From Bacteroidota bacterium (GTDB lineage Bacteria > Bacteroidota > JABWAT01), in the NCBI GenBank assembly GCA_017303995.1, contig JAFLBE010000002.1, positions 1 to 64,000 on the forward strand: a DNA stretch of 64,000 nt, in the 5' to 3' direction. Both the position numbers and the translations under genes were made by a program. Numbering within the stretch: position 1 is the first letter of the stretch; each line of letters starts with the position of its first letter. The notes under the pieces were generated by a model, which was not told the origin of the DNA, searched no databases, and worked only from the letters and a program-made list of their open reading frames with translations. Positions 1 to 64,000 of this stretch are shown here, in pieces.

Positions 1-126
1 GGTGATAAGATCAGCGTAAATGCTGAACTGATTACCCCGGTAGCCATGGAAGCAGGTCTCCGGTTCGCCATCCGTGAAGGTGGTCGTACTGTTGGGGCTG
101 GTGTCGTTAACAAGATTATTGAATAA
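1..126 (+). CDS. tuf: Elongation factor Tu, C-terminal fragment
   Basis: An open frame from base 1 to a TAA at 124-126 gives 41 residues that match the end of EF-Tu domain 3: [20 protein letters not shown] followed by a short tail to a final Glu. EF-Tu carries aminoacyl-tRNA to the ribosome as a GTP complex. The gene is cut by the window edge, so the GTPase domain is not visible. It lies 10 bases before rpsJ, the usual tuf-rpsJ order of the str/S10 region. Confidence 0.95.
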
Positions 127-136
127 GGGGTAAATC

Positions 137-445
137 ATGGCAACCCAAAAAATCAGAATTAAGCTGAAATCTTACGATCATACATTGATTGATAAGTCTG
201 CCAAAAGGATTATTCAGACTGCTAAGTCAACTGGAGCAGTGATTTCAGGTCCAATTCCTTTGCCAACCCAGCGTTCTTTATATACGGTTCTCCGGTCTCC
301 GCACGTTGATAAAAAATCACGCGAGCAATTTGAAACCAGAAGCCATAAACGCATCATCGATATTTTAAATCCGTCAAGCAAGACAATTGATCAGCTTCTG
401 AAAATTGAGCTTCCTGCCGGTGTCGATGTTGAAATCAAATCCTAA
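137..445 (+). CDS. rpsJ: 30S ribosomal protein S10
   Basis: The product is 102 residues, the normal S10 length. The family core is clear: [20 protein letters not shown] near the start, then GPIPLPTQ and the loop [21 protein letters not shown]10 belongs to the 30S head and also serves as NusE in antitermination complexes. The ATG follows a GGGG stretch, a modest Shine-Dalgarno. It is the first gene of the S10 operon here, directly after tuf, and is probably co-transcribed with it because only 10 bases separate them. Confidence 0.98.
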
Positions 446-466
446 TTAAACAGATCAGGTTAAGTC

Positions 467-1090
467 ATGTTAGGACTCATAGGTAAAAAAGTCGGAATGA
501 CCAGCATCTTTGATGAAAAAGGTCGCCAACAAAACTGCACGGTAATTGAACTTGGTCCTTGTACAGTTGTACAAGTAAAAAAAACTGAGAGTGATGGGTA
601 TAATGCCATTCAGCTTGGATTTGGATCAAGAAAAGAAAAAAATACAACTAAGGCTCTGATTGGTCATTTTAAAAAGGCCGGATCAGATATTAAGAGTATT
701 TTGCAGGAATTCCGTGTTGACGAACTCCCGGAAGTTGGGGCAGTCCTTAATGTGGACTTGTTCAAAGAAGGCGAAATCGTTGATGTTGTTGGTAAATCAA
801 AAGGTCGTGGTTTTCAAGGGGTAGTTCGTCGTCACGGTTTTAGTGGCGTCGGCGGTCGAACACACGGTCAGCATGATCGTGAACGCGCTCCTGGATCAGT
901 CGGTTCATCTTCCTACCCTTCACGGGTTTTAAAGGGATTAAGAATGGCTGGACAACACGGCAATACTCAGTTCACATCAAAAAACCTTCAAGTGATAAAG
1001 GTAATGCCAGAATCGAATTTGATTTTGGTTAGAGGTGCCGTACCCGGCGCTCCTAATTCCTTTGTTCAGGTTTTAAAAACTTCTAAATAA
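467..1090 (+). CDS. rplC: 50S ribosomal protein L3
   Basis: The product is 207 residues. It opens with LGLIGKKVGMTSIFDEKG and carries the conserved central extension GRGFQGVVRRHGFSG and GQHGNTQFTS, all hallmarks of L3. L3 is an early-assembling 23S rRNA binder near the peptidyl transferase centre. ATG start, with no strong Shine-Dalgarno visible. It sits 21 bases after rpsJ and 16 before rplD, in standard S10-operon order. Confidence 0.98.
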   Translation: MLGLIGKKVGMTSIFDEKGRQQNCTVIELGPCTVVQVKKTESDGYNAIQLGFGSRKEKNTTKALIGHFKKAGSDIKSILQEFRVDELPEVGAVLNVDLFKEGEIVDVVGKSKGRGFQGVVRRHGFSGVGGRTHGQHDRERAPGSVGSSSYPSRVLKGLRMAGQHGNTQFTSKNLQVIKVMPESNLILVRGAVPGAPNSFVQVLKTSK

Positions 1091-1106
1091 GCATAAGTGA
1101 CAAACA

Positions 1107-1733
1107 ATGGAAGTTAACGTACTAAAAATAGATGGCAAGGATTCTGGAAAGAAGATTATTCTTCCTGAAAGCATTTTTGCAATTGAGCCCAATGATCATG
1201 CCATATATATGGACGTTCGGTCAATCCGGGCAAATGACCACATGGGTCTTCATAAGGTAAAATCCAGACGTGAAGTTCGTGGTGGCGGTAAAAAGCCATG
1301 GAGACAAAAAGGACGGGGTACTGCCCGGTCTGGGTCTACGCGTTCAGGTGTTTGGGTTGGTGGTGGGTCCATTTTTGGTCCTGTTCCCCACGATTATATC
1401 ATCGGTATCAATAAGAAAATGAAAAGGTTGGCTCAGCGCTCTGCACTGGCATATAAAGCCTCATCAGCTTCTCTTATTGTTGTTGAAGAATTCTCAGTTG
1501 ATTCGCCAAAGACCAAGTCTCTCGTTTCAATCCTAAAGAACCTTTCAGTATCAGAAAAAAAGGTATTGGTTGTTACTTCATCTTCAGATAAAAATCTTTA
1601 TCTGTCAGGAAGAAACTTGCCTCTCACTTCAATTAAGCCAGTGTGCGATTTTTCAACCTATGATGTTATGAATGCAGACATACTGGTCATGCAGGAAAAT
1701 GCAATACAAGGTCTCGAAAGGTTGGTAAAATAA
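1107..1733 (+). CDS. rplD: 50S ribosomal protein L4
   Basis: The product is 208 residues. The L4 loop that threads into the exit tunnel is present: GGGKKPWRQKGRGTARSGST, followed by GGGSIFGP. L4 binds 23S rRNA and in enterobacteria also autoregulates the S10 operon; whether it does so here cannot be seen. Its stop codon shares one base with the rplW start (TAATG), which points to translational coupling. Confidence 0.98.
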   Translation: MEVNVLKIDGKDSGKKIILPESIFAIEPNDHAIYMDVRSIRANDHMGLHKVKSRREVRGGGKKPWRQKGRGTARSGSTRSGVWVGGGSIFGPVPHDYIIGINKKMKRLAQRSALAYKASSASLIVVEEFSVDSPKTKSLVSILKNLSVSEKKVLVVTSSSDKNLYLSGRNLPLTSIKPVCDFSTYDVMNADILVMQENAIQGLERLVK

Positions 1734-2026
1734 TGAAAACTATTCTTGTAAAACCATTATTGACTGAAAAGTTGACTCTTTTACAGGAGAAGCAAAATAA
1801 ATATGCTTTTCAGGTAACAAAAGGCTCCAATAAGATTGAGATTAAAAAGGCCGTTGAAGATAAATACGGTGTAACTGTTACTGGTGTTAATACATCGGTA
1901 AAAGAAGGTAAAGTCAAGATTCAAATGACCAAAAAGGGACTCCTTGTTGGTAAAAGAGACGATGTAAAAAAGGCTTTTGTTACATTAAAAGCTGACGATA
2001 CGATCGATTTCTTAAAAAATACTTGA
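1733..2026 (+). CDS. rplW: 50S ribosomal protein L23
   Basis: The product is 97 residues, typical for L23. It shows ILVKPLLTEKLTLLQEKQNK and the ANKIEIKKAVE-like helix (here SNKIEIKKAVEDKYGV). L23 lies at the tunnel exit and docks trigger factor and SRP. The start overlaps the rplD stop by one base. The end of this gene carries a TTGACA that forms part of the predicted promoter for rplB. Confidence 0.97.
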   Translation: MKTILVKPLLTEKLTLLQEKQNKYAFQVTKGSNKIEIKKAVEDKYGVTVTGVNTSVKEGKVKIQMTKKGLLVGKRDDVKKAFVTLKADDTIDFLKNT

Positions 2027-2053
2027 CAACAAAGTAAACATACCTTACCTTTG
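2023..2053 (+). promoter_or_regulatory. Predicted Bacteroidetes-type promoter before rplB
   Basis: TTG (2023-2025, within TTGACA) is followed after 20 bases by TACCTTTG (2046-2053). This is an exact match to the -7 element TAnnTTTG with a -33 TTG at the spacing known for the primary sigma factor of Bacteroidetes. Transcription would start near 2060, leaving a leader of about 110 bases before rplB. The match is seen in the sequence; activity is inferred. Confidence 0.6.
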
Positions 2054-2056
2054 TTG

Positions 2057-2139
2057 CTCTTCAATTAGAAGAGTCGAATTTTACAGATCTAAGCCTGTCC
2101 AGGACAAAACGCTACCTCAGCAAAAACCTATCTGGACGG
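2057..2139 (+). promoter_or_regulatory. Structured leader upstream of rplB
   Basis: The 147-base rplW-rplB gap is the widest in the superoperon and contains pairing segments. CTCTTC (2057-2062) pairs with GAAGAG (2068-2073) around a 5-base loop. CTGTCCAG (2095-2102) pairs with CTGGACGG (2132-2139) over eight positions including one G-U, enclosing a small GCT/AGC hairpin (2111-2121). This could be an autoregulatory binding site for a ribosomal protein such as L2. That is inference; I do not recognise a named leader family. Confidence 0.4.
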
Positions 2140-2173
2140 CAAATTAAAGCACATATTTCGCTGGAGTTTCTGA

Positions 2174-2998
2174 ATGCCTATCAAAAGTTTCAGACCAGTA
2201 ACTCCGTCACTACGATTCACTAATGTTGCATCGTTTGATGAGATTACGACTGATAAGCCAGAAAAATCGCTGCTCGCCCCCAAGAAAAGAACTGGTGGAC
2301 GAAACAATACGGGACACACTACATCCAGATTTATGGGTGGTGGTCACAAGCAGCATTATAGGATTATTGATTTTAAACGTAACAAAATTGGAATCGAAGC
2401 CAAAGTTGCTACAATTGAATATGATCCAAATCGTTCCGCACGGATCGCACTGCTCAACTATGTTGACGGTGAGAAACGTTATATCCTCTCTCCTGATGGC
2501 TTAAAAGTTGGAGATACGGTAGTAAGTGGTTCTGATGCAGAAATCAAAGTTGGCAATACGCTACCGCTTAGAAATATTCCTGTTGGTACCGTAATTCATA
2601 ATATTGAATTACGTGCTGGCAAGGGTGGCCAAATGGCTCGGAGTGCCGGAACTTCTGCTCAGCTCGCTGCTAAAGAAGGAGATTATGCTACACTTCGTCT
2701 ACCTTCAGGCGAAATGAGAATGGTTCGCAGTGAATGTGTTGCTACTATTGGAATGGTAAGTAATGCAGATCACTTTAATATCTCTCTTGGTAAAGCAGGC
2801 AGGTCCCGCTGGTTGGGCAAGAGACCACATGTTCGTGGCGTTGCAATGAACCCAGTTGATCACCCAATGGGTGGTGGTGAAGGTAAAACTTCCGGTGGTG
2901 GACACCCTGTATCACCATGGGGTCAGAAGGCTAAGGGGCTTAAAACCCGGAAGCGTAAGAACCAGTCCAATCAATATATTGTCAGAAGAAGAAAATAA
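2174..2998 (+). CDS. rplB: 50S ribosomal protein L2
   Basis: The product is 274 residues, full length. It has [10 protein letters not shown]-like residues at the start, [17 protein letters not shown] near residue 55, and the C-terminal [20 protein letters not shown], which includes the conserved His of the peptidyl transferase region. L2 is needed for subunit association. The ATG has GGAG about 8 bases upstream. Unusually for this operon it is preceded by its own promoter-like site and a structured leader. Confidence 0.98.
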
Positions 2999-3018
2999 TT
3001 TTCGGATTTGGATAAATT

Positions 3019-3282
3019 ATGTCACGATCGCTAAAAAAAGGCCCTTTTATTAACGACAAACTGCTCAAAAAGGTCACTGATCTTAATGCAGCTGGTTTGA
3101 AAAAGGTTATTAAAACCTGGAGCCGTTCAAGTATGATTTCTCCGGATATGGTTGGGCACACGTTTGCTGTACATAACGGAAATAAATTTATTCCTGTATA
3201 TGTTTCAGAAAATATGGTAGGACACAAACTCGGCGAGTTTGCTCCCACGCGGACTTTCCGCAGCCACGCCGGTAACCGATAA
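3019..3282 (+). CDS. rpsS: 30S ribosomal protein S19
   Basis: The product is 87 residues, beginning [10 protein letters not shown], with [20 protein letters not shown] and the C-terminal [19 protein letters not shown]19 sits in the 30S head and contacts the A-site finger. The upstream bases (gatttggataaattATG) show no convincing Shine-Dalgarno, as is common in Bacteroidetes relatives. It lies 20 bases after rplB and 18 before rplV. Confidence 0.98.
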
Positions 3283-3300
3283 GCTCAAAGGATATTTATA

Positions 3301-3645
3301 ATGGAAGCAAGAGCTGTCTGTAAAAATGTAAGAAGTTCGCCCAGGAAAATGCGCCTGGTTGTAGATCAGATTCGTGGAAAGAAAGTAGAAGAGGCGCTAA
3401 ACCTTCTTCACTTTAATCCAAAACACGGATCAAAGGTGGTTGAAAAAGTACTCAGATCTGCTATATCAAATTTTGTGAATAAATCTGAAGGCTCCCGTGT
3501 TCAAACTGAGGGTCTTGTTGTGATCACTGCCTTTGTTGATGCTGGACCTGTTGTAAAACGCGTACAGCCTGCTCCGATGGGTCGTGCATATCGCAAGCGC
3601 AAGAGATCAAACCACGTCACTGTTATCGTATCAGATATTAACTGA
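3301..3645 (+). CDS. rplV: 50S ribosomal protein L22
   Basis: The product is 114 residues. [18 protein letters not shown] and [20 protein letters not shown] are diagnostic; the latter is the beta-hairpin that lines the exit tunnel. The ATG is preceded by AAAGGA. The stop lies 10 bases before the TTG start of rpsC. Confidence 0.98.
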
Positions 3646-3655
3646 GGAGTTCATT

Positions 3656-4297
3656 TTGGGTCAGAAAACGAATAGCGTCGGCCTGAGACTGGGGATTACC
3701 ACAAATTGGGAATCTCAGTGGTACGACGAAAAAGAGTTTGCTGAAAAGCTATTTGAAGATGAGAGAATCCGCAAATATGTGAAAGCTCGCTTGAAGAAAG
3801 CCGGAATTTCCAGGATTCAGATTGAACGTACTGCAAAGCGTATTGCTCTTACAATTTCAACATCAAAACCAGGCGTTGTTATTGGTAAGCAAGGTTCAGA
3901 AGTCGACAAGCTCAAAGAAGAAATTAAAAAGCTAACCGGGAAAGAAATCAATATCTCGATAAACGAGATTAAGCGTCCTGAACTGGATGCTGCCCTTGTT
4001 GGGGATAATATTGCTGCTCAGCTTGAGAATCGTGTAGCATTTCGTCGCGCAATGAAAAGTGCAATTGCCTCTTCCATGAGAATGGGTGCTGATGGAATCC
4101 GGATTATTTGTTCCGGCCGACTTGGTGGTGCAGAAATGGCACGTACTGAACAATATAAAGAAGGACGTGTTCCTCTTCATACTCTTCGGGCTGATATTGA
4201 TTATGCCCGTTCTACAGCTCATACTATTTATGGTGCCATTGGCGTTAAAGTGTGGATTTGTAAGGGTGAAGTAATTGGCAATCGTCAAGACCGTTAA
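3656..4297 (+). CDS. rpsC: 30S ribosomal protein S3
   Basis: I place the start at TTG 3656 rather than an in-frame ATG at 3584, because S3 proteins begin [13 protein letters not shown] and a strong GAGGAG lies 6 bases before the TTG. The ATG would also extend into rplV. The product is 213 residues. The KH domain is visible with its GxxG loop ([14 protein letters not shown]), and the C-terminal domain has [21 protein letters not shown]3 forms part of the mRNA entry channel and its helicase activity. Confidence 0.97.
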
Positions 4298-4324
4298 ACA
4301 GGATTTATGCAGGGAATTTGACCA

Positions 4325-4762
4325 ATGTTAATGCCAAAAAGAGTTAAATACAGAAAAGCCATGCGTGGCAAAATGAAGGGTAACGAGACCCGCGGTGTTG
4401 AAATCGCCTTTGGTTCCTTTGGAATTAAAGCTCTAGAGCATGCATGGATTACAAGCCGGCAAATTGAGGCAGCTCGGGTTGCTATGACTCGGAAAATGAA
4501 ACGTGACGGTAAGGTTTGGATTAAAATATTTCCTGATAAACCCGTAACTAAAAAACCAGCTGAAGTCCGGATGGGATCCGGTAAAGGTGCTCCTGAATTT
4601 TGGGTTGCAGTTGTTAAGCCTGGCCGTATCCTTTTCGAAGTTGATGGTATTTCCGAAGAACTTGCACGCGAAGCACTGTCACTGGCAATGGCAAAATTGC
4701 CAATCAGAACCCGCTTTGTTACTCGTCACGACTTCGTAGCTGCAGAAGCAGAAGGAAAGTAA
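4325..4762 (+). CDS. rplP: 50S ribosomal protein L16
   Basis: The product is 145 residues, starting [19 protein letters not shown], with [20 protein letters not shown] and [20 protein letters not shown], all typical of L16. L16 positions tRNA in the A and P sites. Two ATGs occur three codons apart; the first (4325) gives the usual MLxPKR opening. It stands 27 bases after rpsC and 7 bases before rpmC. Confidence 0.98.
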
Positions 4763-4769
4763 TAAGTCT

Positions 4770-4955
4770 ATGAAAAAGTATGAACTTAAAGCCTTGAATG
4801 AAAGTGATTTGAGAGCTCAATTGGTTGACGCGAAAAGTCAATTACAAGATCTCAATTTTCAAAAAAGCATTTCTCCGATTGAAAATCCATTGAGAATGCG
4901 TAATCTCCGCCGGGAAATTGCCCGGATTGAGACCTTGCTAAAAGGCCGGAAATAA
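4770..4955 (+). CDS. rpmC: 50S ribosomal protein L29
   Basis: This small gene encodes 61 residues. The two-helix L29 pattern is present: ELKALNESDLRAQLVDAKSQ, LNFQKSISPIENPLRMRNLR and REIARIETLL. L29 sits near the tunnel exit beside L23. It is tightly placed between rplP and rpsQ, the expected position in the operon. Confidence 0.97.
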   Translation: MKKYELKALNESDLRAQLVDAKSQLQDLNFQKSISPIENPLRMRNLRREIARIETLLKGRK

Positions 4956-4977
4956 TCCATAGGAAGTAACGGATACC

Positions 4978-5235
4978 ATGACGGAAAGAAATAGCAGAAA
5001 AGAGCGTGTCGGAAAAGTCGTCAGCAATAAAATGGAAAAAACCATTAGTGTTGCAATTGAAAGACGTGTTAAACATCCGATTTACGGCAAGTACTATTAT
5101 AAAACAAAAAAACTGATGGCTCATGATGAAGAAAATACTGCAGGTATTGGCGATGTTGTCAGAGTCCAGGAAACACGTCCGCTGAGCAAATTAAAACGCT
5201 GGCGGTTGGTCGAAGTGATTGAAAAAGCAAAATAA
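4978..5235 (+). CDS. rpsQ: 30S ribosomal protein S17
   Basis: The product is 85 residues. The OB-fold of S17 is evident from [40 protein letters not shown] and [21 protein letters not shown]17 is an early 16S rRNA binder. The ATG follows AGGAAGT. Standard position before rplN. Confidence 0.98.
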
Positions 5236-5253
5236 AAAGTTTCAGAGGGAATC

Positions 5254-5622
5254 ATGATTCAGGAAGAATCGAATCTTGTCGTAGCCGACAACAGCGGAGC
5301 AAAAAAAGTCCGTTGTATCAGAGTTCTGGGTGGTAGTGACCGCCGGTACGCTTACGTTGGTGACCTCGTGGTTGTTTCTGTAAAGTCAGCTATTCCTGGC
5401 GGTACAGTAAAGAAGGGTGACGTTTCCAAAGCTGTCATCGTTCGTACCAAAAAGGAGTATCGTAGACAGGATGGATCTTACATCCGCTTCGACGAGAATG
5501 CAGCGGTTTTGATTAATAATCAGAATGAACCCAGAGGTACCCGTATTTTCGGGCCTGTTGCCAGAGAACTTCGTGAGAAACAATTCATGAAGATAGTTTC
5601 TCTCGCACCGGAAGTCATCTAA
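5254..5622 (+). CDS. rplN: 50S ribosomal protein L14
   Basis: The product is 122 residues, exactly the family length. It has the L14 signature region [15 protein letters not shown], then [20 protein letters not shown] and [21 protein letters not shown]14 forms an intersubunit bridge. A good GAGGG lies before the ATG. Confidence 0.98.
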
Positions 5623-5641
5623 AGCGAGTTGAGATAATCAA

Positions 5642-5980
5642 ATGGCAGTAAAATTACATATTAAAAAAAATGACACCGTAAGGGTAATCACTGGTAACGC
5701 CAGGGGTACTATGGGAAAAGTCCTGAAAGTATATCCTGAAACCAACCGTGTAATTGTTGAGGGTGTAAATATCCGAATTCGGCATACAAAACCGAATGCA
5801 ACTTATCCACAAGGCGGACGGATTGAAAAAGAAGCACCTGTAAACGCTTCTAATTTAATGCTTGTCTGTCCAAAATGTAGTGCCAGCACTCGTGTTGCAC
5901 ACAAAATGATTACTGAAGAAAACACCGGAAAACTAAAAAGTCGCCGTGCATGTAAAAAATGCGGCGAATTAATCGACTGA
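5642..5980 (+). CDS. rplX: 50S ribosomal protein L24, zinc-ribbon form
   Basis: The product is 112 residues. The KOW motif is near the N-terminus ([20 protein letters not shown]) and the family segment [20 protein letters not shown] follows. The C-terminal part carries CPKC and CKKC pairs, a likely zinc ribbon found in a subset of L24 proteins. L24 initiates 50S assembly. Its stop lies 8 bases before the rplE start. Confidence 0.97.
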
Positions 5981-5988
5981 GAACGTAT

Positions 5989-6543
5989 ATGAAGCCTCGT
6001 TTAGCAGAATTATATAAGTCGAAAATTGTTCCTGACCTGATGAAAAAGAATAACTATTCTAACATCATGGAGGTTCCCAAAATTACCAAAATTTCCCTGA
6101 ATATGGGTCTTGGTGCAGCTACTCAGGATGCGAAAATCCTAGAAGTTGCTGTTAAGGAACTTGGAATTGTTTGCGGCCAAAAGCCAATTGTCACCAAGGC
6201 AAAAAAGGCTATTTCAAATTTCAAACTTCGTGAGAATATGCCGATTGGGGCAAAAGTTACACTTCGTGGTGATACGATGTATGAGTTTCTTGATCGCCTA
6301 ATCAATCTTGCAATGCCACGTATCCGTGACTTTCGAGGAGTTTCTGATAAGAGTTTCGACGGCTTTGGAAACTATACCTTTGGTGTTAAAGAACAAATTA
6401 TTTTTCCTGAAATCAATGTTGATCAGGTAGATAGAATTGTTGGCATGGATATTACCATTGTTACTACCGCCAAAACAGATGCCGAAGCATATGACTTGCT
6501 TAAGTCATTTAGCTTTCCGTTCAGAAAACGAAATGAAAATTAA
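5989..6543 (+). CDS. rplE: 50S ribosomal protein L5
   Basis: The ATG at 5989 gives [20 protein letters not shown], the normal L5 opening. An in-frame ATG at 5959 would overlap the end of rplX and add an unsupported tail. The product is 184 residues, with [39 protein letters not shown] and the C-terminal [20 protein letters not shown]5 binds 5S rRNA. Confidence 0.97.
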
Positions 6544-6563
6544 ATCTGGTTCAGAGGTCTCAA

Positions 6564-6749
6564 TTGGCTACTAAAGCTATGGTTGCTAAATGCAACAGAA
6601 AACCAAAATTCAGTACTCAGGCTTACAATCGCTGTAAGATGTGTGGCCGGCCCAGAGCATTTCTGAGAGATTTCGGTCTTTGCCGTATCTGTTTCAGAAA
6701 TATGGCACTTGATGGAAAAATTCCTGGTGTCAAAAAATCAAGCTGGTAA
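6564..6749 (+). CDS. rpsN: 30S ribosomal protein S14, zinc-binding (C+) form
   Basis: The start is TTG at 6564, with AGAGG a few bases upstream. The product is 61 residues, the short zinc-binding type. CKMC and CRIC are separated by 12 residues ([12 protein letters not shown]), the zinc ribbon of C+ S14. The C-terminal IPGVKKSSW is standard. The zinc-free form of about 100 residues is not seen in this window. Confidence 0.97.
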
Positions 6750-6773
6750 AATTCAGAATAGGGGATTGAAATA

Positions 6774-7172
6774 ATGTCAATGTCAGATCCGATCTCGGAT
6801 TTTCTAACCAGGATCAGAAACGCTCAGAAGGCTCGTCATCGTACAACTGATGCACCTTCTTCAAATATGAAAAAAGAGATAGCACGAATTCTTTTTGAAA
6901 AAGGCTACATTCAAAAATATGTTATCATCGAAGATGGTAACATGCAGATTATCCGTGTTTTTCTTAAGTATGATGCTAAAAAAGTAGGTACAATTACCGG
7001 CATTCAACGTCTTTCTAAACCGGGTTTACGCAGATATACCGGTGTAGATGATGTTCCTAAAGTGTTGAATGGATTGGGTTTAGCTATCATTTCAACCTCA
7101 AAAGGAATTTTGACTGACAAAGAAGCACGCCTCCAAAATGTTGGTGGTGAAGTAATTTGTTACGTTTGGTAG
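6774..7172 (+). CDS. rpsH: 30S ribosomal protein S8
   Basis: The product is 132 residues. [19 protein letters not shown] opens the protein, and [13 protein letters not shown] near the C-terminus is the S8 signature region. S8 is a primary 16S rRNA binder and represses the spc operon in enterobacteria. A second ATG two codons in (6780) is an alternative start. Confidence 0.98.
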
Positions 7173-7184
7173 GAGTATTTTTCA

Positions 7185-7724
7185 ATGTCACGTATCGGAA
7201 AAAAAATTATAACTCTCCCATCCGCTGTTACCTTAAAGGTTACAGCAGATAACGTAGAAGTTAAGGGTCCCAAAGGTACACTTAATGTAGGGTACGATCC
7301 TGCAATTTCTGTATCTATTGATACAAATGTTGTAACTCTTTCAAGAACCTCTGATGAAAAAGATATCAGAGCAAAGCATGGACTGTACAGAGCTCTAATT
7401 AATAGTGCAGTTATTGGTGTAACCGATGGATATTCCAAGAAACTTGATATTGTTGGAGTTGGTTATCGTGCAGAGTTGAAGGGTAAATTTCTCTATATGG
7501 CAGTTGGGTATTCTCACCCTGTCTATTTTAAAGCTCCTGATCATGTTAAAGTTGAAGTGCCGGTACCAACACAGATAGTGGTTTCTGGTATTGATAAGCA
7601 ATTGGTTGGTCAGGTTGCGGCAAAAATACGGGCAATTCGTGAGCCTGAACCTTATAAAGGCAAGGGTATTAAATACGATACTGAAGTTGTTCGCAGAAAA
7701 GCTGGTAAGACAGCGTCCAGATAA
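7185..7724 (+). CDS. rplF: 50S ribosomal protein L6
   Basis: The product is 179 residues, starting SRIGKKIITLPSAVTLKV. The two L6 repeats are present, with VKGPKGTLNV in the first and the C-terminal REPEPYKGKGIKYDTEVVRR in the second. L6 lies near the factor-binding site. It is followed by a 45-base gap that contains a perfect 7-bp hairpin. Confidence 0.98.
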   Translation: MSRIGKKIITLPSAVTLKVTADNVEVKGPKGTLNVGYDPAISVSIDTNVVTLSRTSDEKDIRAKHGLYRALINSAVIGVTDGYSKKLDIVGVGYRAELKGKFLYMAVGYSHPVYFKAPDHVKVEVPVPTQIVVSGIDKQLVGQVAAKIRAIREPEPYKGKGIKYDTEVVRRKAGKTASR

Positions 7725-7730
7725 AAAACA

Positions 7731-7751
7731 ATGAATGACAAGTCCATTCAT
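7731..7751 (+). promoter_or_regulatory. Small hairpin between rplF and rplR
   Basis: ATGAATG (7731-7737) and CATTCAT (7745-7751) form a perfect 7-bp inverted repeat around a 7-base loop. There is no T-tract, so it is not a terminator. It may be an mRNA processing or stability element, or chance. Confidence 0.3.
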
Positions 7752-7769
7752 CACTAACGGATTAAAAAA

Positions 7770-8135
7770 ATGGCATCTTTTTCACGTGTAAACAGAAGAA
7801 ACCGGATTAAAATTTCCGTACGGAAAAAAATCAGGGGTACTGACAAACGTCCGCGGTTGTGTGTTTACCGCAGTAATAATCATATTTATGTACAAATTAT
7901 CGATGATTTGAAGGGTACAACGTTGGTTGCTGCCTCGAGTCTTACGAAGTCGTTTGCAGATCAGATCAAGGATAAAAAACCTGTTGAGGTTTCTAAAATG
8001 ATCGGTACAGAAATCGCAAGACTGGCCATCGAGAAAAATATTATCAACGTGGTGTTCGACCGTAACGGTTACCTTTACCATGGCCGCATCAAGGCTGTAG
8101 CTGATGGTGCCCGTGAAGCAGGTCTGAACTTTTAA
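7770..8135 (+). CDS. rplR: 50S ribosomal protein L18
   Basis: The product is 121 residues. [37 protein letters not shown] and the C-terminal [20 protein letters not shown], ending in GAREAGLNF, are characteristic. L18 delivers 5S rRNA to the 50S subunit together with L5. No clear Shine-Dalgarno precedes the ATG. Confidence 0.98.
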
Positions 8136-8165
8136 TCCAACGTATTGACTCTCGGAGATAGAAGC

Positions 8166-8669
8166 TTGAAAAAGTTAAAAGCAAATGAATTAACCCTTAA
8201 AGAAAAACTTGTTTACATTAATCGTGTAGCAAAGGTAGTAAAGGGTGGTCGTCGTTTCAGTTTTACGGCAATTATTGTTGTAGGAGACGGCAACGGGCAT
8301 GTTGGTATCGGTTTAGGTAAGGCAAACGAAGTAACTGATGCTGTAACTAAGGGTACTGAAGACGCCAAGAAAAATCTTGTGGGAGTTTCTCTTTATAAGG
8401 GTACTATTCCGCATGAAATCATTGCAAAATTTGGAGCAGCAAAGGTTCTATTAAAACCAGCATCTCCTGGAACAGGAATTATTGCGGGTGGAGCTGTTCG
8501 TGCAGTGCTTGAAAGTGTTGGCGTTCAGGATATTCTTTCCAAATGCCTCGGTTCTACAAATCCGCACAACGTTACCAAGGCTACCCTTCAGGGACTAATG
8601 AACCTGATGGATCCTTCTGTAGTTGCACGCAAGCGTGGCAAAACACTTAAAGAAGTTTTTGAAGGATAA
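8166..8669 (+). CDS. rpsE: 30S ribosomal protein S5
   Basis: I favour a TTG start at 8166 because CGGAGA lies about 8 bases upstream and the protein then opens [20 protein letters not shown], as S5 usually does. An in-frame TTG at 8145 has no Shine-Dalgarno. The product is about 167 residues. The double-stranded RNA-binding region ([20 protein letters not shown]) and the C-terminal domain ([20 protein letters not shown]) are intact. S5 affects decoding accuracy. Confidence 0.95.
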
Positions 8670-8673
8670 GAAA

Positions 8674-8856
8674 ATGCCTAAGATCAAAATTACACAGGTT
8701 AAAAGCGCAATCGATAGACCTGCTATTCAAAAAAGAACAATTACCGCACTTGGACTTGGCCGCACAAACTATTTCAACATTGTTGAAGATGGTGCTGCAA
8801 TCAGAGGGATGATCAGAAAAGTATCCCATCTTGTCACAGTCGAAGCAATCAAGTAA
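8674..8856 (+). CDS. rpmD: 50S ribosomal protein L30
   Basis: The product is 60 residues, PKIKITQVKSAIDRPAIQKR followed by TITALGLGRTN, the L30 fold. ATG 8674 is chosen over an upstream in-frame ATG that lies inside rpsE. It begins 4 bases after the rpsE stop, so it is probably translationally coupled. L30 is absent from several bacterial lineages, so its presence here is informative. Confidence 0.96.
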   Translation: MPKIKITQVKSAIDRPAIQKRTITALGLGRTNYFNIVEDGAAIRGMIRKVSHLVTVEAIK

Positions 8857-8874
8857 CCATACACAGGCTTTACA

Positions 8875-9318
8875 ATGAAATTACATACTTTAAAATTCGC
8901 TGCCGGTTCACGTAAGAACAGAAAGCGTGTTGGTCGTGGTCAGGGTTCTGGTCATGGTGAGACAGCTTCAAAAGGTGTTAAGGGTGCCCGTTCCAGAAGC
9001 GGTGATATTCAGCGCGCCTGGTTTGAAGGTGGTCAAATGCCTATTCAACGCAGGTTGCCGAAATATGGCTTCACTAATCGTCACAGAGTAGAGTATTTAC
9101 CTGTGAATGTAAGTCGTTTAAATGATTTTCTTGAAACAGTTAAAGATTTTACACCAGAAGTGTTATTTTCCCTTGGTATTATTTCGAAAAAGGGTGCTCT
9201 TATAAAAATTCTTGGTGATGGTGATTTGTCAGGTAAAGTAACCGTTTCAGCACATGCTTTCAGTGAATCTGCTAAGACAAAAATCGAAGCAGCTGGTGGT
9301 AAGGTTAATCAATTATGA
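8875..9318 (+). CDS. rplO: 50S ribosomal protein L15
   Basis: The product is 147 residues. The glycine-rich N-terminus GSRKNRKRVGRGQGSGHGET and GGQMPIQRRLPKYGFTN identify L15, a late-assembly 50S protein. Its last codons overlap the secY start by 4 bases (ATGA), suggesting coupled translation. Confidence 0.98.
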   Translation: MKLHTLKFAAGSRKNRKRVGRGQGSGHGETASKGVKGARSRSGDIQRAWFEGGQMPIQRRLPKYGFTNRHRVEYLPVNVSRLNDFLETVKDFTPEVLFSLGIISKKGALIKILGDGDLSGKVTVSAHAFSESAKTKIEAAGGKVNQL

Positions 9319-10643
9319 GCAAATTAACGGACGGAATCCGTAATGCATTCAAAATCCAGGAGTTAAGAGATAGAATTCTTTACACTCTTGGTATGGTTGT
9401 TGTTTTCCGGATCGGATCGCACATTACTCTGCCTGGTGTCGACGGCTCATTGATTGCTTCTCAAAGCAGTAATGCCGCAAACGATTTACTTGGTTTATTT
9501 GATATGTTTGTTGGTGGTGCCTTTTCCCGTGCCTCCATTTTAGCTCTTGGGATTATGCCCTATATTTCTGCCTCAATTATCATCCAGTTGATGGGGGCAG
9601 TTGTTCCCTTTATCCAGAAGATGCAAAAAGAGGGTGAAGAGGGTCGTAAAAAAATTACTCAATGGACACGTTATGGAACTGTTGTAATCGCCGCTCTCCA
9701 AGCATGGGGTATGAGTGTTCAGCTTGGTTCAAGAGCAGGTACTGGTGGGCAATCTATTGTGATCGATCCAGGTGTATTATTTACGGTTTCTACAATTCTG
9801 CTCCTTACTGCCGGAACAATCTTTGCAATGTGGATTGGTGAACGCATTACGGATAGGGGAATTGGAAATGGAATATCTCTTTTAATTTTTGTTGGAATTG
9901 TTGCCAGAATGCCTGTCAATATCTTCAATGAATTTCAAATTATTTCCTCAGGTGGTCAAAACCTGCTTGTTGAAATTATAATGATTGTACTTCTCGTTTT
10001 TATAACAGCCGGTGTAATTGCATTGACCCAGGGTACACGAAAAATCCCTGTTCAATATGCCAAGCGGGTGGTTGGTAAACGTACATATGGCGGAATAACG
10101 CAATTTATTCCCTTAAAGGTCAATACAGCAGGGGTAATGCCAATTATTTTTGCTCAATCAATTATGTTTATTCCAAGCACGGTTTTGTCTTTCTTCCCGG
10201 AAAATGAATCCATGCAAACTATGGCGATATATTTTCAGCATGATGGGTTTTTCTACAATTTCATGTTTGCCGCAATGATAATTTTCTTCACATACTTTTA
10301 TACTGCAATTGCCTTCAATCCGAATGATGTTGCTGAAAATATGAAGAAACAAGGTGGTTTTATTCCAGGAATCAGACCTGGTAGCCATACTAGTGAGTTT
10401 ATTGACAATATTTTATCAAGAATTACTCTGCCAGGTTCAGTTATCTTGGCCCTAATCGCAGTACTTCCTGCAATTGTAATGCGGTTTGGAATTACTCCAG
10501 GGTTTGCTCAGTTTTTTGGTGGAACTAGCCTATTAATTATGGTTGGTGTAGCACTTGATACGCTGAAACAAGTTGAAAGCCACTTGCTAATGCGCCATTA
10601 TGACGGTTTAATGAAGTCGGGTCGTCTTCGCGGTAGAAAATAG
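9315..10643 (+). CDS. secY: Preprotein translocase subunit SecY
   Basis: The product is 442 residues with ten predicted membrane spans, the channel of the Sec translocon. Family motifs are visible: GIMPYISASIIIQLM (plug and TM2 region), EGRKKITQWTRYGTVV, GIGNGISLLIF, the cytoplasmic loop KRVVGKRTYGG and FIPLKVNTAGVMPIIFAQS, ending LLMRHYDGLMKSGRLRGR. It overlaps rplO by 4 bases and is followed 2 bases later by map. No adk gene stands between them, a common variation. Confidence 0.98.
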   Translation: MSKLTDGIRNAFKIQELRDRILYTLGMVVVFRIGSHITLPGVDGSLIASQSSNAANDLLGLFDMFVGGAFSRASILALGIMPYISASIIIQLMGAVVPFIQKMQKEGEEGRKKITQWTRYGTVVIAALQAWGMSVQLGSRAGTGGQSIVIDPGVLFTVSTILLLTAGTIFAMWIGERITDRGIGNGISLLIFVGIVARMPVNIFNEFQIISSGGQNLLVEIIMIVLLVFITAGVIALTQGTRKIPVQYAKRVVGKRTYGGITQFIPLKVNTAGVMPIIFAQSIMFIPSTVLSFFPENESMQTMAIYFQHDGFFYNFMFAAMIIFFTYFYTAIAFNPNDVAENMKKQGGFIPGIRPGSHTSEFIDNILSRITLPGSVILALIAVLPAIVMRFGITPGFAQFFGGTSLLIMVGVALDTLKQVESHLLMRHYDGLMKSGRLRGRK

Positions 10644-10645
10644 GA

Positions 10646-11404
10646 ATGATAAATGTTTATACGGGGGAGGAATTATCTCTCATCCGTGAATCTGCCAGGC
10701 TTGTAGCTAAAACACTGATATTTATTGAATCCCAGGTAAAACCTGGAGTTTCAACCTTGTTCCTTGACAAAATTGCTGAAGATTTTATCAGATCAAATAA
10801 CGCCATTCCCGCCTTTTTAGGTTATGGTGGATCTAGAAACCCTTACCCTGCGACGCTTTGTGTATCTATCAACGAAGAAGTTGTACATGGTATACCAGGT
10901 GGTCGCTATCTAAAAGATGGTGACATTGTAGGTATTGATTGTGGAACAATTCTTAATGGATTTTATGGTGACCATGCCAAAACATTTTTGGTTGGAAATG
11001 TTTCTGAATCATGCAAGAAGCTTGTGGAAATCACAAGGCAATCGCTTGACATTGGAATTGAACAGGCAATAGAAGGTAACCATGTTAATGATATCGGAAG
11101 TGCTATTCAGGCATTTATTGAATCAAATGGATACTCAATAGTAAGAGATTTAGTTGGTCATGGTGTTGGGAGAAAGCTTCATGAAGACCCACCTGTTCCA
11201 AACTATGGAAAAAAAGGAACTGGTGCTGTTTTGCAGGCTGGTATGGTACTTGCGATTGAACCAATGGTTAACATGGGTTCTTGGAGAGTTAAAGTTTTAA
11301 GAGATGGCTGGACAATAGTTACAGCTGATAAAAAAAACTCAGCACATTTTGAACATACGGTTCTTGTAGGCAAGGACAAAGCAGAAATTTTATCACAAGC
11401 ATAA
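10646..11404 (+). CDS. map: Methionine aminopeptidase, type I
   Basis: The product is 252 residues and removes N-terminal Met from nascent proteins. Metal and catalytic residues are in place: the His of VVHGIPGGRYL, two Asp in VGIDCGTILNGFYGDHAKTF, the His of DLVGHGVGRKLHEDP, the Glu of LAIEPMVN and the Glu of FEHTVLV. It lacks the N-terminal zinc-finger extension of eukaryotic forms. Position between secY and infA is standard. Confidence 0.98.
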   Translation: MINVYTGEELSLIRESARLVAKTLIFIESQVKPGVSTLFLDKIAEDFIRSNNAIPAFLGYGGSRNPYPATLCVSINEEVVHGIPGGRYLKDGDIVGIDCGTILNGFYGDHAKTFLVGNVSESCKKLVEITRQSLDIGIEQAIEGNHVNDIGSAIQAFIESNGYSIVRDLVGHGVGRKLHEDPPVPNYGKKGTGAVLQAGMVLAIEPMVNMGSWRVKVLRDGWTIVTADKKNSAHFEHTVLVGKDKAEILSQA

Positions 11405-11407
11405 ATT

Positions 11408-11626
11408 ATGGCAAAAGAAGGTCACATAAAGGTAGACGGTACAATAGAGGAAGCTCTTCCGAACGCCAATTTTAAGGTAAAGCTGGAAAACGGTCATGAA
11501 ATTCTTGCCCACGTTTCCGGGAAAATGAGAATGCACTTCATTAAAATTTTACCTGGCGATAAGGTTTCAGTAGAACTTTCACCCTATGATCTCACAAAGG
11601 GTAGAATCGTTTACAGGTATAAATAA
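11408..11626 (+). CDS. infA: Translation initiation factor IF-1
   Basis: The product is 72 residues, the normal length, with the S1-type OB fold: [40 protein letters not shown] and [13 protein letters not shown]-1 blocks the A site during initiation. It starts 3 bases after the map stop. Confidence 0.98.
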
Positions 11627-11637
11627 CAGGATCAAAA

Positions 11638-11751
11638 ATGAAAATCAGAGCTTCTGTAAAAAAAAGATGTGATAAATGTAAGGTTATTCGCAGGAATGGA
11701 ATCGTTCTTGTTATCTGTGAAAACCCAAAACACAAACAACGTCAGGGATAA
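11638..11751 (+). CDS. rpmJ: 50S ribosomal protein L36, zinc form
   Basis: A 37-residue frame ([20 protein letters not shown], then [16 protein letters not shown]) matches L36. The zinc ligands are CDKC, the Cys of ICEN and the His of PKHKQ. It lies between infA and rpsM, as expected. ATG start 11 bases after the infA stop. Confidence 0.97.
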
Positions 11752-11772
11752 AACTAAGAGAGGAGAATAACT

Positions 11773-12150
11773 TTGGCTCGTATAGCTGGGGTTGATTTAC
11801 CTAAAAATAAAAGAGTTCTCATAGGACTGACTTATATTTATGGTATCGGAAAAGCCCGTTCCGCACAAATTCTGGTGAAAGCTGGAGTCAGTGAAAATAA
11901 ACGGGTACATGAACTTACCGACGATGACGTCAATAAGATTAAAGAAACTATCAACAATGAGTACAAAGTTGAAGGTCCTCTACGGAGTGAAGTACAACTA
12001 AGTATTAAGCGTTTGATGGATATCGGTTGCTATAGAGGCATCCGTCACCGGAGAAGTCTGCCTGTTCGCGGGCAACGTACACGGACAAATGCACGTACCC
12101 GTAAAGGTAAGCGCAAGACGGTTGCAAATAAGAAAAAGGCAACCAAGTAA
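11773..12150 (+). CDS. rpsM: 30S ribosomal protein S13
   Basis: The start is TTG at 11773 with a strong GAGAGGAG upstream. The product is 125 residues, [20 protein letters not shown] then [12 protein letters not shown], with the C-terminal [20 protein letters not shown] and a basic tail. S13 contacts the P-site tRNA and forms bridges to the 50S subunit. First gene of the alpha operon segment. Confidence 0.97.
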
Positions 12151-12171
12151 TAGATTATTGGGAGAATCAGA

Positions 12172-12558
12172 TTGGCTAAGCAAGCAAAAAAAGTCAAGAA
12201 AAAAGCCTCCGTTGAAGCCAATGGTCAGGCCCACATTCAGGCAACATTCAATAATGTCATTGTTACCCTTACAGATAGCTATGGAAATACTATTTCCTGG
12301 TCAAGTGCTGGTAAGAATGGCTTTAAAGGATCCAGAAAAAATACTCCGTTCGCGGCTCAGGTAACTGCTGAAGCTGCTGCAAAAGAAGCATATTCACTCG
12401 GGCTTCGTAAGGTTGAAGTTCTGATCAAAGGCCCAGGTTCAGGTAGAGAAGCAGCTGTTCGTAGTCTGCAAACTTCCGGCTTGGAAATTCAGGTCATCAA
12501 GGACATCACTCCTATTCCTCATAACGGCTGTCGTCCGCCGAAAAAGAGAAGAGTTTAA
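12172..12558 (+). CDS. rpsK: 30S ribosomal protein S11
   Basis: The start is TTG at 12172, with GGGAG about 8 bases upstream. The product is 128 residues. [40 protein letters not shown] and the C-terminal [18 protein letters not shown] are diagnostic. S11 lies at the 30S platform near the E-site mRNA. Confidence 0.98.
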
Positions 12559-12579
12559 GTTTTAACCAGTATTCGTAAA

Positions 12580-12597
12580 CCTATCAGCCATGATAGG
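12580..12597 (+). promoter_or_regulatory. Hairpin upstream of rpsD
   Basis: CCTATCA (12580-12586) and TGATAGG (12591-12597) form a perfect 7-bp stem with a GCCA loop in the 68-base rpsK-rpsD gap. No T-tract follows. S4 is a known translational autorepressor in enterobacteria and bacilli, so this could be part of an S4 target; that link is inference. Confidence 0.35.
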
Positions 12598-12626
12598 GAA
12601 GAAGAATCAATTCCTGGAGTTAGTTA

Positions 12627-13256
12627 ATGGCAAGATATACAGATGCTGTATGTAAATTGTGCCGTAGGGAAAAGCAAAAACTTTTTCTTAAAGGCGCACG
12701 TTGTTTTACAGCGAAATGTGCAATTGAAAAACGTAATTATGCACCTGGCCAACATGGTCAGTCCCGCCGATCAAAATTTTCTGAATATGCACGTCAGTTG
12801 CGTGAAAAACAAAAACTCAAAAGAATTTATGGGTTGCTTGAACAACCATTCCGGTTGATTTATGAAAAATCAAATCGCCAGAAAGGTATTACCGGGGAAA
12901 ACCTTATTGTTAATCTTGAAAGAAGATTAGACAATGTTGTTTACCGCTTAGGATTTGCAGCATCTAGAAACGCTGCCCGGCAAATTGTACGTCATCGGCA
13001 TTTGCTGGTTAATGATCAGTTAGTCGACATTCCATCGTTTATGGTTAAACCAGGCGACGTTCTTAAAATAAAAGATCAATCCAAGAAAATGGCGTCAATA
13101 CATGACTCAATTTCAAAGATTAAAGATTCTCAGCTACCTGCCTGGCTTGAACTTGATAAGGCAAATCTCGCCGGTAAGTTTCTTTCCCTGCCTTCACGTG
13201 CTGAAGTTCAGGTCGAAGTTAACGAACAACTTATCGTCGAATTGTACTCCAAGTAA
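12627..13256 (+). CDS. rpsD: 30S ribosomal protein S4
   Basis: The product is 209 residues. The N-terminus has four cysteines (CKLCRREKQKLFLKGARC, then C in FTAKCA), the possibly zinc-binding form. YAPGQHGQSRRSKFSEYARQ, LERRLDNVVYRLGFAASRNA and ARQIVRHRHLLVNDQLVDIP mark the S4 RNA-binding domain. S4 is a primary 16S rRNA binder. ATG 12627 follows GGAG. Confidence 0.98.
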   Translation: MARYTDAVCKLCRREKQKLFLKGARCFTAKCAIEKRNYAPGQHGQSRRSKFSEYARQLREKQKLKRIYGLLEQPFRLIYEKSNRQKGITGENLIVNLERRLDNVVYRLGFAASRNAARQIVRHRHLLVNDQLVDIPSFMVKPGDVLKIKDQSKKMASIHDSISKIKDSQLPAWLELDKANLAGKFLSLPSRAEVQVEVNEQLIVELYSK

Positions 13257-13294
13257 GACCTGACCCGGTCAAAAGACAGAAAGGACATGGTTTT

Positions 13295-14305
13295 ATGAGT
13301 CAAAATTATTTACAAATGCCAGAAGGTATTCAGATTGATGAATCATCACGATCTGCTACCTTCGCCAGGTTTACTGTTCAGCCACTTGAGCGTGGTTACG
13401 GTGTAACTATTGGTAACAGCCTAAGAAGGGTTCTTGTTTCTTCTCTTCAGGGAATAGCAATTACTGGTGTTAAGTTTGAAGGTGTATCACATGAGTTTTC
13501 TACTATTCCTGGTGTAGTAGAAGATGTAACAGATATTGTACTAAATCTTAAGCAGATTAGATTCAAATCAGACCATCAAAAATTTAACAAGATTTATATA
13601 AAAGTTAAGGGCCCAACAACCCTCACTGCTGCTGAAATCCAAAAGGTTACGGATGAGGTTGAAGTATTAAATCCTTCACAGGAAATTCTTACTCTGAATA
13701 CGGAAAAAACTATTGAGTTTGAAATCCGTCTTTCAAAGGGTAAAGGATATGTTCCGTCAGATGATAATAAGACACCTGATCAGTCAATTGGTCTTATTTC
13801 AGTTGATGCCTTATTTTCACCTGTGAAGACTGTTACTTATACTATTGAAAATACCAGAGTTGGTCAGCGTACAGACTATGAAAAACTTATTCTGGATCTT
13901 CATACTGATGGATCAATTAATCCTGAAGATGCACTGGCTCAGGCTTCCAAAATTTTAAAGGATCACCTTCAGTTTTTTCATGGCTTCGAAAAGGGAGCTG
14001 AAGAAAATGTAAAGAAGGAAAAAGTTTACGACGAGGAATTTTTAAATATTCGTCGGATTCTTAAAACTGCAGTTGATGATTTGGAACTTTCGGTTCGTTC
14101 TCATAACTGCCTCAAGGCAGCAAATGTGAAAATTCTGGCCGATCTTGTCAGAAAAGATGAAAGCGAAATGCTAAAATTTAGAAATTTTGGTAGAAAATCA
14201 TTGGCAGAACTCACTGAACTTGTCCACGTTAAAGGCTTATCTTTCGGAATGGATGTTGATAAGTATTTAGAAGACGACGAAGATTATAAAACAGGAAGTA
14301 AATAA
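13295..14305 (+). CDS. rpoA: RNA polymerase alpha subunit
   Basis: The product is 336 residues. The N-terminal dimerisation domain shows FTVQPLERGYGVTIGNSLRR and LRRVLVSSLQGIAITGVKFE. The C-terminal domain follows a linker at about residue 240, with LELSVRSHNCLKAANVKILA and FRNFGRKSLAELTELV, the UP-element and activator contact domain. The stop is immediately followed by the rplQ ATG. Confidence 0.98.
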   Translation: MSQNYLQMPEGIQIDESSRSATFARFTVQPLERGYGVTIGNSLRRVLVSSLQGIAITGVKFEGVSHEFSTIPGVVEDVTDIVLNLKQIRFKSDHQKFNKIYIKVKGPTTLTAAEIQKVTDEVEVLNPSQEILTLNTEKTIEFEIRLSKGKGYVPSDDNKTPDQSIGLISVDALFSPVKTVTYTIENTRVGQRTDYEKLILDLHTDGSINPEDALAQASKILKDHLQFFHGFEKGAEENVKKEKVYDEEFLNIRRILKTAVDDLELSVRSHNCLKAANVKILADLVRKDESEMLKFRNFGRKSLAELTELVHVKGLSFGMDVDKYLEDDEDYKTGSK

Positions 14306-14683
14306 ATGAGACATAGAGTTTCCGGTAAAAATCTTGGCCGTAAAGCAAGTCACCGTAAGGCCACAATGAATTCTTTATGTACTGCATTGTTTTTACATAA
14401 ACGTATCACTACTACGGTAACAAAGGCAAAAGAAGCCCGCAGGTTTGCAGAAAAATTGATTACAACCGCTAAGGCGAATGATCACAATGCATACCGTGAA
14501 GTTTTTAAATCAATTAGAAGTAAAGAAGCAATTCAACAACTTTTCAAGGAAATAATTCCAAAAGTTGGTACCAGACCGGGTGGCTACACACGGGTTGTAA
14601 AACTTGGAAAACGCTTGGGTGACAGTGCTGAAGTTGCTGTTCTTGAATTGGTCGATTTTAATTTAACTGACACAAAAGCATAA
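14306..14683 (+). CDS. rplQ: 50S ribosomal protein L17
   Basis: The product is 125 residues, starting RHRVSGKNLGRKASHRKATM, with TTVTKAKEARRFAEKLI and GTRPGGYTRVVKLGKRLGDS. L17 sits near the tunnel exit. The gene begins right after the rpoA stop with no gap, and a strong terminator follows, so it ends the superoperon. Confidence 0.98.
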   Translation: MRHRVSGKNLGRKASHRKATMNSLCTALFLHKRITTTVTKAKEARRFAEKLITTAKANDHNAYREVFKSIRSKEAIQQLFKEIIPKVGTRPGGYTRVVKLGKRLGDSAEVAVLELVDFNLTDTKA

Positions 14684-14703
14684 GTAGAAATACTAGTTTC
14701 TCA

Positions 14704-14733
14704 AAGCCCGTCCACAAGACGGGCTTTTTTTTT
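14704..14733 (+). terminator. Rho-independent terminator of the ribosomal operon
   Basis: AAGCCCGTC (14704-14712) pairs perfectly with GACGGGCTT (14718-14726) around a CACAA loop. An unbroken T run extends to 14733. It lies 21 bases after the rplQ stop. Confidence 0.93.
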
Positions 14734-14775
14734 ACTCTTACCACAAATTCCCGACCGATTATTCCTTTATTATAT

Positions 14776-14788
14776 CGGATTAAATCCG
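14776..14788. promoter_or_regulatory. 13-base inverted repeat before engB
   Basis: CGGATT and AATCCG flank a single A (14776-14788), 14 bases before the engB ATG. The surrounding gap is AT-rich and must hold the engB promoter, because a terminator lies just upstream. The repeat could be an operator or a 5' UTR hairpin; neither is shown. Confidence 0.3.
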
Positions 14789-14802
14789 TAAATTAATAAA
14801 TT

Positions 14803-15396
14803 ATGGACGCACTAAATCTACAGATAGAATTTCTTTCAGTAAAACCTGATACTCTTAAACTTGAACCATTCAGGCATGTTGCGGTTATAGGAAGATCGAA
14901 TGTTGGAAAATCTAGTTTAATAAATATGCTCTCTAAGCGGCAACAAGCTGCATATATATCATCCAATCCCGGAAAAACACGAACCTTAAATTTTTACAAG
15001 ACCCAATACCCTTTGTACCTTGTTGATATGCCAGGGTACGGTTACGCAAGGGTTTCAAAAACTGAAAGAGAAAAGTGGCATCACATGATTCAAAGTTATT
15101 TTGCTTTGTTTCAGGACCGAATGCTATTGTTTCTCTTAATCGATGCAAGACATCCGGTTCAGCCCGCCGATATTGAGTTCTTTTTACTTGCAAGATCTTT
15201 TTCAATGCCGAAAATTGTCTGTCTGACAAAAATTGACCAGGCGGGGCAAAAAGAAATTGCCATCTGCAGGAAAAGTTTAAAATCTGTTCTTGCTGAAATT
15301 GGATCTGATTATCAGGTTGTAGAATCATCATCTAAAACCGGTAAAGGAAAAAAGGAAATTTTAAAGCTGATTGCAGAATACCAGGATAACCCTTAA
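14803..15396 (+). CDS. engB: Ribosome biogenesis GTPase EngB (YsxC/YihA)
   Basis: The product is 197 residues, family length. GTPase motifs in order are G1 GRSNVGKSSLIN (near residue 30), a G2 Thr in GKTRTLNFY, G3 DMPGYGYA, G4 TKID and G5 SSKTGKGK. EngB assists 50S assembly. ATG 14803 has no clear Shine-Dalgarno (AT-rich leader). It is the first gene after the ribosomal terminator and is followed 13 bases later by the aminotransferase gene. Confidence 0.95.
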   Translation: MDALNLQIEFLSVKPDTLKLEPFRHVAVIGRSNVGKSSLINMLSKRQQAAYISSNPGKTRTLNFYKTQYPLYLVDMPGYGYARVSKTEREKWHHMIQSYFALFQDRMLLFLLIDARHPVQPADIEFFLLARSFSMPKIVCLTKIDQAGQKEIAICRKSLKSVLAEIGSDYQVVESSSKTGKGKKEILKLIAEYQDNP

Positions 15397-15409
15397 AGAG
15401 GAAACTGAC

Positions 15410-16558
15410 ATGAAACCACGTTTATTTACACCCGGACCAACACCTGTTCCTGAAACCATACAACTGATGATGGCAAAGCCAATGATTCATCACAGGAATG
15501 AAGATTTTCAGGAATACCTTTCTGCCTGTCATGGCAAGTTAAAGTATCTGTTTCAGACATCATCGCCAGTTATTATCCTGACAGGAAGTGGTACTTCCGG
15601 AATGGAATCACTCGTTAGTTCTGTAATGGGAGAAGGAGAAGAGGCTGTATTTATTAATGGTGGGAAGTTTGGGGAAAGATGGGGTGAACTTCTTACTCAT
15701 TATCAGATTACTCATTATGAAATTACCAAGCAATGGGGTATACCGGTATCTTCTAGTGAAATAATTGATTTAATAACGAAAAATCCAAAAATTTCAACAG
15801 TGTTTCTGACTCATTCGGAGACTTCAACTGGTACCTATACTGATATTAAGTCGATAACTTCAGATGTAAAAGCAAAATTTCCATTGGTGAAAGTCATTGT
15901 TGATGGAATTACTTCAGTAGGTTCCCATGAACTGCGAATGGATGAATGGAATATCGATGCAATTGTTACTGGATCCCAAAAAGGGTTGATGATTCCTCCC
16001 GGACTTGCATTAGTAGCTATTCAGAATAGCCTTATTGAAAAAATCAAAAATCAAAAATCAAAATCTTACTATTTAAGCCTTCAGGAGGCCGTAAAAGCAC
16101 ATTCAGGAAATGACACACCCTGGACTCCGGCTGTTTCTCTGATTATTGGACTGAAATATGCGCTTGAAATGATTGAACAAGAAGGTATCGAGAACGTTTG
16201 GAAGCGCCATCAGCTGCTTGGGGAAAGTATAAGGCGGGGTGTTACTGCCTTAGGCTTAAAGTTATTTTCAACTTCACCTTCAAATGCAGTTACTCCAGTT
16301 TACCTGCCTGAGGGTGTAGACTGGAAAAAATTTAACAGCCATCTTAAGAAAAATGATGGAATTACTATTGCAGGCGGACAAGGACCGTTTACAGGTAAAA
16401 TTTTCAGATTAAGCCATCTTGGTTACTATGATATTTTTGATATGGTAACTATAATGGTTGGTATTGAACGGGCACTTAAAGCCTGCGGATATTCTTTTAA
16501 GGTGGGTTCAGGAGTTGCTGAAACCCACAATTACCTGATGGAAAACATGGAGAAATGA
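15410..16558 (+). CDS. Class V aminotransferase, likely for serine synthesis
   Basis: ATG 15410, preceded by AAAGAGGA, gives 382 residues; an upstream in-frame ATG at 15371 lies inside engB and is rejected. The N-terminus FTPGPTPVPETIQLMMAKP and the PLP lysine in TGSQKGLMIPPGLALVA place it in the PLP fold-type I class V group, with alanine-glyoxylate and serine-pyruvate aminotransferases. The stop overlaps the start of serA by one base, so the pair is coupled. This suggests it converts 3-phosphohydroxypyruvate to phosphoserine, as in lineages where such an enzyme replaces SerC. The substrate is inference. Confidence 0.88.
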   Translation: MKPRLFTPGPTPVPETIQLMMAKPMIHHRNEDFQEYLSACHGKLKYLFQTSSPVIILTGSGTSGMESLVSSVMGEGEEAVFINGGKFGERWGELLTHYQITHYEITKQWGIPVSSSEIIDLITKNPKISTVFLTHSETSTGTYTDIKSITSDVKAKFPLVKVIVDGITSVGSHELRMDEWNIDAIVTGSQKGLMIPPGLALVAIQNSLIEKIKNQKSKSYYLSLQEAVKAHSGNDTPWTPAVSLIIGLKYALEMIEQEGIENVWKRHQLLGESIRRGVTALGLKLFSTSPSNAVTPVYLPEGVDWKKFNSHLKKNDGITIAGGQGPFTGKIFRLSHLGYYDIFDMVTIMVGIERALKACGYSFKVGSGVAETHNYLMENMEK

Positions 16559-18147
16559 TGAAAGTTTTGATTGCAGATGCAGTAGATCAACGGGTTGAAA
16601 CTTTATTCACCCAGGCCGGGATTCAATGTGATTACAAAGCCGGTATTAAAAAAGATGAACTGCTATTGATTATCGGAAATTATGATGGACTTGTTGTAAG
16701 AAGTTCAACTCAGGTAACAACAGAGGTCATAGAAAAGGCCTCTAAGTTACGAATCGTTGGGCGAGCTGGCGCCGGTGTTGATAATATTGATGTAAAGGCG
16801 TGTACCAAAAAAGGTATTCTTGTCATGAACACACCAGGCGGAAATACAATTTCAACAGCAGAACATACCTGTGCACTTCTTTTAAGCGTTGCAAGATGGA
16901 CACCAACATCCTTTGTTGATATAAAGGCTGGGAAATGGGAAAGAAAAAAATGGACAGGAACTGAACTTGATAGTAAAGTATTGGGTATTGTTGGTCTTGG
17001 GAAAATTGGAAAGGAAGTTGCTAAACGCATGCAGGCTTTTAATATGAAAACGGTTGGTTATGACCCGTTTTTAAGTAAGGAGGCTGCAAATGAGGTTGGA
17101 ATCGAATTAATGTCAGTCGAAGAAATTTTTAAAAAATCTGATTTCATTACCTTTCATACGCCTCTTAGCGCTGAAACGAAGTATCTTTTTAACACCAACT
17201 CACTTGCACTTGTTAAAAAAGGTGTAAAAATTGTGAATTGTGCGCGTGGAGGAATTGTACAGGAACAAGCTATTCTTGAGGGATTACAAACTGGAGTAGT
17301 AGGTGGGTATGCAGCAGATGTTACCGAGGTTGAACCACCAACGTTTCAGGAAGCCATTTTAAAGGAAGAACGTGTCATCATTACTCCTCACCTTGGTGCT
17401 TCAACTGAAGAGGCACAGGAAAAGGTTGCTATTCAGATTGCTGAACAAATGATTGATGCTTTTAAAGAAAAGGATGTAAAAGGAGCCGTCAATGGAGTTG
17501 CCCTTCAATTTGCATTTGATCCTGAATCAAAACCATTTGTAGAGCTTGCAGAGAATCTTGGATTGATCCTGGGACAATTGGAAAAAAGTTCATTCAACAA
17601 AATTGAATTAACCTATGGGGGTAAGGGACCAAATAAGTATGCAGAAATTTTGCTGAACTCAGCTTTAAAGGGCATATTTAATAATAAAACGAATGAACCT
17701 GTTAATTATATCAATGCAAGATATTTTGCTGAAGAGCAGGGTGTAAATTTTTCTGAATCAAAACAGCAACTTGCAGTTAGAGGTTACACAAATAGTCTAA
17801 CTATCAAGGTAGAATTTGGTTCTGGAAAGTCAAGCTCAGTTGTTGGCTCCGTATTTAATGACACAGAAGGACGCCTTGTTCAACTAAATGATTATGATAT
17901 GGAAATCAAATTTGATGGTGACTTCCTATTATATGAAAATGAGGATAGACCAGGAATGTTAGCTCAGGTTGGTGGAATTTTAGCTGAGAATCAGGTAAAT
18001 ATTGGATCATTGGTCTTAGGCCGTAAAAAGGAAACCAAAAAGGCATTAACGGTCTTAACAGTTGATTCAGGACTTTCTCAGGACATTCTTGCAAAAATAA
18101 ATTTGGTAAAAGGTGTTATCAGTTCAACTTACATTAGAATGAATTGA
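16558..18147 (+). CDS. serA: D-3-phosphoglycerate dehydrogenase, long form
   Basis: The product is 529 residues and makes 3-phosphohydroxypyruvate, the first step of serine synthesis. ATG 16558 lies 5 bases after GGAG, better spaced than ATG 16555. Visible parts are the Rossmann loop GLGKIGKEVAKRM near residue 145, catalytic Arg in NCARGGIVQE, Glu in TEVEPPTF and His in ITPHLGAST. An intervening ASB-type domain follows, and then a C-terminal ACT domain from about residue 460 (NEDRPGMLAQVGGILAENQV) that usually binds serine for feedback control. The opening SerA residues VLIADAVDQRVETLF are standard. Confidence 0.96.
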   Translation: MKVLIADAVDQRVETLFTQAGIQCDYKAGIKKDELLLIIGNYDGLVVRSSTQVTTEVIEKASKLRIVGRAGAGVDNIDVKACTKKGILVMNTPGGNTISTAEHTCALLLSVARWTPTSFVDIKAGKWERKKWTGTELDSKVLGIVGLGKIGKEVAKRMQAFNMKTVGYDPFLSKEAANEVGIELMSVEEIFKKSDFITFHTPLSAETKYLFNTNSLALVKKGVKIVNCARGGIVQEQAILEGLQTGVVGGYAADVTEVEPPTFQEAILKEERVIITPHLGASTEEAQEKVAIQIAEQMIDAFKEKDVKGAVNGVALQFAFDPESKPFVELAENLGLILGQLEKSSFNKIELTYGGKGPNKYAEILLNSALKGIFNNKTNEPVNYINARYFAEEQGVNFSESKQQLAVRGYTNSLTIKVEFGSGKSSSVVGSVFNDTEGRLVQLNDYDMEIKFDGDFLLYENEDRPGMLAQVGGILAENQVNIGSLVLGRKKETKKALTVLTVDSGLSQDILAKINLVKGVISSTYIRMN

Positions 18148-18170
18148 ACACTAAATACATGTCTATAAAC

Positions 18171-18199
18171 AAAAAAGGCCACAATTCGTGGCCTTTTTT
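18171..18199. terminator. Bidirectional terminator between serA and the protease
   Basis: A6-GGCCAC (18171-18182), a 5-base AATTC loop and GTGGCC-T6 (18188-18199) form a symmetric hairpin with an A run on one side and a T run on the other. It can therefore serve both converging genes. Confidence 0.9.
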
Positions 18200-18205
18200 G
18201 TTTGG

Positions 18206-21200
18206 TTACTTCATCAAAACCATTTTTTTCATTAATCGCTGGTTATCAAATTCAACCACATAAAAGTAAATACCTGAAGATAGTTGTGATGCATCAAATG
18301 TTTCAATATAATTACCCGCTGGCTTCATTCCATAATTGATTTCCCTTACTTCCCGACCTAATGCATCATAAACGCTGATTTTAACATTAGATCGAGTTGG
18401 CAAGGAAAAGTAAAATGAGGTAGTTGGATTAAACGGATTTGGAAAATTTTGTGATAATGAAAACTCTGTTGGAATTTCAGATTGAGGCAATTGACCAATT
18501 GATGTAATTGTGGTCGTATCACCAATCACTTCGAGATCATCAAGATAAATTCCCAGATTTGTACCTGAGTGGACAGAGTTTGAAATGAAATGGTATCTGA
18601 ACTGAACATTTGCATTTCCTCCAAATTCAGCAATTGATACTACATTTCTTGAAAATGAAGTCCACATGGAAGCATCAGTGACAGCAAGAGCAGCCATTTG
18701 TTTCCAACCCTGTCCGCCATTAACCTCAATAAAGCAAGTATCTCCGACTCCAAACCTAAACGTAGCATAAAATGCAAGGGCAGGTGAAGCATATTTGGAA
18801 AAATCAAATGAAGATTTTAGTGTGGCAGTTGTGTTGGAGTTGGCTAAATAATTGGTTCCCTTATTATTATGGATACTTGAATTTCCTGATAACTTTCTCT
18901 TGGTAGCTAGCCCAAATGCTCCTTCAAACGTCCAGTTTTCAGCATTTTCAGCGTCATCAACAAATGATTTACCGATAGTGAAATCATAAGTGCCATTTTG
19001 AGGGTACCGTACTTTATTTGCTGCGGCAGAAGCATCGGCACCTGAAAAATAATAGGAAACCAGAGTATTTGAGTATACAGGAATTGGAATTAAAATGGAC
19101 CCACTATACCAATTATTTTGAAGAGATCCAATGAGAATAGTGGAATCTGTAAGACCACTTGAGGTTGAAAAATGAACAAGAACTGACCCAGGTTTAATAC
19201 CCGATTCATCCCTGATCTCAATTGAAACTGGGTAATTACCACTTTTGTCCATTGTGTTTTTTAATATAAACGCAGAAGAAACAACAGGTTTAACCAAATC
19301 AATTTTTACCTCATAACTATAGATTTTAAAAGGTGTGATGTAACCACTTTCAGTATTTGCAGTAAAAAAATAATAAACAGTAGAACCTAATGGAAAAGCT
19401 GGAATCTGACCAACGCTCGATTCACCATTTTGAACCATTGTTGTTTTTGTAAAAGGAAATTTGCCCGTTGTTGAAAAATATAAATCAGCAGAAATGATTG
19501 GATCAGTTGATAATAATTTAGCTGAAATGGTTACGGGATCAGTAGTGTTTTCTGTATTATTCAAAGGACTGAACTCAACGCTGTAATCGAGTAAATAATA
19601 CAGAATGCGGTTAGCAAGCTGATTGGCAACCTGCTCGTCAGAGATTGCTTCAAGACCACCAAAAGGAAGGTATACCAATTTTTGATTTTCAGATTCAAAC
19701 CTGATCCCTGCAATATCACCATTTGGATAGGTTAAAAAATCATGTGCACCGTTAATTGCTTTAACAAAATCAGGGTATTGACTTTCTTCTGCAATCTCTG
19801 GCATTAAAATGTCACTTGAAATATCATTTCCAAGAATATCGCCTGAAACGCCAATAATACCGGTTTGATTATTGTCGTCACCGATAAATTCAGATTTAAG
19901 GTACTTTTCAAACCACATTTTTGAGGCACCCGAGCTAGTTTTATATTCAGTTCCGGTCGGATCTGCTAAATCCCAGCCTAAATCCTGTCCTGAGATTAAA
20001 AGTTTTCCTCCAAGGTCAAGATATTCACCAAGGACTAAACGGTCTTGTTCATCTAAACTTGGAAATGACCAGCCTGTGGCCCAAATAACTGCCTGGTATT
20101 TTTTCAAATCATCTGAATTAAGTTTCACAGCACTTTTTTTGACAACATCGAAGGAAAAATTATTTTTGGTAAGCAGGCGGGAGTAGAAATCCCGATAATC
20201 TGGACCATCATCAAAATCAGCAACGAACAGAATTTGCGGACTAACAGAAAGTTCAAGATTTAAAGTATCCTTGAACCCATTGTCTGCAGATAGCAAGATT
20301 GAAAATTTGACAATCCTTGGCAAGCCATCACTTGCAGCTGATAGACCAAAGGTGATTTCCGTTGCAGATAAAAGTGTATCTGTTACCTCAGCCAGCAATC
20401 CAATAGCGTTTTCTGCCGAGTTGATTGTAAGCGGCCAACTTTCATCAGAGGTTAACGTTGCAGTCAGATTTGTGGCTCTTCCCCAATCGTTTTGGAGTTT
20501 GACTTTAAGTGAAACTATTTCTCCAAAATTGATAAGACCATTTCCATTTCCATCTGAATCAACAATAGAGAACGATTGGAGTTTTATTTCTGGTTTTGCC
20601 GGTGTCAAATTGCTCATGGTAAGTGCACTATATGCATTAATTCGACCAGATCCCAGTTTTCCAATATAGCCAGGATTCAGCGCATCAATATTATCCGCAG
20701 TTTGTTTGATTCGTTCAACTAGATCAACCAGACCAATTTCAGGGAATTTTGATTTGATAAGGCCTGCTAAAGAGGCAACAAACGGGCTTGCCATTGATGT
20801 ACCCTGAAAATACTCATATTTTTTACCACCATATAAAGTACTCGGGTAGGGAACAGAACTTAGAAACCCATTGGATGAGGACGTGCTCTGATCACCACCG
20901 GGAGCAGCAATTTTTACCCAATTTCCAAATGAAGAATAATAGGCTTTAACATCCGTCCTGGCTACTGAAGAAACTGTCATTGCCCATGGGTGGACATCAA
21001 GTTCTGAGGGAGTGTCAAGATTGTCATTTCCAGCTGATATCACCACCAATGTTCCTTTTTGAGTGGCATAAAGACCGGCATCTTCGATTAATTTTCCGCC
21101 GTTGGTAAAACTCATATTCAATATATCGGCACCCATGTCAGCGGCATAAATAAATGCTCTGGATTGAAACAAACTGTTACTGGAGCCTTGACCGGCAGTT

Positions 21201-22063
21201 GTGTGGTAACCGATTCTGATAGGAAGAAGTTTAACTCCCCAGGAAAGTGAGGCGATTCCGATTCCATTATCGGTAACACCTGCTGCAATACCAGCTACAT
21301 GACTTCCGTGACCGTTAAAATCCATAGGGTTATTGTCTTCGGTTTCACCATCTTCGCCTGTTGCAGGTGTTGTAGATGATTCAACAAAATCCCAACCCCT
21401 GAAATCATCAATTTTACCATTTTCATCATCATCGATGCCATTTGTTTTTTTATCATTTCCTACCCCATCCAATCCAGTTTCACCCGGATTGTACCAGATA
21501 GAACCCGCAAGGTCTTCATGATCCCAGTCAACACCGGTATCAATGATGGCTATGACCACATTGCTGTCTCCCTTTTGAACTTCCCATGCATCACCTGCCC
21601 GAACCTGGCTAAGGGGATGAAGGTTTGTAATCAGTGGATCATTTGGTAAAACTGAACCAATAGTTCGTTGATTATCAACTCCGGACATAAAACCGGTTGT
21701 ACCAGTCATGTAAACCGGTTCTGCATATTCAACATATTTATTACTGTTTAATTTTGCGGAAATTGAAGAAAGATCGGCTCCTGGTGCTACGGTGTAGATC
21801 CAAATGCGGTCAAGTCCAACGGATTGTGCAGCCATATTTACAGAACCCGAAATCAAGGGTTCTGTTGAAACCGCAGAAGTTGCAGATAAAAATTGTTCTG
21901 CAAGATTTCGCACTGTCATTTTTGCTGCAACCTGTTTTTTAAATTTAACAACTATCAAATTTCCCTGATTGGTAAGTTTCTTTTTTGTTTCCAGTTTGTC
22001 AGCTGAAAAAACTGTCCCAAGTATACTTAATAAAAAAGCTATAGATAAAACCAATGCTTTCAT
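18206..22063 (-). CDS. Secreted subtilisin-like (S8) protease, multidomain, T9SS-type C-terminus
   Basis: The start is ATG at 22063 (minus strand), after GGGG and directly before the signal peptide KALVLSIAFLLSILGTVFSA; longer frames add an implausible leader. The product is 1285 residues. The S8 catalytic triad is complete: Asp175 in VIAIIDTGVDWDHEDL, His252 in GHGSHVAGIAAG and Ser423 in GTSMASPF. Then come a calcium-loop-like stretch DSDGNGNGLINFGE, a domain resembling class I glutamine amidotransferase-like folds (ILFVADFDDGPDYRDF, LGGKLLISGQDLGWD), a jelly-roll/MAM-like domain, and a C-terminal sorting domain (SLSQNFPNPFNPTT, KISVYDALGREV, SSGIYFYVVEF). Export through Sec and then T9SS is inferred from that tail. 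It stands alone and divergent from the next cluster. Confidence 0.93.
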   Translation of the reverse strand: MKALVLSIAFLLSILGTVFSADKLETKKKLTNQGNLIVVKFKKQVAAKMTVRNLAEQFLSATSAVSTEPLISGSVNMAAQSVGLDRIWIYTVAPGADLSSISAKLNSNKYVEYAEPVYMTGTTGFMSGVDNQRTIGSVLPNDPLITNLHPLSQVRAGDAWEVQKGDSNVVIAIIDTGVDWDHEDLAGSIWYNPGETGLDGVGNDKKTNGIDDDENGKIDDFRGWDFVESSTTPATGEDGETEDNNPMDFNGHGSHVAGIAAGVTDNGIGIASLSWGVKLLPIRIGYHTTAGQGSSNSLFQSRAFIYAADMGADILNMSFTNGGKLIEDAGLYATQKGTLVVISAGNDNLDTPSELDVHPWAMTVSSVARTDVKAYYSSFGNWVKIAAPGGDQSTSSSNGFLSSVPYPSTLYGGKKYEYFQGTSMASPFVASLAGLIKSKFPEIGLVDLVERIKQTADNIDALNPGYIGKLGSGRINAYSALTMSNLTPAKPEIKLQSFSIVDSDGNGNGLINFGEIVSLKVKLQNDWGRATNLTATLTSDESWPLTINSAENAIGLLAEVTDTLLSATEITFGLSAASDGLPRIVKFSILLSADNGFKDTLNLELSVSPQILFVADFDDGPDYRDFYSRLLTKNNFSFDVVKKSAVKLNSDDLKKYQAVIWATGWSFPSLDEQDRLVLGEYLDLGGKLLISGQDLGWDLADPTGTEYKTSSGASKMWFEKYLKSEFIGDDNNQTGIIGVSGDILGNDISSDILMPEIAEESQYPDFVKAINGAHDFLTYPNGDIAGIRFESENQKLVYLPFGGLEAISDEQVANQLANRILYYLLDYSVEFSPLNNTENTTDPVTISAKLLSTDPIISADLYFSTTGKFPFTKTTMVQNGESSVGQIPAFPLGSTVYYFFTANTESGYITPFKIYSYEVKIDLVKPVVSSAFILKNTMDKSGNYPVSIEIRDESGIKPGSVLVHFSTSSGLTDSTILIGSLQNNWYSGSILIPIPVYSNTLVSYYFSGADASAAANKVRYPQNGTYDFTIGKSFVDDAENAENWTFEGAFGLATKRKLSGNSSIHNNKGTNYLANSNTTATLKSSFDFSKYASPALAFYATFRFGVGDTCFIEVNGGQGWKQMAALAVTDASMWTSFSRNVVSIAEFGGNANVQFRYHFISNSVHSGTNLGIYLDDLEVIGDTTTITSIGQLPQSEIPTEFSLSQNFPNPFNPTTSFYFSLPTRSNVKISVYDALGREVREINYGMKPAGNYIETFDASQLSSGIYFYVVEFDNQRLMKKMVLMK

Positions 22064-22333
22064 TTGTTTCCCCAATATTAATGAGTAAAAGACAATAAAA
22101 CCCGTTTTGTTTGCTAATGTAACTTGTTTTAAAATACCAATAACACTCAATAAAGTAAAACATTCAAACCCTTTGAGTGAAGTCATAGGGTATTTTGTTT
22201 TGACATTCGTACCAATGAAAGGAACGAATATGAAGGTAGTTAAGGTAAATAGACTAAGTTTATTTCGTATTAGAAAGGGCAATTAAAAAACGAGTTCTTT
22301 ATAATTTGTATAAATAAAATATAGCGAAAAGGG

Positions 22334-22345
22334 TTTCCATGGAAA
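22334..22345. promoter_or_regulatory. 12-bp perfect palindrome, possible operator
   Basis: TTTCCATGGAAA is a perfect dyad near the middle of the long divergent intergenic region. Its symmetry and position between two secretion-related units make it a candidate regulator site. No regulator gene is adjacent, so the idea rests on position only. Confidence 0.3.
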
Positions 22346-22547
22346 AAAAACAAAATTGGATATAGTAAAACTCCTTAATTTTATTCGGTTTGATGGAAGG
22401 GAATAAAAGAGAACTTTAAAACGGTAATTTAATTATTTATGGTAAATCGGGTTTCGGATTATTATAGTAAAGTTCACGCATTCATTGTCAATACTATTAA
22501 AAAGAAACTAGGTTTATAGATAAAAATACTTTTTTTACCAAACATAC

Positions 22548-22577
22548 TTGATAAAGTTCAGTTTTCAAGTTAATTTG
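22548..22577 (+). promoter_or_regulatory. Predicted promoter of the lipoprotein-TonB receptor operon
   Basis: TTG (22548-22550) lies 19 bases before TTAATTTG (22570-22577), which matches TAnnTTTG at all but one position. A start near 22583 would give a leader of about 57 bases ending in the strong GGAGG ribosome site of the first gene. Confidence 0.4.
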
Positions 22578-22639
22578 AATCTGATTAACATTTGATTAAA
22601 TCTGATGTTGATGAGAATCTTAAGTTCAAAGGAGGAAAA

Positions 22640-23611
22640 ATGATTCGAAAATTAATGCTTCCCCTTTTGGCAGCACTTGGATTTGCTGCTTTAGGGTGTG
22701 AAAAATACACAATGCCCGATGTAGATAATTCTGCACCGGGACTAACGATTACGGAACCAACAGTTACTGTCATAACTGACACTTTGAAGGTTTCCGGGGT
22801 TGCAACTGATGATAAATATGTGAATTTTCTAACTTTTCGTCTCTTAAACAAAGATGAAAACAACAGTCTTGACTACACTTATAGAGTAAGGTGGAGTAAG
22901 ACAAATGGTATTCTTCCGGTATCAAACGTTCCCTTCAGTTACGTGGTGCCGATTTCTGGTGCCAGATTAATTGATGGAAATTATAAGCTGGAAGTTGAAG
23001 TTGGAGATGTTCAGGGTTTGAAAAATATTCAATCACTTGATTTGCAGTTGACCAAAGCCGGCGTAACCAATGTGGATTCTGGTAGCGTAAGTATTACCCT
23101 TGACTCAACCTTAAATGAGTTTGACGGGAAATGGGACAATCGCAAATTTATATCAGTGAGAACACGTAAGGCCTTTGACATTGAAGAAGTTACAACCAAT
23201 GAAAATACTGCTGAGTCAATTGACCTTGTTTTGGCTGTTATTGAAAATGGTGTTAGCAAAGCTGATAATGATACGCTTTTGATGTCTCCGCTGGAGGCAA
23301 AAAACCGGAGTGTTGGTTTAGATTCCGCATCCCACATCATTGATACCAAAAAAGTGGCTTTTACAAAGGAAATCAACATAAGAAACACCACTCTGACGGT
23401 TGCTCAACTGGATACAATTAATACAAGCCGCAAGGTTCGCAGAGAGTACACTGCGGGAACCGGGGATGTTAAGTACGTTAAACCACAAGTTGGCAAGGTC
23501 TATGCCATAGGTTTGGAAAACAACATCTACGTGCTTGCCTATGTGAAAAGTTATAACCAGCAAAAGGGGGTTTTTACAATCCGCTTTCATCATAAACGGT
23601 TTTATCCCTGA
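22640..23611 (+). CDS. Predicted lipoprotein with Ig-like domain
   Basis: ATG 22640 follows a strong AAAGGAGG. The product is 323 residues. It has a lipoprotein signal, with a basic start, LMLPLLAALGFAALGC and Cys20 as the acylation site. After it, PGLTITEPTVTVITDTLKVS resembles an Ig-like beta-sandwich opening of the kind found in surface proteins. The remaining 200 residues are not recognised. As the first gene of a four-gene set with a TonB-dependent receptor, a T9SS-type cargo and a PorV-like protein, it is likely an outer-membrane lipoprotein working with them. Confidence 0.8.
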   Translation: MIRKLMLPLLAALGFAALGCEKYTMPDVDNSAPGLTITEPTVTVITDTLKVSGVATDDKYVNFLTFRLLNKDENNSLDYTYRVRWSKTNGILPVSNVPFSYVVPISGARLIDGNYKLEVEVGDVQGLKNIQSLDLQLTKAGVTNVDSGSVSITLDSTLNEFDGKWDNRKFISVRTRKAFDIEEVTTNENTAESIDLVLAVIENGVSKADNDTLLMSPLEAKNRSVGLDSASHIIDTKKVAFTKEINIRNTTLTVAQLDTINTSRKVRREYTAGTGDVKYVKPQVGKVYAIGLENNIYVLAYVKSYNQQKGVFTIRFHHKRFYP

Positions 23612-23660
23612 GATTTATTAACAGGAATAAAATTTGATTTTAATTGCAACTGGAGGAAAA

Positions 23661-26492
23661 ATGTTTAAAAGAACGTTACTAAATATGGGTTTAATCTGCA
23701 TACTGTTCACTGCAGCAACTAGTTTTGCTGGTGTTACAGGTAAAATTGCAGGACGGGTTATCGATAAGAAAACTGGTGAGGGATTAGAACTTGCCAACGT
23801 TGTTCTTGTAGGTACTCAGTATGGCGCCTCGACTAGCAGAACCGGAAACTACGTGATTCTTGGGGTTCCTGCCGGGACTTATGATCTTAAGTTTGCTTAT
23901 CTGGGTTATCGCTCAGTAACCGTAAAAAATGCACGGGTTGTGCCAGACATTACACTTGAAATCAATATGGATCTTTCAGAGCTTGAAATTGATTTAAGTG
24001 AAATCGTTGTTTCGGCTGACCGGCCACTTTTTGAAAAGGGGAGTACAAACACTACCCGCATCGTTGAAAGTGATCAGCTGGAAAACCTTCCTGTTAGAGG
24101 GATTGAAAATATCGCGGCGCTTCAGGCGGGTGTAGTTAAGTCGGATGTTTCCGGGGGTATTACCAGAAGTGCTTCACTCAATATTCGGGGCGGACGTGGA
24201 AATGAAACCCTTTATATCATCGATGGGGTAGTTGTAAATGACCCTGTTGCAGTTGGAGGTGGAAATTCAGGTCAGGTCGCCCAAAATGCCGTTGATCAGC
24301 TCTCAATCCAAATTGGTGGTTTTGAGGCGAAATATGGTGAAGCAATGTCTGGTATCGTAAATGCAATTACAAAGTCAGGGCAAGACTATTATGCTTTTGG
24401 CGGTGAAGTTGTTACTTCAGAGTATTCTGACAATTATGGCTACAATCAATACACAGGCAATGTTAGCGGTCCTGTATATGGAATTAAAGATTTAACTTTT
24501 TTTAGTTCATATGAGCGGATCTGGGCCCGGGATACTAACCCCAGATATACCACTGATAAAGCAAGAGAAAATATGAGTGGTGGGGTCAACCGGATTACCG
24601 GAAAACTTGATTACCGGTTCAGCCCAACTTTCAGGTTTACAACTTCATTCAATGGATCAAATTCAATGGATAGGGAGTATGTTCACTCATCTGTAAAAAG
24701 CAACTCTGAACATAATCCACGTCGGATTCAAAACGAATATTCAATTAATCAACGTGTGTCATGGAGTATTGATGAAACGACATTCATGAACATTGATGGT
24801 TATTACCGTGATCAAAATGTTGAGCGTGGTGATGGTGTTTGGTTTGATAATCTTAATGCTTATGGCGATACTTCCTACGCATATCAGTTTATTGACCCTC
24901 TTACTGGGCTTCATCCTGGTCAGGCAAGCAATTATGGACCGGATGAACTGACCATTTTTGATCAGAAACATGCAGTTACGACCGGATACTCACTTCGCAA
25001 TATTAGTTATTGGGGTGGAACTCTTAATTTCACCAGCCAACAGGGCAATCACCTGATTGAAGGTGGAGTTGAAGGCCGGATTCATACCTTCCGAACATAT
25101 GTGCTTGGTCTAAATGGACTTGCGCAATTCAAAGATTCCCGTACTACTGAAAAACGGTTTTTTGATGCCCGCGCCCGTGCTTATGGGTATGATGTTAACG
25201 GAAATGAATCAGACAAAGGTGATGGTGTTACCACCTTTAACCCTCTGTACCCTATAAAAGCTTCTGCCTATCTTCAGGACAAGGTTGAGTTAAAGGATCT
25301 TATTTTCAACTTTGGACTTCGTTACGATTTCTACCGTCCCGATGGTGAAAAAGTCAAAGATCCTGATGCTCCAACAAACTTGGGTGGTGGTAGCAGCAGT
25401 GTCGGTTCAGAAGATTTTGTGGCTATTGAAGATTTCCACTTTATCTCACCACGCCTCGGAATTGCATTTCCTGTAACTGACAATTCAAAATTCCATGCTG
25501 CTTATGGGCGGTTTATTGGCTATCCGGCATTGTTCGAACAGTATGCCTTCAGAAATGCAATTCGGTTCCTGGATGGCGGAACAACAGCTTCTGTAACCAA
25601 CGGACATGCCAAACCAGAAAATACAATCCAGTATGAAGTTGGGTATAGTTACGCATTTGAAAAGGTTGCATCCATTGACGCTACCCTTTTTTATAAGGAA
25701 GTACGTGACTTGCTCAATTTGAATATTTATAAAGTCCCAGGCGGAGTTTATTATTCAGTCAGCAATATTGACTTTTCTACTATAAAAGGGATGAGTTTGG
25801 CAGTGAACACCAGAAAATTCGCCAATTTTTTTAGTATGTCAGTCAATTACATGTATCAGGTTGCCGAAGGTACCGGTTCCTCAACAGATGGTAATTTCCA
25901 GTCGGCCTTCCGGTCTGGTGTTATTCCCCGGCAGGTAAATCCGTTGAGTTTTGATCAGCGCCATACTTTCTCGTCATCATTGGATTTCAGAACAGGTGCT
26001 AATGATGGTCCGGAAATGTTTGGTGTCAGACCAATCAGCCAAGTTGGAGCATTTTTATTGATGACCTTTAACTCAGGCCGTCCTTACACACCAGTTGAAC
26101 CATACAATACTACAACTGGAGATACTGCTCCGATTACGACAAGCAAGGGTACTGTAAACTCAGCATATGGCCCGTTCAGTTTCAGACTTGATGCAAGATT
26201 TGATAAGACGGTAACCTTTGAATTTGGAGCAACCAAATTGAACACTAATTTTTATGTTGATATCATCAACCTTCTCAACAATGAAAATGCTGTTGCAATT
26301 TACCGTGCTACCGGTGCTCCTGATGATGATGGCTACTTCTCAACAGATGCTGGCAAAAGTACGCTTAATTCATTTTCAGATGATCCAGCAGTTAAAGATG
26401 CTTACCTGAACGATGTTAAACGCATCTTAAAGGATCCAGAAAATTACGGTGCTGCCCGTCAAATACGTTTAGGTATGAGATTTGATTTTTAA
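23661..26492 (+). CDS. TonB-dependent receptor with carboxypeptidase-regulatory-like N-terminus
   Basis: ATG 23661 follows GGAGG; an in-frame upstream start is not supported. The product is 943 residues: a signal peptide (LLNMGLICILFTAATSFAG), then a CarboxypepD-regulatory-like sandwich (GKIAGRVIDKKTGEGLELAN, GTYDLKFAYLGYRSV), a plug domain (VRGIENIAALQAGVV, LNIRGGRGNETLYIIDGVVV) and a beta-barrel ending in an aromatic residue (LGMRFDF), the usual outer-membrane insertion signal. The substrate is unknown. No SusD-like partner follows; instead a large secreted protein does, so it is not a classical SusCD pair. Confidence 0.92.
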   Translation: MFKRTLLNMGLICILFTAATSFAGVTGKIAGRVIDKKTGEGLELANVVLVGTQYGASTSRTGNYVILGVPAGTYDLKFAYLGYRSVTVKNARVVPDITLEINMDLSELEIDLSEIVVSADRPLFEKGSTNTTRIVESDQLENLPVRGIENIAALQAGVVKSDVSGGITRSASLNIRGGRGNETLYIIDGVVVNDPVAVGGGNSGQVAQNAVDQLSIQIGGFEAKYGEAMSGIVNAITKSGQDYYAFGGEVVTSEYSDNYGYNQYTGNVSGPVYGIKDLTFFSSYERIWARDTNPRYTTDKARENMSGGVNRITGKLDYRFSPTFRFTTSFNGSNSMDREYVHSSVKSNSEHNPRRIQNEYSINQRVSWSIDETTFMNIDGYYRDQNVERGDGVWFDNLNAYGDTSYAYQFIDPLTGLHPGQASNYGPDELTIFDQKHAVTTGYSLRNISYWGGTLNFTSQQGNHLIEGGVEGRIHTFRTYVLGLNGLAQFKDSRTTEKRFFDARARAYGYDVNGNESDKGDGVTTFNPLYPIKASAYLQDKVELKDLIFNFGLRYDFYRPDGEKVKDPDAPTNLGGGSSSVGSEDFVAIEDFHFISPRLGIAFPVTDNSKFHAAYGRFIGYPALFEQYAFRNAIRFLDGGTTASVTNGHAKPENTIQYEVGYSYAFEKVASIDATLFYKEVRDLLNLNIYKVPGGVYYSVSNIDFSTIKGMSLAVNTRKFANFFSMSVNYMYQVAEGTGSSTDGNFQSAFRSGVIPRQVNPLSFDQRHTFSSSLDFRTGANDGPEMFGVRPISQVGAFLLMTFNSGRPYTPVEPYNTTTGDTAPITTSKGTVNSAYGPFSFRLDARFDKTVTFEFGATKLNTNFYVDIINLLNNENAVAIYRATGAPDDDGYFSTDAGKSTLNSFSDDPAVKDAYLNDVKRILKDPENYGAARQIRLGMRFDF

Positions 26493-26522
26493 TCAACAAT
26501 ATAATCAGCTGTGGAGTGACAC

Positions 26523-29500
26523 ATGCAAATGAAAAATTTTAGTAAAACAGGTATTGGACTTTTAATCCTAACAATGGGATGGTCTAGTCCTGAGTTTTCC
26601 TTCGCTGGAATTGAAGGAAACGGGCCCCGGAAAACACAAAAGTTAAGCAAAGGGGCAGAGTATGTAAACTTTAACTCTTTGGATATTAATGACATCCGGG
26701 TTTATTTCCAGAATAACGGAAACGTTCAGGATCCAACAGGAAACTGGGCAGTTGAATATCCGCGTGATAAATCAGCCAAGCCAACGGCAAATCCAACAAA
26801 AACAGCCATATTTGCAGCCGGTTTTGCACTTAGCGGATATGTGAAAGGCGACCTTAGGGCTTCATGGATGGCATCAGCCAGCCGTGTTGAAGACTGGCAG
26901 CCAGGGAATCTCGACAAATCTGGTAAACCGGCCAATTCAGATAACACTGAATTTAAAGTCTATAAGTACACCAAAACCGACAAACTGGATGGAATTAATG
27001 ATATAAAAACCTGGCCAGTACAATATGGTGCACCCTGGATGGATAAAAATGGTGTAATGCAAGTCTATAACGGGCTTCCAGCAGACTATAATGGAACCTA
27101 TAACCCAGCGGCAGGTGACCGCCCTTACTTATATGGCGACCAAATGGTTTGGTATGTAATCAATGATATGGTTGATGAAGCAAATACAAATCGTCGGTTT
27201 AAAACGAAGGGTATGGGAATTGAAGCACAGGTAAATGCTTTTGCATTCAATCAAAGCAATGCATTAGCCAATGGTTTTTTTGTGATATACAAATTCATTA
27301 ACCGCGGCAAAGATGATGTTGAGAATGTAATCTTTTCTGTTTGGTCTGATCCGGATTTGGGTAATAGTGATGATGACCTTGTAGGGGTTGACTCAGTTCG
27401 GTCTTTAGCTTACATCTACAATGAAGGAAATACAGATACCAAGTACGGAACACCTCCACCCGTTGCTGGTTATGATTTCTTTTTGGGACCAAAAGTACCA
27501 CGTACAAAAGTTGTAGGCAATCAAACCGTTCCAGATTCAAATTATGTTGTCAATATTCTGGGTAAAAAGTACTATGGGTTTGAACAGCTGCAAATGAATT
27601 CTTTTGTTAAATATGTAAGAGATCGTGCAGATTTACCCGATCCTAATACCGCAACTGAAGCCAGAAATTATCAGGAAGGTAAAAAGTTTAATGGCGCTTT
27701 ATTTAATCCATTAACTGATGGTAACGGTGGAAAAGCAACAGACAATCCATATATCGTGCATCCAGGTTATCCTGAAACAGGATTGGGTTGGGTTGACAAT
27801 CAGGGTGGTGACCGCCGGATGATGATCAACACAAAGCCATTTACCTTAGCAAAAGGTGACACTCAGGTTATAGTTGTTGGCTATATGGTTGGTACAGGAT
27901 CAGATAATAAGGATGGAGTCAAAAAACTTCGCGAGATTGATGATATTTTGCAAAAAGTATTTGGCTTAAACTTTGTTATTGCTGGACCACCTCCTGCACC
28001 TGAAACCCTTACGGCACGGATTGATGAATCCGGAAAAATAAACCTGACATTCCCGACTGCTCCATCAATGAAATATGATTTTGATGATGGCTTGACCCGA
28101 AAAGTTTTTAAAGGATTCAGAATAAATCAATATAAAAACGGATCAACAGAGGATGTTGTTGACGGTGTTGTAAACAAAAAGGAATTGTTGCTCATTGATG
28201 TAAATGATGGTTATGACATTGTCTATGACAGAAAAGAATCTGGGGCGAGTACTTTAGTATTTGATTCAGATAAAAAATTTGAGAATGAGAGTATTTTTCT
28301 AAAACCAGATGCTCAATTCAATTTTACAGTTCCTCTTGACAAATTCACAGATTTCCCTTTTATCCAAGGCAAAACCTATACCTTTTCAGTATCCTCAATT
28401 GGTATCGATATTAAAAATATTGCACCGATTTATGATAAAGCGAATAAATTGGTTGCATGGGGGTCAGATAGCCCGATTATCGAATCAGGTGAGACAATTG
28501 TACAGATTGTTTACAATGGCATAACAGGAAATTCTTTCGCCGTTGAGGATAGTTCGAAATATGTCACCCAGGTTGCAGGTAATGGTGGTGGAATTGTTTT
28601 GGTTGATGTGTTGGACAACACCAACCTTGTATCTGACCGTGGTTTTACTGTTGGATTTTTCAACGATGGTTACGATAAGCTCTTGTGGAATCTAAAGGAT
28701 GCTAAAAGTGATACTTTAATGTCATATAAAGTCCCTGGATTAACTGCATTGGGTAAAGACACTTTGTTGACTGTAAAAGTTGATAGTCTTGATATTTACT
28801 CAAAGGAAAGGTTTTTACGACCAATTAATGGATTATCAATCCGGGTCAAAAAACCTGCACCAGAAGTACTAAGTGCAAAATTCAAATCAGGGGAGACTCT
28901 TCCGGTTGTGGCGATGAGTACTAAAACAGGCGTTGCTGTTCTTTCAAAAGACGCTTCTTCTGTTGGCGGACTAATCAAAAAAACTGCAGTATTGCCGGTA
29001 ACTTCCTCAGTTAAGCATGATAACGTAAAAAGTGTGCTGATTGATTTTTCTGATTCGTCTTATGCGTTCCGATATGTTTCAGGGTTTCAGGTTGCTAAAT
29101 ACTTTACTAACCTTGTGAAGAATGTTCCAGAAAAGGTTTTAATTACGGATAAGGAAGTTGACTCAATTGGTTGGGCAGGTTACTCAGCGTTACTTGCAAC
29201 TGCCACTGAATCTACACCAGGGACATTTGCATCCGGGCGCTGGAAAGCTGCCAGGAAACCTGGAGTTGGAGTTACAAAAGTACCCTTTAAGGTTTTTGAT
29301 ATTTCAACAGATCCAGCCAATCCACGTCAGTTAACAATTGGCTTTATTGAAAGGTTTATTCCTGACAAAGATGGTGATACCTTGCAATATCTGGATGGTC
29401 AATGGAATCCGCTTGGAAATTATAATCTGGCACCGGAAATGATTTTAGTTTCCTCTGATACTTATGATCCGAATGTAAAGCAAACTGAAAAGGATACTTC

Positions 29501-30026
29501 TTTTTACAGGAACTATAAAGATTTTCTTATCAGAAATAATTCCTTTATTTCTCCCTGGATTTTGAGTATTGAAGCTAATTTGAATGCCACTTCTGTTACA
29601 ACGGATAAGAAAATAGAAATTACTACGAATGTTTTATCTTCTTCAGATAAGTTTTTAATTACAAGCCCTAAAAATCAGGCTGATAGTTATAACGCAGATA
29701 TTAATAGTAAATTCAATCGTGTAACCATTTATCCAAATCCTTACATGGGTGATAATCCTGCTGAAGTTTCTAACGTTTCCAGATTTGTATCAATTGGAAA
29801 TCTTCCCCACAAGGCAACCATCCGGATTTATAATCTGGCAGGTCAATTGGTGCGGAAGCTTGAAAAGGATGACATTACGAATATAACCACCTGGGATCTT
29901 AAAAACCTAACAGGTCTTTATGTTGCCTCTGGTGTTTACCTCATTCATATTGAGTCGCCGGGGTTGGGATCAAAGGTGCTTAAGTTTGCCTTGATTCAAC
30001 GTCAGGAACGAATTGACACCTATTAA
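26523..30026 (+). CDS. Large secreted protein with T9SS-type C-terminal domain
   Basis: The product is about 1167 residues. A start at 26529 (two codons later) is also possible; GTGGAG precedes both. An N-terminal signal segment (GIGLLILTMGWSSPEFSFAG) is followed by a long region that I do not recognise. This includes repeated aromatic motifs and a fibronectin-like stretch near residue 490 (GPPPAPETLTARIDESGKIN). The C-terminus has a sorting-domain pattern: FNRVTIYPNPYMG, KATIRIYNLAGQLVRKLE, ASGVYLIHIESPG. It is placed between the TonB-dependent receptor and the PorV-like gene, so it is probably the exported cargo of that set. Function unknown. Confidence 0.82.
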   Translation: MQMKNFSKTGIGLLILTMGWSSPEFSFAGIEGNGPRKTQKLSKGAEYVNFNSLDINDIRVYFQNNGNVQDPTGNWAVEYPRDKSAKPTANPTKTAIFAAGFALSGYVKGDLRASWMASASRVEDWQPGNLDKSGKPANSDNTEFKVYKYTKTDKLDGINDIKTWPVQYGAPWMDKNGVMQVYNGLPADYNGTYNPAAGDRPYLYGDQMVWYVINDMVDEANTNRRFKTKGMGIEAQVNAFAFNQSNALANGFFVIYKFINRGKDDVENVIFSVWSDPDLGNSDDDLVGVDSVRSLAYIYNEGNTDTKYGTPPPVAGYDFFLGPKVPRTKVVGNQTVPDSNYVVNILGKKYYGFEQLQMNSFVKYVRDRADLPDPNTATEARNYQEGKKFNGALFNPLTDGNGGKATDNPYIVHPGYPETGLGWVDNQGGDRRMMINTKPFTLAKGDTQVIVVGYMVGTGSDNKDGVKKLREIDDILQKVFGLNFVIAGPPPAPETLTARIDESGKINLTFPTAPSMKYDFDDGLTRKVFKGFRINQYKNGSTEDVVDGVVNKKELLLIDVNDGYDIVYDRKESGASTLVFDSDKKFENESIFLKPDAQFNFTVPLDKFTDFPFIQGKTYTFSVSSIGIDIKNIAPIYDKANKLVAWGSDSPIIESGETIVQIVYNGITGNSFAVEDSSKYVTQVAGNGGGIVLVDVLDNTNLVSDRGFTVGFFNDGYDKLLWNLKDAKSDTLMSYKVPGLTALGKDTLLTVKVDSLDIYSKERFLRPINGLSIRVKKPAPEVLSAKFKSGETLPVVAMSTKTGVAVLSKDASSVGGLIKKTAVLPVTSSVKHDNVKSVLIDFSDSSYAFRYVSGFQVAKYFTNLVKNVPEKVLITDKEVDSIGWAGYSALLATATESTPGTFASGRWKAARKPGVGVTKVPFKVFDISTDPANPRQLTIGFIERFIPDKDGDTLQYLDGQWNPLGNYNLAPEMILVSSDTYDPNVKQTEKDTSFYRNYKDFLIRNNSFISPWILSIEANLNATSVTTDKKIEITTNVLSSSDKFLITSPKNQADSYNADINSKFNRVTIYPNPYMGDNPAEVSNVSRFVSIGNLPHKATIRIYNLAGQLVRKLEKDDITNITTWDLKNLTGLYVASGVYLIHIESPGLGSKVLKFALIQRQERIDTY

Positions 30027-30047
30027 TATCAGGGAGAATATAAAACA

Positions 30048-31073
30048 ATGTCAAAAATATTATTAATGATTTTAACCCTGGCTTTATGTGCAAGCCAGGG
30101 ATATGCCGGAAATAAAAGCCGGACAGGAACTGCTGGTGCAGTTGAATTACTAATTCCAGTAAGTGCAAAAAACCTTGCTGTTGGTAATTCAATGATCTCA
30201 GCTCAATCTGGAATTGATGGAGTATCGGTTAACCCGGCTTCTATTGGATTACTTTCCAAAAATGAATTAGCCTTTTCTACATTTGACTACCTTGCTGGCA
30301 TCAAGCTGTATTATTTTGCCGGCGGGTTTAGTTTTGGAGATTTGGGCAATCTTGGCTTTTCAATCAGAAGCCTTGATTTTGGAAAGATTGACAAAACAAC
30401 AAACGAAAGTCCGGAAGGTACAGGGGAAACATTTTCTCCAACCTATGTGACCGCATCTGTGATTTTGGGTCGTGAGTTAACCGAGAATATTCAATTTGGA
30501 ATGCAGGTAAAATACGTTCACGAATCATTTAACAATGCATCGGCAGGTGGAGTTGGGTTTGATGTCGGCTTCCAATATACCGGAGTTAGTGTTTTACCAG
30601 GATTGAATTTTGGGATTGCACTCAAAAATATAAACCTGAATAAACTCAAGTTTGAAGGTCAGGGAATGACCAATGCAACTGGTCCTGTTGCAGGGGCAAA
30701 CCTTGGCGTTGACAAGAAGCAATGGACAACCCCGACTGAATCATTTGATATGCCATCTACTTTTGAATTTGGTTTATCATACGAACTTGGACTGGATGAT
30801 CTTCAATCGCTGACTCTTGGCACAACCTACATCAATAATAATATCTCTACAGATGAGTATAATTTTGGTGGGGAATACAATTACCAGAATATGATTTTTC
30901 TGAGATCTGGATATTCCTATGTACCAGATGGAATTGATAATCTCTACGGATTAACACTTGGTGGTGGGTTGTCATACAATTTAGGGTTTCAACTTACAGT
31001 AGATTACGCCTATCAGCAAGTGAATTATTTCTCAGGTGCAAATCAATTAGTTACCTTGAGAATTGGAATCTGA
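30048..31073 (+). CDS. PorV/PorQ-family outer-membrane protein
   Basis: The product is 341 residues. It has a signal peptide (ILLMILTLALCASQGYAG) and the family opening GAVELLIPVSAKNLAVGNSM, then GIDGVSVNPASIGLL. Alternating beta-strands (LGFSIRSLDFGKID, FGMQVKYVHESF, GVGFDVGFQYTG) and a final VTLRIGI strand indicate a FadL-like barrel. PorV shuttles T9SS cargo from the translocon to the attachment complex in Bacteroidetes. Being last in the four-gene set and followed by a terminator, it may serve the preceding secreted protein. ATG after AGGGAG. Confidence 0.85.
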   Translation: MSKILLMILTLALCASQGYAGNKSRTGTAGAVELLIPVSAKNLAVGNSMISAQSGIDGVSVNPASIGLLSKNELAFSTFDYLAGIKLYYFAGGFSFGDLGNLGFSIRSLDFGKIDKTTNESPEGTGETFSPTYVTASVILGRELTENIQFGMQVKYVHESFNNASAGGVGFDVGFQYTGVSVLPGLNFGIALKNINLNKLKFEGQGMTNATGPVAGANLGVDKKQWTTPTESFDMPSTFEFGLSYELGLDDLQSLTLGTTYINNNISTDEYNFGGEYNYQNMIFLRSGYSYVPDGIDNLYGLTLGGGLSYNLGFQLTVDYAYQQVNYFSGANQLVTLRIGI

Positions 31074-31093
31074 TTTGTTTCATTTTATTGCTG

Positions 31094-31136
31094 AAGCTGG
31101 GACTGGGGTTAAAATCCTAATCCCAGCTTTTTTTTT
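31094..31136 (+). terminator. Rho-independent terminator after the PorV-like gene
   Basis: AAGCTGGGA (31094-31102) pairs with TCCCAGCTT (31121-31129) across an 18-base loop, followed by a T run to 31136. It ends the 22.6-31.1 kb operon. The next gene starts only about 15 bases later, so some read-through may occur. Confidence 0.85.
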
Positions 31137-31151
31137 ATAGTGGAGATTCAA

Positions 31152-32453
31152 TTGAGTAACCGATTATCCCTTTTTTTAGTAGGTTTATTGTTAAGTTATT
31201 CCTCTATTCATGCACAGACCGCATTTATTTTTCCATCCTCAAAAATCAGTGGAATATCAGAAACAGAAATTACATTGATAACAAATGATTACTTGTGGGG
31301 TGGTGAGATTGAAAGTGGAAATGCTGTATTGAGTTATACCGGAAAGTCACTTTTATCAAATGATTCCCTTTTAATCAGAGTTCCACTTGATAAAATCCAA
31401 CCGGGTAAAGTATTAAATGTAAGCCGTACTTTAAGTTATCCCTTTCAAAGTGGAAAATATCCGTCAGAAATTAATATAAGCAGGTACATAACCGTACACG
31501 ATTCACTTAAGACGGCAATATTTCAAAAAATATTTTTGATTATGAACCCCAAAGGGTTTGTTTCTGCCGAGCTCTTTTCAACTAAAAAATTGTTTGGAAA
31601 ATCAATTCCTGTTCAGAAAAAAATATATGACTTCAGTTCAGACTCCCTTACATTGAAAATGCAGTTTAATAATTCGGAACCTCTAAGTGATGTCAGTGTT
31701 TTGCTAACGGCTACATTGGGTCAAGATGCTGAATTGATGAAAAAAATTAAGATAGGAACAATTAATTCGGGGGATGAATTCAAATTTGAAATCGGTACCT
31801 TACCTGAATCCTTCAGATTTGGAGGGAAAGTACTTATCAGTGCGGAAATTTATAATTCACAGAAGGAATTACTTTTTTCATTGGATGAAATATCCATTTT
31901 CCTAAAAGGATTAAATGGGACAGACAAAAATATAACTAAGAACACAATTGATCCATTTGGTCTTGAGGTTTATCCTGATGACGAAATTGAAAGTTTATTC
32001 AATATTGCAGAGTATTTTGCTGATAGTCAGGAACGGCTGTTGATAAAAAATTTAGTGTCGAGAAAGGATAAAATTTCTTTCCTGAATACTTTCTGGACAA
32101 AGCGTGAAAATACAACATCAAAATATTTACCAAATTTTGTTGAATTGATAAATAGAATACGTATTTGTACTGACAGGAAATTAAGCCGGGGTGATAAACA
32201 TTTTTGGAAATCAGATAGGGTTAGGATTGTTTTAGTTTATGGTGTTCCAGATCAAATTGACAAAGAACCCTTTGGGATGAATAATTTTTCAAGTGAAACC
32301 TGGAGTTATAATCAAATTGAAAACGGAGTTAAATTTGTTTTTGTTGATTTGACAAAAGACGGCGATTTCAGGTTGGTCCATAGCAGCAAAACTGGTGAAA
32401 TCTATAATCCAACCTACAAAAACCAATATGAAAAGAAATCTGACTTTGATTAA
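31152..32453 (+). CDS. GWxTD-domain secreted protein (first copy)
   Basis: I place the start at TTG 31152, with GGAG 6 bases upstream; a GTG at 31140 sits before that ribosome site. The product is about 433 residues with a signal peptide (LSLFLVGLLLSYSSIHAQ). The middle is beta-rich. The C-terminal third matches GWxTD proteins: LNTFWTKRENTTSKYLPNF, KSDRVRIVLVYGVPDQIDK, SSETWSYNQIENGVKFVFVD. The name-giving motif is altered here to FWKSD. GWxTD proteins are common in FCB bacteria and have no agreed function. A related gene follows at 32579. Confidence 0.8.
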   Translation: MSNRLSLFLVGLLLSYSSIHAQTAFIFPSSKISGISETEITLITNDYLWGGEIESGNAVLSYTGKSLLSNDSLLIRVPLDKIQPGKVLNVSRTLSYPFQSGKYPSEINISRYITVHDSLKTAIFQKIFLIMNPKGFVSAELFSTKKLFGKSIPVQKKIYDFSSDSLTLKMQFNNSEPLSDVSVLLTATLGQDAELMKKIKIGTINSGDEFKFEIGTLPESFRFGGKVLISAEIYNSQKELLFSLDEISIFLKGLNGTDKNITKNTIDPFGLEVYPDDEIESLFNIAEYFADSQERLLIKNLVSRKDKISFLNTFWTKRENTTSKYLPNFVELINRIRICTDRKLSRGDKHFWKSDRVRIVLVYGVPDQIDKEPFGMNNFSSETWSYNQIENGVKFVFVDLTKDGDFRLVHSSKTGEIYNPTYKNQYEKKSDFD

Positions 32454-32479
32454 ACCACTACATCCAGGATACTTATTAT

Positions 32480-32501
32480 GGTTAAAAAATAATTTTTAAC
32501 C
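32480..32501. repeat. AT-rich inverted repeat between the GWxTD genes
   Basis: GGTTAAAAA (32480-32488) and TTTTTAACC (32493-32501) form a perfect 9-bp stem with a 4-base loop. It could be a weak terminator or mRNA stability hairpin; no long T run follows the stem, so its role is uncertain. Confidence 0.4.
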
Positions 32502-32578
32502 AGGGGTTTATTTAATAATATTTGATTGAAATTAAAATTATGATCAATTTTATGGCTGTTACTTTTTGAAAGATTATA

Positions 32579-33847
32579 ATGAAATTTCTCATCAGTCTGG
32601 TTTTGGGTTTTTCCCCGATTTTGGGATTTGCACAATCAAATACAGCACAGTTATTTATCGTACAGGATAGTTGGTCAGATTCAACTATTCAGCATTCAAT
32701 TTATGGCTATCTTACCCAAACTCAGTCTGAACAAGACACCGCAGACCTTGAGTTTTTTAGCTCCGGACAACTTGTAGACAAAAAAATACTAACCATTCAG
32801 GATATTGATTACTCTTTAATCAATTACAAATCAGTTCAACCAAGAAATGTTCATATCGATTCCTGCAAATTTACCTTTCGCACCGGACGAATTATAAAAT
32901 ATCAGGTTTCCCAATATCTTATTAGAAGAACGGAAAAAGTGGTCTTCTCTCCTCTTGTACCCTTTCTGCAAAAAAGAAAATCAGGTGAATCATTATTTAA
33001 AATACCAGCAAATACCTTCAGCCCTGATTCAGATTCACTTACCTTTTCAATTGCGACACAATTCTTTCCGGGAAATAAACAGAGCAGACTGGGGTACCAA
33101 TTTTATTTGAGATCATCAAATCAGGATACCCTGGTCAAATTTTATAAAAGGATACCTGATTCAACCCAACGACTCAATACGGTTACTCTTGCCTTAAACA
33201 AAATACCTTCTGGTAAGTATGAATTAATAGTTGATTTATTAATCAACAATTCAATAGAGGGGAAGATAAATGGAGGGCCTGTATATATTTTATCAGGGAA
33301 ATCAAATGAAGGGGTCACTCAAAGGAATGTTGATCAGGCAGAGTCTGGTACATTCTTTAATGACTACACTGAAAACGAGTTGGATGAATTTTTAGAGAAA
33401 TCAAGGTTTATTGCTTCTAATGAGGAATTAAAGTTATATGGGAATTTGAGCAGCATTAATCAAAAACAAAAATTTCTGAATTCATTTTGGATAAAAAGAC
33501 AAAACGATCAGGAAAATAATTTGTTCAGATATTTGGAAAAACTCTCAATTGTTGAAGATAAATTTGGACAAAAGGGGAAAAAGGGCTTTAAAACTGACCG
33601 GGGTCGGGTTTATTTGAGATATGGCCAATGTGATGATGTTTTTGTTTCAAATTCAACACAATCTGTTAAGCCATTTGAGGTTTGGTTTTACCCAACACTA
33701 AACGGCCAAACCAGTGTTTACTTCTATTTTATTGACCAAAAAGGCTATGGCGACCTTCAGCTAATCCATTCAACTGCAAGAGATGAAGTCTACAATCCTA
33801 CTTTGTTAGAACGTCTTGGGATTGAAGCAACAAATTACAGGAACTAA
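32579..33847 (+). CDS. GWxTD-domain secreted protein (second copy)
   Basis: The product is 422 residues, with signal peptide FLISLVLGFSPILGFAQ. The C-terminal domain has LNSFWIKRQNDQENNLFRYL, GFKTDRGRVYLRYGQCDDVF and PFEVWFYPTLNGQTSVYFYF, close to the family consensus (GFKTD stands for GWxTD). It is a paralogue of the gene at 31152 with the same order of domains. Both precede a lipid A type acyltransferase gene, which suggests work in the cell envelope; the exact role is unknown. Confidence 0.82.
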   Translation: MKFLISLVLGFSPILGFAQSNTAQLFIVQDSWSDSTIQHSIYGYLTQTQSEQDTADLEFFSSGQLVDKKILTIQDIDYSLINYKSVQPRNVHIDSCKFTFRTGRIIKYQVSQYLIRRTEKVVFSPLVPFLQKRKSGESLFKIPANTFSPDSDSLTFSIATQFFPGNKQSRLGYQFYLRSSNQDTLVKFYKRIPDSTQRLNTVTLALNKIPSGKYELIVDLLINNSIEGKINGGPVYILSGKSNEGVTQRNVDQAESGTFFNDYTENELDEFLEKSRFIASNEELKLYGNLSSINQKQKFLNSFWIKRQNDQENNLFRYLEKLSIVEDKFGQKGKKGFKTDRGRVYLRYGQCDDVFVSNSTQSVKPFEVWFYPTLNGQTSVYFYFIDQKGYGDLQLIHSTARDEVYNPTLLERLGIEATNYRN

Positions 33848-33849
33848 GT

Positions 33850-34740
33850 GTGTTAACCCTTTTTGCACAGTTTTTCAAGGATCAATCAATTGAGGAAATT
33901 GATAAAACCGGCATTACCGTGGGTAATATTATCGAAAAAATCTTCCCCTATAGAAAAAAGGTTATTCAGGAAAATATTAAATATTTCCTGAAATGGGCGA
34001 ATCGGCCTGAATCTGATTTAGACAATTTAGTCAGCCAAAATTATGAACACATGGGAATGCTTTTTTTTGAGAATTTCTGGCTTACAAGGGTCGGTTTAAT
34101 CGAATATACGCAACATGTCACACTTGAAGTTGACTCAAGTCTTAAAAGTGCGCTTGAAAACGAAAAACCTGGCGTTGTTTTAATTGGTCACCTGGGGAAT
34201 TGGGAGCTTTTAGTTTCAGGAATTCCACTTTTAACAGGAAAGCCTATTTCATTTATTTCCAAAAAAATAAAAAGCAAATCGGTTAATTTCTTCATGCACT
34301 CATTAAGGGAACAATACCTAAACAGAATGGTTCCAACGGAAGATGCACGGGATGTTATTAACAAAATTCTGAAATCAGGAAAAAGTATAGGTTTGGCAGC
34401 AGATCAGAGTGCTCCAATTGAAAGTTATTGGGATTATTTTATTGGCCGACCAGTTCCCATGTTTTTAGGTCCCGCCTCATTTGCGTTAAAGAACAGAATT
34501 CCAATTTACTTTCTTGCTCCAATTCGAACAGGACCTGGAACATTTGTGATTTATGGTGAAGAAATTCAAACAGATGATCTTGATCCGGAAGAAAAGCAAA
34601 GTTTATACATTCTTACAACCCGACATACCCGAGTTTTGGAGACTTACATAAAAAGGTACCCAGAGCAATATTATTGGATTCACCGCCGTTGGAAACACAC
34701 GTCAAAATGGCAATCTTACCTACCTAAATACCAGCACTGA
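33850..34740 (+). CDS. Lysophospholipid/lipid A acyltransferase (LpxL/HtrB family)
   Basis: The start is GTG 33850 with AGGA 7 bases upstream, 2 bases after the previous stop. The product is 296 residues. The catalytic HxxxxE motif is in LIGHLGNWELLVSG. GLAADQSAPIESYWDYFIGR and GPASFALKNRIPIYFLAPIR match the family, and YYWIHRRWKH near the end is the usual HRRWK block. It adds a secondary acyl chain to lipid A or a similar lipid at the inner membrane. The N-terminal membrane anchor is short. Confidence 0.9.
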   Translation: MLTLFAQFFKDQSIEEIDKTGITVGNIIEKIFPYRKKVIQENIKYFLKWANRPESDLDNLVSQNYEHMGMLFFENFWLTRVGLIEYTQHVTLEVDSSLKSALENEKPGVVLIGHLGNWELLVSGIPLLTGKPISFISKKIKSKSVNFFMHSLREQYLNRMVPTEDARDVINKILKSGKSIGLAADQSAPIESYWDYFIGRPVPMFLGPASFALKNRIPIYFLAPIRTGPGTFVIYGEEIQTDDLDPEEKQSLYILTTRHTRVLETYIKRYPEQYYWIHRRWKHTSKWQSYLPKYQH

Positions 34741-34770
34741 ATTTTAAACCTCATGATTCTTAAGAATAAA

Positions 34771-34812
34771 ATTGGTTTTTCTCATCAATAACCAATTAAT
34801 TCTTTATTTTTG
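34771..34812 (+). promoter_or_regulatory. Hairpin and TAnnTTTG site before the DUF3108 gene
   Basis: ATTGGTT (34771-34777) and AACCAAT (34790-34796) form a 7-bp stem with a 12-base loop, followed by T-rich DNA. Inside that DNA, TATTTTTG (34805-34812) matches TAnnTTTG exactly, but no -33 TTG lies at the right distance. It may be a weak terminator followed by a promoter for the envelope and chemosensory genes. Confidence 0.3.
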
Positions 34813-34885
34813 TATCAGGAATTGATTTACACAGCAATGTTGGAAATCAAGTTCTTCAGGTCAAGCAATCAAATTGAAAATCCCT

Positions 34886-36001
34886 ATGAATAAATATTAT
34901 TTCCTTGTTTTGTTTTTTGTTGTCACCCATTCCTGTTCAAATGAAACTGACATTAGCGAAAATCCGATACCCTATGCAAAAGGTACGGATAGTGTTGACA
35001 CTATTTCAAAACCTGATAGTTCTCTTGCTGGCCAACCTTTTGACACAACTGCAATTGCACAATTTGATTCAATCAGGGTTGATTCACTTTCAGTTGACCA
35101 GGATGACGAAGAAGACACCGAATCTGATTCTATTGCAATTGTACCCTCTGGATCCGATAGTCTTCAAGATGTAAAAACGGAAAAGGAGATTATTCCAGAA
35201 ACCCCTATTCAGAAGCCAATTAAGCCTGTCGTTGAAAAAACCCCTGTAATTACAAAGCCAAAACCCAAAAAACCTGCAGAGTTTGATTACCGAACAATGA
35301 ATCTGGATGCCTACAGGTTAGGTGAAAAGTTAACTTTTGATATCAGATATGGTGTTATTGTGGCTGGAACTGGTGTCATGACTGTTGATAAAGAATTTGT
35401 TTATAAAAACAGAATTGTGCAACGTGTTTTTTTTGAGGCAAAATCCACTTCTGCTTATTCCTGGATATATAAAGTGGAAGATCAATATGTATCTTATCTT
35501 GATAAGTATGGCATTTATCCCTGGAAATTTATCCAAAAAATAAGAGAAGGAAGTTACAAGAAAGATACAGAAGTTGAATTTGATCAGGTAAGGGGAATTG
35601 CATTCGAACGGGGGAAGCAATATAAAATCCCCTCTTACACACATGATATAATCAGTGCATTTTACTATTTCCGAAATATTGACCTAAAGGCAGCAAAACC
35701 AGGAAGTATTATTAAGCTAAGTAATTATTCAAAAGGTAAAGTGCATCCCCTTGATGTTCGGGTTGTTGGTTGGCAAAAAATTAAAGTACCGGCCGGAACA
35801 TTTAATTGTGTTGTACTTGAGCCAATGGTGAAAGCAGGCGGATTATTCAAAAATGAAGGAACCCTGTTTGTTTGGTTAACCAATGATCAGTTAAAAATAC
35901 CTGTAAAAGTGGAAACAAAAGTATTAATAGGGTCAATTTCAGTTGAACTCAGCAAAATAGAGGGAATTAACAGATCGATTCCTGCGAAAGTGTCTAAATG
36001 A
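34886..36001 (+). CDS. DUF3108-domain envelope protein, probable lipoprotein
   Basis: ATG 34886 is preferred over an upstream in-frame TTG. The product is 371 residues. The signal segment YYFLVLFFVVTHSC suggests acylation at Cys17, although THS is not a classic lipobox. A low-complexity acidic then Pro/Lys-rich linker covers roughly residues 20-135 (DSLSVDQDDEEDTESDS; KPKPKKPAEF). The rest is a DUF3108 domain: LGEKLTFDIRYGVIVAGTGV, KVEDQYVSYLDKYGIYPW, VPAGTFNCVVLEP. DUF3108 has no known reaction. The final ATGA overlaps the next gene. Confidence 0.82.
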   Translation: MNKYYFLVLFFVVTHSCSNETDISENPIPYAKGTDSVDTISKPDSSLAGQPFDTTAIAQFDSIRVDSLSVDQDDEEDTESDSIAIVPSGSDSLQDVKTEKEIIPETPIQKPIKPVVEKTPVITKPKPKKPAEFDYRTMNLDAYRLGEKLTFDIRYGVIVAGTGVMTVDKEFVYKNRIVQRVFFEAKSTSAYSWIYKVEDQYVSYLDKYGIYPWKFIQKIREGSYKKDTEVEFDQVRGIAFERGKQYKIPSYTHDIISAFYYFRNIDLKAAKPGSIIKLSNYSKGKVHPLDVRVVGWQKIKVPAGTFNCVVLEPMVKAGGLFKNEGTLFVWLTNDQLKIPVKVETKVLIGSISVELSKIEGINRSIPAKVSK

Positions 36002-36909
36002 GCGTTGATGATTTAAAGAATTCAGAACATCGGTTTATCCTGGATGGGCAGGCAGAAGTTAAACAGATTAGTCCCACATTACTTGCATGGATAAGTCTGC
36101 CAGTTATTTTTATCATCTATCAGGGACTTGGATCAGTTTTGGTTTTATTTCTGGGAAACCCTGACTTATCAGTTGATATAAACGGTACCAGGATTTCTCA
36201 AGGTCTTGCCCAGCTATTTTTCCTGATTTTGCCCGTTTATTTACTTACCTTGCTGCACACCCGGCAGGTTTTTGACTACACCTATTTAAAAAATAGCAGG
36301 TTACCATCCGTTGCCTGGATTCTGATTCCAGTATCAATTGTTGCCATTCAGCCATTTATTCAAACTATAGGATATGCGGAAAGACAGATTCCCTGGCCTG
36401 ATCAGTTGCTGGCGCTAAGGGATCAACTGGAAGGAATGATGAAATTGCTGGTTACTGCTAATGGGGTAACAGAGCTACTATTAATCGTGCTGGTTGTATC
36501 CGTAATACCAGCCTTTGCCGAAGAATTTTATTTCAGAGGATATCTTCTCAGAAATTTTTCACGAACTCATACTCCAACCGTTACCGTTGTACTAACGGGT
36601 ACCCTTTTTGGATTATTTCACTTTAATCTGTTTCAAATAACGGGTTTAATTCTGCTGGGTATTTATTTTTCCTTCCTTGTATGGTATTTTCAATCATTGT
36701 GGGCTGGAATTCTTGCCCATTTTACAAATAATTTTCTGGCGGTAATGATTTATTATCTTTCCAGTCAGATGAATCTGGCCGTACCATTGGATGACCCGGA
36801 TTATTCATTTCCACTCGCAGCTGTAGCGGTTTCGCTGGTTCTTTTCGGACTATTACTGTGGGGACTTTTAAATTCAGGGAAACAACAACCTAAACCTTCC
36901 GGAGGATGA
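35998..36909 (+). CDS. CPBP-family intramembrane metalloprotease
   Basis: The product is 303 residues with about eight membrane spans. The CPBP (CAAX protease and bacteriocin-processing) motifs are present: EExxxR in AFAEEFYFRGYLLRNF, FxxxH in LFGLFHFNLFQ, and HFTNNF. These supply the two Glu and the metal His of the family. Bacterial members cleave unknown membrane substrates. It overlaps the DUF3108 gene by 4 bases and lies 1 base before the zinc-ribbon gene, so it is co-translated within an envelope operon. Confidence 0.9.
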   Translation: MSVDDLKNSEHRFILDGQAEVKQISPTLLAWISLPVIFIIYQGLGSVLVLFLGNPDLSVDINGTRISQGLAQLFFLILPVYLLTLLHTRQVFDYTYLKNSRLPSVAWILIPVSIVAIQPFIQTIGYAERQIPWPDQLLALRDQLEGMMKLLVTANGVTELLLIVLVVSVIPAFAEEFYFRGYLLRNFSRTHTPTVTVVLTGTLFGLFHFNLFQITGLILLGIYFSFLVWYFQSLWAGILAHFTNNFLAVMIYYLSSQMNLAVPLDDPDYSFPLAAVAVSLVLFGLLLWGLLNSGKQQPKPSGG

Positions 36910-36910
36910 T

Positions 36911-37450
36911 ATGAGATACTGTCCAGACTGCGGATATGAATACAAACCGGACGTGACTGAATGTTCGGATTGCCACACAGAAATAATTGAATTTGACAGT
37001 GAAATCTGCGCAAACTGTGGTGAAGTCACTCCAGACCATATGACATTTTGTGAACATTGCGGAAATTTTGTGAGTGAACCCAGAAAGTTTCAATTCACAA
37101 TAAAAACACAGGAACGTGATGTAGTTGGTGCGTGTGTTATTTGTGGTGACTGGATCCATGAAGGTCGTGGCAGAAAAGACAACAACAAATGGTTTTGTGA
37201 TGATGATGACCACTATGAAATATACGAAGATTGGGTTGTTGTTTATACTGCCGGTGTTGAGTATCAAGCCCTTATTTTGAAAGCTACACTTGAATCAGCC
37301 TCTATACCCTGCCTGATTTTTAATCAAAAAGACAGTTCGTATGTAACAACTTCTGGTGATCTTGCAGTTATAAAGGTGATGGTACCCAAAGAACACCTTC
37401 AGGAAGCTGAAGAAATTTTAGCAGAAAATAAAACAAACGAAACTGATTAA
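36911..37450 (+). CDS. Zinc-ribbon protein with DUF2007-like C-terminus
   Basis: The product is 179 residues. The N-terminal half contains repeated Cys pairs: CPDCGYEYKPDVTECSDC, CANCGEVTPDHMTFCEHC and CVICGDW. That is at least two zinc ribbons plus a further knuckle. From about residue 108 the sequence WVVVYTAGVEYQALILKATL, then IPCLIFNQKD and VMVPKEHLQEAEEILAE, resembles the DUF2007 small signal-protein domain. It is probably cytoplasmic, since no signal or membrane segment is seen. Function unknown. Between a CPBP protease and cdsA. Confidence 0.75.
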   Translation: MRYCPDCGYEYKPDVTECSDCHTEIIEFDSEICANCGEVTPDHMTFCEHCGNFVSEPRKFQFTIKTQERDVVGACVICGDWIHEGRGRKDNNKWFCDDDDHYEIYEDWVVVYTAGVEYQALILKATLESASIPCLIFNQKDSSYVTTSGDLAVIKVMVPKEHLQEAEEILAENKTNETD

Positions 37451-37461
37451 GGTTCTTGTTC

Positions 37462-38298
37462 ATGAGTAATATGGTTGTTCGGATTCTTACTGCATTAGTT
37501 TTGGGTCCGGTTGTTCTTGCAGGTATTTACCTGGGTGGCTGGTTTTTGTTGATGATCACATTGTTAATCAGTGTGGTTTCGGTTTGGGAATTTTTTATGA
37601 TGGCAAAGGTGAAATCAATTTCTCCAAATTTTGTTGCCGGTTTACTACTTTCAGTTTTGTTTCCGGTTTCATTTTTTGCAATTGATTTTCCGGTTTCGCC
37701 AGCAGGATTAGTGGTGCTTTCTGTTTTTGTAATTTCGCTGGCTGAACTTTTCAGAGATAAAGCCAATCCGGTTTTAAATATCGGATTTACTGTATTTGGA
37801 TCAGCCTACATCGGAATTGGAATTGGCAGTTTTCTGGGTATCAGGCATATGATTCCGGGTGAGGGTGCAGATACGCCACTGGCCTGGCTTTTACTCGCAG
37901 TGGTTTTCGGTATTTGGATGTGTGATTCTTTTGCCTATTTTGGCGGTAAGTTACTTGGGCGCAAAAAGTTATTCCCAAGAGTAAGTCCAAATAAAACCTG
38001 GGAAGGGGCACTTTCAGGTTTTGTAGCTTCATTGATCACAGTTTACCTTTTTAGTACGCTGACACCGATGGAAGATCTCCATCTTACTTTAACCGAAATA
38101 GTATTTTTAGGAATTATTCCAGGGCTTTTTGGTCAGCTTGGTGATTTGACAGAGTCACTATTCAAGCGTGATACCGGAGTTAAAGATTCATCACATCTCA
38201 TTCCCGGACACGGGGGTATGTTTGACCGTTTCGACAGTCTGATTTTGGTTGCCCCAATTGTGTTTAGCTATCTCAAATTTATTGTTTTCAAGGGATAA
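37462..38298 (+). CDS. cdsA: Phosphatidate cytidylyltransferase
   Basis: ATG 37462 is preferred over TTG 37456. The product is 278 residues with about seven or eight membrane spans. The CDP-diglyceride synthetase signature is complete: SLFKRDTGVKDSSHLIPGHG then GGMFDRFDS, after FGGKLLGRKKLFPRVSPNKT. The enzyme makes CDP-diacylglycerol from phosphatidic acid and CTP for phospholipid synthesis. It is followed after only 3 bases by cheW, so the chemosensory genes may be transcribed from the envelope operon. Confidence 0.95.
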   Translation: MSNMVVRILTALVLGPVVLAGIYLGGWFLLMITLLISVVSVWEFFMMAKVKSISPNFVAGLLLSVLFPVSFFAIDFPVSPAGLVVLSVFVISLAELFRDKANPVLNIGFTVFGSAYIGIGIGSFLGIRHMIPGEGADTPLAWLLLAVVFGIWMCDSFAYFGGKLLGRKKLFPRVSPNKTWEGALSGFVASLITVYLFSTLTPMEDLHLTLTEIVFLGIIPGLFGQLGDLTESLFKRDTGVKDSSHLIPGHGGMFDRFDSLILVAPIVFSYLKFIVFKG

Positions 38299-38301
38299 AA
38301 A

Positions 38302-38826
38302 ATGGCAAAAAATCAAAACCTTGATGATCTGATTTCCCGGCTAGAAGAAAAGGAAAAAGAAGCATCCATTATTTATGCGGATGAGGAAACTGAACAGGTT
38401 GTCATTTTTGAATTGGGTGGGTCACTCTTCGCTTTTCCAGGTAAACAGGTTTTTGAAATTACCACTTTTGAATCAATCACAACCGTTCCCGGTCTTCCAT
38501 CCTATTTTTCAGGTCTGATTACTCTCAGGGGTGCTGTTGAGGCCGTTGTGAATCTAAAATATCTTCTTAATCTGCCGTCCGATTCACAGATTTACGGTAC
38601 ACGGATTATATTTCTTAAGTCTGATGATCATGTTCTTGGTGGACTGGCAGACCTGGTTTTTGATGTCATTGCAATCCCAAGAAGCAATATTCATCCACCT
38701 CTTCAGACCCTTGATGAAATTAAAGCGGAGTTTGTAATTGGGGATTTTGAGTATAAGGAAAAACAAGTTGTTTTTCTAAGCATAACAAAAATATTTTCTA
38801 AAATAGCCGAACTTTCAAAGGCTTGA
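38302..38826 (+). CDS. cheW: CheW-like chemotaxis adaptor
   Basis: The product is 174 residues. A short charged N-terminal tail (about 30 residues) precedes a CheW domain: QVVIFELGGSLFAFPGKQVF, VPGLPSYFSGLITLRGAVEA and VVNLKYLL. This is the SH3-like receptor and CheA coupling fold. It opens the chemosensory cluster directly after cdsA and is followed 4 bases later by a second CheW-like gene. Confidence 0.92.
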   Translation: MAKNQNLDDLISRLEEKEKEASIIYADEETEQVVIFELGGSLFAFPGKQVFEITTFESITTVPGLPSYFSGLITLRGAVEAVVNLKYLLNLPSDSQIYGTRIIFLKSDDHVLGGLADLVFDVIAIPRSNIHPPLQTLDEIKAEFVIGDFEYKEKQVVFLSITKIFSKIAELSKA

Positions 38827-38830
38827 TTCA

Positions 38831-39271
38831 ATGAGCTATTCTTTTCTCATTTTTAGTGTTTTCAATAGCAAATTTGCTATCAGCAGTGAGCAGATTTACC
38901 GAATTGAAAGATTTGATGTAGAAAATGTTGAGTACAAAGACAGTCATCCTTCCTTTTATCGGGTTGGGGATTATGTGATTTCATTGGATTGGTTAACTGA
39001 TTCTGAAATTAATTTTGATGATCCTGCCAATTTTTCCAGACTAATCCTTTATCGGTCATCCACAAAAATCAGGGGGATTCCGGTAACCGATCTTCATAAA
39101 GTAGAGTCCTTTTATGATGTCAGTAAGATTTCAAGTGTCCCTAAATTTTTCAGGGGAAGACCTGTTTTAAACTGGGTACATGCTTTCATTACTGCCAATG
39201 GCCAGATAATTCCTATTTTAAACCTTGAGACCCTGGCATCTCTTAATTTGAGTGCTCAGGTTTCGCAATAA
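38831..39271 (+). CDS. Divergent CheW-like protein
   Basis: The product is 146 residues. YSFLIFSVFNSKFAISSEQI and the C-terminal GRPVLNWVHAFITANGQIIP, then ILNLETLA, resemble the two halves of a CheW domain. The usual G-x-hydrophobic-LRG loop seen in the first CheW is absent, replaced by a sequence around YVISLDWLTDSEINF. It may be a specialised coupling protein or a regulatory decoy. Assigned by fold-like pattern and by position between cheW and the receptor gene. Confidence 0.7.
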   Translation: MSYSFLIFSVFNSKFAISSEQIYRIERFDVENVEYKDSHPSFYRVGDYVISLDWLTDSEINFDDPANFSRLILYRSSTKIRGIPVTDLHKVESFYDVSKISSVPKFFRGRPVLNWVHAFITANGQIIPILNLETLASLNLSAQVSQ

Positions 39272-39284
39272 TGCAGGTTGAGTT

Positions 39285-41252
39285 ATGATCAGGACCAGAA
39301 GTATTCAGTTCACTCTTCTACTTACCATTTCGGTACTTACTCTCCTTTTAATTATTGCTATCTCCTATTTTGCCCATCAGGCTGCCTTGACTATCATCAA
39401 TCAGGAAGCAGATAAGCAATACTCCCAAAAAGTTGATGATTTTTCCCGTCAAACCGATACCTATCTCAAAGGTTATGAAAAACTATTAGATTTGATTTCA
39501 AATAGCCGGCACGTAAAGGAAATTTTAAAGGATCATGATATTGCGGGATATCAAGCAAGGAGTACAGATCAGACCTGGCAAGCAGTAAGGAAGGATTTAA
39601 TGCTTCCGGTATTTCAGGCAAACCGAGATGCAATTCGCCTTTTATATTTTGGCAGTGAAAAGCATGGTGAAAATTATCGCCAAAATGATACGACGTATAA
39701 AAATAAGTATGATGCAAGAATAAGAAAGTGGTATACAACTGCACGGGAGCAAAACCGTCTGACTTATACAAACTATCCGTCAGCAAACAGAAAAGGGATT
39801 GATGTAACGATATCGAATCCTATTCATGATGCTTTTGGAGAATTACTTGGTGTGGCTGGAATGGATTTGATTACTGAACAGATTTTTTCTGGTTTAAGTC
39901 AGGAATTTCTGGACTCCAGTTCTATTGCTGTCGTTTTTGATACCGTAGGTACCATTTTGTTTCATCCGGATAAATCAGTAATTCTGAAGAATCTCGATGA
40001 TTCAACTTTAAATCTCGGGTCTTCCTTCGTTTCAATGGGAAAAAATATGATTGCCGGGGGATCTGGTAAAGCATACTTTACTGATTTAACCGGAGAAGAC
40101 TATATTGCTTATTTTTCACCGGTAGGTGCAACCGGCTGGGTAACGGGAATTGCTGTTAAGACTGCTAAATTACATGAACCAACCGAATCGCTTTTAACTA
40201 AAATCATCATAGTTGATTGTATTGTTCTTATTCTGGTTTTGATCGTTTCCTGGTTTATTACCCGGCGGATGACATTTGCACTCAGGATGATCGTCGCTAA
40301 TTTAAAATCGATTGCTTTGGGGGACACTGCCCGTCACCGCCAGCTTACCTTAAGTACAAATGATGAATTTGGTGAACTTGCTCATTGGTTTAATGCATTT
40401 GCAGAAAAGTATGAATCACTTTTCGAACAACTTAGTCAGCGCGGAATTCAAATTTCTGAATTATCGGGTCAACTTAATAATTCAATTTTCCAACTAAATG
40501 CAGCAGCAATTGAGCAATCAACGGCAGTTGTTGAGACAACCAGTACCATGGAGGAAATGCATAAATCCAGCCTGAATATTTCTGAAAGTTCAGAGGGTGT
40601 TCTCAGTGCGGCCAGCCGAAATCAGTCAGCAGCAAAAGAGGGTGTTGAGCTGATGAGGGTTTTTCTGAAGAAAATGGAAGATATCGACAAATTAAATCAG
40701 GAAAAAACCCACGATATTCTTCAGATGAAAAAGAAGGTCACCCGAATACATGAAGTTATGGGATTGATTAAAGGGATCAATGAGCAAACTAAACTGATTG
40801 CATTCAACGCCTCACTAGAAGCTTCGGGTGCAGGAGAAGGTGGCAAACGATTTGCTGTAGTTGCAAATGAAATTCGCCGTCTTGCTGATACTGTCCAGGA
40901 ATCAATGGAAGAAATCAGGGCTATGACTGATGAAATTCAAACACAGACTCACTTACTAATTAAGGGAGCTGATGAAAGCAATCAGATGGTTGCCTCTGGT
41001 GTACAGGCTTCGCGTGATGTTGAAACCCACTTCAACTCAATTTATGCAGTGGCAGAAATGGTCACCCTAAATTCAAGACAGATTACACAGGCAACAACCC
41101 AGCAACGGGTTGCAAGTGAACAGATTGTTGCAACCCTTCATGATATTTCTGCAGCTATTAATCATGTCGTAAGCATGGCTTCAGATGTTTCTCACATTTC
41201 TCAGGAACTGGAAGTCATTTCAACTGATTTTAAAAAACTGGGTTCAATTTAA
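39285..41252 (+). CDS. Methyl-accepting chemotaxis protein with dCache-like sensor
   Basis: The product is 655 residues. TM1 (FTLLLTISVLTLLLIIAISY) is followed by a periplasmic domain to about residue 300 with the dCache pattern YDARIRKWYTTAREQNRLTY and LGVAGMDLITEQIF. TM2 (IIIVDCIVLILVLIVSWFIT) and a HAMP region with DEFGELAHWFNAF come next, then a signalling helix hairpin: INEQTKLIAFNASLEASGAG, then EGGKRFAVVANEIRRLADTV. The tip has Gly where most receptors have Arg (EAARAGE becomes EASGAGE). No C-terminal CheR-docking pentapeptide is seen. Ligand unknown. Confidence 0.93.
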   Translation: MIRTRSIQFTLLLTISVLTLLLIIAISYFAHQAALTIINQEADKQYSQKVDDFSRQTDTYLKGYEKLLDLISNSRHVKEILKDHDIAGYQARSTDQTWQAVRKDLMLPVFQANRDAIRLLYFGSEKHGENYRQNDTTYKNKYDARIRKWYTTAREQNRLTYTNYPSANRKGIDVTISNPIHDAFGELLGVAGMDLITEQIFSGLSQEFLDSSSIAVVFDTVGTILFHPDKSVILKNLDDSTLNLGSSFVSMGKNMIAGGSGKAYFTDLTGEDYIAYFSPVGATGWVTGIAVKTAKLHEPTESLLTKIIIVDCIVLILVLIVSWFITRRMTFALRMIVANLKSIALGDTARHRQLTLSTNDEFGELAHWFNAFAEKYESLFEQLSQRGIQISELSGQLNNSIFQLNAAAIEQSTAVVETTSTMEEMHKSSLNISESSEGVLSAASRNQSAAKEGVELMRVFLKKMEDIDKLNQEKTHDILQMKKKVTRIHEVMGLIKGINEQTKLIAFNASLEASGAGEGGKRFAVVANEIRRLADTVQESMEEIRAMTDEIQTQTHLLIKGADESNQMVASGVQASRDVETHFNSIYAVAEMVTLNSRQITQATTQQRVASEQIVATLHDISAAINHVVSMASDVSHISQELEVISTDFKKLGSI

Positions 41253-41256
41253 AATA

Positions 41257-43194
41257 ATGAAAAAATCTTTTAGCCTTAGGTATCGAATACTATTTTCTTT
41301 GGTTGGTGTCACTTCTTTGGTGATGGTGATTATATCGGTTATTACCTTCTATGTTGCCGGAAACCTTCGTCATGATTCTAATGATCGGTATTTTTCGACA
41401 CAGATCATGAATTTTTCAAACCTTTTTGAATTGGAAATTGCAAATTACCAGCATAACCTGAAATCCGTCACAGAATCAAATCAATCTGAAATCAGTGATT
41501 TCTTTGCAAACAGAGATTCAAAGGGTGATTCCGGGAAAAACCTTCAGGAGGAGATGAAATTTTTCCTTTCGGGTGATCGTGAAATTGTTACCAATTACTT
41601 TGTGGCGTTACCACAAAATGGGCTTTTTGCAGGACAGGAAAAGGTGAATCAGTCACTTTTAACCCAAATGTTAAAATCAGGTGCAAATATAAAACCTTTG
41701 GTTCTACATGATGCCCTAACCCAAAACGGACAACCCAGATTGATTTTAACAACTCCTTCAACGAACGGGAATGCTGCTTCGGAAAGAGGTTTTACCGGTT
41801 TAGTTATCAACTTTCCAAAACTAATTGAAAAACTTGAGACACTGACTGCTGATTCGGGTATTTATATTCAGTTTTTCGATCAGAATGACCATCTTATTTT
41901 TGCTTCAGATCCTGAATTCTTGCCCTTTATCGGGCAAATTGTAAAAGATGAAAATGGTCTCCCTTTTAACTTTGAGGGCGGAATTCACTCTGCGAAAAAA
42001 GGTATAACCAATATTGATAATTGGAATAACCGGTCTTTGTATGTTGTTTCTATCGAAAACACACCATTTAGAATCCTATTTTCCATACCAGATGCTGACC
42101 TGAAGGCTTCTGTTACTGAAATCAGTAATCTTCTGATTGTTTTTAACGTGATCTTATTTATTACCTTGATTTTTTTAGCCTGGTACAATTCATCCAAGGT
42201 CATTCGCCCTGTTACACATCTTACCCGACTGATCAGGGACACATCTGCCGGAACACTGAAATTATCTGATCTGGTTGATAAAAAGCAGGATGCCGAGTTT
42301 CAGGAGCTTGGGATGGCTTTCAGAGATTTTATCTTGTCATCAACTTCAGTAGTAGATGGAATCAAGCAAAACGGAATTGAACTGAGCGGAATGACCGAAG
42401 ACATCAATGGTACGTTGTCTAAGTTTTCTGAATCGGCTTCAACTTTATCCGCTGCGGTGGCTCAAACAACATCAGCAATGGAAGAAATGGCCGCTTCCAG
42501 CAGGAATATTTCGGCAACAACAGGTTCAGTCGTAGCCATCGCCCGTCAAAGTCAAACCCGGGCTCTTGACGGTTTAGAAGAGTTTAAAGCTTTTCTGAAA
42601 AAAATGGAAGAAATCAGGGCTAAAAATGATAACCGTTCACATGATATCGTTTCACTGGGGAAAAAAGCAGCCAGAATAACTGAGATCATGACAATTATTA
42701 ACCATATTAATGAACAGACAAAACTGATAGCCTTTAATGCTGCACTCGAAGCCTCCGGTGCCGGTGAAGCCGGAAAAAGATTTTCGGTTGTTGCAAATGA
42801 AATCAGACGCCTTGCAGAAAATGTGCAGGAATCGACAGAAGAAATTAAAATGATGATCAGTGAAATCCAGCAATCAACCGGAGAGTTGATGAAGGGAACT
42901 GCTGAAGCAAATTCTTCTATTCAAACCGGCGTTAATCAGGTAAAAGAAATTGTGAATTCAATGAACCTGTTTGTTGATGAAGCCAAAAATACAACTGAAT
43001 CTGCCCAGCAAATCAGTTATTCAACACAGCAACAATTAAGTGCCGCTGAAGAAATTGTGACAACATTACATGATATTTCACTTACAGCCTCTCAGTTTGC
43101 AGAAATGAGTACTGATCTTGCAAATACAGCTGAAAGGTTAAATTCGATGTCAGTTCAACTTGTCGAAATGAGCATAGTAAGTGTCCATAAATAA
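41257..43194 (+). CDS. Methyl-accepting chemotaxis protein (second receptor)
   Basis: ATG 41257 is chosen; an in-frame ATG at 41185 lies inside the previous gene. The product is 645 residues. TM1 (ILFSLVGVTSLVMVIISVIT) precedes a periplasmic region of roughly 260 residues that I do not recognise; TM2 is LLIVFNVILFITLIFLAWYN. The cytoplasmic part has a short HAMP-like linker and a signalling domain with INEQTKLIAFNAALEASGAG, then EAGKRFSVVANEIRRLAENV. As in its neighbour, the tip Arg is Gly. It starts 5 bases after the first receptor gene. Confidence 0.93.
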   Translation: MKKSFSLRYRILFSLVGVTSLVMVIISVITFYVAGNLRHDSNDRYFSTQIMNFSNLFELEIANYQHNLKSVTESNQSEISDFFANRDSKGDSGKNLQEEMKFFLSGDREIVTNYFVALPQNGLFAGQEKVNQSLLTQMLKSGANIKPLVLHDALTQNGQPRLILTTPSTNGNAASERGFTGLVINFPKLIEKLETLTADSGIYIQFFDQNDHLIFASDPEFLPFIGQIVKDENGLPFNFEGGIHSAKKGITNIDNWNNRSLYVVSIENTPFRILFSIPDADLKASVTEISNLLIVFNVILFITLIFLAWYNSSKVIRPVTHLTRLIRDTSAGTLKLSDLVDKKQDAEFQELGMAFRDFILSSTSVVDGIKQNGIELSGMTEDINGTLSKFSESASTLSAAVAQTTSAMEEMAASSRNISATTGSVVAIARQSQTRALDGLEEFKAFLKKMEEIRAKNDNRSHDIVSLGKKAARITEIMTIINHINEQTKLIAFNAALEASGAGEAGKRFSVVANEIRRLAENVQESTEEIKMMISEIQQSTGELMKGTAEANSSIQTGVNQVKEIVNSMNLFVDEAKNTTESAQQISYSTQQQLSAAEEIVTTLHDISLTASQFAEMSTDLANTAERLNSMSVQLVEMSIVSVHK

Positions 43195-43215
43195 AAAAGA
43201 AACCGGAAAACCTGA

Positions 43216-44259
43216 ATGCCAGTGAAAAAAGTCAGAGTTCTGATTGTGGATGATTCCCCGACAGTCAGAGATATTTTCAGGGCAATCTTTGAATCTGATC
43301 CAGATGTGGAAGTGATTGGTGAAGCAGCAAATGGACAGGAAGCAATTGACTTTGTAGTCAAAGATCGTCCCAGCATCATTACGATGGATGTTTTCATGCC
43401 CAAAATGAATGGTCCGGATGCCATTCAGCATATTATGGGCAATGCTGCAACTCCGATTTTGGTGGTTACCACTGCAAAAGATGCAACACTGGCTTTTCAA
43501 TGCCTGAGCAAAGGCGCTCTTGAAGTTATTGAAAAACCTGATTTTGCCTATATTCAGGATGAAAATAAACGAAAAGGTTTGATTACAAAGCTAAAATCAC
43601 TGTCAACGGTTCCGGTTGTTACTCATATGGCCGGGAAAACAAAAACGGTCAGAGAACCTGTAAAGGCTGATTTCAGCAATAAACGAATTGTTGCAATTTG
43701 TTCAAGTACCGGCGGTCCGAAGGCACTTTCAATTTTACTTGGACAAATGCCGGCTGACTTTCCTTATCCGATAGTGATAACACAGCACATGTTTGAAGGC
43801 TTTATTGACGGACTTGTTGAATGGCTACAGACAACCACAACTCTAAAAGTAAAAGTTGCTGAGCACGGAGAGGTATTATTGAAGGGTGTTGTTTATGTTG
43901 CCCCGACCGGAAAACACCTTGAAGTTTCAATAGCTGAAACCGTTAAACTTACCAATGAAGGTTTGGTTGAAGGCCACCGGCCATCCGGTGAAAAATTATT
44001 TGCATCAGTCGCTTCTGTTTACGGAAGAAAGGCAATTGGCGTCATTCTTACCGGGATGGGTGGCGATGGCTCAACATCACTCGGACTTATAAAAAATGCT
44101 GGCGGTTTAACCATTGCCCAGGATGAAAAAACTTGCGTTGTTTTTGGAATGCCAAGGGAAGCAATTGCAAAAGGAAATGCCAATATGGTTTTGCCTTTGA
44201 CTGATATTGCTCCGGCGATAATTAAACACCTTTCTCATACTATTGTGGCAAAGGTTTAA
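43216..44259 (+). CDS. cheB: Chemotaxis protein-glutamate methylesterase CheB
   Basis: The product is 347 residues. An N-terminal receiver (RVLIVDDSPTVRDIF; phospho-acceptor Asp in IITMDVFMPKMNG) is joined to a C-terminal methylesterase domain with catalytic Ser in CSSTGGPKALS, His in VITQHMFEGF and Asp in GVILTGMGGDGSTS. It demethylates or deamidates receptors when phosphorylated. It lies 2 bases before cheR, the opposing enzyme, which supports an adapting signalling system. Confidence 0.95.
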   Translation: MPVKKVRVLIVDDSPTVRDIFRAIFESDPDVEVIGEAANGQEAIDFVVKDRPSIITMDVFMPKMNGPDAIQHIMGNAATPILVVTTAKDATLAFQCLSKGALEVIEKPDFAYIQDENKRKGLITKLKSLSTVPVVTHMAGKTKTVREPVKADFSNKRIVAICSSTGGPKALSILLGQMPADFPYPIVITQHMFEGFIDGLVEWLQTTTTLKVKVAEHGEVLLKGVVYVAPTGKHLEVSIAETVKLTNEGLVEGHRPSGEKLFASVASVYGRKAIGVILTGMGGDGSTSLGLIKNAGGLTIAQDEKTCVVFGMPREAIAKGNANMVLPLTDIAPAIIKHLSHTIVAKV

Positions 44260-44261
44260 AC

Positions 44262-45812
44262 GTGTCATCAACCTCTGTCCAGATTCAGAAATTTGCTTCT
44301 ACTATAACTGAACGTTATGGCATTGTGGTTACCCGTGAACAACGTGAGTCACTTTCAAGATATGTAGCAGAGCGAATGACCTATCTTGGGTATCAGTATT
44401 TTGATGACTATTATTCCTGGCTTCAGTTCAAAGCGAATGAAATTGAATGGGAACAGTACATCAGTCTGATCACAAATAACGAAACATATTTTTTCAGAGA
44501 ACCCAACCATTTCAGGGTATTAGATACTCTTATTTTTGACGAGTTGATGAGAACCGTTCCTGCCGACCGGAAAATCAGAATCTGGAGTTGTGGTTGTTCA
44601 TCTGGTGAAGAACCTTACTCGATTGCCACTTTGATAAAAGATAAATATGGTCTGGCGGTTCTTCAAAAAAGGTTTGAAGTGATTGCAAGTGACCTTGATC
44701 AGAAAATTCTTGCATCTGCCAGAAATGCTGAATACGGGAAAAATTCTTTCAGGGTGAAAGAACACGCCTATATTCTTTCCAATTTTACAGAGACACAAAA
44801 TTCACGCTGGAAATTAAATGAAGATCTGGCGGGCGCGGTTAAGTTTTTCAGGTTTAATGTTTGTGAAGACCCTGATAAAATCGAAAACCTGGCCGAACCG
44901 GTTGATCTGATCTTTTTTAGAAATGTTTCTATTTATTTCACAGCGGAAACCTTAAAGAAGGTACAACATTCGCTCCAAAGCCGGCTTAATCTGAACGGAT
45001 ACCTTTTTGTTGCCAGTTGCGAAACCATGCTTCATGATCTGGGTCAGTTGAGATTGATGGATCAGGGTGGGGCATTCCTGTTTAAAAAATCATTAGCTGC
45101 AGTGGCAGCTGAACCGTTTAAATTGAATACAAAACCCTCTGCGGTCAAAAAAGAGGATTTTCAACAACCAAAAATTGAAAGTTATGAAACCCTGCTTCAG
45201 AGAATCAGAGGTTTGATTGATGACAGAAAACCAGCACATTCAGAAAAACGGGCAGTCAATGATGCAATTGATGTTGTCAATCAGGCAATCAGTCAGAATC
45301 AGGATCAAATAACCAATTTAGCGCTACTACGTTTGCAGGAAGATCTGTTTGAAGAATCAGTCAGGCTGATCGCGCATAAAAAGGATAAATCCTTTAAAGA
45401 TCTTTCAGTTGAAGCTTATTCTCTGATGTCTCTCAGCCGGTTTGGTGAAGCTGAAACGCCTATTGAAAAAATGAAAAAAATGGAAGAGTTCAATCCGGTT
45501 GGATATTTATTTGATGGACTGAATTTTAAACTACAGGGTCGGTTTGATCAGGCTGTCGTTTCATTCAGACGGTGTATTTATCTGGATTTGAGTTTTTCTA
45601 CACCCCATTTTCACCTTGGAAATATCTATCAACAAACCAAAAAATGGTCGCTGGCAAAGAGTGAATATGAACTGACTTTGAAATTGATTGATAAAAACCG
45701 TAAGCAGCTGATTGAATTTAATAAACCGGATGTTTCAATTGATTACATCCAGTATGCTTGCCAGAAAATACTGAAGAATTATAACCAGGAAATGAATGAG
45801 AAGGTGAACTGA
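44262..45812 (+). CDS. cheR: Chemotaxis methyltransferase CheR with TPR-like C-terminus
   Basis: GTG start at 44262. The product is 516 residues. The CheR domain occupies about residues 1-275: NNETYFFREPNHFRVLDTLI and the SAM-binding RIWSCGCSSGEEPYSIATL. The usual CRNV-hydrophobic-IYF motif reads FRNVSIYF. After a linker, residues of about 370-510 form TPR-like helices (VGYLFDGLNFKLQGRFDQAV, FSTPHFHLGNIYQQTKKWSL). CheR-TPR fusions occur in non-flagellar chemosensory systems. The stop overlaps the following Hpt gene by one base. Confidence 0.93.
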   Translation: MSSTSVQIQKFASTITERYGIVVTREQRESLSRYVAERMTYLGYQYFDDYYSWLQFKANEIEWEQYISLITNNETYFFREPNHFRVLDTLIFDELMRTVPADRKIRIWSCGCSSGEEPYSIATLIKDKYGLAVLQKRFEVIASDLDQKILASARNAEYGKNSFRVKEHAYILSNFTETQNSRWKLNEDLAGAVKFFRFNVCEDPDKIENLAEPVDLIFFRNVSIYFTAETLKKVQHSLQSRLNLNGYLFVASCETMLHDLGQLRLMDQGGAFLFKKSLAAVAAEPFKLNTKPSAVKKEDFQQPKIESYETLLQRIRGLIDDRKPAHSEKRAVNDAIDVVNQAISQNQDQITNLALLRLQEDLFEESVRLIAHKKDKSFKDLSVEAYSLMSLSRFGEAETPIEKMKKMEEFNPVGYLFDGLNFKLQGRFDQAVVSFRRCIYLDLSFSTPHFHLGNIYQQTKKWSLAKSEYELTLKLIDKNRKQLIEFNKPDVSIDYIQYACQKILKNYNQEMNEKVN

Positions 45813-46189
45813 TGCAACTGAATCAGGCCATGTTCATTGATAAATTTTGCAATGAAGCAACACAGGTTAAAGAGAAAATTGAAGGTGCCCTGGGTGCTCT
45901 CAATGAAAACCCAGAAAATAATGATGAAATTTTAGTGATTAAAAGAGCTTCTCATAGTCTGAAAGGACTAAGTTTAATGCTGAAATTCACCGCAGTTGGG
46001 CAACTTATGGCGGCAGCTGAACAGGTCAGCGAAAAATTTGCAAATGGTGGAAGGGGAGCAGACCCTGATTACTTGTATCTTTTGATGGAAGTCTTAACTG
46101 CACTTGATGAATCAATTGATAAAATTAAATCCGGCGAAGGCAATAGTCTGAACTGGGATGAACTCACAGAAAAGTTGAAACAACTCTGA
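45812..46189 (+). CDS. Stand-alone Hpt phosphotransfer protein
   Basis: The product is 125 residues. The histidine phosphotransfer motif is in KRASHSLKGLSLMLKFTAVG with the likely phospho-acceptor His48. It fits a four-helix Hpt domain with no other domain. It starts on the last base of cheR and is followed 10 bases later by cheA, whose N-terminus contains three similar domains. It may shuttle phosphate between the CheA receiver and the downstream output regulators, which is inference. Confidence 0.88.
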   Translation: MQLNQAMFIDKFCNEATQVKEKIEGALGALNENPENNDEILVIKRASHSLKGLSLMLKFTAVGQLMAAAEQVSEKFANGGRGADPDYLYLLMEVLTALDESIDKIKSGEGNSLNWDELTEKLKQL

Positions 46190-46199
46190 GGCCGGCTAC

Positions 46200-49100
46200 A
46201 TGGCAGGACTAGATACCTCAAAATTTGCCCAGAGGTTCAGTGCAGAAAGCAGGGAAAAAGTTTCCGGCATTTACGCACAACTTCAGGCTGGTCCGTTGGG
46301 TGACTACCCGGATGCACTCGATCAGATCCGGAAAAATGTTCATTCACTGAACGGTGTGGCAAACATGCTTAAATTTTCCACGATTGGTCAGTTGGCTGCC
46401 GAAATGGAGTCCATTCTGAAATCAATGGTGGATAAAAAGACTGAAACCTATCCGTGGGTAAACCAGCTTGTTGAAAAATTTGCCGGCATAATTACCAGCG
46501 AAATCCAACGTATTGAAGCTGACCCTAAGGCTGAACAATACCGACATACTTTTCTGGATACTTTAAAGCAAGTATCCGGCGGTGGAATTTACACACCTGA
46601 ATTGGTCCAGACCAAAGAATCGAAACAAGAAGATCTTCGGTTTACCAAAGAACGGTTCCTGAAAAAATTTATTACAGAAGCTGAAGGATATGTAACCGAA
46701 TTAACTTCAATTTTGGGTAGTCTGTACACACCGGAAGATCTTGAAACCCGCCAGACTGATTTAAAAAATGTAGTTCACGCTTTTAAGGGTTCGTCACGTT
46801 TGCTTGGGTTCAATGATCTCTTTACCAATCTTGAACGCCTTGAAGATTTTTTCAATGATAATATTAAACTGGGAAGGATTCTTCCCGAACAGTTTAAAAC
46901 TGATTTTAAGGAAGTCACTAACAAGCTTACAGTCGCTCTGAACCGGATTTCAGGTGGAGAGATGGAAAACACTTCTGATCCTGGTTTGCAGGAAAGTGTT
47001 AACCGTATTCTTGGCGTTGAGACAAAAGCAGTTATTCCGGTTAGGGTTGAAAAACCTGCAATTGTGGTTTCAACCCCAGCACCCGAAATAAAAATTGAAA
47101 AACCAAAACCAGCCGCTGAACCTTCTGCTCCTGCGCCAGGGCCGAAGAAGTTTGACCGATCCATTTTTGTTGCCAAGTTTGTTGATGAATCACTTGAAAA
47201 TAATGACCTTCTTGCAGATAACCTGCTGAATCTTGAAAAAAATCTGACGGATATGAACCTTGTAAAAGAATGTATGAGGTTGGCTCACGTTCTAAAAGGT
47301 TCCGCCAGAATGATAGGTTTTAAATATCAGGGTGGCGTTCTTCACAAGATTGAAGATTTATTGAATGTCTTTGTTACCGGTGCAGTAAAAGTTACTGAAT
47401 ATCATGCAGAATTGTTGATTGTTACCGTTGACCATTTGAAGGAAAACCTGCTGAATATTAAAAGAGAGCAAGCAGAACTACCTGTGAACCAGTTAATTCT
47501 GGATGCTCTCGATAATGCGGTCGCCCAAAAACCGTTCACAATTCCTCAGGTTGAAAAGCCTTCAGAAACACCCAAAGTCAAAGCTGCAGAACCAGAAAAC
47601 CGACGCGAGGAACCAGCGCCCTCTTCCAGATCCTTCAATATGGAATCTGAGACCAGGGAAAAAGATGATGCTTCAAATGAAAATATTAATGTAAGAAAGT
47701 TTGGCGACACCATCCGGGTTAATACTGCCAAGCTTGATGAAACCATTAAACTTGTGGGCGAGCTGCTGATTAACAGACAACGTTCCCAGATTCGTCTTAC
47801 CGAACTTCAGCATTTACGAAAAATGATGAAGGGCTTTGTTTACCAAATGACCTCACTGGTCCAGAATTCAGAAGATGAGCAAACCCGTGATATTCTCAGG
47901 CAATCAGAAAGGTTACTTTCGATGCTTGAAGGTCAGGCTCACCGTCAGCGTGAGGATATGGCTTTTCAGGATTTGATTATCAATGACCTGCAGACCAATA
48001 CGATTAAAATGCGTATGGAACCGTTAAGTGTGATATTTAATGCGTTCCCGAGAGCCATTCGTGATATTTCAAGAAGTTTGAACAAACAAGTTGAACTTGT
48101 CATCCAGGGTGAAGAAACTGAACTCGATCGTAAAATGATTGAAAAGCTAACTGACCCGCTCATTCATCTGGTTCGTAATGCCATTGATCATGGAATTGAA
48201 TCTACTGAAGAACGTCAACGCCTTGAAAAACCGCTTCGTGGCTTACTCAGAATACGGGCAATGACTGAAGGCAGTAACATTGTTCTGATTGTTCAGGATG
48301 ATGGAAAAGGAATTGATGTTGAAAGCATCAAGGCAAAAGCCCTCCAAAAGAAATTATTCGAAAGTCAGGAAGAAATTGACGCTTTGAATGAAATTGAAGT
48401 GATGAAGCTGATCTTTTTACCCAATTTTTCAACTGCAAAATTAATTACTGATTTGTCGGGCCGCGGTGTCGGGCTTGATATCGTTAAGAAAAACATTGAG
48501 GATCTTAAAGGTTTTATTTCGGTGGATTCAATTCCAGGAAAAGGCACCACCTTTACAATAAAACTTCCTTTGACGCTGACAACTCTTCGTTCTTTGGTTT
48601 GCATGGCTGGGGGACAAAAATGGGCGATTCCAATCAGTTCAATTAAAAGAACGCTCGTCATTAGAAAAAATGAAGTCATTGAAGTTGTTGACAGGGATGC
48701 AATCCGGCTCGATAACCAGATTATTCCCCTCGTCCGTCTTTCTAGAACACTTGGGATAAATGACATTAACGAATACCCCGATAAACTGATGGTTCTTGTA
48801 GGTTATTTCGGCAAGGAACAGATTGCTTTTGTCGTCGAAGATATTTTCGAAGAAACCGAAATAGTGATTAAACCTGTTCCGGCTTTGATCAGAAAGATCA
48901 GGAATGTAAGTTCCGTCACTGTCTCTCTGAATGGCGAAATCATTCCGATTCTGTTCATGCCCGAACTTATTAATAGTGCTAAATTGGTTCAGGAAGGGTT
49001 AAAAGAACCGGTTATTATTTCTAAGGGAAAAGAAAACGTTCACACCGTTCTTGTTGTCGATGATTCTCTGAATACCCGTGAAATTGAAAAAACAATTCTT

Positions 49101-49403
49101 GAAGCCTACGGTTATAAAGTTGAGACTGGCCGGGATGGTCTTGACGGATTCGAAAAAGCCATGGAAGGGAATTACGACATTATTGTAAGTGATCTGGAAA
49201 TGCCCCGGTTAAACGGATTTGGTTTTATTGAAAAACTCAGACAACAAGAAAAATATAAGCATACACCTGTAATCATTGTTACCAGCCGTGAAAATGAAAA
49301 TGATAAACGACGGGGCATTGAAGTAGGTGCTAATGCATACATAATCAAAGGTTCATTCGATCAGACAAGCCTGATTGACACAATTGAAAGTCTTTTAGCT
49401 TAG
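46200..49403 (+). CDS. cheA: Hybrid CheA histidine kinase with three Hpt domains and a receiver
   Basis: The product is 1067 residues. Three Hpt domains have His48 (VHSLNGVANML; the usual Lys is Asn), His193 (VVHAFKGSSRLLGF) and His363 (LAHVLKGSARMIGF), joined by Pro/Ala/Lys-rich linkers. Then come the dimerisation helices (INVRKFGDTIRVNTAKLDET), the ATPase (LVRNAIDHGIE, DDGKGID, GRGVGLDIVKKNIE), a CheW-like domain and a C-terminal receiver with Asp998 in IIVSDLEMPRLNGF. This resembles hybrid CheA proteins of type IV pilus and gliding systems (ChpA, FrzE). No separate CheY-only gene lies nearby. Confidence 0.95.
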   Translation: MAGLDTSKFAQRFSAESREKVSGIYAQLQAGPLGDYPDALDQIRKNVHSLNGVANMLKFSTIGQLAAEMESILKSMVDKKTETYPWVNQLVEKFAGIITSEIQRIEADPKAEQYRHTFLDTLKQVSGGGIYTPELVQTKESKQEDLRFTKERFLKKFITEAEGYVTELTSILGSLYTPEDLETRQTDLKNVVHAFKGSSRLLGFNDLFTNLERLEDFFNDNIKLGRILPEQFKTDFKEVTNKLTVALNRISGGEMENTSDPGLQESVNRILGVETKAVIPVRVEKPAIVVSTPAPEIKIEKPKPAAEPSAPAPGPKKFDRSIFVAKFVDESLENNDLLADNLLNLEKNLTDMNLVKECMRLAHVLKGSARMIGFKYQGGVLHKIEDLLNVFVTGAVKVTEYHAELLIVTVDHLKENLLNIKREQAELPVNQLILDALDNAVAQKPFTIPQVEKPSETPKVKAAEPENRREEPAPSSRSFNMESETREKDDASNENINVRKFGDTIRVNTAKLDETIKLVGELLINRQRSQIRLTELQHLRKMMKGFVYQMTSLVQNSEDEQTRDILRQSERLLSMLEGQAHRQREDMAFQDLIINDLQTNTIKMRMEPLSVIFNAFPRAIRDISRSLNKQVELVIQGEETELDRKMIEKLTDPLIHLVRNAIDHGIESTEERQRLEKPLRGLLRIRAMTEGSNIVLIVQDDGKGIDVESIKAKALQKKLFESQEEIDALNEIEVMKLIFLPNFSTAKLITDLSGRGVGLDIVKKNIEDLKGFISVDSIPGKGTTFTIKLPLTLTTLRSLVCMAGGQKWAIPISSIKRTLVIRKNEVIEVVDRDAIRLDNQIIPLVRLSRTLGINDINEYPDKLMVLVGYFGKEQIAFVVEDIFEETEIVIKPVPALIRKIRNVSSVTVSLNGEIIPILFMPELINSAKLVQEGLKEPVIISKGKENVHTVLVVDDSLNTREIEKTILEAYGYKVETGRDGLDGFEKAMEGNYDIIVSDLEMPRLNGFGFIEKLRQQEKYKHTPVIIVTSRENENDKRRGIEVGANAYIIKGSFDQTSLIDTIESLLA

Positions 49404-49414
49404 TGGAGGCTAAC

Positions 49415-50584
49415 GTGGATTTACGGTCATTTTTACGCTGGGGAAATAAATACGGGGCATTTAATGTGTCGTCACTTATTTATTTTGGTCTGTTTTTCAT
49501 ATTTGTGGCAATTCTTGTAATAGGGGTTTTCCTGATAGCTGGTGTGGGAATCATCAGCATCTTCTTCACTCTTTTAATGGGTGTTTTTTCAGCGTGGGCA
49601 ATGAACGTTTTTTATAAACGGATCACTGGCATGGTGCAGGAAATTTTTGAAGAATTTAAAAACAATGACACTGCAAGAATCCAAATCTCAGGAACCAATG
49701 AGATGGGGCAGGTGATTAAAGTTGTGAATGAATTGCTTGAACGAAATGCAGATCTGAAAAACCAATTGGTCATGGCCAACGGGAAAATTAATAAACTTGT
49801 TGATGCACTGAGTGAACAGTTGAGAGATAATGCAGAGGTTTCGGCAACGCAAAGTAGTTCAATTGCAGAAACAACAGCAACAATAAAAGAACTTGCTACC
49901 TCGGCAGAAAAAATTGTACAAGAAACTTCAACTGTGGTTGGTCTGGCAGAGGCAACTCAGGCTTCTGCTCAAAAGGGAACACTTGCAATTGCAAATATGC
50001 TTGAGCGAATGAGTGAAATTCAAAATGAGAATCAGAGACGTATACATGAAATCGTAATCCTTGGCCGCAAGGCTCAGGAAATTGAAAAAGTTATGGATAT
50101 CATCAATGATATTGCTTCAAATACAAAGATCATTGCATTTAATGCCGGTATTGAAGCTGCATCATCAGGTGAAGAAGGTAAACGGTTTGGAACAGTCGCC
50201 TCTGAAATTCGTAAATTGGCCAATACAGTTGCCAATTCGACCAATGAAATCAGAGACAAAATCAAAGAAATTCAGAAAACAACCAACGAGCTGGTCATCG
50301 TTTCTGAAGAAGAAACCAAGAAAATTCAAAGCGGGGTTGATACTGCCCAAACCATGGTGAAGGAACTCACCGAAATTCTTGATAAGGCAGATAAAACCCT
50401 GGATTGGGTGAAGCAGATTTCGCTTGCAACCCAGCAGCAGCTCACAGCAAGTGAACAGGTTGCAATTGTACTTCACGATATTTCTGATGGTGTGAAACGG
50501 TTCACCCAGGCCATCAATCAGTCTAAAGAAACTTCAGAAGAGTTAAAAGATTTGTCCAGAAGCCTTAAGGGTATGGTGAAATAA
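49415..50584 (+). CDS. Membrane-anchored receptor without a periplasmic domain
   Basis: GTG 49415 is favoured because GGAGG stands 5 bases upstream; a GTG at 49403 overlaps that site. The product is about 389 residues. A tight hairpin of two membrane segments (SLIYFGLFFIFVAILVIGVF and IISIFFTLLMGVFSAWAMNV) is followed by a HAMP-like stretch and an MCP signalling domain with IASNTKIIAFNAGIEAASSG, then EEGKRFGTVASEIRKLANTV. There is no external sensor, so it may sense an internal or membrane signal. Its tip residue is Ser where Arg is usual. Confidence 0.9.
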   Translation: MDLRSFLRWGNKYGAFNVSSLIYFGLFFIFVAILVIGVFLIAGVGIISIFFTLLMGVFSAWAMNVFYKRITGMVQEIFEEFKNNDTARIQISGTNEMGQVIKVVNELLERNADLKNQLVMANGKINKLVDALSEQLRDNAEVSATQSSSIAETTATIKELATSAEKIVQETSTVVGLAEATQASAQKGTLAIANMLERMSEIQNENQRRIHEIVILGRKAQEIEKVMDIINDIASNTKIIAFNAGIEAASSGEEGKRFGTVASEIRKLANTVANSTNEIRDKIKEIQKTTNELVIVSEEETKKIQSGVDTAQTMVKELTEILDKADKTLDWVKQISLATQQQLTASEQVAIVLHDISDGVKRFTQAINQSKETSEELKDLSRSLKGMVK

Positions 50585-50649
50585 ACCGTGAACTCCAGTT
50601 TTCACCCAATTAATAACTTCGTTATGATTTGTATCAGGAGAATAGTCAT

Positions 50650-51768
50650 TTGCTGTTGAAACCAGTAAAAGCGCCATCCAGAAAAACTGTGGTAGCCAGA
50701 GAGCGCCCGCTGATTTTGATTGCTGATGATAGTCCGACCGTGCTGGACATCCTGAAGTTTATTCTTGAAACAAATGGGATGGATACCTTAACAGCAACAA
50801 ATGGTGTCGAAGCCGTTCAGAAAATGTACAAGGAAATACCCGATCTGGTAATTCTTGATCTTGAAATGCCAAAAATGAGCGGGTATCAGGTTTGCCGGTT
50901 ACTTAAATCTGACCCCACAGTGTCTTATGTTCCGATCATTATTTTGACTTCAAAATCGTACAAACAGAATAAATTCTGGGGACTTTATTCTGGCGCTGAT
51001 GATTACTTGACCAAAGATTTTGAAATTGACCAGCTGGTTAACAGAGTTAAATTCCACTACAATAACCGTGGAAAATTGGTTGACATCAAACCCGCCATTC
51101 CGAAAACAATCAATGAGGAAGAAATCATTGAAAATGTGAATGAAGCGCTTGATCAAAAATTATTTGAAACAACCATCATTTTTGAAATTGCGCAAGTAGC
51201 CCTCAGTGCCGGAAATCTGGAAGAAAAAGTTGGTAAAGTTCTCACATTAATGAACCGGGTGTGCGAATTTACTGTTGCAAGTATATTCGTTGTTGAGATG
51301 GGACAGGGACGGCTATTTCTTGAAAACCCGGGAATGGCAAGTGAGTCTTATATTTTTAGCCATGTTGAAACTGCCATTTTGGAATCTCAGAATCATGATA
51401 TGAAGTTTGATACACAAAAAGTGATGATTAATCAATGGGAAACCGGAAAAGACCGGGGTGCGCAGTTTAATCACATCCAGTCAAATGTTTCTTTTCCTCT
51501 TAAAATCAGAGGAATTACTCAGGGTTTAGTCACTTACACACACTTTTCCTCCGGCATGTTTCCTGATATAGTTTATCATTTGCTGAAACGGGCTTCCGAT
51601 CAGATTTCAATTCTTATTGATGAAGCCATTTTGTTTAATGAATACAGTAAAATGAGAAGTGATCTTTTAAGTCATGCAACAAAAGTCTTTTCAGAAGTCA
51701 TGGCAAACGGCCGGGAAATTGAAAAGCAGTTAAATAAGAAAATGAAAACGAATTCTCCGTGGATTTAA
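50650..51768 (+). CDS. Response regulator, receiver plus GAF-like domain
   Basis: A TTG at 50650 has CAGGAG 9 bases upstream; a TTG at 50629 would precede that site, so I prefer 50650. The product is about 372 residues. The receiver has LILIADDSPTVLDILKF, phospho-acceptor Asp70 in LVILDLEMPKMSGYQ and Lys in YLTKDFE. A helical linker (IIENVNEALDQKLFETTIIF) leads into a GAF-like domain over about residues 180-350 (TVASIFVVEMGQGRLFLENP). No DNA-binding or enzyme domain is seen. It shares its plan with the next gene. Confidence 0.88.
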   Translation: MLLKPVKAPSRKTVVARERPLILIADDSPTVLDILKFILETNGMDTLTATNGVEAVQKMYKEIPDLVILDLEMPKMSGYQVCRLLKSDPTVSYVPIIILTSKSYKQNKFWGLYSGADDYLTKDFEIDQLVNRVKFHYNNRGKLVDIKPAIPKTINEEEIIENVNEALDQKLFETTIIFEIAQVALSAGNLEEKVGKVLTLMNRVCEFTVASIFVVEMGQGRLFLENPGMASESYIFSHVETAILESQNHDMKFDTQKVMINQWETGKDRGAQFNHIQSNVSFPLKIRGITQGLVTYTHFSSGMFPDIVYHLLKRASDQISILIDEAILFNEYSKMRSDLLSHATKVFSEVMANGREIEKQLNKKMKTNSPWI

Positions 51769-51780
51769 GGAACCTGATTA

Positions 51781-53952
51781 ATGGCTAGAGATATACCGAA
51801 AATATTGATTGCGGATGACAGCCCTACAATCGTTGACATCATGAAGTTTATGCTTGAAGCCAGCGGTTATGAAGTTGTTACTGCTACAAATGGTCTTGAA
51901 GCGGTTATTGCTGCCTTTAGGGAAGATCCTGATTTGGTTCTTCTTGATGTCGAAATGCCAAAAATGAATGGGTATCAGGTTTGCCGGTATCTCAAAGAAG
52001 ACCGTCACCTGAAACAAACTCCTATCATCATCCTTACTTCGCACGCACAGAAAAAAATGCGTTTCCTGGGTGTTTACACCGGGGCAGATGAATATTTGAT
52101 CAAAGATGATGATCATGAACAACTTCTAAACCGGATTGAATATTACATCAACCGGAAAAAATCAGGTTCAGGGAACCTCAGGGAAGCACGTTCTGTAACT
52201 GTTTCTGAAGTTGCCGTAATGGAAACCGTTAACGGAATTTTGGATAAAAAGCTGATAGAATCAACAATCATTAACCAGGTTGGACGTTTGGCAGCGAACC
52301 TTGACCGGTTTGATCTGGTGATTAATTCAATTTTCGGTTTGATTGAAAAAATGGAGGAATTTGATTTCTCTGCCATTCTTGTAAGAGAACTTGGCGGCGC
52401 CCAACTGTACATTCAAACCCAGCGCTCGATTCCGCCCGAACTGGTTGAAAAATTTCAGGCAAAAGTACTTCAGAGTGCGCTCCATTATGATGTGATCATG
52501 GATTCTTCCAAGGTTGCCACCAAACTTATTCCCCGTACTGAAAAAGGTGAATTTCAGTTGGGAGATAAACGTGTTGCTGCAGCTAAGGAAGGTAACCTCA
52601 AGTTTCAGGATAACGTTCTGAGAAGCAGACAGGAACCTGTAGGTATTCTCGCAATCGGGAATTTTTCTGAAGAGCCGATTCACAACGATATCGTTGAAAC
52701 CATTTCGATTTTATCTAATCACGTTGCCATGCTGCTCGATAATTGGCTGATCTGGAAACGGTATAACGATGTAAATCAAACTCTGAATGTCAGGTTGCTT
52801 GAACTGAATGTAGAAATTCTACATGAACTTCAGTCATTTGCAACCAATCTGACCAAATGTAAAAATCTTGATGAACTCACACAGACCATCATCCGCCAGG
52901 TTCCACGAATAATCAGATGCCAGAAAATAAGCCTTATTATCCGCAGAAAAGTGGGCAATGATTATAAAATGGAATCTTTCGGACGTTGGGGAGAAGAATC
53001 TTCAAGTCTGATCTTTGATATTCTTGTTGAATGGTTGATTAATGAGCAACTCAATAAGATTACCAATCAATCAATTATTAACGATTTAAGCAAGGTCAAG
53101 TTTTTCAAAGATCACAACCTGGATAAAAACCTTTGCCAGAACATTTTAACGGTTCCGCTTTTTATCGGTGATGAAAAAATCGGATTGATCAGCTTGTTTG
53201 ACCGCCTGGAAATTCAGCAATTCAGTCAGCAGGATCTTGAAATTCTGAGATTCATTTCGGGAATGGTGGCTTTGAGCTTAAAGGGAATCGTGGAACAGGA
53301 ATATCATGCACCTGATAGCATCATGACCAATATCTATAAACGGTTTATGCCTGATGAACTTGCAACTACGCTGATTCTAAACCCGGAATTGCTCGAAATG
53401 GATGGTTCAGTGCGCCATACAACGGTATTATTTCTTGGGATTGATGATGTTGAGGGAATTCTTGAACACACAGATACCAAACGAGTTGTTCAGTTTTTTA
53501 ATGAGTTTTTGAATGTGATGACAACTCAATCATTTAATTTTGTTGGAGTTGTTGAAAAGTATAAAGAATACGGTTTGAAATGTGTTTTCGGAATTCCATT
53601 TGAACAAAAGGATGATGCTGAAAGAGCCATTCAATGTGCAATCCACATGCAGAAGGAATTTGCAGCCTTAAGAATGGCCTATAAGGATCTACCACTCGAA
53701 AATTCAGGTTTGAAAATCCTGATCCATTCAGGAAATATCAGTTTTGCCTATATGGGTTACGAACACCTGAGTGATTTTATTTCTTTCGGGAAGGATGTTA
53801 ACTTTGGAAGTCAGCTATCTGAAAAACTGGTTGAACAGGGAATTTTCATTTCAGACCGTACCATTCTGGAAATTGAACATCCATATGGTTTAAATCCGGT
53901 TGATTATTTAGGTGAGACTGATTTTCAGATTTATCAACTAGCTGAAAATTAA
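51781..53952 (+). CDS. Response regulator with GAF domains and degenerate class III cyclase domain
   Basis: The product is 723 residues. The receiver (KILIADDSPTIVDIMKF; Asp56 in LVLLDVEMPKMNGYQ; Lys in YLIKDDD) is followed by two GAF-like regions (about 150-320 and 350-510). A C-terminal domain from about residue 540 aligns with adenylate/guanylate cyclases: TTVLFLGIDDVEGI, VVEKYKEYGLKCVFGIP and ILIHSGNISFAYMGYEH, then GKDVNFGSQL. Both metal-binding Asp are replaced (FADI becomes FLGI; GDA becomes EYG) and the late Arg is Gln. So it is probably a non-catalytic receptor or partner domain. Last gene of the chemosensory cluster. Confidence 0.88.
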   Translation: MARDIPKILIADDSPTIVDIMKFMLEASGYEVVTATNGLEAVIAAFREDPDLVLLDVEMPKMNGYQVCRYLKEDRHLKQTPIIILTSHAQKKMRFLGVYTGADEYLIKDDDHEQLLNRIEYYINRKKSGSGNLREARSVTVSEVAVMETVNGILDKKLIESTIINQVGRLAANLDRFDLVINSIFGLIEKMEEFDFSAILVRELGGAQLYIQTQRSIPPELVEKFQAKVLQSALHYDVIMDSSKVATKLIPRTEKGEFQLGDKRVAAAKEGNLKFQDNVLRSRQEPVGILAIGNFSEEPIHNDIVETISILSNHVAMLLDNWLIWKRYNDVNQTLNVRLLELNVEILHELQSFATNLTKCKNLDELTQTIIRQVPRIIRCQKISLIIRRKVGNDYKMESFGRWGEESSSLIFDILVEWLINEQLNKITNQSIINDLSKVKFFKDHNLDKNLCQNILTVPLFIGDEKIGLISLFDRLEIQQFSQQDLEILRFISGMVALSLKGIVEQEYHAPDSIMTNIYKRFMPDELATTLILNPELLEMDGSVRHTTVLFLGIDDVEGILEHTDTKRVVQFFNEFLNVMTTQSFNFVGVVEKYKEYGLKCVFGIPFEQKDDAERAIQCAIHMQKEFAALRMAYKDLPLENSGLKILIHSGNISFAYMGYEHLSDFISFGKDVNFGSQLSEKLVEQGIFISDRTILEIEHPYGLNPVDYLGETDFQIYQLAEN

Positions 53953-54278
53953 CTCATTTTCTCGCTTGCATTAAGAACGGTTTCAGCCGTGATTTTATAA
54001 TGTGAGGCATGCCAGACAGGTTTTCCCATATGAAAGAAAATCACCTGGGGTGACTGGTGTGTAATTTTAAACTGCTCAGCAATGGCCAAACTTACAGGTC
54101 GGCTAGCAATTACATCAATAAGTATGATTTCAGGGCATTTTCCTGATTCTTCTGCCTTCTCCAATTCTTCAAGTGCATTGGCACTTATGCCACACTGGTA
54201 AGAATGTTTGAATAAAACCCAGGTATCTCCCGATTCATTTTTATCTGTAACAGTCTTTAGTTCAGTAAGTTTTTTCAT
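53949..54278 (-). CDS. ytxJ: YtxJ-family bacilliredoxin (bacillithiol-linked thiol protein)
   Basis: The product is 109 residues with a thioredoxin-like fold. The family motif is VLFKHSYQCGISANALEELE with a single active Cys, then KITHQSPQVIFFHMGKPVWH, where the cis-Pro follows QS. YtxJ proteins are monothiol bacilliredoxins that reduce bacillithiol-mixed disulfides. No bacillithiol synthesis gene lies in the window. Its stop codon overlaps the stop of the cyclase-like gene on the other strand, so the two transcripts converge. Confidence 0.85.
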   Translation of the reverse strand: MKKLTELKTVTDKNESGDTWVLFKHSYQCGISANALEELEKAEESGKCPEIILIDVIASRPVSLAIAEQFKITHQSPQVIFFHMGKPVWHASHYKITAETVLNASEKMS

Positions 54279-54441
54279 GATTCATTAGTATAGATAAAAA
54301 TACAAAAACATGCAAATATATCATTAGAAGCAGATTAAATATTCGGGCAATTTGCTTCAATTATGAACTTGTTTTAGGTCGTTACTTGTTAAGTTGAAGG
54401 TAGAAATAATATTAAAAATGACCTTAAATAATAAAAAAACA

Positions 54442-54449
54442 TAGGTTTG
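54442..54449 (+). promoter_or_regulatory. Predicted -7 element before the SCO gene
   Basis: TAGGTTTG matches the Bacteroidetes -7 element TAnnTTTG exactly and lies 36 bases before the ATG at 54486, in a 207-base divergent gap. No -33 TTG at the right distance is seen, so this is only half a promoter match. Confidence 0.35.
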
Positions 54450-54485
54450 AATCATTAGAAATTTTAGTGCAGAGGTATTTGCCTT

Positions 54486-55373
54486 ATGAAAAAATTTAAT
54501 CTAATTTTAACGATGGTTTTTTCTGCTCTTGAACTGCCTTTTAGGCCAATCTATACTTTATCCAGAATTTTGAACATGAATGCATTCTTTTTGGGGTTGA
54601 TGCTGCTTCTTTTCAATGTGTCGTTGATTCAGGCTGTTCCTTCTGCTCAGCAAGACACAACCCAGTTACAGATTGGAATCACAGAGAAAACCGGTCAGTT
54701 TCTACCTTTGGATGCCGTGTTCTTAAATGAGTATGGTGATTCGGTCAATCTTCGCTCAATGATTGATAAACCGACAGTAATTGCCTTTGTTTATTTTGAC
54801 TGTCCGGGTATTTGCAGTCCGTTACTCGATGGCGTTTCCAGAGTTGTGAGCAAAGCCAACATGGAAATCGGTACAGAATATCAGGTTATTACGATTAGTA
54901 TTGATTCGGTAGATACACCGGCAAAAGCTCTTCAGAAAAAGCAGAATTTTGCCGAAAAAGTTCAAAAACCCGGAATCAAGGATGGATGGCATTTTTTAAC
55001 CGGAACCAATGCGAACATTCACAAAGTCACCAATTCAGTTGGATTTGGATACCGCAGGCAGGGTAAAGATTTTGTTCACTCTGCCGCCATCGTAGTAGTT
55101 TCGCCGCATGCAAAAATTACACGTTATTTGTTCGGAACCTATTTTCTGCCATTTGATCTGAAAATGGCCATTGTTGAGGCAGATGCTGAAAAAACAGGCC
55201 CAACAATAAATAAGGTTCTGAGTTTTTGTTTTAACTATGATCCGGCCGGCAGAAAATATGTAATGAACATTACACGCATCACCGGAACCATCATCTTTTC
55301 ACTGGTGACCGTCATGTTCGTAGTTTTAGTGTTTAAACCAAAAAAGAAAAAAGAAGAAGGAAACAAGGAATAA
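54486..55373 (+). CDS. SCO1/SenC-family copper chaperone for cytochrome oxidase
   Basis: The product is 295 residues from ATG 54486. An ATG at 54576 would place the hydrophobic segment FFLGLMLLLFNVSLIQA at the N-terminus as a normal signal and is an alternative start. The copper-binding CxxxC motif is in FDCPGICSPLLDGV and the later His is in FVHSAAIVVV. A C-terminal membrane segment (ITGTIIFSLVTVMFVVLVF) precedes a Lys-rich tail. SCO proteins deliver copper to CuA of oxidase subunit II, encoded just downstream. Confidence 0.93.
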   Translation: MKKFNLILTMVFSALELPFRPIYTLSRILNMNAFFLGLMLLLFNVSLIQAVPSAQQDTTQLQIGITEKTGQFLPLDAVFLNEYGDSVNLRSMIDKPTVIAFVYFDCPGICSPLLDGVSRVVSKANMEIGTEYQVITISIDSVDTPAKALQKKQNFAEKVQKPGIKDGWHFLTGTNANIHKVTNSVGFGYRRQGKDFVHSAAIVVVSPHAKITRYLFGTYFLPFDLKMAIVEADAEKTGPTINKVLSFCFNYDPAGRKYVMNITRITGTIIFSLVTVMFVVLVFKPKKKKEEGNKE

Positions 55374-55376
55374 GTT

Positions 55377-57005
55377 ATGAGTGAAACCGTTTTGAAAGCC
55401 GGATCTGCAGAACCGCAGTATCAACCCAGCTACCTCGAAATGGAAACAAAGCATAAGGGAATTCTTTCATGGATTCTGGCAACAGACCATAAGCGAATTG
55501 CACAGCTTTATTTCTTTTCCATGATGACAATGTTCCTTATTGGAGCATTGATTGGTGTTCTCATCCGTATTGAGTTGATGGCACCAGGCAGAACGATCAT
55601 GGATGCACAGACCTACAACGGATTTTTTACCCTTCATGGAATCATCATGATTTTCATGTTTGTGATTCCGGGGTTGCCTGCCGTTTTTGGAAACTTTGTG
55701 ATGCCCATTATGATTGGTGCCAAAGACGTTGCCTTTCCAAGAGTCAACCTCTTATCCTGGTATCTTTATGTAATTGGGGGTATTATAGTTTTGACTTCCC
55801 AATTTGTAGGATCAGGTCCTCCAGATGGTGGCTGGACATTTTATGCACCTTATTCTGTTAAATCGGCTGCCAATATTGGCATGGCCGCAATGGGCGCTTT
55901 CTTTCTTGGGTTTTCTTCAATCTTAACGGGATTGAACTTTCTGGTTACCATTCACCGCATGCGTGCACCCGGGATGTCCTGGGATAGAATACCACTTTTT
56001 GTCTGGTCACTCTATGCAACCGGCTGGATTCAGATTCTGGCAACGCCTGTTATTGGAATTACCCTGGTTTTGATCGTTTTTGAACGTGTCTTTCAACTTG
56101 GGTTCTTTGACCCTGCGTTTGGTGGTGACCCGATTCTGTATCAGCATTTGTTCTGGATTTATTCCCATCCGGCCGTTTATGTTATGATTTTGCCAGCAAT
56201 GGGTGCGATTTCTGAAATCATTCCAACTTTTGCACAACGAACAATTTTTGGTTACAAAGCCATTGTTGCCTCTTCACTTCTTATTGCCTTCGTTGGCTAT
56301 TTTGTGTGGGGCCATCACATGTACACTTCCGGAATGAGTGATACAGCAAAATGGGTGTTCTCTTTTATCACTTTTCTGGTTGCTATTCCTTCAGCCATTA
56401 AAGTGTTTAACTGGGTTGCCACCCTTTATAAAGGCTCAATTAACATCCAGCCCCCACTTCTCTATGCTGTTGCATTCATGTTTACTTTCATGATTGGTGG
56501 GTTTACCGGTTTGATTATTGGGGCAGTTGCTCAGGATATTCACCTGCATGATACCACTTTTATTGTTGGTCACTTTCACTATATCGTTTTTGGTGGAACC
56601 GGGTTCGCCTTTTTTGGCGCATTGCATTACTGGTATCCGAAAATGTATGGCAGAATGTACAATATTAAACTTGCCAATATAGCATGGGGACTTTTCTTTT
56701 TCGGATTTAACGTCTTGTACTTCCCGATGTTTGTAGCAGGTTATATGGGTATGCCACGCCGTTATTTTGATTATCTGCCAGAATTCTACATCCCGAATCT
56801 GATCTCGACTATGGGAAGCTGGTTTCTCTATGCAGGAATCATTCTTATGATTTACAATCTCGTTAAATCACGTAAAACAGGGGCAATTGCACCTGCAAAT
56901 CCCTGGCATGGCGTGACTTTGGAATGGTCAATTCAGTCACCGCCTACTTACGAAAACTTCGATGAAATTCCGGTCGTGAAAGACGGACCGTATAAGTTTA
57001 AATAA
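55377..57005 (+). CDS. ctaD: Cytochrome c oxidase subunit I, A2-type
   Basis: The product is 542 residues with about twelve spans. Heme and copper ligands are present: His in FFTLHGIIMIF (low-spin heme), His and Tyr in IYSHPAVYVMILP (CuB and cross-linked Tyr), His-His in VWGHHMYTSGM, and the two His in VGHFHYIVFGG. The YSHPAVY sequence replaces the HPEVY Glu of A1 oxidases. That marks the A2 subfamily, in which a Tyr-Ser pair serves the proton channel. It reduces oxygen and pumps protons. Three bases after the SCO gene. Confidence 0.96.
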   Translation: MSETVLKAGSAEPQYQPSYLEMETKHKGILSWILATDHKRIAQLYFFSMMTMFLIGALIGVLIRIELMAPGRTIMDAQTYNGFFTLHGIIMIFMFVIPGLPAVFGNFVMPIMIGAKDVAFPRVNLLSWYLYVIGGIIVLTSQFVGSGPPDGGWTFYAPYSVKSAANIGMAAMGAFFLGFSSILTGLNFLVTIHRMRAPGMSWDRIPLFVWSLYATGWIQILATPVIGITLVLIVFERVFQLGFFDPAFGGDPILYQHLFWIYSHPAVYVMILPAMGAISEIIPTFAQRTIFGYKAIVASSLLIAFVGYFVWGHHMYTSGMSDTAKWVFSFITFLVAIPSAIKVFNWVATLYKGSINIQPPLLYAVAFMFTFMIGGFTGLIIGAVAQDIHLHDTTFIVGHFHYIVFGGTGFAFFGALHYWYPKMYGRMYNIKLANIAWGLFFFGFNVLYFPMFVAGYMGMPRRYFDYLPEFYIPNLISTMGSWFLYAGIILMIYNLVKSRKTGAIAPANPWHGVTLEWSIQSPPTYENFDEIPVVKDGPYKFK

Positions 57006-57018
57006 GGAGAATTTTTTA

Positions 57019-57645
57019 ATGAGTGATCATTCAGCTACCCAGTCACACGGGCTGGTTCACAGGGACGACGAAGGTTCAAAACTGGGTATGTGGTTATTTA
57101 TCTTTACAGAAATTCTTCTGTTTGGAGCCCTTTTTATTGTCTATTCAGTTTACAGATTTAAAAATCAGGATGCATTTCACGCAGCTGCATTGAATCTGGA
57201 TACAGTTATCGGAACTGTTAATACAGTAATCCTTATTGTATCATCAGCCACAATAGCAATGTCGATTTCAGCTTTACAGCAGAAAAACAAGAAACTTGCT
57301 ATAACCCTGATGGTAATCACTCTGGTTTTGGCATTTTCGTTTCTGGTAAATAAGTATTTTGAGTGGGGCGCCAAGTTTCACCACGGATTGTACCCGGGTG
57401 CTGAACACCTGATGTCATTAGGGCATGGGCAGAATCAGTTTTTCTTCCTCTACTTTTTCATGACAGGACTTCATGCCTTTCACGTCATTGTTGGGATGGG
57501 TTTTATCATTTTTGTGATGAGACAGGTTATGAGAGATGAACTGACCTACAATAATTATACCCGGCTTGAAAATGCCGGTTTGTACTGGCACCTGGTAGAT
57601 TTAATCTGGATTTACCTGTTTCCGTTATTTTACCTTATCCATTGA
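57019..57645 (+). CDS. ctaE: Cytochrome c oxidase subunit III
   Basis: The product is 208 residues with five spans, the short form typical of caa3 and bacterial oxidases. KLGMWLFIFTEILLFGALFI near the start, NKYFEWGAKFHHGLYPGA, TGLHAFHVIVGMGFI and AGLYWHLVDLIWIYLFPLFY are family landmarks. ATG 57019 after AAGGAGA. It is followed by the subunit IV gene with a 14-base gap. Confidence 0.95.
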   Translation: MSDHSATQSHGLVHRDDEGSKLGMWLFIFTEILLFGALFIVYSVYRFKNQDAFHAAALNLDTVIGTVNTVILIVSSATIAMSISALQQKNKKLAITLMVITLVLAFSFLVNKYFEWGAKFHHGLYPGAEHLMSLGHGQNQFFFLYFFMTGLHAFHVIVGMGFIIFVMRQVMRDELTYNNYTRLENAGLYWHLVDLIWIYLFPLFYLIH

Positions 57646-57659
57646 TCCGGGAGAAATTT

Positions 57660-57953
57660 ATGAGCCACGATACTCACGAAGAAGTTCATATAACGCCATA
57701 TAGTACTTACATCATAATTTTAGCGTTACTTTTGGTACTCACTGCGATTACTGTTGGTGTAACAGTTATTCATCTCGGTACCTTTTCAGTTGCGGTTGCG
57801 CTTTTTGTTGCAACCATTAAAGGCACGCTTGTTTTGTTATACTTTATGCATCTGAAATTTGATAACAAACTTTTTCTCGGTCTTGTTGCCATTGTATTTG
57901 CAGTTTACACAGCTGTAATTGCAATCACTTTTATCGATTATCTTTCAAGGTAA
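57660..57953 (+). CDS. ctaF: Cytochrome c oxidase subunit IV
   Basis: ATG 57660, with GGGAGA upstream, gives 97 residues; an in-frame ATG at 57642 overlaps ctaE. Three membrane spans and the landmarks TAITVGVTVIHLGTFSVAVA, then LFVATIKGTLVLLYFMHLKF, match the small bacterial subunit IV. The KATLV-like membrane stretch (here KGTLVLLYFMHL) is typical. It likely stabilises the oxidase core. Confidence 0.92.
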   Translation: MSHDTHEEVHITPYSTYIIILALLLVLTAITVGVTVIHLGTFSVAVALFVATIKGTLVLLYFMHLKFDNKLFLGLVAIVFAVYTAVIAITFIDYLSR

Positions 57954-57959
57954 CCCACT

Positions 57960-58862
57960 ATGTTTAACGGTACATCTACTTTTGTTGAAGGCGTTGATAA
58001 CGCATTTTTATTCATTGTTGTGATCTCCTTGATTCTGCTTATCGTTCTTACCTTTCTGATGGTGTATTTTATCTTCAGATACAGGAAGGAAAGAAATCCG
58101 GTAGCCAGTCAGATTGAAGGAAATGTAACCCTCGAAGTTCTCTGGACAGTCATTCCCGGAATTCTTGTTCTGATGATGTTCTGGTATGGCTGGAAGGCTT
58201 ATACCCCTATGAGGGAAGTACCCGAAGATGCAATGGTTGTAAAAGCTGTTGCGAGAATGTGGGCTTTCTCTTTTGAATATGACAACGGAAAAAAATCAGA
58301 TAAACTTGTCGTCCCGATAAATAAACCGGTGAAAGTTGTTCTTGAAGCTACAGATGTACTTCATGCATTTTACATTCCTGCATTTCGTGTTAAACAGGAC
58401 ATGGTTCCCGGAAACCCGCAGTATGTTTGGTTCTCTGCCTCGAAGACTGGAAGTTATGACATTTTCTGTGCAGAATATTGTGGTACTCTTCATTCAGCAA
58501 TGATCACAAAAGTTGAAGTCCTTGAAGAAACTGACTATCAGGCCTGGTATGAAGGTTCAGCGCTTGCAGGTGATGAACCGGTTGGTCTGAAATTGCTGAA
58601 AGATAATGCCTGCATCAGTTGTCACTCAACAGATGGAAGCCAATTGGTAGGTCCAACTTTTAAAGGATTGTTTGGCAAAACTCATAAAGTTGTGTCAAAT
58701 GGTGTTGAAAAAGAAATCGTGGCAGATGACGCATATCTGATGAAGTCGATTACAGACCCCGCTTCAGATGTTGTTGTTGGGTTTCCCGCAATTATGCAAC
58801 CTTACCAACTTCCTGATTCTTCATTAAAATCGATGGTTGAGTTTATCAAAACGTTAAAGTAA
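57960..58862 (+). CDS. ctaC: Cytochrome c oxidase subunit II with fused cytochrome c (caa3 type)
   Basis: The product is 300 residues. Two N-terminal spans are followed by a cupredoxin domain. The CuA site is in AEYCGTLHSAMITKVEVL together with the upstream Cys and the His of VLHAFYIPAFR. A linker leads to a C-terminal class I cytochrome c: ACISCHSTDGSQLVGPTFKG with distal Met in FPAIMQPYQLP. This fusion defines the caa3 type. There is no cleavable lipoprotein signal. The stop overlaps ctaB by one base. Confidence 0.95.
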   Translation: MFNGTSTFVEGVDNAFLFIVVISLILLIVLTFLMVYFIFRYRKERNPVASQIEGNVTLEVLWTVIPGILVLMMFWYGWKAYTPMREVPEDAMVVKAVARMWAFSFEYDNGKKSDKLVVPINKPVKVVLEATDVLHAFYIPAFRVKQDMVPGNPQYVWFSASKTGSYDIFCAEYCGTLHSAMITKVEVLEETDYQAWYEGSALAGDEPVGLKLLKDNACISCHSTDGSQLVGPTFKGLFGKTHKVVSNGVEKEIVADDAYLMKSITDPASDVVVGFPAIMQPYQLPDSSLKSMVEFIKTLK

Positions 58863-59734
58863 TGATCAACAAACTCAACAACTTTTTAGGATTACTGGCT
58901 GAACTTGGTAAAGTGAAAATCACATTTGCTGTTGCTTTTACAACCATAACCGGTTACGTTTTAGCAAAAGGCGGATTTGATTCAGGTCTGCTATTACCCA
59001 CGCTGGGCATCTTTATCCTGGCCTGCGGATCTTCAGCAATTAATCATTTTCAGGAACAATCAACGGATGCCATAATGGATCGGACGAAATCCCGTCCATT
59101 GCCATCTGGTCGGATAAAACCAGGAACCGTTTTGTTCATTGCCCTTTCATGGGTGATTCTGGGTAGTTGGATTTTGTTCATCAGTTCCGGTTTTATTGGG
59201 ATGCAACTAGGGCTACTGGCACTGTTGTGGTACAACGGAATTTATACGCCATTGAAAAAGAAAACTGCCTTTGCTGTTGTGCCTGGTTCAGTTATTGGTG
59301 CGATTCCCCCTGCAGTTGGTTGGGTAGCTGGTGGCGGAGATATTACAGATCCCAGAATATTACTTGTCGCCTTTTTCTTTTTTATCTGGCAGGTACCTCA
59401 CTTCTGGTTACTTTCTTTGAAGTACGGAAAGCAATACGAAGAAGCAGGTTTACCTTCCATCACAAGTATTTATTCACAGCGGCAAATTAAGAGAATGACC
59501 TTTGTCTGGACGCTGGCAACTGCAGTAACGGTTACCATGGTTCCCTATTTTGGTGTCGTTAGTTCTCTGGTGTCTGTAATACTAATTCTTTTATCATCAA
59601 TTTGGCTGATGATTACCTTCTCAGTTCTGGTGATCAAGCCAAATGCAGAATTGAATCCGGGTAAATATTTTATGAAAATAAATTATTTCGCACTCATGAT
59701 CATGATTTCTTTACTGCTTGAACCTTATCTCTGA
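58862..59734 (+). CDS. ctaB: Heme O synthase (protoheme IX farnesyltransferase)
   Basis: The product is 290 residues with about nine spans. The prenyltransferase motif is NHFQEQSTDAIMDRTKSRPL, with the first Asp of the common NxxxD motif as Glu. Later come YNGIYTPLKKKTAFAVVPGS, VGWVAGGGDITD and WQVPHFWLLSLKYGKQYEEA. It makes heme O, the precursor of heme A for the oxidase. Start overlaps the ctaC stop. No heme A synthase (CtaA) gene is in the window. Confidence 0.94.
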   Translation: MINKLNNFLGLLAELGKVKITFAVAFTTITGYVLAKGGFDSGLLLPTLGIFILACGSSAINHFQEQSTDAIMDRTKSRPLPSGRIKPGTVLFIALSWVILGSWILFISSGFIGMQLGLLALLWYNGIYTPLKKKTAFAVVPGSVIGAIPPAVGWVAGGGDITDPRILLVAFFFFIWQVPHFWLLSLKYGKQYEEAGLPSITSIYSQRQIKRMTFVWTLATAVTVTMVPYFGVVSSLVSVILILLSSIWLMITFSVLVIKPNAELNPGKYFMKINYFALMIMISLLLEPYL

Positions 59735-59810
59735 AACGTTTGAGCGGCAATTTGTTTATTTTCAAATTATTGAACCGTAACTTGTAAATCTAAAGTTGAA
59801 AAGGAAAAAT

Positions 59811-60173
59811 ATGAGAAAATCTGTCTTACTTTCCATGATATTCCTTCTGGTAGCCAATGTGGCTTTTAGTCAGGTAAAGGCAAAAAAGGCTGTTGTCCTT
59901 GATGATAGTGAAAAAGGTAAAGTATTGGTTCAAAAGCATAATTGTGTTGCTTGCCATTCCTCAAAAGGAGTTGTTGCACCAGAATTCAAAGCTGTTTTAG
60001 GAAAATATACTGATGCTGATAAATTCCAGAAAATGCTTGCAAAACCACCTAAAAGCGGCAAATTTCCTGGAGCCATGCCACCGGTTGTTATTTCAAAGGC
60101 AGAAGCAAAATCAATGCTTACCTTTCTGCAAAATGATCTGAAAAAATCTGTAAAAGCACCCGTTAAGAAATAA
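59811..60173 (+). CDS. Small secreted monoheme cytochrome c
   Basis: ATG 59811 with AAAGGA upstream is preferred to TTG 59796. The product is 120 residues. A signal peptide (SVLLSMIFLLVANVAFSQ) precedes a class I cytochrome c domain with the heme site HNCVACHSSKGVVAPEF and a probable Met ligand in FPGAMPPVVISKAEAKSM, then LTFLQNDL. It may carry electrons between complex III and the caa3 oxidase. It lies between the oxidase and the Rieske/cytochrome b genes. Confidence 0.9.
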   Translation: MRKSVLLSMIFLLVANVAFSQVKAKKAVVLDDSEKGKVLVQKHNCVACHSSKGVVAPEFKAVLGKYTDADKFQKMLAKPPKSGKFPGAMPPVVISKAEAKSMLTFLQNDLKKSVKAPVKK

Positions 60174-60266
60174 TATTTTTCTACATCCACCTCACAATTT
60201 CCAGGGTGGTTGTCTCTTTTCGTTAAGTTGGGGCTGTGTTGCCCCTGATAAATCACGGAGGTTGAA

Positions 60267-61355
60267 TTGGATTCGTTTTTCCCAGGTCCGGATGGATTAG
60301 CATTGCCTGCTTCACCGGGCTTATTTAAATTTTTGTCCATATTTACATACACACTTCACATTATTCCGATGGCCTTTTTAATCGGATTAATGATTTTTGC
60401 AATTTTCTTTTATGTGAAGAAATCAAGTAATCCAGAAATTTTTTCTTCAATTCTTCAAATCATAGGGAATTCACTCCCTTTGATGCTCACCTTTACTTTG
60501 GTTTCAGGTGCACTGCCACTTTTATTTGTTCAGTTGTTATACGGACAGGCATTTTATCCTGCAGCTATCCTGACCGGTTGGATGTGGTATCTGGTTTTGG
60601 CCTTTATTTTATTTTCCTTCTTTGGTGTTTGGTTATTTAAGAACAAGGTTATTTCATTCCCATCCGTTGGAATTGTTACTTTAGCCTTGTCTTTGATTGC
60701 CCTTCTTGTTGTAAATTATGTCTTTACAAACGTTTCTGTTCTTATGCTTTCACCCGAAGCCATAAAAACAGCCTACCTGAACCCGTCTCAATCAATCGTT
60801 TCGTTTTCTGATCCACAGGTTGCACCCCGGTGGATATTCTTTTTTGTAACCAGTATTGCTCTTAGTGGGCTATTATTGAATGCTTTTGGCCATTTAAGTA
60901 AAAAAATATCCGAAGAAACCCGGGAATATTTATTTCAAACCGGTTTTTGGGGTTACACGATTGGGTCAGTTCTAAGTATTATCGTTTTGATTTATTGGTT
61001 ATTTGTTCTGCCAGATCAAACCTCATCTAAAATCTGGTCTTCTCATTATTTTGAGTTATTTGTTACTGCACTTGTTTTTGCAATTGTCTTTTTGAAAGTA
61101 TCAAATTCCATTAAAGAGGCGGGCATTTTTATCATGTCGCCCATTTCAGCATTTTTTGCTGTATTTATTTTTGGGTGGATCAGGCATGGCGTGAGAGAAC
61201 AAGCACTTGAGCCTGTTTTTATCGATACAAGTGCAGTTGACGTCCAAACAGACTACGGAAATTTATTCCTGTTTTTCTTCCTGATATCTGCAGGAATTGT
61301 TTACCTGGTTTATCTAACCCGCCTGTATTACCGGGCAACCCATTCTCAATCCTGA
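60267..61355 (+). CDS. Multi-pass membrane protein, cytochrome bd subunit I-like
   Basis: TTG 60267 with CGGAGG 5 bases upstream. The product is 362 residues with about eight or nine spans and no signal peptide. The segments FTYTLHIIPMAFLIGLMIFA and FTLVSGALPLLFVQLLYGQA loosely resemble CydA TM1 and the following loop. VAPRWIFFFVTSIALSGLLL resembles the CydA region that holds a heme b His, but no His is there. I therefore call it CydA-like and probably without that heme. It sits just before the Rieske gene; a similar protein follows cytochrome b at 63009. Confidence 0.5.
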   Translation: MDSFFPGPDGLALPASPGLFKFLSIFTYTLHIIPMAFLIGLMIFAIFFYVKKSSNPEIFSSILQIIGNSLPLMLTFTLVSGALPLLFVQLLYGQAFYPAAILTGWMWYLVLAFILFSFFGVWLFKNKVISFPSVGIVTLALSLIALLVVNYVFTNVSVLMLSPEAIKTAYLNPSQSIVSFSDPQVAPRWIFFFVTSIALSGLLLNAFGHLSKKISEETREYLFQTGFWGYTIGSVLSIIVLIYWLFVLPDQTSSKIWSSHYFELFVTALVFAIVFLKVSNSIKEAGIFIMSPISAFFAVFIFGWIRHGVREQALEPVFIDTSAVDVQTDYGNLFLFFFLISAGIVYLVYLTRLYYRATHSQS

Positions 61356-61379
61356 TAATTTTTAACGGAATCAGACGCA

Positions 61380-61871
61380 ATGAGTGAATTACAAAACGAT
61401 CCAATCGACAATATCAAACGTCGTAAATTTTTAACCTACTCTCTCAGAACATTAGCCGGGGTGTGGGCTGCTGCCTTGTTTTATCCGATTGTTAAATATC
61501 TGGCTCCTCATAATAAAGAGGTTGCAGTTGAAGTCTCAGAAGTTAATCTGGGCGTAAAAGAACTTGTACCTGGTGGTTCTGAATCATTCGCATTTGGTGC
61601 AAAGCCTGCTATTCTTTTTAAAACAAAGGATGGTGAACTGAAAGCAGTAAGTGCTGTTTGTACGCATCTTGGATGTACTGTTGTTCACAAGGACGATCTA
61701 TCAAAAAGTCCAATCCCCTCAGGTTACAGTGGCCCAGGGTTTTTCTGTAATTGCCACCTTGGGGTATATGATGAAAATGGCAAAAATGTTGGTGGACCTC
61801 CCCCTGCACCACTACCCCCTTTTAAGGTCACTGTCGCTGAAAATGGCGATGTAACTGTTTCCAAATCGTAA
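61380..61871 (+). CDS. Rieske iron-sulfur protein of a bc-type complex
   Basis: The product is 163 residues. A twin-arginine signal-anchor (NIKRRKFLTYSLRTLAG, then a hydrophobic helix) leads to the Rieske fold, with cluster ligands in AVCTHLGCTVVHKDDLSK and FFCNCHLGVYDENG. The residue after CxCHx, usually Ser (CPCHGS), is Gly here, while the Tyr is kept (GVYD). Loss of that Ser lowers the cluster potential in known proteins, as in menaquinol systems. The Pro loop (GGPPPAPLPPF) is present. It lies 14 bases before cytochrome b. Confidence 0.94.
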   Translation: MSELQNDPIDNIKRRKFLTYSLRTLAGVWAAALFYPIVKYLAPHNKEVAVEVSEVNLGVKELVPGGSESFAFGAKPAILFKTKDGELKAVSAVCTHLGCTVVHKDDLSKSPIPSGYSGPGFFCNCHLGVYDENGKNVGGPPPAPLPPFKVTVAENGDVTVSKS

Positions 61872-61885
61872 CAAAGGGTTATTCG

Positions 61886-62986
61886 ATGTCTGATTTACAA
61901 AATGACCAAAATTCGAAATCTGATGCACCCACTGGTGTTCTTGGCTGGCTGGGTGAGCGATACCAAATTCAGGGCCTGATTGATTATCTGGCTAAAAAAG
62001 AAGTCCCCTCTTACAGGCATTCCTTCTGGTATTATATGGGTGGACTGTCTCTGCTGTTTTTTATGGTTCAGATCGTTACCGGAATTCTCTTATTGTTCTA
62101 TTATACACCTGGAAAAGAGGCGTATTCTTCAGTAAAATTTATTGTTGAAAAAGTAGAGTTTGGGTGGTTGATTAGATCAATTCACAGTTATGCTGCAAAT
62201 TTAATGGTGTTTTTTGTATTTGTGCACATGTTTTCAGTCATTTTTATGAAAGCATATCGCCGACCACGTGAACTTACTTACATCACTGGTTTTATTCTCC
62301 TTGCACTTTCTATGGGAATGGGTTTCAGCGGGTACCTGCTGCCCTGGGATGAACTGGCTTTTTTTGCTACCAAAATCGGAATGAATATCACTGAATCAGT
62401 TCCACTCATCGGGCCTATAATGGCTGGAATGCTTAAAGGGGGACCAGAGGTTGGTTTTGACACAATTTCCAGGTTCTTTGCTCTCCATGTGTGGGGAATT
62501 CCCCTGCTAATGATCGGGGTCTTAGGCGCGCATATGTTTTTCCTCCAGGTTCAGGGAATTTCAGAACCTGATGGATTCAAAGCACTTCCGGTTGAAAAAC
62601 AAAAGCGTGTGAAGTTTTTCCCAACTTTTATGTACGATGATTTTCTGATCTGGTTAATTGCTTTGAATGGTCTTATTGTTCTGGCCGTATTTTTCCCTTG
62701 GGGATTGGGTCCTGAGGCGAATGTCATGGCTCCCACACCAGAAGGAATTCACCCTGAATGGTACTTTATGGCTATGTTTCAAATTCTGAAAATATTGCCA
62801 AATATTGGCCCATTGGAAAGTGAACACATTGGTAATATCATTTTCGGACTTACCGGTGCAATTTTGGCTCTTATTCCGTTTTGGGGAAATAACCGGGAAC
62901 GTCTCGTATCCTATTTCACGATTGCAGTTCTTGCCGGTCTGATAATATTTTCAATTCTTGCCTACCATGCAGTAGGTTCTATTTAA
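61886..62986 (+). CDS. Cytochrome b of a bc-type complex, full length
   Basis: The product is 366 residues, with the N-terminal b domain and the C-terminal (subunit IV-like) part fused. Heme ligands: His pair in RSIHSYAANLMVFFVFVHMF with 13 residues between, and a pair in LHVWGIPLLMIGVLGAHMF with 14 between, the b6f and Gram-positive pattern. The quinol site PEWY is in GIHPEWYFMAMFQILK. It oxidises a quinol, likely menaquinol. No cytochrome c1 gene is adjacent; a CydA-like gene follows 22 bases later. Confidence 0.94.
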   Translation: MSDLQNDQNSKSDAPTGVLGWLGERYQIQGLIDYLAKKEVPSYRHSFWYYMGGLSLLFFMVQIVTGILLLFYYTPGKEAYSSVKFIVEKVEFGWLIRSIHSYAANLMVFFVFVHMFSVIFMKAYRRPRELTYITGFILLALSMGMGFSGYLLPWDELAFFATKIGMNITESVPLIGPIMAGMLKGGPEVGFDTISRFFALHVWGIPLLMIGVLGAHMFFLQVQGISEPDGFKALPVEKQKRVKFFPTFMYDDFLIWLIALNGLIVLAVFFPWGLGPEANVMAPTPEGIHPEWYFMAMFQILKILPNIGPLESEHIGNIIFGLTGAILALIPFWGNNRERLVSYFTIAVLAGLIIFSILAYHAVGSI

Positions 62987-63008
62987 GTTACTTTCGGGAG
63001 ATTAAAAG

Positions 63009-64000
63009 ATGAATTTTCCTTTCTGGCAAGCTGGTGATGGTTTTTTTGGTCTGCTTTTTATTCTGACCAAAACCCTTTTTACACTGACAACTCTTTCTGC
63101 ATTTGGTGCCGGTGTTTTTCTTGCACTTGGTGAAAAGAATCCGCTTTTCGATTCCCATTCAGGGTACCGTGAATTCATGAAGAAATTTACCGGGTTTGTT
63201 TTATTTGTTGTAACCGTTCTGGGCACGGTTTCTTATTCTGCACTTTGGATAATTTACATTCTGACGGCTCCTGCAACTCTAAGTACAATTGTACACGAAT
63301 TTGTTTGGGTCTGGATATTACAGGGCTTTGCTTATCTGCTTGAAGTAGGATCCCTTTTTGTACTTTATTCTACCTTTAATAAAGTTCACAAAGAAAATCA
63401 TGTTGATCTTGCCTGGAGTTTTGCAATTCTTTCGTTAATTACGCTGATCATTTCGAATGCAACCTTAAGTTTTCAGCAAACTCCCGGTCATTGGCTTAAC
63501 ACACTAAAATTTGAAGATGCCTGGTTTAATGCTTCTTACCTTGCATCTCTCTCTGTAAGAATTCTGGTTTCTGTTCAAACTGGCGGAATTCTAGCCTTGC
63601 TTGTAATTTCAACACTTGATAAGGGGAAATTGAAAACAGAGGTTGCTTCTCATGCTGCTTCGTTTGTGATTTATCCGTTCATTCTGCTTCCTTTTGCAAC
63701 TTTATGGTTTTTAGCAACTATTGACCCTGGAATGGTTGATTACCTTGCTGCTGGTTTCAGTGGCGTTGAAGAAGGAAATCTCTCAGTTTTAACGCGATTT
63801 GTATTTCTTGCGGTATTTTCTGCTGTATCAGTTTTTATTTTTACCCTTCTGGGCGCAGTTTTAAATGCTGACGGATTCAAAAGGTCTATGGGATTCTGGT
63901 TGGTTATTCTTGCTTTTACTGCAGCAGGTTCAACGGAATTTGTAAGAACCCTACTTGGAAACCCGTATGCAATTGCGGGGTATATGTACAATAACGGCAT
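63009..64000 (+). CDS. Multi-pass membrane protein, cytochrome bd subunit I-like (cut by window end)
   Basis: An open frame from ATG 63009, following TTTCGGGAG by about 10 bases, runs to the window end (330 codons, no stop). It has about eight spans. FTGFVLFVVTVLGTVSYSAL and VWVWILQGFAYLLEVGSLFV resemble the CydA helices around its conserved Glu residues (one is Gln here). VRILVSVQTGGILALLVIS resembles the heme b558 helix, with Arg in place of His. EFVRTLLGNPYAIAGYMYNN near the end resembles the segment that precedes a fused cytochrome c in some CydA-like proteins. Whether such a domain follows cannot be seen here. Confidence 0.55.
   Translation, partial: MNFPFWQAGDGFFGLLFILTKTLFTLTTLSAFGAGVFLALGEKNPLFDSHSGYREFMKKFTGFVLFVVTVLGTVSYSALWIIYILTAPATLSTIVHEFVWVWILQGFAYLLEVGSLFVLYSTFNKVHKENHVDLAWSFAILSLITLIISNATLSFQQTPGHWLNTLKFEDAWFNASYLASLSVRILVSVQTGGILALLVISTLDKGKLKTEVASHAASFVIYPFILLPFATLWFLATIDPGMVDYLAAGFSGVEEGNLSVLTRFVFLAVFSAVSVFIFTLLGAVLNADGFKRSMGFWLVILAFTAAGSTEFVRTLLGNPYAIAGYMYNNG

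Follow-up and report, generated by a model that had tools for sequence, protein, structure and literature searches.

An ACF-like chemosensory operon of Bacteroidota with a receiver–GAF pair and a putative pseudocyclase

Introduction

Chemosensory pathways of the 'alternative cellular functions' (ACF) class, a non-motor class, are marked by CheR-TPR methyltransferases and multidomain response regulators (PMC3447774). In ACF/Wsp systems of Pseudomonas and in CheR-TPR clusters these marks accompany a hybrid CheA-REC without P2, a CheB and two CheW proteins; the outputs carry GGDEF or histidine kinase domains, and a mononucleotidyl cyclase is already among the reported regulator domains (PMC3447774). 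A CheA with several Hpt domains and a REC is mostly confined to the ACF and Tfp classes (PMC10782961). Cluster 2 of Halomonas, for which an alternative function has been proposed as likely (PMC5907407), strings together CheB, CheR-TPR and CheA-REC, has an MCP and a CheW of its own, and ends in a REC-GGDEF diguanylate cyclase and a small receiver protein. Closer by phylum are 11 Bacteroidota clusters (L130-L140), laid out as CheW, CheR-TPR, CheW, MCP, CheA-REC, CheB, RR, most of whose outputs look like REC-histidine kinases (a REC, then a stretch that matches the ATPase region of CheA).

The operon described here lies in a 64,000-nucleotide stretch (the window), which is contig 40 in a genome (G000) of 4.31 Mb and 98% completeness. 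It shares the hybrid CheA-REC without P2, the CheR-TPR, the CheB, the two CheW-like proteins and the multidomain response regulators with the ACF/Wsp systems, but its gene order is different, it has three receptors and a free Hpt, and in place of GGDEF or histidine kinase outputs it has a REC-GAF pair (RG1 and RG2), one of which ends in a class III cyclase domain that appears inactive. Since REC-cyclase outputs have been reported for CheR-TPR clusters, the kind of system is known and such an output is not new; the variant lies in the class-restricted RG1/RG2 pair and its predicted inactive cyclase.

Results

An eleven-gene operon shared by the class

Eleven co-directional plus-strand genes occupy 38302-53952, from CheW1 to RG2 in the order of Table 1, with intergenic gaps of -1 to 44 bp. 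The original prediction had counted twelve consecutive genes; its content, order and coordinates stand, and only the number changes. Looked for in relatives, the set recurs: each of the class's four genomes (G000-G003, two genera) has the same 11 genes, identically ordered, so the cluster is not a chance assembly. A scan of genome contigs gave matches in two members of the same class only, and a scan of viral contigs found no relative of the system. A phage or plasmid origin was rejected on account of the chromosomal neighbours (a ribosomal operon and cytochrome-oxidase genes) and the lack of a shift in composition.

Table 1. Features of the operon and its upstream neighbour (window coordinates)
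Feature	Coordinates	Strand	Evidence
CdsA (phosphatidate cytidylyltransferase)	37456..38298	+	PF01148 E 8e-63; 3 bp before CheW1
CheW1, coupling protein	38302..38826	+	PF01584 E 1.4e-23; starts 3 bp after cdsA
CheW2, divergent CheW-like protein	38831..39271	+	PF01584 E 0.01, under cut-off
MCP1, dCache receptor with HAMP and 40H-like signalling hairpin	39285..41252	+	PF02743 E 1e-16, PF00015 E 9e-25
MCP2, receptor with unassigned periplasmic sensor	41257..43194	+	PF00015 E 1e-30
CheB, REC-methylesterase	43216..44259	+	PF01339 E 1.5e-61 and PF00072
CheR-TPR methyltransferase	44262..45812	+	PF01739 E 2e-41 and weak TPR matches
Lone Hpt phosphotransfer protein	45812..46189	+	PF01627 E 2e-9
CheA hybrid: three Hpt, dimerisation, ATPase, CheW domain, REC	46200..49403	+	Pfam, alignment, tree
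MCP3, transmembrane-hairpin receptor, 40H-like	49403..50584	+	PF00015 E 6e-32
RG1, REC and divergent GAF-like domain	50650..51768	+	PF00072 E 2e-27
RG2, REC / GAF-like / GAF / putative class III cyclase pseudoenzyme	51781..53952	+	Pfam, PF01590/PF13185, PF00211
RG2 cyclase-like domain, residues ~540-697	53398..53871	+	PF00211, phmmer to PDB, catalytic-residue table

The operon sits next to cdsA across a short gap in 4/4 class genomes, and cdsA is probably co-transcribed with the chemosensory genes. In the window (35998-38302), cheW1 follows a run of three genes, for a CAAX protease, a DUF2007 zinc-ribbon protein and CdsA, each 1-5 bp from the next gene; this order and its short spacing are likewise found in all four genomes, and the operon probably extends upstream past CheW1 to include these three genes. 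Downstream, at 53949-54278, a BrxC-like bacilliredoxin is encoded on the other strand; the end of this gene and the RG2 stop overlap by 4 bp. Promoter-like sites in the DNA were at chance level and terminator-like sites slightly above it. Further upstream, at 31140-33847, the window carries an adjacent pair of GWxTD-domain proteins.

Receptors, coupling proteins and adaptation enzymes

Pfam matches support the three receptors, CheB, CheR-TPR, lone Hpt and hybrid CheA that the original prediction had named. Of its two CheW-like proteins, the first is a clear match (70-94% identity to the orthologues in G001-G003), whereas the second, 52-82% identical in relatives, reaches only 15.9 bits against the Pfam cut-off of 23.5 bits.

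Transmembrane segments flank the sensor of MCP1 at both ends. Between the two genera, MCP2 identity drops to 34%, which we attribute to a fast-evolving sensor. MCP3 has a single hydrophobic block at residues 18-69, that is, a membrane hairpin without a periplasmic sensor. The N-terminal arm of its signalling hairpin is 14 residues longer than that of Tsr, a shift common to MCP1, MCP2 and MCP3 in the Pfam match, and which by the usual heptad rule we take to place the receptors in class 40H. From HAMP to tip, MCP3 is nearly colinear with a Pseudomonas receptor (PDB 6s18). CheB exceeds the NCBIfam CheB cut-offs; the TPR repeats of the CheR each fall below the Pfam cut-off, but several TPR models agree on them.

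The CheA groups with ACF-type kinases

The lone Hpt (78-97% identity) keeps an SHSLKG phospho-site motif in 4/4 orthologues, and the three Hpt histidines of the CheA (His48, His193 and His363) are invariant in an alignment of the class proteins (68-91% identity). Class assignment used a tree of 36 CheA kinase cores rather than curated class profiles; in it the four window-type CheAs cluster with that of Halomonas cluster 2 (support 96/92), which is a long branch, and next with the Bacteroidota CheR-TPR/RR-HK clusters (support 95/94). Among CheA cores from beyond the class, the Halomonas protein (L141) is the nearest one found; a single Hpt was detected in it, and its cluster has CheB, CheR-TPR and CheA-REC in the same succession as the operon. 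Classic Wsp CheAs fall on a separate branch (L145 in the tree, L143 by similarity), which places the operon in ACF in the broad sense and not in Wsp.

Together with the tree, the hybrid multi-Hpt CheA-REC, the CheR-TPR, the multidomain response regulators and the absence of a flagellar output identify the operon, as judged from its sequence, as an ACF chemosensory pathway in this broad sense. The Bacteroidota clusters L130-L140 share this class by CheA tree and components; a cyclase-like domain was found in 0/11 of them. The Tfp class (Pil-Chp, ChpA) also has a multi-Hpt CheA with a C-terminal REC, a trait that ACF shares (PMC10782961), but the operon lacks pilus genes and PilG/PilH-type single receivers, its CheR carries TPR and its regulators are multidomain. 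The original prediction had put the cluster forward as a candidate for an undescribed system, a claim to be given up if it fell cleanly in a known class whose motor output is established. The published hallmarks (PMC3447774, PMC10782961) and the CheA tree do give a known class, and do not support the claim of an undescribed system; a motor output is not part of it, ACF being non-motor.

Motors and other chemosensory sets lie elsewhere in the genome

No CheY-only, flagellar or pilus gene had been predicted in the cluster, and within it this holds: there is no single-domain REC gene in 38302-53952, and no pilus genes adjoin the operon. Elsewhere in the genome a stand-alone receiver lies beside a CheW and an MCP (L036). 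FlhA is absent from all four class genomes and was found in 4/4 controls, so there is no flagellum.

A pathway that steers surface motility through RG1 and RG2, whether gliding linked to type IX secretion or a pilus, in the manner of Frz or Pil-Chp, seems improbable to us. SprA occurs in 4/4 class genomes, so these bacteria have type IX secretion and possibly glide, and each genome has one secretin and one GspE/PilB-type ATPase, both outside the operon; a multi-Hpt CheA-REC is, moreover, typical of the Tfp class too (PMC10782961). But SprA serves secretion without gliding as well, no second, PilT-type ATPase was found in the class genomes, and the operon itself holds no motility gene. Its CheA also stands apart from the giant multi-Hpt CheA of the same genome, whose cluster has GTPase- and Roadblock-like neighbours (a grouping of the two was rejected, AU p 0.003). 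Nothing was found that links the operon to the secretin, ATPase or SprA systems. The GldL model had no match in the class genomes, nor in the controls.

Type IX secretion tails (Por_Secre_tail) that fit SprA occur in the window on a subtilase and a second large protein (18206-22282 and 26523-30026). The second chemosensory system is split over L035 (G000:C61, 7843-16777) and L039 (G000:C53) and joined in L080 (G002:C23); it comprises an MCP, CheR, lone Hpt, giant CheA (>1,700 aa), CheB, two CheW and a receiver protein, and ends in proteins resembling, by eye, a Roadblock protein and an MglA-type GTPase. A third set (L036; G000:C106, 7190-15600) has an MCP, a CheW and a single-domain REC with no CheA alongside, together with a 374-aa protein ending in a REC and a short one that by eye resembles a pilin. 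G001 has an extra cluster (L081; G001:C24, 3702-12400) with CheB, MCP, a CheY-like REC, CheW, CheR, receivers and a short, very divergent CheA.

RG1 and RG2 are related receivers restricted to the class

RG1 starts at a TTG (50650) behind AGGAG, within a longest open reading frame that begins at 50629. RG1 and RG2 are about as conserved among class orthologues as CheA (78-97% and 71-94% identity, with 79-98% for RG1 in a second comparison), and the phospho-site Asp, Thr and Lys are invariant in both RECs. They are related, as predicted: 35% identity over 338 residues makes RG1 a homologue of the N-terminal half of RG2. Their description as two receiver-GAF proteins needs qualifying. The receivers are clear; the signal for a GAF domain in RG1 is weak (the window copy has no Pfam match, and one orthologue matches GAF_2 at E 0.0064), and RG2 is more than a receiver-GAF protein, adding a C-terminal cyclase domain. 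Outside its REC, RG1 matches RG2 of the class genomes and elsewhere gives two weak partial matches among 390 other genomes of the phylum; the complete RG2 architecture was found in class members only, and in other genomes just its cyclase domain is matched. AlphaFold models of RG2 and RG1, built from four-row alignments, have a mean pLDDT of 38 and 37, respectively, too low to be of use.

The RG2 cyclase domain has lost its catalytic residues

Residues 546-696 of RG2 match PF00211 (E 2.2e-6; 27.8 bits, cut-off 21.9 bits), and phmmer matches to PDB entries 6fht, 2w01, 3r5g and 1wc1 (E down to 8e-16) give as its relatives the class III cyclases CyaB1, CyaC and CyaB. The original prediction overlooked this domain. 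RG2 resembles the GAF-linked cyclases CyaB1 of Nostoc and CyaC of Spirulina (2w01, 6fht, 1wc1) in fold and in its position after GAF/REC, but lacks their metal-binding and transition-state residues. The Me-a Asp is replaced by Gly (G000, G002) or Thr (G001) and kept only in G003; the Me-b Asp is lost in 4/4 (Tyr in G000 and G002, Thr in G001, His in G003), as is the transition-state Arg (Gln in G000, G002 and G001, Leu in G003); and the transition-state Asn persists in G000 and G002, with His in G001 and Thr in G003. All four residues are kept in another class III cyclase of the same genome (L050) and in 13/15 other cyclases, mis-read minus-strand rows (L048, L087, L089, L091, L094, L098) being left out of the comparison. 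The two exceptions, L051 (G003:C13) and L052 (G001:C11), form a small family of proteins 355-359 aa long whose class III cyclase domain is degenerate: the Me-a Asp is replaced by Arg or His, the Asn by Thr and the Arg by Gln.

On these residues we infer that the RG2 domain is catalytically dead. Were RG2 instead an active adenylate/guanylate cyclase, the pathway would set the level of a cyclic nucleotide, as REC-cyclase regulators elsewhere may. The class III fold is clear, CheR-TPR clusters are reported to have such regulators (PMC3447774), and the Lys of the base-binding position (Lys593) is invariant; set against a Me-b Asp and an Arg lost in all four orthologues, a Me-a Asp lost in three and an Asn lost in two, these leave activity very unlikely. 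A metal-free role as half of a heterodimer is hardly possible because the Arg that such a half supplies is gone, and we rejected RG2 as a counterpart of the mammalian C2 half on this ground. The original prediction had offered gliding, surface attachment or a second-messenger response as what the system may control. With the sole messenger-making domain dead by its residues, the last becomes the least likely of the three.

The domain appears to be maintained

The cyclase domain is less conserved among orthologues than the RG2 REC (45-85% against 92-98% identity). Between G000 and G002 its dN/dS is 0.046, compared with 0.020 for the REC, 0.014 and 0.015 for the GAF domains and 0.061 for Hpt1 of CheA; with dS near saturation these values are rough, and there are four orthologues in all. 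The rate for the domain is roughly threefold that of REC and GAF, yet no higher than that of Hpt1 of CheA. The faster rate, and replacements that differ between lineages, would suit a decaying relic, with the REC-GAF parts of RG1 and RG2 alone mattering. Decay sits poorly, however, with a frame that is open and full length in 4/4 genomes of two genera, with a dN/dS of ~0.05, as low as that of the Hpt domain, and with an invariant C-terminal motif, EHPYGLNP; we regard it as unlikely, if the least so of the alternatives considered. The low dN/dS, the intact frame in four species and the invariant motif make the domain look like a maintained pseudoenzyme, kept for a non-catalytic role.

Discussion

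We favour, at a probability of roughly 60%, an ACF pathway that acts through phosphorylation-gated binding, with RG1 and RG2 as outputs and RG2 as a pseudocyclase that makes no messenger. That the two proteins are the likely outputs of a non-flagellar chemosensory system is the part of the original prediction that we retain as likely. Judged by sequence, the receptors, kinase, adaptation enzymes and phosphorylatable receivers appear intact. The three receptors (dCache, periplasmic sensor and membrane hairpin) would signal through the two CheW proteins to CheA, with adaptation set by CheB and CheR-TPR. The three Hpt domains of CheA would pass phosphate to RG1 and RG2, both cytosolic receivers, while the lone Hpt and the REC of CheA itself may help or buffer the transfer; operon linkage points to this phosphotransfer from CheA or the free Hpt to both proteins. 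Phosphorylation, with any GAF ligand, would change the shape or dimer state of RG2 without a cyclic nucleotide being made, and its retained cyclase fold may offer a binding or scaffold surface. RG1 would act as a partner, competitor or phosphate sink of RG2; both this pairing and the binding role of the pseudocyclase we infer.

The link to cdsA hints weakly at an envelope process. A more specific version of phosphorylation-gated binding is offered only tentatively: RG2 would read CheA phosphate on its REC and a small ligand on its GAF domain or pseudocyclase, partner binding would then act on an envelope process, and RG1 would be the antagonist.

A search of the literature on pseudocyclases as response-regulator outputs found nothing relevant. 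If this more specific version is true, the RG2 pseudoenzyme would be the dedicated output of a chemosensory array, messenger-free and non-motor, and we found no such output described for any chemosensory class. The outputs of ACF pathways are mostly known from domain lists only, and a conserved dead cyclase at the end of such a pathway would mean that an output cannot be read off the name of its domain. RG2 is prone to mis-annotation as an 'adenylate/guanylate cyclase'; it may instead provide a testable case of a pathway that acts by binding and not by chemistry.
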